The position numbers were made by a program, and so were the translations under genes. Below the pieces are notes generated by a model. It worked only from the letters and a program-made list of their open reading frames with translations. It searched no databases and was not told the origin of the DNA. 41,911 nucleotides of DNA from Candidatus Zixiibacteriota bacterium (lineage in GTDB: Bacteria; Zixibacteria; MSB-5A5; GN15; FEB-12): contig JAGGTI010000126.1 in NCBI GenBank assembly GCA_021163775.1, forward strand, positions 1 through 41,911, given 5' to 3'. Below, piece by piece: positions 1 to 41,911 of this stretch (position 1 is the stretch's first letter; each line of letters starts with the position of its first letter).

Positions 1-711
1 TGTTAGTATGGTGCAATGGGAAAGAACCGCCGCCGGAATGGAGGCGTAACCAAGAAAGAGAATAATCGTTGCAAGCCAGGCCAGCCACTGGAGCCGAACC
101 TGCCATTTATCACTGTTAAGGCCGAGCGATTGGAACATACTCGCCACGCCGTGGCTGAGGTGATAACTCAGTAGCCCTACTGCTATGATATAGAATATCG
201 AAACCCATACGACCGAAAAACCGGCGATTACCATATTGTAAACGTCCGGTCTGCCGAGCGGGTCAGTCAGCGAGTTGAACTCCGGATTGGTTGTCCTGAT
301 TGTATAGTGTAGCAGATGATAAACCAGGAATGAGAATATAACGATTCCGGACCAGATCATCGTGCGGGAGGCCAGGGTAGCTTTGACCGTTGCTTTATTT
401 TTGTAAGCGATCGGTCGCGCGGCCCAGGCTTCGAGTTTGAGTTTAATTCCGAACCAGACATGAATGATGAACGACACCAGAACAAAAGCTCTAATGACCC
501 ACAGCAGGGGACCGAGCGCCTGGAGATGTTCGGCGTAGCTGTTCATCTGATCCTGTCCAATGAAGATTTGAAGGTTGCCCAGCATGTGTCCGCAGACAAA
601 GCCAAAAGCGATAAATCCCGTTACTGCCATGAGGACTTTTTTGCCGATGCTGATGTCCAAAATATAGGCAGGGATACTGGCTGGGGGGGTACTCGTGACA
701 GATATGTTCAT
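1..711 (-). CDS. sdhC: Succinate dehydrogenase/fumarate reductase cytochrome b558 subunit (SdhC type), 3' end truncated by the window edge
   Basis: Manual reverse-strand translation from ATG at 711: MNISVTSTPPASIPAYILDISIGKKVLMAVTGFIAFGFVCGHMLGNLQIF...; multiple TM segments and His residues typical of the cytochrome b558 family. Open to the window edge, so absent from the ORF track. Confidence 0.85.
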   Translation of the reverse strand, partial: MNISVTSTPPASIPAYILDISIGKKVLMAVTGFIAFGFVCGHMLGNLQIFIGQDQMNSYAEHLQALGPLLWVIRAFVLVSFIIHVWFGIKLKLEAWAARPIAYKNKATVKATLASRTMIWSGIVIFSFLVYHLLHYTIRTTNPEFNSLTDPLGRPDVYNMVIAGFSVVWVSIFYIIAVGLLSYHLSHGVASMFQSLGLNSDKWQVRLQWLAWLATIILFLGYASIPAAVLSHCTILT

Positions 712-1018
712 ATGCGTTCCCTTTCAATTGTTCGGAGATAATAGGTGCAATATGAATAACAGTCAAACGAAAAAATCATAAGCACTTACATTTGAATGTG
801 ATATGCTTACCAAACCGAACATTAAGAAACCAGGTACCCTGTCGATTGTAACAGTAAAAAGCTGTTATTTAGTGGAATTTTGAGCCAATCGCTGATATCG
901 GGAGTGTTGGCACACTCTGCGAAACTGGATTGACAATGCAAATACGATATAATATGTTTATTAGTTGTAAGTTGATATGGATAAGGAATCTGATGAACAA
1001 TATTAGCAGGAGAACAAA

Positions 1019-1606
1019 ATGACCCAACTACGCATTCTGGGTATGACTTTGGTATTTGTCGTGCTGTGTGCCGCTATCGGCATGGGTGAGACCAAGGTAA
1101 CGCTGACGATCTCTGGTCCTGGCGCGGTCAACGATACTACTATCAAAGCTGGTGAGCCGGTTTCGGTAGATATTTACTGGGAAAACGGCGATGATGATCG
1201 ACGTGGCTTCACGACTGGTTTCAAGATTACTTCTGAGACGATCAAGAATATCACTCACGTGGCCGACAGCGGCAACGGTATCAACGATTTTGGTGATGTC
1301 AAGGCCCATAACGGTTGGGAAGGTTTCTCAGCGTGGGATTTCACTGGTATCCGGGCGGTCCTGGTAGACTGGGACGGACAACTGCCGGATCTGGTTGGTT
1401 TTGGTGGACTACGTGTGAAGAATGTTTACGATGCTCACGACAACAAGAAAGTCCTCTCATGGACCATCATCGTGCCTGAAACTGGGATGATATCCATAGA
1501 CTCCTCGTTTTACAAGCCGGGTGGTATCTGGGCGATCGTGGGACCAGACGGCATAGAGATCAAGCCGGTCTGGGGTGGTCCGTACACTTTTCGGGTGGTT
1601 GAATAG
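1019..1606 (+). CDS. Secreted hypothetical protein (signal peptide, beta-rich)
   Basis: 195 aa ORF with N-terminal signal peptide, followed by a strong intrinsic terminator. Confidence 0.75.
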   Translation: MTQLRILGMTLVFVVLCAAIGMGETKVTLTISGPGAVNDTTIKAGEPVSVDIYWENGDDDRRGFTTGFKITSETIKNITHVADSGNGINDFGDVKAHNGWEGFSAWDFTGIRAVLVDWDGQLPDLVGFGGLRVKNVYDAHDNKKVLSWTIIVPETGMISIDSSFYKPGGIWAIVGPDGIEIKPVWGGPYTFRVVE

Positions 1607-1626
1607 TTATTGTATAGGTGGTTGAT

Positions 1627-1656
1627 GAGCCCCGCTTTGGCGGGGCTCTTTTTTTT
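1627..1656 (+). terminator. Rho-independent terminator
   Basis: gagccccgc-ttt-ggcggggctc followed by T8. Confidence 0.9.
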
Positions 1657-1661
1657 CTGTT

Positions 1662-2492
1662 ATGCGAACAATGAAATCGAGTCTCAAAATTGCACTGATC
1701 TTGTCTCTGACTCTGGTTGGATCAGCTTGGTGTGCGGCAGGAACCGAGCAGAGCACAAGCAACACGGTGGTCGATACTTCGGCTGAAAATCTCTGGTGCC
1801 GAGTTGGTGTGGATCATGTAACTGTTGATGATGGTCAACTGTATGACACGCTTGATGTCTATTTCGAGACCGGAGGGATCGACTTGGCCGGGTATGTGCT
1901 CAAGCTCGGTCTGGCGAGCCATTTGGTCGGTATTGTCGAAATCCTCCCCGGTGAAATCATCGACTCGTGTGGCTGGGAGATGTTTCGCGCCAATCGCATC
2001 ACGCCAAATCCAGTAGCATCTCAGATCTTCGAATTGTGGCAGATCACCGCTCTGGCTCAGATCGGATTAAGTGAGGCCCCCCCTATTTGTTTTGGTTTTG
2101 ATCGCCCGGTATCACTTGCGCGTTTGGTGGTTTCGAGTGTTCATGTGCCGATCGCCCCGGATACCTCAATAGCGATTTTCTTCTATTGGGAAGCCTGCCG
2201 CGACAATGTCTTGTCGGATCGAGAGGGGGCTTCGATTTTGGTCTCTGATACGGTAATCAATTCCTGCCCGATTGTATTTGAAACCGAGCGTGACCAGTTT
2301 CCTACCTGCTATGGTACACCATCGAAGTGTATCAGCCCGACCGCTGTCAACATCCCGCGCCGCCTGATCGAGTTTCAAAACGGTGGGGTGGAGTTTCGAT
2401 TGAGAATCGACCCGGCTGATCCTGACAGCACAAAAATGGCGGAACCACCAAGGGGTTCCACCCTGCAAGACTCTTCGACAGACTCAAGGTGA
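1662..2492 (+). CDS. Secreted hypothetical protein; C-terminal ~25 aa encoded by a palindromic repeat
   Basis: 276 aa ORF with signal peptide; the tail (DSTKMAEPPRGSTLQDSSTDSR) overlaps the repeat ggcggaaccaccaaggggttccacc. Confidence 0.65.
   Translation: MRTMKSSLKIALILSLTLVGSAWCAAGTEQSTSNTVVDTSAENLWCRVGVDHVTVDDGQLYDTLDVYFETGGIDLAGYVLKLGLASHLVGIVEILPGEIIDSCGWEMFRANRITPNPVASQIFELWQITALAQIGLSEAPPICFGFDRPVSLARLVVSSVHVPIAPDTSIAIFFYWEACRDNVLSDREGASILVSDTVINSCPIVFETERDQFPTCYGTPSKCISPTAVNIPRRLIEFQNGGVEFRLRIDPADPDSTKMAEPPRGSTLQDSSTDSR
2438..2462. repeat. Palindromic repeat R8 lying inside the 3' end of a CDS
   Basis: ggcggaacc-accaagg-ggttccacc. Confidence 0.85.
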
Positions 2493-2503
2493 TAGTCCAC
2501 TTT

Positions 2504-2551
2504 GTCGAAACCGTCCGTCCTTTGACTAGCTCAGGATGGTCTGGTTTCGAC
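2504..2551. repeat. Palindromic repeat R1 (GTCGAAACC...GGTTTCGAC)
   Basis: 9-bp perfect terminal inverted repeat, same family as 4994-5025, 5062-5109, 5217-5248, 5770-5794 and 6668-6715. Confidence 0.85.
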
Positions 2552-2579
2552 GATACTCTGGGTGGGGTACCTGATAATG

Positions 2580-2751
2580 GGGTACTTCCAGAACACCAAA
2601 AACTGCGACAGAATCATTTACGCCATCTTCAACTATTTCAACAGCAAGTGGCAGAGGGCTAATGGGAAAATCAAGGCCATCAACCAGTTAAATAAGAAGG
2701 TGGCCTAATCAAGATGGGTACACCTTTTTACACACTTCTCTTGACATTACC
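2580..2751 (+). pseudogene. IS256-like (mutator-type) transposase C-terminal remnant plus right terminal inverted repeat
   Basis: Reads GYFQNTKNCDRIIYAIFNYFNSKWQRANGKIKAINQLNKKVA* then gggtacacctttttacacacttctcttgacattacc, which resembles IS256-family ends. No 5' part is present. Confidence 0.5.
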
Positions 2752-2840
2752 GAAACCTGTTGACAGATCGGCCCAAAACCGTACTTTGGCCCGGATGAAT
2801 AGAGTTGTGAAATTTTCCGCTAACTATAAAGGACCCGTTT

Positions 2841-4034
2841 ATGCGTCTCTATGAATTCGAAGGGAAAAAACTTTTCGCCCAGTTCGGCATTCCGATTCCT
2901 AACGGCAAGCTCGCATCGACCCCCGATGAGGTCTGGGAGGCTGTCAAAGAGATCGGCCCGGCCGCCCTCAAGAGCCAGGTGCTCACCGGCGGTCGTGGCA
3001 AAGCTGGCGGGGTCAAGTTGGCCGACGGCCCCAACGAAGCGAGAACCCTCGCCAATGACCTGTTTGCTCTCAAGATCAAAGGCTTCCCGGTCGAGCGGCT
3101 CCTGATTGAACCGAAACTTGAGATCGAGAAAGAATTCTACCTTGGCGTAACGATCGACCGTGCCGCCTACAAACTGGTGATTATCGCCTCCGGTGAGGGC
3201 GGGGTGGATATCGAAGAAACCGCCGAAAAGTCACCCGAGAAAATTGTGCGCAAGTCGTTTGCGATTGACGCCCCGCTGTACACTTTCGATGCGCTCGGTA
3301 TCGCCAAGAAAATGGATGTCCCTCACGATCAGATAAAACCAGCAGCCTCGATAATCCAAAAACTATTCAAGATGTTCCGCGCCTACGATGCCAAGATGGT
3401 CGAGATCAACCCGCTCGTGCTGACTACGAATGGCGAACTGATCGCCGCCGACAGTCGGGTTTCGCTCGATGATGATTCTTTGTTCCGGCATCACGACTTG
3501 ACCGAGATGGGAATCGAGAAACGCCACGAGGAAGGCGAGATGACTCCTCGCGAACGTAAAGCTGACAGCGATGGTATCCCGTATCTTGACCTCGACGGCA
3601 ATATTGGCATGTTCCCCGGCGGGGCCGGGTTCGGTATTATGGGCAACGATTTTATCCACCATTACGGCGGCGAACCGGCCAATTTCATGGATTCGGGCGG
3701 GGGGCCAAAGCCTGAACGGATTGCCAAGATGTTGGTCCTGCTCGATGACAACCCGAAAGTCAAGGCGATTTTCGGCGCTCGGTTTGGTGGGATCAGTCGT
3801 TGTGATGATTTCGCCAAAGGCGTACTGATATTTCTTCGCGACCACGGCCTGTCCAAACCAATGGTCATGCGGATGACCGGTAACATGTGGGAGGAAGGGG
3901 TCCGCATTTTCGAAGAAGCCAAGAAAGAAGACCCGAAGCTGATGGAAAAAGTAGAATTCCACGGGATCGAAACTCCCATCGAGGAGATTTCCAAACGGGC
4001 GGTTGAACTGGCTAACCAGAATGGGGGCAACTGA
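2841..4034 (+). CDS. sucC: Succinyl-CoA synthetase (ADP-forming) beta subunit
   Basis: 397 aa; MRLYEFEGKKLFAQFGIPIPNG, SQVLTGGRGKAGGVKLA, GGEPANFMDSGGG. Confidence 0.93.
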   Translation: MRLYEFEGKKLFAQFGIPIPNGKLASTPDEVWEAVKEIGPAALKSQVLTGGRGKAGGVKLADGPNEARTLANDLFALKIKGFPVERLLIEPKLEIEKEFYLGVTIDRAAYKLVIIASGEGGVDIEETAEKSPEKIVRKSFAIDAPLYTFDALGIAKKMDVPHDQIKPAASIIQKLFKMFRAYDAKMVEINPLVLTTNGELIAADSRVSLDDDSLFRHHDLTEMGIEKRHEEGEMTPRERKADSDGIPYLDLDGNIGMFPGGAGFGIMGNDFIHHYGGEPANFMDSGGGPKPERIAKMLVLLDDNPKVKAIFGARFGGISRCDDFAKGVLIFLRDHGLSKPMVMRMTGNMWEEGVRIFEEAKKEDPKLMEKVEFHGIETPIEEISKRAVELANQNGGN

Positions 4035-4900
4035 TGGCTATCTTAGTTGACAAAAACAGCAAAGTCATCGTACAGGGGATTACCGGTGGCAACGGCAGTT
4101 ACCATACTGAACGGATGCTCAATTACGGCACTAATATTGTGGGCGGCGTCACGCCGGGTAAGGGCGGTCAGGCGGTTTGCGAAAAACCGGTATTCGACAC
4201 GGTCGAAGAATGTGTCGAAACGACCGGCGCCGACACATCGGTGATTTTTCTGCCGGCGAGGTTCGTCAAGGAAGCGGCGATTGAAGCTATCCGTGCCGGG
4301 ATCAAGTTCCTGGTAGTCGTGCCGGAACATATTCCAATACACGACATGCTTTATGTCCGTGAAGAAGCGGTCAAGTACGATGCTACGGTGGTTGGTTCGA
4401 ATACGGCGGGGGTTATTACACCGGGTGAAGCCAACTTGGGGATTATCCCGGATATCGCGTTTACACCCGGTCGAGTTGGGACCGTGTCGCGGTCCGGTTC
4501 GATTACATATTATGTAGCTGATACCCTCACTCGTTCCGGTTACGGCGAGACAACTTGTGTTGGTCTGGGCGGTGACCCGGTGCTTGGTTCGACCTTCGCC
4601 GAGATTCTCTGGAAGTTTGAGAAGGACAAGAAGACCAAAGCGGTGGTAATGACCGGTGAGATCGGCGGTGTCTACGAGGAGAACGCGTGCGAGACGATCT
4701 CCAAGATGAAGACGCCGGTGTTGGCGATGATCGGCGGTATCTATGCTCCTCCGGGCAAACGGATGGGTCATGCGGGTGCGATTGTCGAGGGCAAGATGGG
4801 CACGGCGCAGGAGAAGCTCGACGCTTTGACGGCCGCTGGCGCACACCCGTGCAAGACATTTACGGATATTCCAAAAACGCTCGCCGCGCTGAAGGTATAG
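4034..4900 (+). CDS. sucD: Succinyl-CoA synthetase alpha subunit
   Basis: 288 aa; [33 protein letters not shown]; phospho-His motif [18 protein letters not shown]; overlaps the sucC stop. Confidence 0.95.
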
Positions 4901-4993
4901 AATTGGGACGTGGTGTCGGGTGACCCTGCCCGACATTTGAGTTCGAATTGAAGACCTGTCAGGCAGAGTCGCCTGACAGCACAAGAATAGTAG

Positions 4994-5025
4994 GTCGAAA
5001 CCAGTCCGCTTCGGGCGGTTTCGAC
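4994..5025. repeat. Palindromic repeat R2
   Basis: gtcgaaacc-agtccgcttcgggc-ggtttcgac. Confidence 0.9.
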
Positions 5026-5061
5026 ATTGGCAAAATGAGTGAACTCTTGCTGGGGACCGAT

Positions 5062-5109
5062 GTCGAACCCGTCCGTTCTTTGCTTGGTTCATTACGGTCT
5101 GGGTTCGAC
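5062..5109. repeat. Palindromic repeat R3 with compensatory stem change
   Basis: gtcgaaccc...gggttcgac; A-T to C-G pair relative to R1/R2. Confidence 0.88.
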
Positions 5110-5216
5110 CTACTTTTCTGAAGGTATAGAATTGGGACGTGGTGTCGGGTGACCCTGCCCGACACCTGGGTCGATATACAACAACCGTCAGGCAGAGTCG
5201 CCTGACAGAATAGTAG

Positions 5217-5248
5217 GTTGAAACCAGTCCGCTTCGGGCGGTTTCGAC
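5217..5248. repeat. Palindromic repeat R4
   Basis: gttgaaacc-agtccgcttcgggc-ggtttcgac. Confidence 0.88.
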
Positions 5249-5769
5249 ATCGTGAACTGATAGCGCAGGTAACCGGTGAAGGCGAAACAAAATGAGGTCA
5301 CACAGCGAAGACTCCATCAGAGCATTCGTATTCGGAATGCACAGGTCGGTCAAGGATAGACGGGTTCAAGACTTTCTCAGATCATTGTGCTGCCATCTTG
5401 CAGACAAAAACGATGGAATGACCGGTTTCATCCGGAATGAGAGGTGGGAACGATTTGGTGAGCGCAATCCTTATGATCCCAGTTATCCCAGGGGACGTGC
5501 TGGATGCGCATTTGCTTTGGCGCCTTCGGATTACGCTGGAGATAAAGAGCTTCCCGTAGTGTTTGATAAGGACCGTGATCCGGAAGACCAACGCCAGAAT
5601 AGATACAACATTCGGGACGACGTTAGACCCATCCTGATAATCATGGGTGCGGAACTCCTGGCTGAGAAGAAGTAGGATGTGGCCGGCTACCCCAACGCTT
5701 GCATTGGTTCAGATTCAGGCGAGTTTTTCTTCTTGTTGGCGCACGAGGACGTACGCCAACCACAAGAAT

Positions 5770-5794
5770 GTCGAAACCACCAAGGGGTTTCGAC
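5770..5794. repeat. Palindromic repeat R5 (short loop form)
   Basis: gtcgaaacc-accaagg-ggtttcgac. Confidence 0.88.
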
Positions 5795-5972
5795 CTACTA
5801 AGATTGCCTACCTGACAGCACACATAACAGGCAAGTTACCGGAGGTTGATCACTTGACATCAGACAATCATCAGTCTATCATAAACAAATAATAAGTATG
5901 CTATAACCAAAAGCACACACACGGCTCAACGTACATGAGAGAGCTGTTAAAAATATCAAAGGAGGAACAGCT

Positions 5973-6632
5973 ATGAAGAAACTGGCCAGGTTATCTCTGC
6001 AATCCGCAGTTTTGTTGTTTGTATGCTCAGGAGTATATGCCCAAGTGGGAATTATGAATCTGGTCCAGTGGGAAGTCGCCAATGGCGGGAATGATCACTG
6101 GTACGCAGTTATGGCTGAGGATGCGTATTGGCATGACGCTTACAGTATGTCTCGGACAGTGGAACAAGCCGGCCAGTTTGGATATCTGGCAACTATCACG
6201 AGTCAGGCTGAAAATGATTTCATATTCAATTCTGTAACTTCAGGTGTTACCAATCCGAGCATTCTGGATGAATACTACTTGGGAGGATACTGGGATGATG
6301 ACTGGTCCTGGATAACTGGCGAGGACTTCTCGTACACCAACTGGGCACCGGGTGAACCGAACAACTGGGCGTCGGATGGCGGGAATAACGAACCGGCTAT
6401 AGCGATGTGGGGGCATGGTACTACCCACAGCCTGAGAGTGCCGGGCATGTGGAACAACGAGGAGGCTGATGCTTTCACCTTTTGGTCCATCGTAGAGTGG
6501 GGTGGTTCTACGACCGATTTGCCCACAACCGCACCGTTTTCACCATCGCCCCTAACTGTTGTCCCTGAACCTTCAACGCTTCTTTTACTTGGTCTTGGAC
6601 TTGTTGGTGCGAGAATAATAAAACGGTTATAA
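5973..6632 (+). CDS. C-type-lectin-fold secreted protein with PEP-CTERM sorting signal
   Basis: Signal peptide; WITGEDFSYTNWAPGEPNNW lectin-like core; C-terminus VVPEPSTLLLLGLGLVGARIIKRL; ggagga RBS upstream. Confidence 0.9.
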   Translation: MKKLARLSLQSAVLLFVCSGVYAQVGIMNLVQWEVANGGNDHWYAVMAEDAYWHDAYSMSRTVEQAGQFGYLATITSQAENDFIFNSVTSGVTNPSILDEYYLGGYWDDDWSWITGEDFSYTNWAPGEPNNWASDGGNNEPAIAMWGHGTTHSLRVPGMWNNEEADAFTFWSIVEWGGSTTDLPTTAPFSPSPLTVVPEPSTLLLLGLGLVGARIIKRL

Positions 6633-6667
6633 TAAAGAAGCGTAGGCCCGACAATCAAGCCTAGTAG

Positions 6668-6715
6668 GTCGGAACCAGTCCGTCCTGAGCCTGTCGAAGG
6701 GCGTGCGGTTTCGAC
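6668..6715. repeat. Palindromic repeat R6
   Basis: gtcggaacc...ggtttcgac with internal cctgagcctgtcgaagg. Confidence 0.8.
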
Positions 6716-6732
6716 ATCGTGATAGACACACT

Positions 6733-6770
6733 GAGGCCGGGTCCACCCACGATCCGGCCTCTATCTTTTT
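6733..6770 (+). terminator. Rho-independent terminator after the PEP-CTERM gene
   Basis: gaggccgg-gtccacccacgat-ccggcctc-tatcttttt; perfect 8-bp stem. Confidence 0.8.
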
Positions 6771-6943
6771 GTCCATTATTGGTTGACAATGTGCTCGGGG
6801 CGAAGCATCTTTGAACGCTAGTCGCAGATACGTTAAAGCGATGAGGGTAAGATGATCTTGTGACCTGTTCTGCTGCTTGTAGCAAGTTAAATGTTGTGCT
6901 GTACGTGCCTGACAGTGCCCAGATCACAGCAGTAAGAAGAAAC

Positions 6944-7735
6944 ATGGAAAGCAAGAATATGAGCCATATTGATCTTCTCCGAGAACTTCTGACAGAAGTA
7001 GATGAACTTCCTTTGTTGGACAATAATGCATTGGACTTGCTCAGGCGGCGCACCAACCTGCTTATTGAGAAGATCTTCGGATCATCAAGCCAGTACAGAG
7101 CGCAACAAAACAATATTAGCTTCCGTTCTTGGGCCGTTCCGACCAGTAAGGGTGCGGCGAGAAGCATATGGATGAGGGGTGTGGGGCAACTCAGAAACCT
7201 AATAGGAACAATGATCGAGGATATCGAACTCTCGACATCTGGCCTCCAGGGGGTCAAGGAGCGCCCAAACACTGATGTGTCTGACAAAGTGTTCGTTGTG
7301 CACGGCCACGATCAGGAAATGAAGCAGTCCGCTGCTCGTGCACTGGAGCAACTTGGGCTGAAACCCATTATCCTGCACGAAAAGCCAGATAAAGGGCGAA
7401 CCATTATAGAGAAATTCTCCGATTACGCCGATGTTGGCTTCGCCGTGGTGCTCCTGAGTCCCGACGATCTTGGATATCAGAAAAGCGTGTCCTATGACAA
7501 GGCAAAATTCAGGGCACGCCAAAACGTTATACTTGAATTGGGGTTCTTTCTCGGCAAGTTGGGGCGAGATCGTGTTATTGCTCTGCATCGGGAGGACGAA
7601 TGTTTTGAGATGCCTTCAGATTATGACGGAGTGATTTATACGCCATTTGACGGAAACGGAGCTTGGAAACTAAAGCTTGTTCAAGAACTAAGAGCCGCGG
7701 GCTATGGTGTCGATGCCAATGCGCTGATTGACTGA
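6944..7735 (+). CDS. TIR-like nucleotide-binding protein (PF10137/CAP12-type C-terminal domain)
   Basis: DKVFVVHGHDQEMKQSAARALEQLGLKPIILHEKPDKGRTIIEKFSDYADVGFAVVLLSPDDLG...RARQNVILELGFFLGKLGRDRVIAL. Track start 6860 is GTG; ATG at 6944 (MESKNM) is preferred. Confidence 0.85.
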   Translation: MESKNMSHIDLLRELLTEVDELPLLDNNALDLLRRRTNLLIEKIFGSSSQYRAQQNNISFRSWAVPTSKGAARSIWMRGVGQLRNLIGTMIEDIELSTSGLQGVKERPNTDVSDKVFVVHGHDQEMKQSAARALEQLGLKPIILHEKPDKGRTIIEKFSDYADVGFAVVLLSPDDLGYQKSVSYDKAKFRARQNVILELGFFLGKLGRDRVIALHREDECFEMPSDYDGVIYTPFDGNGAWKLKLVQELRAAGYGVDANALID

Positions 7736-7750
7736 AAGCCCGGTCCCGCG

Positions 7751-8062
7751 ATGACAACCGACTTCCACAAACTGACAATTGCCGTTATCAAGAAAATCCC
7801 ACGCGGTAAAGTCGCCACCTACGGCCAAATCGCCGCTATAGCCGGCAGTCCACGGGGAGCGCGACAGGTAGTGCGGACGCTTCACAGTTCATCGGACAAA
7901 GAGAATCTGCCCTGGCATCGGGTCATCAATAGTAAGGGGATGATATCTTTGCCGTCCGGTCGAGGCTTCGAATTACAGCAACGATTGCTCGAAGATGAGG
8001 GCGTGGAGTTTGACCGCAAGGGAAGAGTCAATCTGAAACGGTTCCTCTGGCAACCGGCTTGA
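7751..8062 (+). CDS. Alkyltransferase-like (ATL) DNA-repair protein, MGMT fold without the catalytic Cys
   Basis: IPRGKVATYGQIAAIAGSPRGARQV...LPWHRVINSKG; PWHR replaces PCHR. Confidence 0.9.
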   Translation: MTTDFHKLTIAVIKKIPRGKVATYGQIAAIAGSPRGARQVVRTLHSSSDKENLPWHRVINSKGMISLPSGRGFELQQRLLEDEGVEFDRKGRVNLKRFLWQPA

Positions 8063-8164
8063 TTGTTATCTTTGGTTCACGTGCGTGATGAGTACCCAGG
8101 GGCAGACGACGAGAGGTTGTCCCATAAGTCATGCTGAGTCTGTCGAAGCATGTTTCTCATCACA

Positions 8165-8261
8165 GGTACCCCACCCAGCGGGTGGGTTTTCATCCGCATC
8201 CGGGTCGCCGCTGCCCACCCGACGCTACCAGGTTACGCCTGTTCGCTCTGGGTGGGGTACC
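8165..8261. repeat. 97-bp element with 14-bp perfect terminal inverted repeats and a nested inner palindrome
   Basis: ggtaccccacccag (8165-8178) / ctgggtggggtacc (8248-8261); inner cgggtggg/cccacccg. Confidence 0.88.
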
Positions 8262-8343
8262 GTTCATTGTCTCTATCTGAAGGCTAAGATCCAAGACGTC
8301 ACCAGCCGAATCGTAGTTGATTTTGATCTGGAAATGGCTTAAC

Positions 8344-8440
8344 TTCTCTGCATGGCTGTGGTAAGAGAAAGCAGTAACCACCTATCCGTGGAGTATCATC
8401 GTCGTCGGGTGAAAGATGTCACCTGAGACTGTTTTTTTTC
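8344..8440 (+). promoter_or_regulatory. Structured leader / possible attenuator upstream of tnaA
   Basis: Three consecutive hairpins (ttctct/agagaa, ccac/gtgg, ggtga/tcacc) then T8 at 8432-8439, before the tnaA RBS. Confidence 0.4.
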
Positions 8441-8481
8441 TCGTTTGCTGGTAACCCATCAATTCAAGAAAGGAAATAGTT

Positions 8482-9882
8482 ATGCAGAGAAAACGCCAGC
8501 CAGCCGAACCGTACCGGATCAAAGCGGTTGAGGCTATCAAATTACAGAGTCGTCACGAGCGCGAGGAACTTATCGCGAAGGGCAACTATAATGTATTCAA
8601 AATCGATGCTGAGGATATTTACATTGATCTTTTGACCGATTCCGGTACTGCGGCGATGTCCAATCGCCAGTGGGCCGCGCTTATGTTGGGCGATGAATCA
8701 TACGCGGGAGCACGGTCGTTCCGGAAATTCGAGAAGACGATCAAGGGGATTTTTGGCAAGAAGTTTGTCATCCCGTGTCATCAGGGTCGTGTGGCCGAAA
8801 ACCTGGTTTTCAGTAACGCTCTCAAGCCGGGGCAGTATGTCCCCAACAATACCCATTTTGACACCACCAGGGGTAACTGTCTGCACAAAGGCGGTATCCC
8901 GATTGATATGCCCTGTGAGGAAAGCAAATCCGATGAGCCGCTTCCGTTTAAGGGTAATATGGACACGGTCCGTCTGGAATCTTTCATCAAGGACAAAGGA
9001 CCAGAACAGATTGCGATGGTTATTATGACCGTCACTAACAACTCGGCTGGTGGTCAGCCGGTGTCGATGGCCAATATCCGCGAAGTCTCCGAGATCTGCC
9101 ATCGTCACGGATTGTTATTCTATTTTGATTGCGCTCGTTTCGCAGAGAACAGCTACTTTATCAAACGCGACGAAGCTGGTTATGCCGGGAAGAGTATCGC
9201 CGAGATTGCTCAAGAGATGTTCTCGATGTGTGACGGCGCTATGATGTCGGCCAAGAAAGACGGTCTGGCCAATATGGGCGGTTTTATTACGCTTGATGAT
9301 GAAAAGTTGTATGAAAAGCTGACACAGCACCTGATCCTGATTGAAGGTTTCCCAACCTACGGTGGTTTAGCTGGACGTGACCTTGAGGTTCTTTCGGTAG
9401 GGTTGCGGGAAGTTCTCGATTTTGACTACCTCGATTTCAGAATCGAACAGGTCGAGTATTTCGGTGAGAAAATTAAAGCGGCTGGAATGCCGATAATCGA
9501 GCCGACCGGTGGTCACGCTGTGTTTGTTGATGCTGGTCAATTACTACCGCATATCTCACCGGGTCAATTTCCAGGTCATGCGCTGGCGGTGGAATTCTAT
9601 GTCGAAGGTGGGGTTCGTGCGGTGGAAATTGGTAGTCTGATGTTTGGTGGAACCGATCCCGATACTGGTAAAGAGTTCTTCGCGCCCCGTGAGTTGGTGC
9701 GGATGTGTTTGCCCCGACGAGTTTATACTAATTCGCACATAGATTATATTGCGGAAGTAGCCGAGAAGATTGTTACTCGCAAAGAGAGCATTCGGGGCTA
9801 TGAGATTCTCAAGCAGACCAAATTTTTGCGGCATTTCACTTGTGATCTTGCGGTTTGCAAGTCTGAAGGAGTAAAGGCTTGA
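8482..9882 (+). CDS. tnaA: Tryptophanase (beta-eliminating lyase family)
   Basis: DIYIDLLTDSGTAAMSNRQWAALMLGDESYAG; VTNNSAGGQPVSMAN; SAKKDGLANMGG; EGFPTYGGLAGRD; AVEIGSLMFG. Confidence 0.88.
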   Translation: MQRKRQPAEPYRIKAVEAIKLQSRHEREELIAKGNYNVFKIDAEDIYIDLLTDSGTAAMSNRQWAALMLGDESYAGARSFRKFEKTIKGIFGKKFVIPCHQGRVAENLVFSNALKPGQYVPNNTHFDTTRGNCLHKGGIPIDMPCEESKSDEPLPFKGNMDTVRLESFIKDKGPEQIAMVIMTVTNNSAGGQPVSMANIREVSEICHRHGLLFYFDCARFAENSYFIKRDEAGYAGKSIAEIAQEMFSMCDGAMMSAKKDGLANMGGFITLDDEKLYEKLTQHLILIEGFPTYGGLAGRDLEVLSVGLREVLDFDYLDFRIEQVEYFGEKIKAAGMPIIEPTGGHAVFVDAGQLLPHISPGQFPGHALAVEFYVEGGVRAVEIGSLMFGGTDPDTGKEFFAPRELVRMCLPRRVYTNSHIDYIAEVAEKIVTRKESIRGYEILKQTKFLRHFTCDLAVCKSEGVKA

Positions 9883-9889
9883 GCCGAAG

Positions 9890-10489
9890 TTGACGACTAT
9901 GCGTCTTAGTATCTTTCTTGTCTTTGTATGTTTGGCGATTGCGCTGTGCAGTTGTCAATCGATCAAGATTCGCACCGGTCCGCCTACCGACGATGAGGCT
10001 ACCGTTCAGTCGGCCGATCGCGGCAGTCAGGTTCGTTCGGAATGGGCTGATCGACTGCGCCGCGCCACTCTGCCCCAGCAGGCTACTTTGCTTAAGGGTT
10101 TTGTCGATTCAACCTGTGCTCGATACATACGGTTTGGTTACCAGATCGCCGACACGTGGCGCGATGAAAGTGATCGACGGGGAACTGAGATTCCAGTCGC
10201 GGACATTCGACAGATGATTGATGCTTCCACTCGCACCGATTTGCCGTTGTTTGAAGCGTATGAGGATGTCCTTGAGTATGGCATTGATGGCATCCGGGAA
10301 GCAAGGTTCTTCCAACCGCGAACCGAAGATCTGTTGATTGAATACCGAGATCATTATTTGGAAATTTACAGCGCGGTGTTTTATCCCAACGGATCTCAGG
10401 AGGAATTTGAGAGCCGGTTGCGGATGCTCCGGACGAGATCGGAAGACCTTAGCTTGAAGCTCGAGGAGGAACTTCAGCGCTATAGATGA
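9890..10489 (+). CDS. Hypothetical lipoprotein
   Basis: N-terminus MTTMRLSIFLVFVCLAIALCSCQS contains a lipobox. Confidence 0.7.
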   Translation: MTTMRLSIFLVFVCLAIALCSCQSIKIRTGPPTDDEATVQSADRGSQVRSEWADRLRRATLPQQATLLKGFVDSTCARYIRFGYQIADTWRDESDRRGTEIPVADIRQMIDASTRTDLPLFEAYEDVLEYGIDGIREARFFQPRTEDLLIEYRDHYLEIYSAVFYPNGSQEEFESRLRMLRTRSEDLSLKLEEELQRYR

Positions 10490-10691
10490 AAGATCATCGT
10501 CAGGTGCAACTTTTTTGATGCAAAATTGTGCAGACTGATGAGATCATCAGCTTGGTTGGCGAGTAAGTGGGTGTGCGGACTAACTCTTTGTACCAGCACT
10601 GGTTACGGGCGGGGGTGAGTGCTTGGGAGAACAGTTTTGGCCTTTGGGCCGGAATATTGCTCATAGAAATGCTTGGAAGACTCCAGCGAAG

Positions 10692-10720
10692 TTGACATTT
10701 AGTTGGAAACTTCCTATAAT
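10692..10720 (+). promoter_or_regulatory. Perfect consensus sigma70-type promoter
   Basis: TTGACA (10692-10697), 17-bp spacer, TATAAT (10715-10720). Confidence 0.85.
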
Positions 10721-10819
10721 CGTTTGGTTTATACTGGTTGAGAGGAGTTAAATCTATAAGTACTACGGTTAACGCTTTTTAGTTTTTTGCAGTTAGAAGA
10801 AGCACGTAAAGGGTTGCAC

Positions 10820-10890
10820 TATTTAGGTAGAGCCCGAAGACCGTAGTTACAGGTTGACTCGGTTCCAGGGCTGGGTTTTTGCCCAGTATG
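10820..10890 (+). promoter_or_regulatory. Structured 5' leader abutting the start codon of the C25 peptidase gene
   Basis: agccc(gaag)accg...cggt(tcca)gggct followed by ctggg-tttttg-cccag-t-ATG; no clear Shine-Dalgarno. Confidence 0.45.
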
Positions 10891-13800
10891 GAAATAAATC
10901 GGTATCAGACAATATTCGTTTTTTTCGTTGTGCTGGCGACCGCCTCGGTTGTCCTGGCCACGGATCCCAATCTAACTGTATTGGTATCAACCGACAGTGA
11001 GTTCAGGTTTCGCTATGATTTTGCGGCGGAGCTTGATGGGCTTCCCGTTACGGTCAATCACGATGATTTCTCAGCTCTACAGCGCACAATTCAAATCGCG
11101 ATTCCTGCCGGTAGCGAAGTTCGTCTGCTCTCTGTGACTGGAGAGCAAGAGCGGATTGATCGATCGGCTCGAGCGTTGGCGGCGGTGAGTGGATCAGAGT
11201 CACAGGTCGATATCTCCCGTCCGGTTGTTGTTCGTGGGCGTACAACTGTAGGTATTCGCGTTACGCCACTCCAGGACGGTCTGGTGTATGATAAGGTTGA
11301 GGTTGCGGTAAGTTTTGGTCGTACCCATTCTTCCGCCAAACTGACAGCACTTGATGATCCTGTTTTTGATCGTATTTGGTCGGCATCGCTGGCCAACTAC
11401 GACGTTGCGAAGCACTGGCCGGTAATTGATCGCAGACAGGGAAGTACGGTATCGCTCGGAACGGCTGGCTCTGATTCGCTGACTCATGCCGCCCAATGGT
11501 ATAAGCTTATCGTCTCTCGGACCGGACTGGTTCGGGTCACCGGAGCGCAACTTGAGTCGGTCGGTATCAATCTGGGTAGTCTGGCATCCGATTCAATCCG
11601 TGTTTTCAATGCTGGTGGTTTGCCTGATCCGGTTGATAACGCCGAAGATCGGCCGAACTTTCAGGAAATCTCGTTATTGATTATCGATAGTGGTGATGGT
11701 CAATTTGACCAAAATGACCAACTGTTGTTCTATGGCGAAGCGCCCAATCGCTGGGTATATGACGCTGGTGAGACGCCGGATTATATCAGTAATCGATACA
11801 CCGATGAAAATGTTTACTGGTTGGCGGTTTCGGGGTCGTTTTCTGGTTCACCGGTACGTATGGATCAGATTAACGGTGCTCTGGTTGGTCCGGCGGTTCC
11901 AGTGGTGGACACCTACCGCAATTGGGTCCATATTGAACAGGATCGGATGATTTCAATCGAGGCCGATGGTCATGTCTGGGATTACTACAATTGGTACTGG
12001 ACCGATGAAACCAGTCTGAGTATAGACGTAGCGACTCCGGGGGCGATTGAAACCGACTCGGCCTTTATCTATACCGCGGCCCGAACTAACCGAAGTGTCA
12101 ATCTGAGTGTCAATGGTACGTCGGCGACCCGCATCGACTGCCACAGTTCGGCCTGTCAGCACTACACTTTCAATCTGCAGGGTGGTATCGGTGAGACTAA
12201 CACGATTAACCTTCAATTGATACCTCTCTCATCAAGTGTGCCTCCGTTCTTGAACTATCTGGATATCAGCTACCGAAGCCAACTGCTTCCGGTTAGTGAT
12301 TACGTCGCATTTGATCTGGATAACAACGATGCTGAAGTCGAAGTTCAGGTAGTTGACAATTTCTCGTCTACGCCGACCGTGTTCGATATCTCCGATCCGC
12401 TTCATCCGACTGTAATCACCGGGTTTGATTGCTCGGGTGGGATCCTGAGTTTTCGGACAAATACGTTGATTGACCGCTCTAACCGTTACTTCGTAGCGAT
12501 CACTGGTCAGGCCGTGTCACCGATTCGGATTGAAGAAGTTGATTTCACTGACCTGCGCACTATTCCGGGACAGACTGACATGTTCATCGTTACAACCGAA
12601 GATCTTGCGCCTCTTCTCGATGAGTATGTTGCGTATCGGAGCGGTCAGGGTTGGTCGATTCGCACCGTCCTGGTGGACGATATCATGAACGATTTCTCGT
12701 ACGGCCTGTATGATCCTTCTGCGCTTCGCGATTTCTTCAAGTTCGCCTACGAGAATTATCCTTCACCTGCGCCATCATCGATTCTGCTGGTAGGTGACGC
12801 CAACTACGATTATCTCGATCACCTTAGCACTGGCGTAACCAACGTAGTGCCGTCGTATATAAGGGCGGGGAATAGGACTTACAGCGATGACAACTATGTC
12901 TATTTTGGCGATTTCGGCATACTTGATTCCGACTACGATCGGGCCCCGGATATGATGACTGCGCGCTGGCCGGTGCGCACAGTATCTGAGATTAACAATA
13001 TTATTAACAAGGTGATGGCCTACGAGTCGCCGTCAAATTTTGGCGCCTGGCGTACCAGGGTGACTCTGGTAGCCGATGACGAGCATACGACCGACCGCCA
13101 TGACGAGACTTTTCACACCACGCAGACAGAAACGCTCGAAAAAGTCTATATTCCGCGCCTGTTGAACCGGAATAAAATCTATCTGTGGGATTATCCTTTT
13201 GTTAATCGGGAGAAACCCTCGGTCAATGAGGCAATAATTAAGGCGTTCAACGATGGTTCATTGATTGTCAACTATGTTGGCCACGGCAACCCCGATGTCT
13301 GGTCCCATGAGCACGTCCTTCAGCGTGGCGCCGATCTGGTCCGCCTGAACAATTCCGATCGTTTGCCGCTGGTGTATGCGGCCTCGTGTGATATTGGTTT
13401 CTTTGATGACCCACAACGTGAAGGGATGGCTGAAGATTTACTGACAATGTCATCCGGTGGCGCAGTGGGGGTTATCTCGGCCACTCGTTTGGTCTATGCC
13501 GCTGACAATGCCCAGTTTAACCGAGCCGTTTATAATATCTTGTTTTCCAATCCGGATCTCACAATATGCGAGGCGATGTTTGCGGCCAAGGTTGAGCGTC
13601 AGTATCCTAACCCACTCGATACGCTTCCTCGGCCGGTCGACAATGACCGGGCTTACAATTTCCTCGGTGATCCCTGCCTTCGTTTGGGATTACCGACCCT
13701 TCGTCTGGAGTTTACCGAGCAACCCGACAGTCTGGTGGCGGCTGGTATCTCTACAATTAGCGGACGCGTGGTTGATGACAACGGCGTACCGGTATCAGCC

Positions 13801-14751
13801 AATGGTGAGTTGCAGGTGTCTGTTTACGATTCCGATCGGGAACGTAGCTACCGTCTGGCCGGTGACACGAACGCGATTGTCTACAATCTGCCTGGCCCGA
13901 CTATTTTTCGTGGCACCGCAAGCATCGTTGGTGGTCAGTTCAATTTACAGTTTGTAACGCCGCTGGATGTTGGTTACCGAGGTTCCAGCGCCCGCGTTTC
14001 CGCCTATGCTCAGTTTAGTGACCGCGATGGTATTGGCCTGATTGACAGTATTCTGGTCAGTGAGACTCAAAACCTGGTGGAAGACACCGAGGGGCCGACA
14101 ATTGTTTACAGCGTGTCTGGTCGATCTATTTTGTCCGATGGTGCTCGGCTTAGTCGGGATGAAAGCCTTGATATTACCCTCTCTGACCCGTCCGGTCTCA
14201 ATCTTGTCGGTGGCATTGGTCATGGTATTGTGTTGGTGATTGATGATCAGATTGAAAGTGCGATAAACCTGACCGACCTGTTTGAATACGACCGAGATGG
14301 CTATACCTCCGGAACTCTGGTTCTGTCGCTGGCGGGAATAGTTCCAGGGCCGCACCGGTTCAAGATCAAAGCCTGGGATAATGTCAATAATGCTTCGGTG
14401 GTTGAGTTTGAGGCCGAAATCATGGCTGATGACCGCCTGGCGGTGCTGGATCTGCTGAACTATCCGAATCCAATGAATAGGCAGACAACCTTCTATTTTG
14501 GGCTTTCACAACCGGTTTCCGAATTAAGGATGGCTATATATACATTGTCAGGTAAGAACATATGGAATACTTACCGATACCAATTGAGAGCGGGCGATTA
14601 TCCCAATGGCTCATCCGATTTGACCTGGGATGGCCGGGATGCGAATGGCAACTGGGTGGCCAATGGTGTCTATGTGTATCACCTGACCGCTCGTGGTGAG
14701 ATAACTGGTGAAAATGTTGAAGAATTTGGCAAAGTAATTGTTTTTAATTAA
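10888..14751 (+). CDS. Gingipain-like C25 family peptidase, PorU-like, with C-terminal FlgD/T9SS type A-like domain
   Basis: Catalytic His and Cys contexts NYVGHGNPDVWSHE and VYAASCDIGFFDDP; C-terminus LNYPNPMNRQTTFYFGLSQPVSELRMAIYTLSGKNI...NGVYVYHL. Confidence 0.88.
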   Translation: MEINRYQTIFVFFVVLATASVVLATDPNLTVLVSTDSEFRFRYDFAAELDGLPVTVNHDDFSALQRTIQIAIPAGSEVRLLSVTGEQERIDRSARALAAVSGSESQVDISRPVVVRGRTTVGIRVTPLQDGLVYDKVEVAVSFGRTHSSAKLTALDDPVFDRIWSASLANYDVAKHWPVIDRRQGSTVSLGTAGSDSLTHAAQWYKLIVSRTGLVRVTGAQLESVGINLGSLASDSIRVFNAGGLPDPVDNAEDRPNFQEISLLIIDSGDGQFDQNDQLLFYGEAPNRWVYDAGETPDYISNRYTDENVYWLAVSGSFSGSPVRMDQINGALVGPAVPVVDTYRNWVHIEQDRMISIEADGHVWDYYNWYWTDETSLSIDVATPGAIETDSAFIYTAARTNRSVNLSVNGTSATRIDCHSSACQHYTFNLQGGIGETNTINLQLIPLSSSVPPFLNYLDISYRSQLLPVSDYVAFDLDNNDAEVEVQVVDNFSSTPTVFDISDPLHPTVITGFDCSGGILSFRTNTLIDRSNRYFVAITGQAVSPIRIEEVDFTDLRTIPGQTDMFIVTTEDLAPLLDEYVAYRSGQGWSIRTVLVDDIMNDFSYGLYDPSALRDFFKFAYENYPSPAPSSILLVGDANYDYLDHLSTGVTNVVPSYIRAGNRTYSDDNYVYFGDFGILDSDYDRAPDMMTARWPVRTVSEINNIINKVMAYESPSNFGAWRTRVTLVADDEHTTDRHDETFHTTQTETLEKVYIPRLLNRNKIYLWDYPFVNREKPSVNEAIIKAFNDGSLIVNYVGHGNPDVWSHEHVLQRGADLVRLNNSDRLPLVYAASCDIGFFDDPQREGMAEDLLTMSSGGAVGVISATRLVYAADNAQFNRAVYNILFSNPDLTICEAMFAAKVERQYPNPLDTLPRPVDNDRAYNFLGDPCLRLGLPTLRLEFTEQPDSLVAAGISTISGRVVDDNGVPVSANGELQVSVYDSDRERSYRLAGDTNAIVYNLPGPTIFRGTASIVGGQFNLQFVTPLDVGYRGSSARVSAYAQFSDRDGIGLIDSILVSETQNLVEDTEGPTIVYSVSGRSILSDGARLSRDESLDITLSDPSGLNLVGGIGHGIVLVIDDQIESAINLTDLFEYDRDGYTSGTLVLSLAGIVPGPHRFKIKAWDNVNNASVVEFEAEIMADDRLAVLDLLNYPNPMNRQTTFYFGLSQPVSELRMAIYTLSGKNIWNTYRYQLRAGDYPNGSSDLTWDGRDANGNWVANGVYVYHLTARGEITGENVEEFGKVIVFN

Positions 14752-14773
14752 CGATAGGTGGAGACCGTACTGT

Positions 14774-17569
14774 ATGACTTTTCGAAAAACACTTCTGATG
14801 ATGCTGGCCCTGATTTTCAGCCTGGGTATGGCGGGGGAGGCGCTGGCCGATATTTCCAACGCCGCTGTGCTGTTCCTGCGAATAGCGCCTGGCTCTCGTG
14901 CGGCTGGAATGGGTGAAGCTTATGTGGCTATCGCCGATGATGCTACTGCTACCCATTGGAACCCGGCCGGGTTGGGTAACTATCCGCTCGCTGACACCTG
15001 GATCGAGTCCGATATTCCGCAGGCCTATCGACCAATCCTCGGTTTTGCGCCAATAAGCACTGGTGGTAGTAATAACTATCTCGATTACGACATCTGGGCT
15101 ATTACTCCCGCCGGTCTGATGCGGTACGACAACAAACGCTGGCATGTCAGCGAGGTGTTCAGCACCCGAACTGATGAGACTGCTGAGCAAAAGATCGTAG
15201 ACTATTTCAACGTCACCGATGAAACTCGTTTGGCTTCGATGGTTGAGCGTGTGGCCAGTCTCAATAATAAGGGTAGTCGTGACGAACTAATTCAACTTCG
15301 CGATAGTATTCTGGATGCGGTGCCGGCTGACTATGACCAACTGGAAACACTTACTCTGGAGCTTGATTCTCTTCCCGAGTGCTATTTGTTGTGCCGGGTC
15401 AACTGGGACAGAATTCGGGAAGTGCGAGAACGTTTGGTTGACGGACTTAAAGACAGCACCTTGACCGATACCGAGTGCGACCGGATCAGTGTTGCGGTAG
15501 AGCGTTCACGCAACCGCTTTTTGCCCGAGGATTTCCTGATTCCTTACGGTGCGCTCTTTGATGTTGAGCCTACCGCTATTGCCTCGACCGGTGAAATTCT
15601 GCTGGTTGGTTCGGCCCAGGGCTTGACAAGGTACAATGGCAAGAACTGGCAGATGGTTAAGACCGATGAAGGTTTTGATCTGAGTAATGTTACGGCGCTT
15701 CATGTCGTAGAAAGCTCGGTTCTAATAGCAACCGATCAAGGGGTAAAACTCTTTGACGGGCTTACTGCCCGATCCTTGACTACCGACGCCGGTTCTCTTC
15801 CGTCGGGTACGATCGATGCCATTGGTGGTAATTCACTGACCGAACTGTACGCTATTGTCGACGGCGAACTTTACCGTTACAATGGCCGCTACTGGAGTCA
15901 AACCCGTAACCATACGGTGGCGATTGACGATTCGATTGACAAGCTTGCGGCCCAGTATTCCATTTACGATACCGAAGCTGATAAACTTCGTTTTGTCGAA
16001 CGCTATCGCGAGCCACATGACCAACTGGCTCAAACTGAAGCGGCGGTAACGAATGCCGAAATAGAGGCCGCGACTGAACATGTTGCACTGGGTTCCACTG
16101 GGGCTGACGCCACTGTTGAGACCGCAGATACAATCTTGATTGATACCACAACCGTGATTGATGAAACGGAATCAGAGACTTCTGTTGTTGAATCAGATTC
16201 GGATGTTGAGCTTCCTGCTGAGCCAGTGGTCATTCCGGGTATTGATGTACCTTTCAATCCGGGCGATGTGATCCAGGTGCCGCTGGTGGCCAGCCTTAAA
16301 GGTAAGGCCAGAGCTATCTATGTTGATCGGGATCAACGTCTCTGGCTCGGTACTGACCAGGGTATCTTTTCGTTCGATGGTCAGGCTTGGGATGCCCCCG
16401 GTTACGAGGATTACGTTGTAGCTGAAGGTGAAACCCTTGACACCCTCGTTGCCAAGCGATCAAACTTGTCGGAGGAAGAGGCCGTTGTTTACCGCGAACT
16501 CCTGGCTGACATCAATGATCTTGACGCTGACCAACCCGAAGTTGGTACCAGTGTCAAAGTATATGCTAACCCTGCCGCCCGACCGGTGAACAGCATTGAT
16601 GGTGGTGGGCAACAGGTATTCTTTGCCACCGAAAATGGTCTGATCGAATATGACGGACAAAGCTGGTCACGATCTGGCCTGCGTGGTCTGACAAGGGCCA
16701 ACATTGTCGGTGTCAATACTCTTGGCAATGAAAGTTGGATTGCCAGTGACGAGAAACTGGTCATCAAAGGTCGCGGTCATTCGGAACTTTCTTTGATGCA
16801 CGTCAAGTGGTTGCCGGAACTGGCGGACGATCTCTATTACGAATTTTTCTCAGTTGTATCCAACAAGGAAGGGTGGGGAACATTTGGTGGCAGTGTTACA
16901 TTTATTTCCTACGGTAAGTTTGCTCGGACCAATGAAGACAGTCCGGAAATTGTCGGTGAATTTGAATCTTTCGATATTGCCGGGGCGATTTCCTACGGTA
17001 CTTCGTTGAATAGCAAGCTCAAGGCTGGTCTATCATTCAAAGTCATCTATTCGCGTCTAACCGATCAAGGCGCCGGCGCCGAACAGGGTTCCGGTACGGC
17101 TACGGGGTTTGGTGTTGATCTTGGTTTGTTGTATCATATGAATTCGCGTCTGACTTTGGGAATGGCAATAACCAACCTGGGTCCCCAAATGTCGTACATT
17201 GATGCCGCTCAGTCCGATCCATTGCCACGAAATTTGGCAATTGGTTTTGCCTACACACTGCTCCAGTCAGATTACACCAAGTTGCTGGTCACGGCTGAGA
17301 TAAACAAACTCATGGTGGGTCTTGATGACCGATCGGGTGAGGAACTCCGGCAGAGTGTTATAAACGGCGGTGCTGAGTTTACATACGCCAATTTGTTTGC
17401 CGCCAGAGCAGGTTATATTTACGATTCGGAAGGCTCAATCAAAACTCCGACACTCGGTTTCGGCCTGTCGCCATTTTCATGGGGTGAGTTCGATTTTGCT
17501 TATATCCCGAGTCAGGATGATTTTTCCTTAGCTAATACCTTGCGCATCTCGGCTCGGTTTATTTTCTAA
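14774..17569 (+). CDS. PorV/PorQ-like outer-membrane beta-barrel protein with long beta-propeller and LysM-like insertions
   Basis: N-term FLRIAPGSRAAGMGEAYVAIADDATATHWNPAGLGNYP; five RYNGKNW-like propeller motifs; LysM-like YVVAEGETLDTLVAKRSNLS...PEVGTSVKVY; C-terminal barrel from about WLPELADDLYYEFFSVV. Confidence 0.82.
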   Translation: MTFRKTLLMMLALIFSLGMAGEALADISNAAVLFLRIAPGSRAAGMGEAYVAIADDATATHWNPAGLGNYPLADTWIESDIPQAYRPILGFAPISTGGSNNYLDYDIWAITPAGLMRYDNKRWHVSEVFSTRTDETAEQKIVDYFNVTDETRLASMVERVASLNNKGSRDELIQLRDSILDAVPADYDQLETLTLELDSLPECYLLCRVNWDRIREVRERLVDGLKDSTLTDTECDRISVAVERSRNRFLPEDFLIPYGALFDVEPTAIASTGEILLVGSAQGLTRYNGKNWQMVKTDEGFDLSNVTALHVVESSVLIATDQGVKLFDGLTARSLTTDAGSLPSGTIDAIGGNSLTELYAIVDGELYRYNGRYWSQTRNHTVAIDDSIDKLAAQYSIYDTEADKLRFVERYREPHDQLAQTEAAVTNAEIEAATEHVALGSTGADATVETADTILIDTTTVIDETESETSVVESDSDVELPAEPVVIPGIDVPFNPGDVIQVPLVASLKGKARAIYVDRDQRLWLGTDQGIFSFDGQAWDAPGYEDYVVAEGETLDTLVAKRSNLSEEEAVVYRELLADINDLDADQPEVGTSVKVYANPAARPVNSIDGGGQQVFFATENGLIEYDGQSWSRSGLRGLTRANIVGVNTLGNESWIASDEKLVIKGRGHSELSLMHVKWLPELADDLYYEFFSVVSNKEGWGTFGGSVTFISYGKFARTNEDSPEIVGEFESFDIAGAISYGTSLNSKLKAGLSFKVIYSRLTDQGAGAEQGSGTATGFGVDLGLLYHMNSRLTLGMAITNLGPQMSYIDAAQSDPLPRNLAIGFAYTLLQSDYTKLLVTAEINKLMVGLDDRSGEELRQSVINGGAEFTYANLFAARAGYIYDSEGSIKTPTLGFGLSPFSWGEFDFAYIPSQDDFSLANTLRISARFIF

Positions 17570-17579
17570 GAGGCTACTA

Positions 17580-20500
17580 ATGATATCTGTCATAGGAAGA
17601 CGACAACAACATAGATTTATTTCGCTTATCTGCCTGATGGCTGGCCTTATGGTCGGCCTGCCATCGGACGCCGATGCGGACAAACTTTGGAGGGGTGATC
17701 GCTTAGCGCCTGACACGCTCACATCACCCAATATTGTGCATCGCCATTGTCTCACACCGGAGGGCAATGACCGCCGTTTGGGTCGAACTTCGGACGGGCG
17801 GTGGATGTTGCCGAAGACGGCGCTTGCGGCCGATTTTGACACCACGCTCCACTGTTTAGTTTTGCGGTTCAATTTTCAGTACGAGACCACTGACGACCCG
17901 AATACCACCGGGCGTGGGAGCATGGATATGTCGCGGCCACTGGATACTCTCACTGATGAGGAGTATATCGCGAGAGTGGGCCATTTGACTGATCCGCCGC
18001 CTCATGATTCGCTATATTTCGATGCGCATCTGCAGGCACTTAGCCGGTACTGGGAAACGATTTCCGGTGGGAAGGTTCATCTTACCTGGGATATTTACCC
18101 GCCGGCACGGGATTCTGTTTACGAATTGCCGTACCCGATGAGCCACTATGGTCGGTGTGATTTCTCTGATGTTGTAACAGGTCTGGAGTACTATTTTGTT
18201 GACGGTCTTCGACTGGCCGATACCACCAGTCCCGAGATAGATTTTTCAAACTACGGGGCTATCTTTCTGTTTCACGCTGGTTCAGATCGCCAAAGTGATA
18301 TTGGCTTTCCTGTTACCTGTTCGGATCTGTTCAGCGGATACATCAAGTTTGGTGGCGAGGTGGCTGTGGACGACTCCACATACTTTATTTGTGACGGCTT
18401 GATGATGCCTGAGACAAATGTTCAGGATAACCGGGCGACCGCACTCAATGCCGTGATGGCACATGAATTCGGACATCAACTGGGTCTGGTTGATATGTAC
18501 AGCACCGAGAATTTCTTTTCCCAATTAGGTGATTTTGCCCTGATGGACAACAACGGTTTCGGCACTGGTATCGATTTTGGCTGGCCGGTTGGTCGAGTCT
18601 TTGGTGCTATTCCGTTATATCCTTGTGCTTGGTCGCGCGCTTTTCTTGGCATGGATGAAGTCCACGACTTTAGGCGTGATACTTCCGATGTGATGATAAC
18701 CGCGGCTGAATTACGTCAGGATCCGGGTATCAAGATTGCCCGCATTCCCATTACCGAGAACGAGTACTACCTGGCCGAGGTGCGACTGGAAGAAGTCGAT
18801 AACCACACCACCTATGTTTTAGCTGATCAGACCACCAGTGTTATTCAGGGACCGGTTGACTCAACGCGATCTTTCACCGGTGAATACGACTTCCTGATGC
18901 CTGGTTCCGGAATGTTAATTTATCATGTTGATGAAGAAGTCGCGGGTCTTGATTACGTTGGCAATGGCCGAAACAATTTTCTCAACAATACTCTCCAATG
19001 GTATCGAAATGAACGTAAGTTCGTCCGTTTGGTGGAGGCTGATGGCCTGGTCCATTTTGGTGGTGACTATTATGCCGGGTTCGGATCGCAGGGCGACTTT
19101 TTCCGAGATGACCTAAAAACTTTGCTTACGCCCAATAGTAATCCGAATACGTTCGACAACTCCGGCAACAACAGCCATATCTTTATCGACAATATCCATC
19201 GTCTTGAAGTCGATAGTATTGGGGGGCGTGATAACCACTATATGTTATTTGATCTTGAGATCGATCGCAAAGTAAATGGTTTTCCCGTTCGGGCTGGAGT
19301 TCCCTGGATGGGGCTGGCTCCGATAGCCGATGATCTCGATGGTGATGGTACGCCCGAATTAATTGCCGCTACAGGACAGGTCCTGTCGGTTGTGACGTCC
19401 ACCGGCGACAATTTCATTCGCAAAATAGACAGTTGCCCGTCCTGTCCGATTTATTACGATACTGCGGTGACTTCGATCAATCGTGGTATTGATGTCAATC
19501 CAGCCGCGACCTACCCCGTCCCGGTGTATGCCCTTGCGCCTTCCCCAATCACAGCGGGTCCGGTGACTGGTCGATATGATGCTACTGATACCGAGCGATT
19601 GGTAGCGGTTGGTCATCGGGACGAGTTATTTAATAACTGGTCGGTGGCGTTGTACGAACCGAGAGATTTGGACAACGACGCCGAGGCTGACCTGAGGGTG
19701 TCGCTCCTGATTAGTAGTCAACCGCTGGGACTCTCGTTCGGTGATTCGATACTTTACTGTGTGGCAACAGGTGGTGACTCGATCAATTCTCCTAAAGTGG
19801 TTTACCGGTGGAGTCTTCCAAATGCCACTCCACAAGTTGTTACATGGGAGGACAGTAGTCTCTACTATGGTCATAGTCGTATTGGCGATGATCTGGTAGT
19901 ACTGACGAGCAATACGATAACCGGTGAAAATGACTATTCTACGCTTCATATTGTGTCGGACACGGTTTACACCTATGATTTGGATAAGCTGTATATCTGG
20001 GGTCCGGTGACGGCGGATATCAATCTGGACGGTCAACCCGAAATAGTGCTTTTCACTCCTGAAGGCGATGGCCTGTTGCTGACTGTCGATACAACCGGTG
20101 CGGAAACAACATTCTCGATTTTGAATCAGCGGGCAATTGGCCGACTTATCACAACCGCTCCGGTGATTGGTGATGTTGATCTTGATGGTCGTCCGGACAT
20201 CATCGTGGGTGGCGTGAACGAGCTGCTTGCTTTTAATGCTGACCTTATTTTTAAGACCGATTTTCCGCGCGAGGTTGATGAGCGCTTCCTTGAAGTCGGC
20301 GTGATCGCCCCGCCAGTCGTGGCTGATATTGAGCGTGGTGGGGTGCCGGAGATTATTTTCCCCACAGCGGTCGGAAATTTTTATTCGTATAGTTCGGAAT
20401 TGAGTTATGGTTTTCCACTCTCGAGCGGTGAACAGCGTTGGCCGGGGTCGAGTTCTTCGGCGGTTGTGTTTGATGACTCAACCGGTTCCAAGCTGGCCTT

Positions 20501-20927
20501 CCTGGGAGGCGATGGCTGGATGTATGCATGGGAAGTCGAACCGGGTATGCAGGCAAGTTTCTGGCCGATGAACGGTGGTGGACCTGAAGGCAAATTTACT
20601 TTCGAAAGCGAACGCCTGCCGACCATTGCGGAACCGTCAACAGTTTTTGACGATAGTCGATTTTATAACTATCCTAATCCGGTGCGAGGTGATCAGACCT
20701 GCATCCGGTATTACTTAGGCGCTGACGCATCGTCAGTTGAACTTAAGATTTTCGATCTCTCAGGTGTAGAGATTGAGCATCTTAACGGGACAACGCGCGG
20801 TGGTGCCGACAACGAAGTGCTGTGGTATTGTTCAAATGTGACAACCGGGGTGTATCGCTGTGTGATAAGCGTTGATTTCGGTGGCGACACTGAGACCGCG
20901 TTCACTGATATCGCCATTGTGAGATGA
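17580..20927 (+). CDS. M6 family (immune-inhibitor-A-like) metalloprotease with FG-GAP-type repeats and T9SS-like C-terminal domain
   Basis: VMAHEFGHQLGLVDMYS; DLDGDGTPELI and DVDLDGRPDIIVGG repeats; YNYPNPVRGDQTCIRYYLG...GVYRCVISV at the C-terminus. Confidence 0.9.
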   Translation: MISVIGRRQQHRFISLICLMAGLMVGLPSDADADKLWRGDRLAPDTLTSPNIVHRHCLTPEGNDRRLGRTSDGRWMLPKTALAADFDTTLHCLVLRFNFQYETTDDPNTTGRGSMDMSRPLDTLTDEEYIARVGHLTDPPPHDSLYFDAHLQALSRYWETISGGKVHLTWDIYPPARDSVYELPYPMSHYGRCDFSDVVTGLEYYFVDGLRLADTTSPEIDFSNYGAIFLFHAGSDRQSDIGFPVTCSDLFSGYIKFGGEVAVDDSTYFICDGLMMPETNVQDNRATALNAVMAHEFGHQLGLVDMYSTENFFSQLGDFALMDNNGFGTGIDFGWPVGRVFGAIPLYPCAWSRAFLGMDEVHDFRRDTSDVMITAAELRQDPGIKIARIPITENEYYLAEVRLEEVDNHTTYVLADQTTSVIQGPVDSTRSFTGEYDFLMPGSGMLIYHVDEEVAGLDYVGNGRNNFLNNTLQWYRNERKFVRLVEADGLVHFGGDYYAGFGSQGDFFRDDLKTLLTPNSNPNTFDNSGNNSHIFIDNIHRLEVDSIGGRDNHYMLFDLEIDRKVNGFPVRAGVPWMGLAPIADDLDGDGTPELIAATGQVLSVVTSTGDNFIRKIDSCPSCPIYYDTAVTSINRGIDVNPAATYPVPVYALAPSPITAGPVTGRYDATDTERLVAVGHRDELFNNWSVALYEPRDLDNDAEADLRVSLLISSQPLGLSFGDSILYCVATGGDSINSPKVVYRWSLPNATPQVVTWEDSSLYYGHSRIGDDLVVLTSNTITGENDYSTLHIVSDTVYTYDLDKLYIWGPVTADINLDGQPEIVLFTPEGDGLLLTVDTTGAETTFSILNQRAIGRLITTAPVIGDVDLDGRPDIIVGGVNELLAFNADLIFKTDFPREVDERFLEVGVIAPPVVADIERGGVPEIIFPTAVGNFYSYSSELSYGFPLSSGEQRWPGSSSSAVVFDDSTGSKLAFLGGDGWMYAWEVEPGMQASFWPMNGGGPEGKFTFESERLPTIAEPSTVFDDSRFYNYPNPVRGDQTCIRYYLGADASSVELKIFDLSGVEIEHLNGTTRGGADNEVLWYCSNVTTGVYRCVISVDFGGDTETAFTDIAIVR

Positions 20928-21865
20928 AGGATTATTTGATGTCTGCAAGATTGATTTGGCTTATTTTGATTTTTTGTGTAATTTTTGGTTCTGTGTCCGT
21001 TATTGCTCAGACAGTAGAACTGCAATCCTCATGGCTGGAAGAAGACGCCCACAGGGTTAGATTCGGAGCTACAATGGCCTCGGGGGCTGTTGGCTTTAGT
21101 GGCTCAACTATGGCTCTGTTGAGCGTTGGCGAGGATAGTATATCCACTGTCGAAATTAAGCAGGTAGTGCGCAAATCACCCATTAAGGCATTCCTGCTTT
21201 CGGCGGTATTGCCGGGTGCGGGCCAATTTTACCTCGGCAACCGCCTTAAGGCGTTGGTCTTTCTTGGTGTCGAGGCGACCGCGTGGGGTTTTGAGGCTAA
21301 ACTCCGGGGGCAGGGTGACACTCGCACGGACGAATTTGAACAGTTCAACAGGGATCACTGGATTCAATCAAACTACGAAGATTACCTGGCTTGGAACTAT
21401 GGTGGAATTCGCGATGACGAATTAATACATGTTACAGAAATATCACACCATTTGCCGAAGACTCGCACTCAGCAATATTATGAGATGACCGGTAAGTACA
21501 ACCAGTTCTCCTGGGGTTGGGACGACGCCAATTACGACGGCAACTACCTCGAAAATTACGATGCCATTAACCCGCCCCCGACTATTACCAACGAAGTGTT
21601 TGCACCGGTTTCGGTCCGGCGGGTGGCTTACGAAGGTATGCGCCACGATGCTAACGAGAAATATGATCAGGCGCGAAAGATGGTCGCTGTGGCGATTGTG
21701 AATCATTTGGTGAGTGGTTTCGAAGCGTTATTCGCGGCCAATCGGTACAATAAGCAAGTCGCCAGCAATGATACCGAATTTGCAAGGCTGGATTTCCAAG
21801 CCTCGCTTAAGTCGTACTCAGCCAATAGGGATACCCCGTTTGTGCAACTTAGCTACAAGTTTTGA
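20924..21865 (+). CDS. DUF5683-like membrane-associated protein
   Basis: SPIKAFLLSAVLPGAGQFYLGNRLKALVFLGVEATAWG; ATGA overlap with the upstream gene. Confidence 0.75.
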   Translation: MKDYLMSARLIWLILIFCVIFGSVSVIAQTVELQSSWLEEDAHRVRFGATMASGAVGFSGSTMALLSVGEDSISTVEIKQVVRKSPIKAFLLSAVLPGAGQFYLGNRLKALVFLGVEATAWGFEAKLRGQGDTRTDEFEQFNRDHWIQSNYEDYLAWNYGGIRDDELIHVTEISHHLPKTRTQQYYEMTGKYNQFSWGWDDANYDGNYLENYDAINPPPTITNEVFAPVSVRRVAYEGMRHDANEKYDQARKMVAVAIVNHLVSGFEALFAANRYNKQVASNDTEFARLDFQASLKSYSANRDTPFVQLSYKF

Positions 21866-21877
21866 TGGAGGTCTGAC

Positions 21878-22678
21878 GTGACCGCAAAGTACATCATGAT
21901 GTTTTTTATCCTGCTGTTGCTGGCAACCAGCGCAAGTGGCGCGGTACGGTTAGGTGAGACTCCGGTCCAGAATGCGTTGCAGGCCGAGATCGCCTATGAC
22001 AATGTGGAACCGGTGCGGGTTCGCTTTCAGGCGTGGGGCGATGATGATTTCGGTGGCTCCGGCCAACAGTTGATATCTGGAAGTAAATCAGTTTTCAAAG
22101 CCGCGCTGTTTTCAACCCTGATTCCTGGTGGCGGACAGTATTACCTTGGTAAACGCAAAACCGCGCGGTATTTCTTTGCCGCTGAGGCGCTGACCTGGCT
22201 CGGCTATTTTTCATTCAATACCTATGGCAACTGGCGACAGGATGACTACATTGCTTATGCGGCTACCCACGCCAACGCTGACCTGGCAGGCAAGAACGAT
22301 GAATTTCTCACCTGGGTCGGTTTCTATAACAACATCCGTGAGTTCAACAGTTTTGGTCGCGCCTGGGATCCCGATCGTCCCTACCTGCCGGATACACCCG
22401 AAAATCACTGGGAGTGGAAAACTGACGATGAGCGCCAAACCTACCGCGATCTAAAGAACCGCAGTCTTGAAGCATTTCGTCGTTCCGACTTCATGATCGG
22501 GGTGGCAATTCTGGGTCGGGTAGTATCGGTAATCGATGCCGTACGCAGTGCTCGACGGATGAGTCGTCGTATCGATATGGATTTCTCAGATGTGGGTCAG
22601 AACCGCAGTGTTAAGTTGTCGGTGGATCCATTTTCAATGCGACGTCAGGTATGTCTTACTTTTTATCCCGGTTTTTGA
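21878..22678 (+). CDS. DUF5683-like protein, tandem paralog of the upstream gene
   Basis: SVFKAALFSTLIPGGGQYYLGKRKTARYFFAAEALTWLGYF; same size and layout as 20924-21865. Confidence 0.75.
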   Translation: MTAKYIMMFFILLLLATSASGAVRLGETPVQNALQAEIAYDNVEPVRVRFQAWGDDDFGGSGQQLISGSKSVFKAALFSTLIPGGGQYYLGKRKTARYFFAAEALTWLGYFSFNTYGNWRQDDYIAYAATHANADLAGKNDEFLTWVGFYNNIREFNSFGRAWDPDRPYLPDTPENHWEWKTDDERQTYRDLKNRSLEAFRRSDFMIGVAILGRVVSVIDAVRSARRMSRRIDMDFSDVGQNRSVKLSVDPFSMRRQVCLTFYPGF

Positions 22679-23655
22679 ATCGTTACAACCAGTGCGGTCT
22701 GACCGCTCTTGTTGTGCTGACCATTATAATGTGGGGTTGTGGCGGTCGCCCTCAACCAGCTAATGAACAGTTTGTCATTCAGTCGATTCCGGTAGCTCTC
22801 ATTCTCGAAAAAGAAATTAGGGGTAGAATCCTGGGACAGAGTATCAAAGCCCCAACAGGATTGGCCGTAGATCGCCGTGGTACGTTGTTCCTCGTTGACG
22901 GCGGGAGCAATCGGGTTATTTGGTTCAACACCGATCTGGTAGCGTTACGATCAATTGAAGGTGCTACCACTCGTAGTGGGCTATTTGATGAACCCCGTTC
23001 GGTGACGGTTGATGAAGACCTGAATCTCTGGGTGGCCGATGCTGGCAATCGACGCCTGGTGCAGTACAGCGAACGAATGGAGTTTATCGACGAAATCGAC
23101 CTGCACGACGACAATAACCCGCTTAGTTTTGGGCATCCGGACGGCATCGCGGTGAGCAAATTCGGCGAGACCTATGTGGTCGATTCCGATAACGACCGGA
23201 TAGCGGTGCTAAATACGTTTGGAAAGATCGATCGTTTTGTGGGAGATTTTGGCTACCCCGGTGGCAATCTGGATGAGCCAGCCGGGATGACGATAGACCG
23301 TCACGATCACCTATACGTGTGCGATGCCGGTAACCATCGGGTTATGTTATACGATGACCGTGGAGGGATTATTCGGGAGATAACCCACGAGACGCTTGAT
23401 GAGCCAGGATCGGTTGCGATAGATCGTGGTGGGCGCGTGTGGGTGCTGGATCGCGTGACCTCGCTGATTCATTGTTTTTCTGCCGATGGCGAACTGGTGG
23501 CGACTGTCGGGCCGATGATCTCAGGGGTAGCTACCGCTCTCAGGAATCCGTCAGATGTGGCGTTTACTACCGAGGGTCATCTCGCGATTTCCGATACCGG
23601 CAACGATCGTCTGCTGATTTGCCGCATCATGTATGAAGACGCCCGACCAGAGTAG
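22651..23655 (+). CDS. NHL-repeat beta-propeller lipoprotein
   Basis: Lipobox MWGCGG; repeats such as PTGLAVDRRGTLFLVDGGSNRVIWF and PAGMTIDRHDHLYVCDAGNHRVMLY. Confidence 0.85.
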   Translation: MSYFLSRFLNRYNQCGLTALVVLTIIMWGCGGRPQPANEQFVIQSIPVALILEKEIRGRILGQSIKAPTGLAVDRRGTLFLVDGGSNRVIWFNTDLVALRSIEGATTRSGLFDEPRSVTVDEDLNLWVADAGNRRLVQYSERMEFIDEIDLHDDNNPLSFGHPDGIAVSKFGETYVVDSDNDRIAVLNTFGKIDRFVGDFGYPGGNLDEPAGMTIDRHDHLYVCDAGNHRVMLYDDRGGIIREITHETLDEPGSVAIDRGGRVWVLDRVTSLIHCFSADGELVATVGPMISGVATALRNPSDVAFTTEGHLAISDTGNDRLLICRIMYEDARPE

Positions 23656-23695
23656 CGATCATCATATCTGCTTATCCGTTCATTTAGGATAGTAG

Positions 23696-23720
23696 GTTGG
23701 AACCCCTTGGTGGTTCCGCC
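23696..23720. repeat. Palindromic repeat R7, inverse orientation of the 2438-2462 copy
   Basis: gttggaaccccttggtggttccgcc is close to the reverse complement of ggcggaaccaccaaggggttccacc. Confidence 0.85.
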
Positions 23721-23788
23721 AGAAGCTCTATTGTAGCGGGTTCGAAGACGGCCCCGCCCTTGTATCTTAACTTCCAACTGCCGCGTGA

Positions 23789-24256
23789 TCAGTATCCAAA
23801 GCGGGGATTGACAATGTTGTTGTATATCGAGCCGAACGAATAACTGAGACCACATGATATGGAGTAAGAATAACTGGTGGCCAGTTCCGTGCGGTGCAAC
23901 AGGACGTCATTGTTGGACAATTCGCCTTTGGGTAGCGAGAGTTGGTCGTGGATACGGGAGGTGCGGCCCCACATATTGAAGGACAGACCCTCGGTTACCC
24001 GAAGCGACAAGTTGCTGTACAGCTCCAGTCGGTACTTGGTTGCATCATAAAAATAATGTGAACTGCTTAGACTAATGTCCGCGTCGCTCCAAGGCTCAAC
24101 CATCTCCAGGCTTATGCTCAATCTCTGGCTCATGAGCCATTCGTTCTGTTTGTCGTAGAGGGTTTCTTCTTCGTAATCAGAATAGTAGTAGACTCCTGTA
24201 CGAAATGCAACCTCGGTTTGTTTCAGCGGTGCCTGATACTTGTTGACGGGGCGCAC
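23789..24256 (-). pseudogene. Truncated outer-membrane protein (C-terminal beta-barrel part only)
   Basis: ATELATSYSYSISCGLSYSFGSIYNNIVNPRFGY ends in an aromatic residue like an OMP C-terminus; no signal peptide, and its 5' end runs into the UbiA gene start. Confidence 0.6.
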
Positions 24257-24277
24257 AATATCAACTTAACCTTGATC

Positions 24278-25123
24278 GTGCTACGATTCCTTGATATTTT
24301 TCGTCTTATACGAGTTGCCAATTGTCTGTTGGCCGGTGTGGGGGTTTGGATTGGTGCCTACCTGACCTGGTTGACACCTACATACTACGGGCCGGTCGTA
24401 ACAGCGCTGGCGGCTTTTCTGGTATGTGCGGCTGGTAATGTTTTCAATGATTTGGTAGATATAGAAACCGACCGCGTCAACCGGCCCAATCGGGTTTTGG
24501 TACGAGGTGGTCTGACCCGTAAATACGCCCGCAATTTGGCAATTGCGCTCAATGTCGCGGCGTTTATCATGTCCTTGGCGGTATCGTTTTGGGTGAGTGT
24601 TTTTGCTCTGGTTACGATTGGTCTTCTGTTCGCTTACAACCTATACTTGAAACGAATTCCGTTGGTGGGCAATTTGGTTGTGGCGCTTCTTGCCGGGATG
24701 ACTTTTCTGACTGGGGGCCTGGCGGTAGATCCGGTACTTGTTTTTCGCCTGCCCGGACCTCTGATTGCTGCTGTTTTTGCTTTCCTGTTTCATCTCACCC
24801 GTGAAATCGTAAAAGATGTTCAGGACATGGAAGGGGACAGGCAGGCCGGACTCAACACCCTTCCGCTTGTCTGGGGTGTTTCGAAATCTCTCCAACTGGC
24901 TTTGGGCCTTTTTGCTGTATTGGTTATCTTTACTTATTTGCCGATTTTTAAGGGTTGGTTTGGTCGAACCTACGAGGTGATTACAGTTTACGTTGTCGAT
25001 CTGCCTCTGCTCGCATTGATGATTTTTGTCCTGACTAACCCTTCACCCCGAATGCTGACCATTGGGTCATTAGCGCTGAAAATCGGTATGATTCTGGGGC
25101 TTATCGCTTTGGTTCTCGCTTAA
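24278..25123 (+). CDS. UbiA family prenyltransferase (DGGGP-synthase-like)
   Basis: GNVFNDLVDIETDRVNRPNRVLVRG and REIVKDVQDMEGDRQAGLNTLPLVWG Asp-rich motifs; multiple TM segments. The track's TTG start at 24218 is probably too early; GTG at 24278 is preferred. Confidence 0.85.
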   Translation: MLRFLDIFRLIRVANCLLAGVGVWIGAYLTWLTPTYYGPVVTALAAFLVCAAGNVFNDLVDIETDRVNRPNRVLVRGGLTRKYARNLAIALNVAAFIMSLAVSFWVSVFALVTIGLLFAYNLYLKRIPLVGNLVVALLAGMTFLTGGLAVDPVLVFRLPGPLIAAVFAFLFHLTREIVKDVQDMEGDRQAGLNTLPLVWGVSKSLQLALGLFAVLVIFTYLPIFKGWFGRTYEVITVYVVDLPLLALMIFVLTNPSPRMLTIGSLALKIGMILGLIALVLA

Positions 25124-25268
25124 CACTTTTTAACGAAACCTAAACCCTCGAATGTAGTATAATCCCAAGTAATGACTTATGTGTTGTCCTAACTTAGGAC
25201 TTGGTAGACAGTTAACGTATGGTTACATAGACTTGATTGTGTTTTCAAGAATTACTAAATTACAACGA

Positions 25269-26150
25269 ATGGTTACTGTAACGATCCGACGATTCACTTT
25301 TTTGGCATATACCTTTCTGGGGCTGGTCATACTGCCACAGTTCGGGGCGGCCTCGATCTCGGTTTCTCAATCTGTTGATAGGAGCGAGATGGCCTTCGAG
25401 GATACTGTTAATTTCCAGATCAGTGTTATCTGGGATGGCCCCGCGTATGACTATCGTTTCGATAAACCGTTTAGGGTTCAGGCCGACCGGATGAAAGTGA
25501 CCCGGTTTTCCTCAACTGTGCGGTCCTCCGGATCAGGCCCTGATGAAAAAACAACCAAGTTCTTTGAATACCAGTTGACGCCACTTCTTTCCGGGATGGC
25601 AACGATCGAAGCACTCAACATCGAATATGTCACCTGGCCTGATTCGCTGACCGGCATCATGGTGACCGATCCGGTATCAATCAGTATACGCAAGCCGCTT
25701 CCTCCGAAATTGAGCGAAGAGAACGTTATGAATAGCGGTTGGTGGGCTGTTATAGCGGTCGGCTTGATAGGGCTGGGGTTTGGTTTGTATTCGATATTCA
25801 AGCGTAAAACGTCGGTTGAGAAAGTCCAATCCGCACGTGAGAAGTTCCTCGAAGAATTAGATGAGGTAAAGCGGGAGTCTGGTAGTGATCTCAAGAAATT
25901 TCAGACCGGTCTTTATGGTAGTCTGACCTCGTATTTTGAAACCAAATACGGCTTGAAGATCGACAACCAAACAGCCGACTTGATCGCGTCTGAATTGGAC
26001 CAGATAGAGCCGGATCAGACCGTAAACCGAACGTTGGCCGATTGGCTTATCCGTGCGGAAAAAGAGAAATATGCCCCGCTTACGACCTCCCCTGGTGAGG
26101 TGACTCGGTTGGCATCGGAGATAAAGCAGTTCTTTGAAAGAATGAAGTAA
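25269..26150 (+). CDS. BatD-like membrane protein
   Basis: Signal peptide, ASISVSQSVDRSEMAFEDTVNFQISV domain, single TM segment, cytoplasmic tail; directly precedes moxR. Confidence 0.65.
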   Translation: MVTVTIRRFTFLAYTFLGLVILPQFGAASISVSQSVDRSEMAFEDTVNFQISVIWDGPAYDYRFDKPFRVQADRMKVTRFSSTVRSSGSGPDEKTTKFFEYQLTPLLSGMATIEALNIEYVTWPDSLTGIMVTDPVSISIRKPLPPKLSEENVMNSGWWAVIAVGLIGLGFGLYSIFKRKTSVEKVQSAREKFLEELDEVKRESGSDLKKFQTGLYGSLTSYFETKYGLKIDNQTADLIASELDQIEPDQTVNRTLADWLIRAEKEKYAPLTTSPGEVTRLASEIKQFFERMK

Positions 26151-26173
26151 GTTATTCGTAGTATGGAGGATAG

Positions 26174-27163
26174 ATGAGTACCGATATTAAGGAGATTCAA
26201 GCATTGGTTGAGACGGAGGCATCGTTTGTCGATCGTCTGACCAGCCAGTTGGGGTCGGTTATTGTCGGCCAGAAGTATTTGATCGAACGGCTGTTGATGG
26301 GCATTCTGGCCAATGGCCATATTCTCATTGAGGGGGTTCCGGGGTTGGCCAAGACGCTCTCGGTCAAGACTCTTTCGGATGCTATTGAGGCAAAGTTTCA
26401 GCGTCTGCAATTCACCCCGGATCTGTTGCCGGCCGACTTGATTGGCACCATGATTTACAACCCGCAGAAAGCAGAATTTACGGTCAGGAAAGGTCCGATT
26501 TTTGCCAATATCATACTCGCCGATGAAATCAACCGCGCGCCTGCCAAAGTGCAGTCGGCGTTGCTTGAAGCGATGCAGGAGCGGCAGGTAACTATTGGTG
26601 ATACCACTTACCCGCTGGACGAGCCGTTCCTGGTTCTGGCAACTCAGAACCCAATTGAACAGGAAGGCACTTATCCACTGCCGGAAGCCCAGATCGACCG
26701 CTTTATGTTCAAGCTGAAGATCGGTTACCCCAGTCCTGCTGAGGAGCGGGAGATTATGGATCGCAACACCGGCACCGGTACGGTCGTGGTCGAAAAAGTG
26801 ATCAGTCCCGATGATATCATCCGGGCGCGATCGGTGTTGAGGCAGGTATATGTTGATGAGAAGGTGAAAGAGTATATCGTCAATGTGACTTTTGCGACCC
26901 GTGAACCGGAGAAATATGGTCTGGCTGAGATCAAAGATCTGATCGCATTCGGAGGTTCACCACGAGCTACGATTTATCTTAATCTTGCCGCCAAGGCTCA
27001 CGCTTTCATCAAGCGGCGTGGTTATGTGACGCCGGAGGATGTTAAGGCGGTTGGCCCCGATGTACTCCGTCACCGGATACTCTGCACTTACGAGGCTGAA
27101 GCCGAAGAAATCACGACGGATGACATTGTTGAAAAGATCTTCAACGCAGTTGAGGTTCCGTAG
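26174..27163 (+). CDS. MoxR-family AAA+ ATPase
   Basis: GVPGLAKTLSVKTL Walker A, LADEINRAPAKVQSALLEAMQERQVTIG, ATQNPIEQEGTYPLPEAQIDRF. Confidence 0.96.
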   Translation: MSTDIKEIQALVETEASFVDRLTSQLGSVIVGQKYLIERLLMGILANGHILIEGVPGLAKTLSVKTLSDAIEAKFQRLQFTPDLLPADLIGTMIYNPQKAEFTVRKGPIFANIILADEINRAPAKVQSALLEAMQERQVTIGDTTYPLDEPFLVLATQNPIEQEGTYPLPEAQIDRFMFKLKIGYPSPAEEREIMDRNTGTGTVVVEKVISPDDIIRARSVLRQVYVDEKVKEYIVNVTFATREPEKYGLAEIKDLIAFGGSPRATIYLNLAAKAHAFIKRRGYVTPEDVKAVGPDVLRHRILCTYEAEAEEITTDDIVEKIFNAVEVP

Positions 27164-27172
27164 GCGATACCC

Positions 27173-28048
27173 ATGATTCCGAAGGAAATCCTCAAAAAAG
27201 TCCGGCATATTGAGATTCGCACCAAACGGTTGGTCAATGATCTGTTCTCCGGTGAATACCACTCGACCTTCAAAGGCCAGGGTATGGAATTCGAGGAGGT
27301 GCGCGAATACCAGCCGGGGGATGATATCCGTCTGATCGATTGGAACGTGACTGCTCGAACCGGTTTCCCGCACGTTAAAAAATTCCGTGAGGAACGCGAA
27401 CTATCAATTGTTCTGTTGGTGGATGCTTCATCATCGGGTCGATTTGGTACCCGAGACCGGTTCAAGAGTGAAGTGGCGGCTGAGTTGGGTGCTTTGCTGG
27501 CGTTTTCGGCGATCAAGAACAATGATAAAGTTGGGTTGATAATTTATACCGACCGGATCGAGAAATTCGTACCGCCCAAAAAAGGACGGTCACACGTCCT
27601 GCGTCTCATTCGCGAGATTATCTTTTTTGAGCCGGAAGGGGTAGGCACAGATACCGGTCTGGCACTGGAGTATCTCAGCAAAGTTATCAAGCGGAAATCG
27701 GTTGTCTTTTTGATTTCAGATTTTCTGTGCGAGGATTTTGTCCGGCCTATGCAGGTGGCCAACAAGAAACATGACGTGATAGCGATCAAGATATCTGATC
27801 CACGCGAGGCCACTTTTGAGAATGTCGGTCTGATTGAACTGGAAGATACCGAAACCGGTGAAGTGGTTATGATCAACACCGGTTCCAGGGAATTCCGTCG
27901 GGAGTTTGCCGCTCGGGCCGATGAAGATCTTCAGAATCTCCAGAGGAATTTCAAACTGATCAACACCGATTTTATAAACATCCGAACTGACCAGTCGTAC
28001 ATTGCGCCACTGGCCAATTTCTTCAAGATGAGGGAGAAGCGTCACTGA
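27173..28048 (+). CDS. DUF58 domain protein
   Basis: GMEFEEVREYQPGDDIRLIDWNVTARTG; VLLVDASSSGRFG. Confidence 0.94.
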   Translation: MIPKEILKKVRHIEIRTKRLVNDLFSGEYHSTFKGQGMEFEEVREYQPGDDIRLIDWNVTARTGFPHVKKFREERELSIVLLVDASSSGRFGTRDRFKSEVAAELGALLAFSAIKNNDKVGLIIYTDRIEKFVPPKKGRSHVLRLIREIIFFEPEGVGTDTGLALEYLSKVIKRKSVVFLISDFLCEDFVRPMQVANKKHDVIAIKISDPREATFENVGLIELEDTETGEVVMINTGSREFRREFAARADEDLQNLQRNFKLINTDFINIRTDQSYIAPLANFFKMREKRH

Positions 28049-28974
28049 TGAACCAGCCTGCTACGAACCGTCTCTTTCTTTGGCGTTTTTGGTGCCTCTT
28101 GTGTTTGTCGGCCGTTACCTGTGTGGCTCTGTTAAGTGCCTGCGCCGGTGATCAGGCCGAGCGTATTGAACGTCACAAGCGTCTGGCGAGCGAACTTGAC
28201 AACAATGGTTTGCACCAGGCGGCTATTGAAGAATATGGGAAGGTTCTCGATTTCGATGGATTGACCAACCGCCAGCGGGGGAATATCAATTATCTGATTG
28301 GTCGCCTCTATTTTGAAGATCTGAAAGACTACACTAATTCGGCCGCTTACTATATTAAAGCGCGAGAATATGATCCGGATGGTTCGTTTGCTACCGAGGC
28401 CACCCGCAACCTGATAGCATCGCTCGAAAAGTTGGGTAATGTCCTTGATGCCCGGCGACAATTAGGATCAGCTACAGATATAGATCATCAGCCGACCGAT
28501 GGCGATGTTGTAGTGGCTCGGATCGGACAGCGAGATATCTGGCTGTCGGAAATTGAAGATCAGATCAGGCTCCTTCCTCAGGAGTATCAATCCCAGTTAC
28601 TTAATCCGCAAGCCAAGGTTAAGTATATCCACCAGTATGTTGGGGTGGAACTGATGTACAACGCCGCGGTGAGAGAAAACTATCTCGCCGATCCCGAAAT
28701 TCAGCGTCAGAAAGAACAAATGGTGAAGCGACTGGTTGTCGATCGGTTTGTGGCTGAGAAAGTTATTACTTCTGGTCAGGTTGACTCGGTTGATGTACAC
28801 AATTTCTATGGAGCCAATCGCGATAGCCTCTATCAGGGGGCACCGTTTGACTCGGTGCGGTCGCAGGTCTATCGGGACTATCAAACGCAGAAAGCGGAAA
28901 TCGCTTACAATGAGTATATTATGAACCTGGCTCAGGCCGAACAGGTTGAGTTCCTGGATCGTAACGTGAGGTAA
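28048..28974 (+). CDS. TPR lipoprotein with SurA-N/PpiC-chaperone-like C-terminal half
   Basis: Lipobox LLSACAGD; TPR-like section; VVARIGQRDIWLSEIEDQIRLLPQEYQ...VKYIHQYVGVELMYNAAVRENYLADPEIQRQKEQMVKRLVVDRF. Confidence 0.65.
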   Translation: MNQPATNRLFLWRFWCLLCLSAVTCVALLSACAGDQAERIERHKRLASELDNNGLHQAAIEEYGKVLDFDGLTNRQRGNINYLIGRLYFEDLKDYTNSAAYYIKAREYDPDGSFATEATRNLIASLEKLGNVLDARRQLGSATDIDHQPTDGDVVVARIGQRDIWLSEIEDQIRLLPQEYQSQLLNPQAKVKYIHQYVGVELMYNAAVRENYLADPEIQRQKEQMVKRLVVDRFVAEKVITSGQVDSVDVHNFYGANRDSLYQGAPFDSVRSQVYRDYQTQKAEIAYNEYIMNLAQAEQVEFLDRNVR

Positions 28975-28983
28975 ATTAGCAAG

Positions 28984-30036
28984 TTGATGTCGTATCGCTA
29001 TCACATAGTTGTGCTTTTGTTAATCTTGAGTGGACTGGTTACGCCAGTTGTTGGTCGGGAAGCTGACACTGTCGGGTCTATTTCGGGAATCGAGATTGAG
29101 ACCTCGGTGGACCGGGTTGAGTCGTATATTGGTGATCTCATTACTTACACCTTGAAAATCACTTATGATTCCACCTATGATCTGACTCCGCCGCCATTAG
29201 GTGCTAACTTGGGTGCGTTTGATGTCAAAGACTATCAACCTGATATCGAAACCGTACTGCCTGATGGTCGCTTAGAGAGCCGGACGATATTCACGCTGAG
29301 TACATACACTACCGGCGACTACATTATCCCGCCTTTGCCGGTCGTGTTTGTTCTTCCCGATAGCTCGCGCAAGGTGATGCTGGCCGAACCTATCCCGATC
29401 AAGATACTGTCGCTTCTGGACCTCCAGAAAAATGACTCGGTCGATATTAAACCGCTCAAACCACAGCTTACGGCGGATGAGATTTTTCCACCGGACTACA
29501 GTAAATACTATTTGTGGGGTAGCCTTGGACTGGTGCTGTGTATAGTAATTGGCGGTTTGATTTTCTGGTGGTGGCGGCGAAAACGGCAGGCGGCGGCAAT
29601 CATATCACCGGCGTGGGAAGTCGCGTTCAAAAGACTTGCCTTCCTCAAGGTCGAGCATCTCGACAAAGGTTTTGCCGAGCAGTTGAGAGCCAAGGATTAC
29701 TATGTTGAGTTGACCGAACTGAGCCGCGCTTATCTCGGGCGTATCTATGAGATTGACGTTTTGGAGATGACAACTGAACAGTTTATGGATCGATTTGCGG
29801 AGATCGAACTTCCAGATGATTTGTACTCGATCCTATCTGACTTCTACAAGCATGCCGATCAAGTCAAGTTTGCTAAAATGATGCCCGAGATGAAACGTAC
29901 TGAAGATGACTTTCTGATGGTTCACGCCATGATTGATTCGGTGCGGATTGATTACGAACGACGCCAGGAAATGACCCTCCATGAAACGGGCCGGACGGAT
30001 GAAGCGACACCGATAGCCGAGGAGCAGAAAGTATGA
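28984..30036 (+). CDS. BatD/DUF4381-like membrane protein
   Basis: Signal peptide, ectodomain, TM segment WGSLGLVLCIVIGGLIFWWWRRKRQ, cytoplasmic tail. Confidence 0.7.
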   Translation: MMSYRYHIVVLLLILSGLVTPVVGREADTVGSISGIEIETSVDRVESYIGDLITYTLKITYDSTYDLTPPPLGANLGAFDVKDYQPDIETVLPDGRLESRTIFTLSTYTTGDYIIPPLPVVFVLPDSSRKVMLAEPIPIKILSLLDLQKNDSVDIKPLKPQLTADEIFPPDYSKYYLWGSLGLVLCIVIGGLIFWWWRRKRQAAAIISPAWEVAFKRLAFLKVEHLDKGFAEQLRAKDYYVELTELSRAYLGRIYEIDVLEMTTEQFMDRFAEIELPDDLYSILSDFYKHADQVKFAKMMPEMKRTEDDFLMVHAMIDSVRIDYERRQEMTLHETGRTDEATPIAEEQKV

Positions 30037-31079
30037 ATATTCTGCAGTTCTATGGCCTTGGCATCAATCTCTTTGATATGATTGATATCACAATTTCTCC
30101 AATTGTGATCTTTGCACTCGGAGTGCTGGTCATCGCGGCTATGATCTGGCATTACCTGCGACGACAGCAGGTACGCTCGGCGGCGATAAAGTATTCCGAT
30201 GTTCGTATTGTCAGCCGTGCCACCCGTTCGCATCGACGGCGTTTTCGTGTTATTTTGCCGATTCTTCGCATTGTTGCTGTTGGCCTGTTCTTTGTCGCTT
30301 TTGCTCGTCCTCGATCCGGGACCGAGGTGCGCGATATAACCTCGGAAGGGGTCGATATCATGCTGGCTCTTGATGTGTCATCATCGATGCAGGCCGAAGA
30401 TTTCAAACCACATAATCGTCTGTATGTTGCCAAGGAAGAGATCAAGCACTTTGTTGAAAAACGAGTCAATGACCGTATCGGGCTGGTTGTGTTTGCTCGT
30501 CATTCGTTCACCCAGTGTCCGCTGACTGTTGACTATGGTGTCTTGCTCCGTTTCGTGGATCAGGTTGATTTCGGTATTATCGAAGATGGCACCGCGATCG
30601 GGATGGCGATTGCTAACGGTGTCAACCGCCTGCGTGAATCAGAATCCAAATCCAAGATCATGATTCTGCTGACCGACGGTGACAACAATGCCGGTGAGAT
30701 TGATCCTGTCACGGCGGCCAGCCTTGCCACGGCGTTTGATATCAAAATTTATACGATCGGTGTTGGTCAGACGGGCAATGCGATGTTCCCGGTGAACGAC
30801 CCGTTGTTCGGTCGCAGATATGTCTATCAACCGACCCGAATCGATGAGCCTACCCTCAAGGAGATCGCCAGGGTTACGGGCGGACAGTATTTTCGTGCCC
30901 GCTCCGAAAAGGAACTGGCGGCGATATACACGTTGATTGATGAGATGGAAAAAACCGAGATAGAGGTATCGGCTTCGATTCAGTATCAGGAGTTGTTTCA
31001 TTACTTTACCCTGGCTGGTTTGATACTATTGGTGCTGGAGCTAATTTTGGCGAACAGCGTTTTCAGGAAACTGCCTTAG
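30033..31079 (+). CDS. batA: BatA-like VWA domain protein
   Basis: VDIMLALDVSSSMQAEDFKPHNR MIDAS motif; ILLTDGDNNAG. Confidence 0.9.
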   Translation: MNILQFYGLGINLFDMIDITISPIVIFALGVLVIAAMIWHYLRRQQVRSAAIKYSDVRIVSRATRSHRRRFRVILPILRIVAVGLFFVAFARPRSGTEVRDITSEGVDIMLALDVSSSMQAEDFKPHNRLYVAKEEIKHFVEKRVNDRIGLVVFARHSFTQCPLTVDYGVLLRFVDQVDFGIIEDGTAIGMAIANGVNRLRESESKSKIMILLTDGDNNAGEIDPVTAASLATAFDIKIYTIGVGQTGNAMFPVNDPLFGRRYVYQPTRIDEPTLKEIARVTGGQYFRARSEKELAAIYTLIDEMEKTEIEVSASIQYQELFHYFTLAGLILLVLELILANSVFRKLP

Positions 31080-31106
31080 GAGATAAGCGAGTTTAGATAA
31101 CAAGAT

Positions 31107-32126
31107 ATGCGTTTTGCCGAACCTATATATTTCAGTCTCCTGCTCGGAGTTCTTTTGTTGGCCGTATTTGCATTTTGGGCTATCGGGCGCAAGAAAAGAT
31201 TGCTCGAACTGTTTGGTGACCTGCCGTTGTTGATGCGGAACGCACCGTATATTTCATTTGCACGCCAGCGCACCAAAGCCATTTTGGTGCTGATTGGTCT
31301 TGTGTTTATTTGTCTGGCTCTGGCTCGGTTGCAGTTTGGGACACATCTGGAGAAACTGGAACGCGAGGGAATTGACATTGTAGTGGCGGTTGATCTTTCC
31401 ACGTCGATGCAGGCCCGCGACATGAAACCGAACCGACTGGAGAAGGCAAAACAGGAAATACGTGGTATTATTGATCGGCTGGCTGGGGATCGGATTGGTC
31501 TGGTAGCATTTGCCGGGGAAGCTTTTGTTCAATGTCCGCTTACCCTGGATTACGCCGCCGCCCGTCTGATGTTGAGCGTCATGGACCAAAATACCGTTTC
31601 GATTCAGGGTACCTCGCTTGAATCGGCTATACTGGCATCTCAGCGAGCTTTCACTCAGTTGGAGAAGAAACACAAGGTACTGTTGCTTCTCACCGATGGG
31701 GAAGATCACGATGGTCGGGCGGTCGAAGCCGCGGCCGATGCTCGCAAAGAGGGCATTAAGATTTATACAGTTGGAATTGGTAGTGCCACAGGGGAACCTA
31801 TTCCTATTATTGACCGTAGAGGAGAACAGGTAGGTTTCAAGAAGGATCGGAACGGTGAGGTAATTGTGTCTCGTCTTGACGAAATAGCTCTGCAAAAGAT
31901 TGCCCTTGAGACCGGCGGTAAGTATTATCATGCTACGGCAGGTGAAATTGAATTGGATCGGATATTTGAAGAAATATCGAGCATGGAGAAAAAAGAACTG
32001 GAAGGCACCCTGGTGACACGATACGATGACCGTTACCAATGGCCGCTATTGCTGGCTATCCTATTAATAGTCGGCGAGTTCTTTGTCTCGGAACGGAAGA
32101 AACCAACGGAGGTGGTCGATGCCTAA
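31107..32126 (+). CDS. batB: BatB-like VWA domain protein
   Basis: IDIVVAVDLSTSMQARDMKPNRLEKAK; LLLTDGEDHDG. Confidence 0.9.
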   Translation: MRFAEPIYFSLLLGVLLLAVFAFWAIGRKKRLLELFGDLPLLMRNAPYISFARQRTKAILVLIGLVFICLALARLQFGTHLEKLEREGIDIVVAVDLSTSMQARDMKPNRLEKAKQEIRGIIDRLAGDRIGLVAFAGEAFVQCPLTLDYAAARLMLSVMDQNTVSIQGTSLESAILASQRAFTQLEKKHKVLLLLTDGEDHDGRAVEAAADARKEGIKIYTVGIGSATGEPIPIIDRRGEQVGFKKDRNGEVIVSRLDEIALQKIALETGGKYYHATAGEIELDRIFEEISSMEKKELEGTLVTRYDDRYQWPLLLAILLIVGEFFVSERKKPTEVVDA

Positions 32127-32892
32127 GTACACCATCTTGGGGATAATTTTATTGGCTATCGGTGCCTCTGGAGTGATGGCTGGTCCTGCCGAAGATGCGG
32201 TCCGAACTGGAAACGATGCCTTTTCTCAGGGTCAGTACGATGAAGCTCTGGCGCAGTACCAGATCAGCGAAACCGAATCTCCGGAGTCACCTGAACTGGA
32301 TTACAATATCGCTAATCTGATGCATGAGATGGGTAAGTACGAAGAAGCCCTTGATCGCTACAACGGTGCTCTTGACACTCAGGAAGCCGGGTTGCACGCT
32401 AATACCCATTACAATATGGGTAATACTTATTACCGTATGGGCGATTACGCGCAGGCAATCAGTTCGTACACGAAAGCACTCGAAGCCAACCCTGATGATA
32501 TGGATGCCAAGCTCAATCTGGAATTGGCTCGGAAGATGCTCAAAGACAATATGCAACCGGATGAGAATAAGGATCAGGATAAGAAGCGGGAACAGGAGCA
32601 GAAAGAACAACAACAGCAGAAACAGGACGAGAAAGAACAACAACAGCAGAAACAGGACGAGAAAGAACAACAGGAACAACAGGAAAAACAGGATCAACAG
32701 TCAGACCAGCAACAACAGTCGGAACAGCAAGATCAACAGGAAGACGGATCACAACAGTCTGATAAACCCAAGGAAATATCCAAAGAGGATGCTGAACGAA
32801 TTCTCAATGCTTTAAAAGATGATGAGCAGGATGTACAGAAGAAAATTAAACGCCAGGTTATGGGCGGGGATTATACTGGTAATGACTGGTAG
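32119..32892 (+). CDS. batC: BatC-like TPR protein with Gln/Lys/Glu-rich linker
   Basis: TPR repeats (AVRTGNDAFSQGQYDEALAQYQ) then KEQQQQKQDEKEQQQQKQDEKEQQ; preferred start MPKYTILG at 32119. Confidence 0.85.
   Translation: MPKYTILGIILLAIGASGVMAGPAEDAVRTGNDAFSQGQYDEALAQYQISETESPESPELDYNIANLMHEMGKYEEALDRYNGALDTQEAGLHANTHYNMGNTYYRMGDYAQAISSYTKALEANPDDMDAKLNLELARKMLKDNMQPDENKDQDKKREQEQKEQQQQKQDEKEQQQQKQDEKEQQEQQEKQDQQSDQQQQSEQQDQQEDGSQQSDKPKEISKEDAERILNALKDDEQDVQKKIKRQVMGGDYTGNDW
32611..32680. repeat. 30-bp tandem repeat (about 2.3 copies) within batC (approximate coordinates)
   Basis: gaaagaacaacaacagcagaaacaggacga repeated in tandem. Confidence 0.85.
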
Positions 32893-34699
32893 GCGTCACA
32901 TTGTTGCGGTTGTTTTTCTGGTTGGGTTGATCCTGGCCGGAACTCTGTCGGTGGCCCAGACGCCGCCGCCTCTGGAGGTTCAGGTCAGTCTGAACCGTGA
33001 TACAATCGGTATGGATGAGCAGGCGTTATTGGAGGTGATTGTGCAGGGTGCGACTCAGGATATTCCTGATCCGAGAATGCCAACTCTGCCGATGTTCGAA
33101 ATCTTTTCGCAGGGACGTTCCACTAATATCAGTTATTCCAATGGGCAACTTGATGCTTCTGTTACCCACCGCTACCTGATTCTTCCGAGCAAGCCGGGCG
33201 TGTTTCCTATTGAAAATATCTCCGTAGTGTCGGGCAACAAACGCTATAGTGGCAATCCTGTAACGCTGACTGTCGTTGGCAAGAGTACTAGTGCGTCAAG
33301 ACAAACCGAGGATCAGGCCCGTGACACCGAAGGCAACAGTCGAGATTTGTTTGCCGAGGCGATCATCGACAATGACAACCCGTACGTCAACCAGCAGGTG
33401 ACGCTTACGCTCAAACTCTACATAGCCGTACAGACTTACGGTTCGCCGTCACTGGTGGAACCCATCACTACCGGATTCTGGACCGAGTTATTGGGTACCA
33501 GAGGTCCCTACCAGCAACGATTGAATAACCGTACCTATCGCATAATCGAACGCAAGTACGCGATTTTTCCGACCAAGACCGGTGAGTTGTCTATCGGGCG
33601 CGCAACGTTTACTTCAACCGTGGCGACCAAGCGTCAGAACCGACGGCGCGATCCGTTTGATATTTTCGGCATGTTGGGCGGTGGGCAGGAAGTACAGGTT
33701 AAGTCACGGCCGCTGACAATTAATGTCAAGCCTCTGCCAATGGAAGGTCGTCCGGCTGATTTCAGCGGTACGATTGGTCGCTTTACATTCAAGGCGACAC
33801 CAACCAAGCGAGAGATCGAGGTCAACCAGCCGGTGTCGGTCAACTTTGCCATTACCGGAGTGGGGAATATCAAATCTGTGGCCGAACCGACTATTCCTGA
33901 CCTGTCGGATTTTCGAGTGTATCGTGCGTCGAGCAATGAATCGATTTCGAAGCACAATGACCAAATTGGTGGTACTAAGAATTTCGAGGAAGTTTTCATT
34001 CCGAATCGCCCCGGCCAGCTCACGATCCCATCGCTCAGTTTCAATTTCTTTGATCCGCAGGCCGAACGGTATCGAACCGTTCACACTCAGGCGATCAACC
34101 TCAATGTGATCAAGACCGAAGGTTACGTAGCTTCGCCTGATCTGCCGTACTCTGCGCCGGACAACGTGATCAGCGCTGATGCTCGCGATATACGGTATAT
34201 CAAGAGTGATCCGGGTGACCTAAGTCGCCGGGCCGAGGTTGTTTTTGTCAACCCGCTTTATTGGGTGGTGAATGTTACTCCAGTGCTGGCCCTGTTAGCT
34301 ACCGTGCTGGTTCGACGGCGACGTGAACGACTGCAGGGGGATATCGGTTATGCGCGTGCTCGTCGAGCCTCAAAAGCGGCCAGGCAACGTTTGGTGCAAG
34401 CCCGAAAGTTGGCGTCCGAAGGAGACTCGAGTCAATATTTCGCCGAGATAAGTCAGGTGCTACTGTCGTTCATTGGTGACAAGCTCAATCTTTCACCGCA
34501 TGGTCTGACCAATGACAAGATTGCACAATTGCTCCAGGAGCGCGGGGCTGAGCCATCCTTGATTGAAACAACGCTCGAATTTCTTAAACGATGTGACTTC
34601 GCCCGTTATGCGCCGGCCTCTATTGGTAAAAGCGATATCGAAGAAACATTGGTGAAGGCCGAGAACCTAATGGTGCGAATGGAGGAGGTCCGGTTCTGA
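32882..34699 (+). CDS. batD: BatD-like oxygen-tolerance/aerotolerance protein
   Basis: QVSLNRDTIGMDEQALLEVIVQG; NPYVNQQVTLTLKLY; PGQLTIPSLSFNFFDPQAERYRTV. Confidence 0.9.
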   Translation: MTGRRHIVAVVFLVGLILAGTLSVAQTPPPLEVQVSLNRDTIGMDEQALLEVIVQGATQDIPDPRMPTLPMFEIFSQGRSTNISYSNGQLDASVTHRYLILPSKPGVFPIENISVVSGNKRYSGNPVTLTVVGKSTSASRQTEDQARDTEGNSRDLFAEAIIDNDNPYVNQQVTLTLKLYIAVQTYGSPSLVEPITTGFWTELLGTRGPYQQRLNNRTYRIIERKYAIFPTKTGELSIGRATFTSTVATKRQNRRRDPFDIFGMLGGGQEVQVKSRPLTINVKPLPMEGRPADFSGTIGRFTFKATPTKREIEVNQPVSVNFAITGVGNIKSVAEPTIPDLSDFRVYRASSNESISKHNDQIGGTKNFEEVFIPNRPGQLTIPSLSFNFFDPQAERYRTVHTQAINLNVIKTEGYVASPDLPYSAPDNVISADARDIRYIKSDPGDLSRRAEVVFVNPLYWVVNVTPVLALLATVLVRRRRERLQGDIGYARARRASKAARQRLVQARKLASEGDSSQYFAEISQVLLSFIGDKLNLSPHGLTNDKIAQLLQERGAEPSLIETTLEFLKRCDFARYAPASIGKSDIEETLVKAENLMVRMEEVRF

Positions 34700-35451
34700 T
34701 GCGTGGCTTGATTGTTATTGTTAGTATGTGCGTTTTTTTTGCTTCTGTTTCGTCTGGTGTGACACCTGAGGAACAGTTCCATCAGGGCAACGATTACTTT
34801 GAAGCTCGTCATTTTGACAGCGCCCGGCAGGCATACAATCAGGTTATAGCTCAGGATATGCAGTCGGCGTCACTCTATTTCAATATGGGCAATGCTTGTT
34901 TTCGATCGGGTGACCTTGGTTACGCAATATTGTACTATCTTAAAGCACAGCGTCTCGACCCTTCCGACACCGATATTATCAGTAATCTTGATTTTGCCCG
35001 CCGGTTTACTTCGGTTCAGATGGAGGGAGTAGCACTCAATCCTGTTCGTTCGTTATTCGAGTCGATCGTGGAACCGTATCAATTGAGCACGCTGGCCTGG
35101 ATATCCTCAGCCGCGTTTCTATTGTTCTTCGGCTTTTTGATTACGCGTTTCGGGTTTGGTTATCGAAACTCGATTGTCCGCGCCGGTATCTACAACTCGC
35201 TTTTCCTGTTGTTGGTAGTAGCCACGCTAACGATGATGAAGTATGACAATGACTATCTTACCAAACGAGCGGTTGTTATCTCTGAAACAGCCGAGGTGTA
35301 CACCGGCCCATCGGATTTATCCGACAAAGAACTGGATGCCGCACCCGGATTGATTGTTGAGATCCTGTCCGAATCAGGCGATTTCTACAATGTGCTGTTC
35401 GAAAATAAGCGGCGCGGCTGGATAAAGAAAGATTTGGTTGCTGTCGTTTAA
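34699..35451 (+). CDS. batE: BatE-like TPR/SH3-domain protein
   Basis: TPR section, TM segments, C-terminal SH3-like AEVYTGPSDLSDKELDAAPGLIVEILSESGDFYNVLF. Confidence 0.85.
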   Translation: MRGLIVIVSMCVFFASVSSGVTPEEQFHQGNDYFEARHFDSARQAYNQVIAQDMQSASLYFNMGNACFRSGDLGYAILYYLKAQRLDPSDTDIISNLDFARRFTSVQMEGVALNPVRSLFESIVEPYQLSTLAWISSAAFLLFFGFLITRFGFGYRNSIVRAGIYNSLFLLLVVATLTMMKYDNDYLTKRAVVISETAEVYTGPSDLSDKELDAAPGLIVEILSESGDFYNVLFENKRRGWIKKDLVAVV

Positions 35452-35483
35452 CGACTTAGCTCTATTTATCACCCCTTTTTGAA

Positions 35484-35512
35484 TTGACACCCTCAGGATG
35501 ATCGTCTATCTT
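35484..35512 (+). promoter_or_regulatory. Sigma70-type promoter
   Basis: TTGACA, 17-bp spacer, TATCTT, upstream of 35544. Confidence 0.6.
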
Positions 35513-35543
35513 AAAAAATTGTAATTGAGTAGCGAAAGCTGTC

Positions 35544-36590
35544 ATGACGACATTCTGGAAGAAAAAACAGTTCTGGGGCGCTCTTATAGGCCTCATCTTA
35601 CTGGTGTATTGTGCCAAGGATCTCAGGTATTCCGATATTGATGATCTTCTCAAACAAGTAGACATACTCTATATCGGATTCGCTCTGATATCCGGCTTTG
35701 CCTTTATGGCTTTTAAGGGCCTGCGCTGGCGTTTGATGATCTCCCATCAGAAGAAAGTGCCGGTGAAGAAATCTGTGACACTCTACTCCGTAGGGCAGTT
35801 ACTGAGTATCACTATGCCGGCTCTTACCGGTCAGGTCGGACGGGTTGTGTTGTTCTCGCGCAAGGAGAAGCTTCGTAAGACGGTGGTATTCTCTACGATC
35901 GTGTTAGAGGTTCTGTTTGATGCCATCAGTCTGATCGTTTTCATGCTTTTCACATCGCTCGCTTTTGCGTTTCCTGAGAAATATCGCTACCTGAGTTTTG
36001 TGGTTGCCGGTATCACTTTGGTCGGGATGATTATTCTCTACCTGACCCTGCAATATCAGGTCCGTCTTGAAGATTTCGCACGGCGTCGGTTCCGGGATCG
36101 CTGGCCCGGATTGTATATTGTCTGCCGTAAGTTCATCCGTTCGTTCGTCAAAGGGATCGAAATGCTTCGATCCAGTCAGCATATGTTTGGCACTCTGTTT
36201 TTGTCATTAGCGGCCTGGACCTCCCATATGATGGTGGTCTGGTTTTTGATTATGGCCTTTGGGTTCCAAGTGCCGTTTGCTACTGCCGCAGTGGTGATGG
36301 TGATTAACACGATTGCCCTGATGGTGCCGATCACTCCTGGCAATGCCGGTACTTTTGAGATAGCGGTTTCACGTTCCCTGGGAGCTTTCCCCGAAGTTGG
36401 GCAGTCCGATGCTGTCCTGTTTGCGCTCACCCTGCATATTATGGACCTCTTGCCGGTCCTCATTTACAGCTATCTGTTTCTGCAGATCGAGAAGACAACG
36501 TTACGCGAGATCAAGGCTGTCCACGAAAAGGATATTATCCTCGATCACATTGACGAGGATGGTTCCTTTATCGAGAAGGAGCGGGTATGA
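35544..36590 (+). CDS. Lysylphosphatidylglycerol synthase TM-region (UPF0104/flippase-like) protein
   Basis: FKGLRWRLMISHQKKVPVKKSVTLYSVGQLLSITMPALTGQVGRVVLFSRKE; IALMVPITPGNAGTFE. Confidence 0.88.
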   Translation: MTTFWKKKQFWGALIGLILLVYCAKDLRYSDIDDLLKQVDILYIGFALISGFAFMAFKGLRWRLMISHQKKVPVKKSVTLYSVGQLLSITMPALTGQVGRVVLFSRKEKLRKTVVFSTIVLEVLFDAISLIVFMLFTSLAFAFPEKYRYLSFVVAGITLVGMIILYLTLQYQVRLEDFARRRFRDRWPGLYIVCRKFIRSFVKGIEMLRSSQHMFGTLFLSLAAWTSHMMVVWFLIMAFGFQVPFATAAVVMVINTIALMVPITPGNAGTFEIAVSRSLGAFPEVGQSDAVLFALTLHIMDLLPVLIYSYLFLQIEKTTLREIKAVHEKDIILDHIDEDGSFIEKERV

Positions 36591-37555
36591 TCAAGTCGTT
36601 CTATTATGTGCCGGGGGAAAATGTTACGATTATTGATGGTGTTGCTGATTTCGATAAGCTGTGCGCCCGTGAAGATGCCTTGCTCTGGGTCGATATGTGC
36701 AAGCCGACTGATGAAGAGTTGTTTATTCTTACGCATGATTTTAAGTTTCACCCGCTCGCCGTAGAAGATGTTATCTCCGAAAAGCCGCAGACCAAGATTG
36801 ATGATTACGATAAATATCTCTTTATGGTTTTCAGTATTGTTGATTATGTTGGTCGCGAAGAAGGTCTGAGTATCAGCGAGCTGGATTTGTTCCTGACCGA
36901 TCGGGCCGTTGTAACGGTGCACTACGATGAGCACCGGATTTTTGATTATCTTTATTCTCGGATTCAAAAAGGCGATCGGGGGCTGGCTCTTGGTAGTGCT
37001 TATGTCCTCCATGCCGTGATTGATGCGGCGGTTGATAACCTGCAGACTACGGTGGATATTTTCGAGTATGAAATTGACCAGATCGAGGAAGATATGTTGG
37101 GGGGATACGATTCCGACACCCTCAAATCGATATTCGCTCTTGGTCGGGATATTGTACAGCTCAAACGAATTGTTCGGCCCCAGCGCGAAGTGGTCGATAA
37201 ACTGGCCCGCAAGCCGTATGACCTTATTTCAGAAAACCTGAAGGCTTACTTTTCGGATGTTCATGATCACCTTGTCCGGGTCAACGAACTTGCTGATGCC
37301 AACCGTGAAATTGTGAACTCCTCGCTGGTGGTGTATTATTCTTCGATCTCTACCAAAACTAACGAAATCATCAAAGTCCTGACGTTGCTCACAGCTATAT
37401 TTATTCCACCCACTTTCTTGGTTGGACTGTGGGGAATGAATTTCAAAAATATGCCCGAACTGGATGCGCCATGGGGTTATCCGGTCTCGTTGGGGGTCAT
37501 GTTGGTCATAATGCTCAGTATGATTCTCTTTTTCCGAATAAAGAAGTGGCTCTGA
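36587..37555 (+). CDS. corA: CorA-family magnesium/cobalt transporter
   Basis: PPTFLVGLWGMNFKNMPELDAPWGYPVSLGVML; GMN signature. Confidence 0.95.
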   Translation: MIKSFYYVPGENVTIIDGVADFDKLCAREDALLWVDMCKPTDEELFILTHDFKFHPLAVEDVISEKPQTKIDDYDKYLFMVFSIVDYVGREEGLSISELDLFLTDRAVVTVHYDEHRIFDYLYSRIQKGDRGLALGSAYVLHAVIDAAVDNLQTTVDIFEYEIDQIEEDMLGGYDSDTLKSIFALGRDIVQLKRIVRPQREVVDKLARKPYDLISENLKAYFSDVHDHLVRVNELADANREIVNSSLVVYYSSISTKTNEIIKVLTLLTAIFIPPTFLVGLWGMNFKNMPELDAPWGYPVSLGVMLVIMLSMILFFRIKKWL

Positions 37556-37825
37556 GCCGTCCGTTGACTGATCGGACGACTGACTGGTCACGTTATATAT
37601 TAGCATATCAATCAGGGAAACCAATCATCTCAATAATTATTGCAGAGACTATGAATCGCAATGCCGGACAGGTGAAAGGCAGGATCGATTACATCTTGAA
37701 CGGTTTCGAGAGTAAGCTGTTTGCCGCTCGCAAGAAAAAGAGTCAACATCTGTGTGATTTTCGATCGGATGGATTTCAAAGATACATCGCATCAACTGGT
37801 TTCTCTGTTAGAGTATGAGGTTTAG

Positions 37826-38142
37826 ATGAACATTGGTATTACCTGTTATCCTGTAGCTGGCTAGCTGACGGTTCCGGTGTTGTGGTCACAGAACTTGGTA
37901 AGAAACTGGCGACTCGCGGTCATCAGGTGCATTTCATTTCGTATGCGTTACCGTTTCGGTTGGACAAGTTTCAGGCCAACTTGATGTTCCATGGGGTCGA
38001 TACAACATCATACCCGCTCTCATTCTCTGGGACAACAGGTCGGGGTGAAATTCGCCGAAGCCTTCACTATTAAAGAAAACCTGCTGATCGACACCCCCCC
38101 AAATGCCGGTGCGGTCGATATGATGGTCAAATTGGCTCAATA
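37826..38142 (+). pseudogene. bshA: Decayed bshA (bacillithiol glycosyltransferase) N-terminus joined to an unrelated gene tail
   Basis: MNIGITCYPVAG then an out-of-frame shift, resuming DGSGVVVTELGKKLATRGHQVHFISYALPFRLDKFQANLMFHGVDTTSYPL, then an unrelated tail ...LGQQVGVKFAEAFTIKENLLIDTPPNAGAVDMMVKLAQ*. Confidence 0.8.
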
Positions 38143-38213
38143 ACTGTTCAAGTTTTTCACTGATTCGACCGAATTAAAACAATAGATAGTGAATAAACAT
38201 TTGTGGGGGTATC

Positions 38214-39464
38214 ATGAAATCTGATACTACAATAACGAAGAAGAAGGGTAATGGCGAGTCGATTTCAACCGAGAATCGCTTAAAAGCCACTCCGCAGGCA
38301 TCGTCGCCAGTGCCAGAAGCAAAATCAAGTAAGATCGAGCCTAAAAACCGTATGGTCTCCGGTTCCCATCGATTCACTAACGATGGTATTGAATACGATA
38401 ATTCGGCTTCAACCAGCGTTCCAGACATGACCAAACCAGTTCTGGATAACCCGCCATCAAGGCCGAAGATTATCCCTGAGTCTAACGCCACGCAGGCCGC
38501 CAGCCAACGCTCACGGGAGATGAACAATCTTCTCGGTGGTACAACCCGACTTCGGCTGAAACGCAAACATGTTGTTAAAACAGTTGCGTTTATCTCAAAC
38601 AAAGGCGGTGTGGGGAAGACTCATATTTCGACTAATATGTCGTTCGGCCTATCCCGTTCGAATCAGAAGACATTGCTGGTTGATCTGGACTTGGGACACG
38701 CAGATGTTACTTCCAAGCTTGGCTATTATTGTGAGAATACGATTGTAGATTTGCTTGAGGGACATCACAAGGTCAAGGATTTGATCTATTCGACTCCTCA
38801 CGGCTTTGATTTGATTGCCGGTGAATCGGGCGATTTCCGACTGGCCAACTTAGGGGCGGCTCAGCGTGGTCGGTTTATTCGAGCTTTCCGCGAGACATGG
38901 GGTGACTACAACTATGTACTCTACGATTTGGCGGCGGGAATCGGTGCCACCACTCTGGACTTCGCTCTTGCCCAGGATCACCAGATCATCATTACAACTC
39001 CGCAGGACATTGTGGCTGGCTATTCATGTATCAAGGCCACTTTCCACCGTTTCTGTGAACTTGAAAGAAAAATGATGGCTCGCGATCCCGAGTACAAGCC
39101 GCGGAAAACCTTCCGACCGTTTGTGGTGCTTAACCAGATCGACAATTTTGAGATTGGCCGCGATTTCTACGAGCGGATCAAGGATGTGGTAAAGCAGAAT
39201 CTAACTCAAGAAAAGGATTTTCAAATTGACGTGCATTTCCTTGGTGTAGTCACAAATGACCCAACCCGGATCCGTCAAGCTGAACTGGGTCGATTCTTGT
39301 ACAGCCATGAGCATGGGGCTTCCCGAACCGGGCAGTGTATGAATTTCCTGGTGGAGAATCTGATGCGGTACCGGGATCCGGATCCGCTGACTTTCACAAC
39401 CAAAATACGTAGATTTGTTAACATCTTTATGAAATCTGTGGGCGAGGCCAAATACGCCAAGTAA
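38214..39464 (+). CDS. MinD/FlhG/ParA-like P-loop ATPase with disordered N-terminal extension
   Basis: FISNKGGVGKTHISTNMSFGLSRSNQKTLLVDLDLGHADV deviant Walker A; about 120 aa low-complexity N-terminus. Confidence 0.88.
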   Translation: MKSDTTITKKKGNGESISTENRLKATPQASSPVPEAKSSKIEPKNRMVSGSHRFTNDGIEYDNSASTSVPDMTKPVLDNPPSRPKIIPESNATQAASQRSREMNNLLGGTTRLRLKRKHVVKTVAFISNKGGVGKTHISTNMSFGLSRSNQKTLLVDLDLGHADVTSKLGYYCENTIVDLLEGHHKVKDLIYSTPHGFDLIAGESGDFRLANLGAAQRGRFIRAFRETWGDYNYVLYDLAAGIGATTLDFALAQDHQIIITTPQDIVAGYSCIKATFHRFCELERKMMARDPEYKPRKTFRPFVVLNQIDNFEIGRDFYERIKDVVKQNLTQEKDFQIDVHFLGVVTNDPTRIRQAELGRFLYSHEHGASRTGQCMNFLVENLMRYRDPDPLTFTTKIRRFVNIFMKSVGEAKYAK

Positions 39465-39487
39465 TCGTCCCTGTATTGTTATCAATT

Positions 39488-39519
39488 GCCCCGGTCGCTT
39501 TTGTGATCGGGGCTTTTTC
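39488..39519 (+). terminator. Rho-independent terminator
   Basis: gccccggtcgcttttgtgatcggggcttttt. Confidence 0.85.
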
Positions 39520-39579
39520 TATCACGTTCTGAGGGAGAACTCGATGTTGATTTGTGTAAGGTGATGAAGTAATTTAAGA

Positions 39580-40509
39580 TTGATGAATGCGATGATGCAA
39601 CAAAACCCAAAGGGAGAACTAATCGATACGACTGTGAATACAACTTCCGGTCTGCGTGCTACCTGGGTTGGTGTCGTCACCAACGTGGCGTTGGTTATTT
39701 TCAAGCTCTGGGCGGGGACTATCAGTAATTCACAGGCGTTGATCGCCGATGGTATCCATTCGCTTTCAGATCTGTTCTCTGATTTCGTAGTGATACTCGG
39801 TTTCAAGTGGGGACGGCAGGCGGAAGACGCTGATCATCCGTACGGTCATGCTCGGATTGAGACAATATCAAGTATGATTATCGGCCTGTTGCTGATTATC
39901 GTCGGATTGGGGATCACCTACAGTGCTGTTTTGTCTATCTATTCGCACGAACCAAGCCGTCCAAGTATGTTTGCGATCTATGTGGCGGCAATTTCGGTTT
40001 TGTTTAAAGAAGCGTTGTTCTGGTACACGCTACGGGTGGGGCAACGGCTCAAGAGCATGGCTCTGATCGGCAACGCCTGGCACCATCGCGCTGACGCACT
40101 CAGTTCGGTGGCAGTGCTGGTTGGTGTTGGGGCTGTATATATGAATCCGAACTGGTACTTGGCTGACTCGTACGCGGCGTTACTGGTTACTTTTTTTGTT
40201 ATCAAAGTTGGTGTCACACTGGTCTGGTCGGCATTCAAGGAGCTGGCCGATACCGCGCCTGATCGTGAAGTTCTGAACGATCTGGCCGAATGTGCGGCTA
40301 GAATCGAAGGAGTGCTACAGGCTCATGATCTCCGTGCTCGGCATTCCGGTTCTCAGATTTTTGTCGAGGTGCATATTGTGGTCGACCCTGATCTCAGCGT
40401 ACGTGAAGGGCATAACATTGCACGCAAGGTCAAGCGGTCGTTGTTGGATGATTTCGCCGATGTCACCCGTGTGATAATCCACGTTGACCCGGATATGAAG
40501 CCGCAGTGA
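39580..40509 (+). CDS. Cation diffusion facilitator (CDF) family transporter
   Basis: NSQALIADGIHSLSDLFSDFVVILG; DADHPYGHARIETISSM; AWHHRADALSSVAVLVG. Confidence 0.95.
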   Translation: MMNAMMQQNPKGELIDTTVNTTSGLRATWVGVVTNVALVIFKLWAGTISNSQALIADGIHSLSDLFSDFVVILGFKWGRQAEDADHPYGHARIETISSMIIGLLLIIVGLGITYSAVLSIYSHEPSRPSMFAIYVAAISVLFKEALFWYTLRVGQRLKSMALIGNAWHHRADALSSVAVLVGVGAVYMNPNWYLADSYAALLVTFFVIKVGVTLVWSAFKELADTAPDREVLNDLAECAARIEGVLQAHDLRARHSGSQIFVEVHIVVDPDLSVREGHNIARKVKRSLLDDFADVTRVIIHVDPDMKPQ

Positions 40510-40522
40510 TCGGCGGCTTGCT

Positions 40523-40819
40523 CTACAATTCTCTGGTCAGCTCAACAATCTTCTTGTACGGAATCGCGGTCCAGCTTTCGGCTACAGCGGCGCCGTGGGT
40601 GCGACTGATCATAGATACTTTGGCTGCGATCTCTTCGTCGGGTGCTTCATAGATGTCCATGAAATCGTAAGTGCCGAGCAGTCCGTAGTGTGCCAGGAAT
40701 CTCACCTGGGGGCATTTCTCGTGGACTTCGTCGAGCCAGGCGGCGCCGATTTCGGCTCGGTCTTTCATTTTGCTGGCCACTTCGGGGGCCAGTTTGGTCA
40801 TGAGGACATAGGTTTTCAT
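40523..40819 (-). CDS. GYD domain protein
   Basis: MKTYVLMTKLAPEVASKMKDRAEIGAAWLDEVHEKCPQVRFLAHYGLLGTYDFMDIYEAPDEEIAAKV. Confidence 0.85.
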   Translation of the reverse strand: MKTYVLMTKLAPEVASKMKDRAEIGAAWLDEVHEKCPQVRFLAHYGLLGTYDFMDIYEAPDEEIAAKVSMISRTHGAAVAESWTAIPYKKIVELTREL

Positions 40820-40914
40820 AACGGTTACCTCACATTAGGGTTCTCTTTCAACCAACTGCAACAGAACACCGATGCTGAGTCGCGAAGTGTCCAGTCCAGA
40901 CTGTGTCTGAACAT

Positions 40915-41011
40915 TGGCGGAAGGGGTGGGAATCGAACCCACCGGGGACAATGCGATTGCCCCCCTCACGGCTTTGAAGGCCGGGACCGCCACCAGACAG
41001 CATCCGCTTCC
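40915..41011 (-). tRNA. selC: tRNA-Sec (anticodon UCA), encoded CCA end
   Basis: Reverse complement GGAAGCGGATGCTGTCTGGTGGCGGTCCCGGCCTTCAAAGCCGTGAGGGGGGCAATCGCATTGTCCCCGGTGGGTTCGATTCCCACCCCTTCCGCCA: 6-bp D stem with 4-nt loop TGGT, CTTCAAA anticodon loop, ~9-bp variable arm, TTCGATT T-loop, GCCA 3' end; aligns with E. coli selC. Confidence 0.93.
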
Positions 41012-41261
41012 ACCACAATAATAGTAAATCGTTTGAGTTTTGTAAACAAAGGACCTCACAGCTTAGAATAGGTTTTTTTGTGCGTGGTGTACGTCCCCGT
41101 CTCTGTCGTAACTGCTTCCTCTCAGTCACGCCCGCCGTCTTCTCTGTCACGTCCGTGCAGACGGGCGCCCATGTCCACTAATCTCCGCAGAATAACTTCG
41201 GAACCACTCATTATGCCTGACACCGTTTGTCAGTCCATTCGTGTTTATTGGTAACGGACAT

Positions 41262-41549
41262 ATGAAACCAGCCTTCGTATACATAATGGCCAGCGGCAAG
41301 AACGGTACGCTCTATATCGGGGTAACAACTGATCTGATCCGCCGAGTAACCGAACACATGAATAGTCTAACTGGCGGTTTTACTCAGAAATACGGCGTGC
41401 ACCGATTGGTTTACTACGAACTGTGTGATGACATCTATGAGGCTATCTGTCGTGAAAAACAATTGAAGAAATGGAACCGCAGTTGGAAGATTCGTCTGAT
41501 TTGGCGCTTCAATCCAGAGTGGACCAACTTATATTCCGCGATAATTTGA
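41262..41549 (+). CDS. GIY-YIG single-domain nuclease (YhbQ-like)
   Basis: MKPAFVYIMASGKNGTLYIGVTTDLIRRVTEHMNSLTGGFTQKYGVHRLVYYELCDDIYEAICREKQLKKWNRSWKIRLI. Confidence 0.93.
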   Translation: MKPAFVYIMASGKNGTLYIGVTTDLIRRVTEHMNSLTGGFTQKYGVHRLVYYELCDDIYEAICREKQLKKWNRSWKIRLIWRFNPEWTNLYSAII

Positions 41550-41828
41550 GGCCATAGATTCCCGTCTACACGGGAATGACTGGGCTATGCCTGGACCAGA
41601 TGGGCGGAAATGGTGCCATACGCACATTTTTTCTGTCACCACCGTCTCTTTTCTGTCTCGCACGTCCTTTCTTGTCACACGCATTCCTTAAAGTCTCACC
41701 CGCGAAGGCGGGTGCCCATGTCCACTCGCCTCCCTGAAAAGCAATCAACGATCTATCTGAAGAGTTGCCCCAATAGGCCGTCCGCGCGATAGTACTTCCG
41801 TTCTGCGATGACTAGTGGCCATAGATTC

Positions 41829-41911
41829 GCTCAATTCACAAACGAAGTGCAACACCTGTATAAGGTGTTGTTATGGGAAAGAAATACAATCAGCTCACCA
41901 TTGAAGAGCGG
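41829..41911 (+). mobile_element. Left end of an IS30-family element, truncated by the window edge
   Basis: IR-like tcaattcacaaacgaagtgcaacacc followed by ATG at 41873 encoding MGKKYNQLTIEER, the IS30 transposase N-terminal pattern. Confidence 0.78.

Follow-up and report, generated by a model that had tools for sequence, protein, structure and literature searches.

A PorV-family barrel protein of Zixibacteria with a predicted periplasmic propeller-LysM insert between hatch and barrel

This study describes a PorV-family protein of a Candidatus Zixiibacteriota bacterium (contig JAGGTI010000126.1 of assembly GCA_021163775.1; the window is the whole stretch of 41,911 nucleotides that was analysed) in which a propeller of seven blades, some of them separated by LysM modules (three in all), lies between the N-terminal hatch and the barrel. 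The open reading frame (14774-17569, + strand) begins with ATG and encodes 931 residues, starting with a signal peptide. About 600 residues separate the hatch from the barrel, where PorV itself has only a few. We consider it probable that the protein is a peptidoglycan-anchored PorV-family barrel, with its insert in the periplasm, and that this barrel serves as a base for PorU in a Sov/PorU-type (type IX) secretion-attachment pathway. The features of the protein, all on the + strand, are as follows.

14774..14851 (+): signal peptide, residues 1-26, end approximate (sequence; the model has a helix at 2-18 and then a linker of low confidence)
14852..14983 (+): PorV N-terminal hatch, residues 27-70 (FLRIAPGSRAAGMGEAYVAIADDATATHWNPAGL; alignment with PorV 6h3i_F; near-invariant in 46-51 homologs)
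14996..15013 (+): strand 75-80 (TWIESD), which is proposed to complete blade 7 as its fourth strand and to close the ring (DSSP of the model; pairing inferred)
15035..15148 (+): propeller blade 1, residues 88-125 (DSSP; RYDNKRW motif)
15149..15547 (+): LysM-like module 1, residues 126-258, enlarged by about six helices (model strands 126-130 and 253-257; compact in a second phylum; hhalign)
15557..15901 (+): propeller blades 2-4, residues 262-376 (DSSP; Reg_prop in homologs)
15902..16288 (+): LysM module 2, residues 377-505, interrupted by a disordered acidic segment (same-site Pfam LysM match in a homolog; hhalign; model)
16289..16399 (+): propeller blade 5, residues 506-542 (Reg_prop match 513-528; DSSP)
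16400..16573 (+): LysM module 3, residues 543-600 (hhalign; model)
16574..16774 (+): propeller blades 6-7, residues 601-667 (DSSP)
16784..17566 (+): complete 14-stranded PorV barrel, residues 671-931 (DSSP, PorV_fam, Foldseek 8gl6_F / 6h3i_F)

With reference to family assignment, the NCBIfam model PorV_fam (NF033709) scored 224.9 bits over hatch and barrel against a cut-off of 90 and was matched by all 46 homologs, and Pfam PorV returned 2.9e-19. The PorV equivalog model (NF033710) gave 153.2 bits against a cut-off of 250, and for this reason the protein is named here as PorV-family and not as a PorV equivalog. Among solved sequences the nearest is that of F. johnsoniae PorV (6h3i_F), with residues 6-66, 671-855 and 855-931 aligned and the insert absent from it. 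The sequence-only reading, which had assigned both termini to a PorV/PorQ-type barrel, was right in this respect, but its description of a barrel in two parts has to be given up, as both AlphaFold models place the complete set of 14 strands after the insert (residues 671-930) and the N-terminus supplies the hatch only. These models, one of the 14774-17569 protein (pLDDT 83, pTM 0.77) and the other of L048, a homolog from a second phylum (pLDDT 85, pTM 0.80), agree on the layout, and each displays the single 14-stranded FadL-like barrel by which T9SS PorV is recognised. A Foldseek search with the first model ranked PorV structures at the top (8gl6_F, 3.4e-16, TM 0.61 by target; 6h3i_F, 3.8e-13), followed by Reg_prop sensor domains (BT4673), matched by fold. 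In comparison with PorV (LptO; F. johnsoniae 6h3i/8gl6), the T9SS shuttle, the Zixibacteria protein shares the hatch, the 14-stranded FadL-like barrel, the best sequence and fold match and a gene position beside PorU, but PorV lacks the propeller-LysM insert of ~600 residues. Several further PorV-family reading frames of ~300-350 residues are encoded in the same genome, and these are too short to carry the insert.

The strands of the model fit seven blades and Pfam Reg_prop was detected in 39 of the 46 homologs (best 2.8e-16), bearing out the propeller motifs that had been read from the sequence. The strand at residues 75-80, with its conserved W76, would complete blade 7 as its fourth strand and in this manner close the propeller ring.

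The LysM identity of the segments between the blades could not be proved from the protein's own sequence, since Pfam LysM (PF01476) gave E=0.13 and 12.7 bits, below the threshold of 20.9 bits, and hence homologs and profile comparison were needed. Pfam LysM was detected in 24 of the 46 homologs, the best match being at site 2 of L068 (residues 440-491; 48.0 bits, 1.2e-12), and L067 scored 25.8 bits (1.1e-5) at the same site. An alignment of each site across homologs was run in hhalign against 20 genuine LysM domains that these genomes encode in other proteins, giving 97.3% for site 3 and 95.8% for site 2, against 0.2-4.2% for blade and barrel segments and a mean of ~1% or less for column-shuffled controls (single highest 14.9%). 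Site 1 of Zixibacteria reached 21% against genuine LysM, but 84.7% and 92.7% against sites 2 and 3, and its compact second-phylum form gave 78.8%. The beta-alpha-alpha-beta fold is displayed at all three sites of the L048 model and at sites 2 and 3 of the 14774-17569 model, in which site 1 holds six helices between its strands. An acidic Thr/Glu/Asp-rich segment (16076-16237, residues 435-488), of low confidence and highly variable among homologs, interrupts module 2. The earlier proposal of three LysM-like modules between blades is sustained. The modules share fold and profile similarity with the LysM domain PF01476 and differ from it in being nested between blades and, in the Zixibacteria copies, in harboring helical or disordered insertions. 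The genuine LysM references came from proteins of ~700-840 aa with four LysM modules (L114-L133; C1:57787-58518 in the genome studied), which are conserved in relatives. LysM modules are overwhelmingly glycan binders and, judging from this family function, those of the PorV insert probably bind peptidoglycan; as they are divergent, with module 1 heavily modified, such binding may be weak or lost.

The architecture is not confined to one assembly. A matching protein was found in all 117 sampled relatives and in 132 of 132 Zixibacteria genomes, nearly all with an uninterrupted frame over insert and barrel; a few incomplete genomes (e.g. G005, G048) contributed weaker paralogs or fragments only. 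Named Candidatus Zixiibacteriota relatives display 44-60% identity to the protein, and in the second phylum a matching protein occurs in 17 of 17 genomes at ~30% identity, there too nearly always with the full layout. An assembly chimera or annotation artefact, for which no evidence was found, is rejected as having practically no chance of being correct, because the same uninterrupted frame and its neighbours recur across two phyla in many assemblies that are independent of one another. Of the outcomes named as refuting the sequence-only reading (want of a single barrel, want of a LysM fold, a chimeric assembly), none was encountered.

The side of the membrane on which the insert lies was derived from the barrel. 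Outer-membrane barrels usually have longer connections outside and shorter ones inside. The strand list of the 14774-17569 model shows this pattern, with 73 residues in all in the connections that follow odd strands and 22 in those that follow even ones. The loop 193-199 of F. johnsoniae PorV is periplasmic (PMC10994853); it corresponds to IAYSDFN in 6h3i_F, precursor numbering assumed, and aligns to the turn between strands 6 and 7 (residues 789-792). Strand parity, loop lengths and this alignment together indicate that strand 1 of the barrel begins on the periplasmic side, and the modelled topology places the propeller-LysM insert, which enters at that end of strand 1, in the periplasm beneath the outer membrane. 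The barrel would exit the propeller at the end of blade 7 strand c, on one face, and as the first and last propeller strands are necessarily neighbours, the entry point falls at the same rim too. The LysM modules would exit where strand d of blades 1, 4 and 5 connects to strand a of the next blade, and since the barrel joins on the c-d side, the strand order suggests that they occupy the face opposite the barrel, toward the peptidoglycan, which would be within reach of modules beneath the outer membrane.

This topology decides against the surface crown of propeller and LysM modules that the sequence-only reading had put forward, whether it would sense envelope glycan, as proposed there, or foreign glycan. 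Reg_prop propellers and PorZ are often extracellular, and the PorZ model was weakly matched by 15 of the 46 homologs (best 9.1e-11); the insert, however, enters from the periplasmic side, and another locus encodes a separate PorZ-like protein that has a CTD-type end of its own. We regard the surface crown as very unlikely and reject it, and the sensing of surface glycan falls with it. PorZ, a member of the PorU:PorV:PorQ:PorZ attachment complex, does share a Reg_prop-type propeller with the insert, but it is a separate secreted surface protein with two such propellers plus a CTD. A covalent PorZ fusion standing in place of PorZ is likewise rejected, as the 14774-17569 protein reached 13.8 bits with the PorZ model (NF052228) against a cut-off of 260, and standalone PorZ-like proteins of ~740-830 aa (C64:2485-2952 in the genome studied; L053-L058) persist, with matches in 41 of 41 genomes, none above the PorZ cut-off.

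The genes around the protein connect it with type IX secretion, and those next to it in the window are the following.

10879..14751 (+): PorU sortase (peptidase C25, C-terminal FlgD_ig/T9SS-type domain), 22 bp upstream (NF033707; 6za2_A alignment)
17580..20927 (+): T9SS-dependent M6-like protein, conserved as the neighbour downstream (synteny; NF052323 2.6e-74, under the cut-off of that model)
20924..22678 (+): two DUF5683-like proteins, next in the cluster (Pfam just under cut-off; synteny)

The PorU gene scored 691 bits with NF033707 (cut-off 420), and its alignment to PorU 6za2_A includes the ASC and GHG motifs (C25 Cys/His), indicating an intact PorU. A PorU homolog ends 15-230 bp upstream of the insert-bearing PorV in 56 of 61 loci, with the M6-like gene downstream; of the other five, three run into contig ends, and in two (L047, L048) PorU is missing from this position and is encoded at another locus of the genome. 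In the second phylum the PorU-PorV-M6 order was found in seven loci, and L105 has no adjacent PorU. L047, L048 and L105 make up a second-phylum sub-clade that keeps the insert-bearing PorV and the M6-like gene without PorU beside them. SprA/Sov was above cut-off in 39 of 41 relatives (537.8 bits in the genome studied), and CTD-type proteins are encoded as well. The link to type IX secretion drawn from the sequence was right.

Other genes of the window were also observed on the + strand. A TIR protein of CAP12/Pycsar type at 6860-7735 (PF10137 6.6e-36; PADLOC PDC-S35 3.6e-77) is likely a stand-alone anti-phage defence effector. At 5973-6632 there is a C-type lectin-like protein with a PEP-CTERM tail (PF07589, PF00059), so that PEP-CTERM sorting apparently operates in this genome in addition to the PorU pathway. 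A BatABCD/MoxR-type (aerotolerance) cluster with two von Willebrand-like proteins, TPR proteins and BatD occupies 25179-35451.

In P. gingivalis, PorV is the surface anchor of PorU (PMC5562754), and it is because of this, together with the full PorU encoded upstream, that a wall-anchored PorU:PorV station is proposed here. Contact of the LysM modules with peptidoglycan would fix the PorV barrel in place, as the function of the LysM family suggests. On its outer side the barrel retains the loops of PorV, and the PorU encoded upstream is probably held there, as the strictly kept adjacency of the two genes and the known complex of PorU with PorV suggest. Such a station would take CTD-bearing cargo from Sov, and by analogy with PorV the barrel itself may bind CTD cargo and dock on Sov. 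The ordinary-length PorV paralogs of the same genome could serve as mobile shuttles. Wall anchoring sits awkwardly with PorV as the mobile shuttle it is known to be (PMC5562754), and the lack of a PorU adjacent to the insert-bearing PorV in the L047/L048/L105 clade counts against a PorU station.

A counterpart in two polypeptides has been described in P. gingivalis, where PorE (TPR, propeller, CRD and a peptidoglycan-binding OmpA_C) has been put forward as the link between the wall and PorP, itself a FadL-family barrel of 14 strands (PMC7192894, PMC9143113). Both arrangements combine a FadL-family barrel, a periplasmic propeller and a module that binds peptidoglycan or, in the Zixibacteria protein, probably does so, but PorP-PorE has a five-bladed propeller plus TPR/CRD, OmpA_C in place of LysM, and PorP instead of PorV as its barrel. 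We propose that the Zixibacteria protein is a one-chain analogue of the PorP-PorE bridge, built on PorV.

The main rival to the wall anchor is that the periplasmic propeller-LysM insert acts chiefly as a protein-protein adaptor or force handle, its LysM modules being structural or protein-binding, so that PorV is coupled to secretion components of the periplasm (replacing contacts with SkpA/SprE or the PorKN/GldJKN track) and loaded PorV can be pulled off Sov. The periplasmic face of F. johnsoniae PorV touches SkpA and the extraction of PorV needs energy (PMC10994853), and the divergence of the LysM sequences also fits. The GldL, GldM and GldN models each found 0 of 21 relatives, from which any delivery of force must differ here, but these profile searches had no positive control and so do not establish absence. 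The adaptor moreover names no partner protein, and the glycan-binding habit of LysM modules speaks against it; we hold it to be possible but rather unlikely. Less likely still is a combined scheme, in which Zixibacteria and at least one other phylum would operate a Sov/PorU pathway without a GldLMN motor, LysM-wall binding extracting loaded PorV from Sov, fixing the sortase station and replacing motor-driven shuttling. The weak PorZ-like similarity of the propeller and its linkage to PorU could also suggest that it collects a periplasmic glycolipid (an A-LPS equivalent) and hands it to PorU for transpeptidation, as surface PorZ does in P. gingivalis; as PorU works at the surface, the insert is periplasmic and PorZ-like proteins are present separately, we find this highly improbable. 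The anchored PorU:PorV station is the reading that we prefer.

LysM, Reg_prop and PorV are each already known, and what appears new, on limited evidence, is their nesting in one barrel protein. No such combination, with LysM between the blades, was found in the open-access papers searched. The sequence-only reading was right to regard the layout as unusual. A survey of 2016 recorded T9SS in Bacteroidetes only (PMC4793230), and no relevant paper tying Zixibacteria to T9SS was found in the open-access literature; the conserved PorU-PorV-M6 cluster, with Sov, across Zixibacteria widens the range of the system. In Bacteroidota, motor input is required for the release of PorV from SprA (PMC10994853) and moving tracks are used (PMC12635249). 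A periplasmic crown that probably binds the wall suggests another way to hold or move a carrier barrel, and if GldLMN is truly absent from these bacteria, the question of what energises carrier release would become directly testable by comparison.
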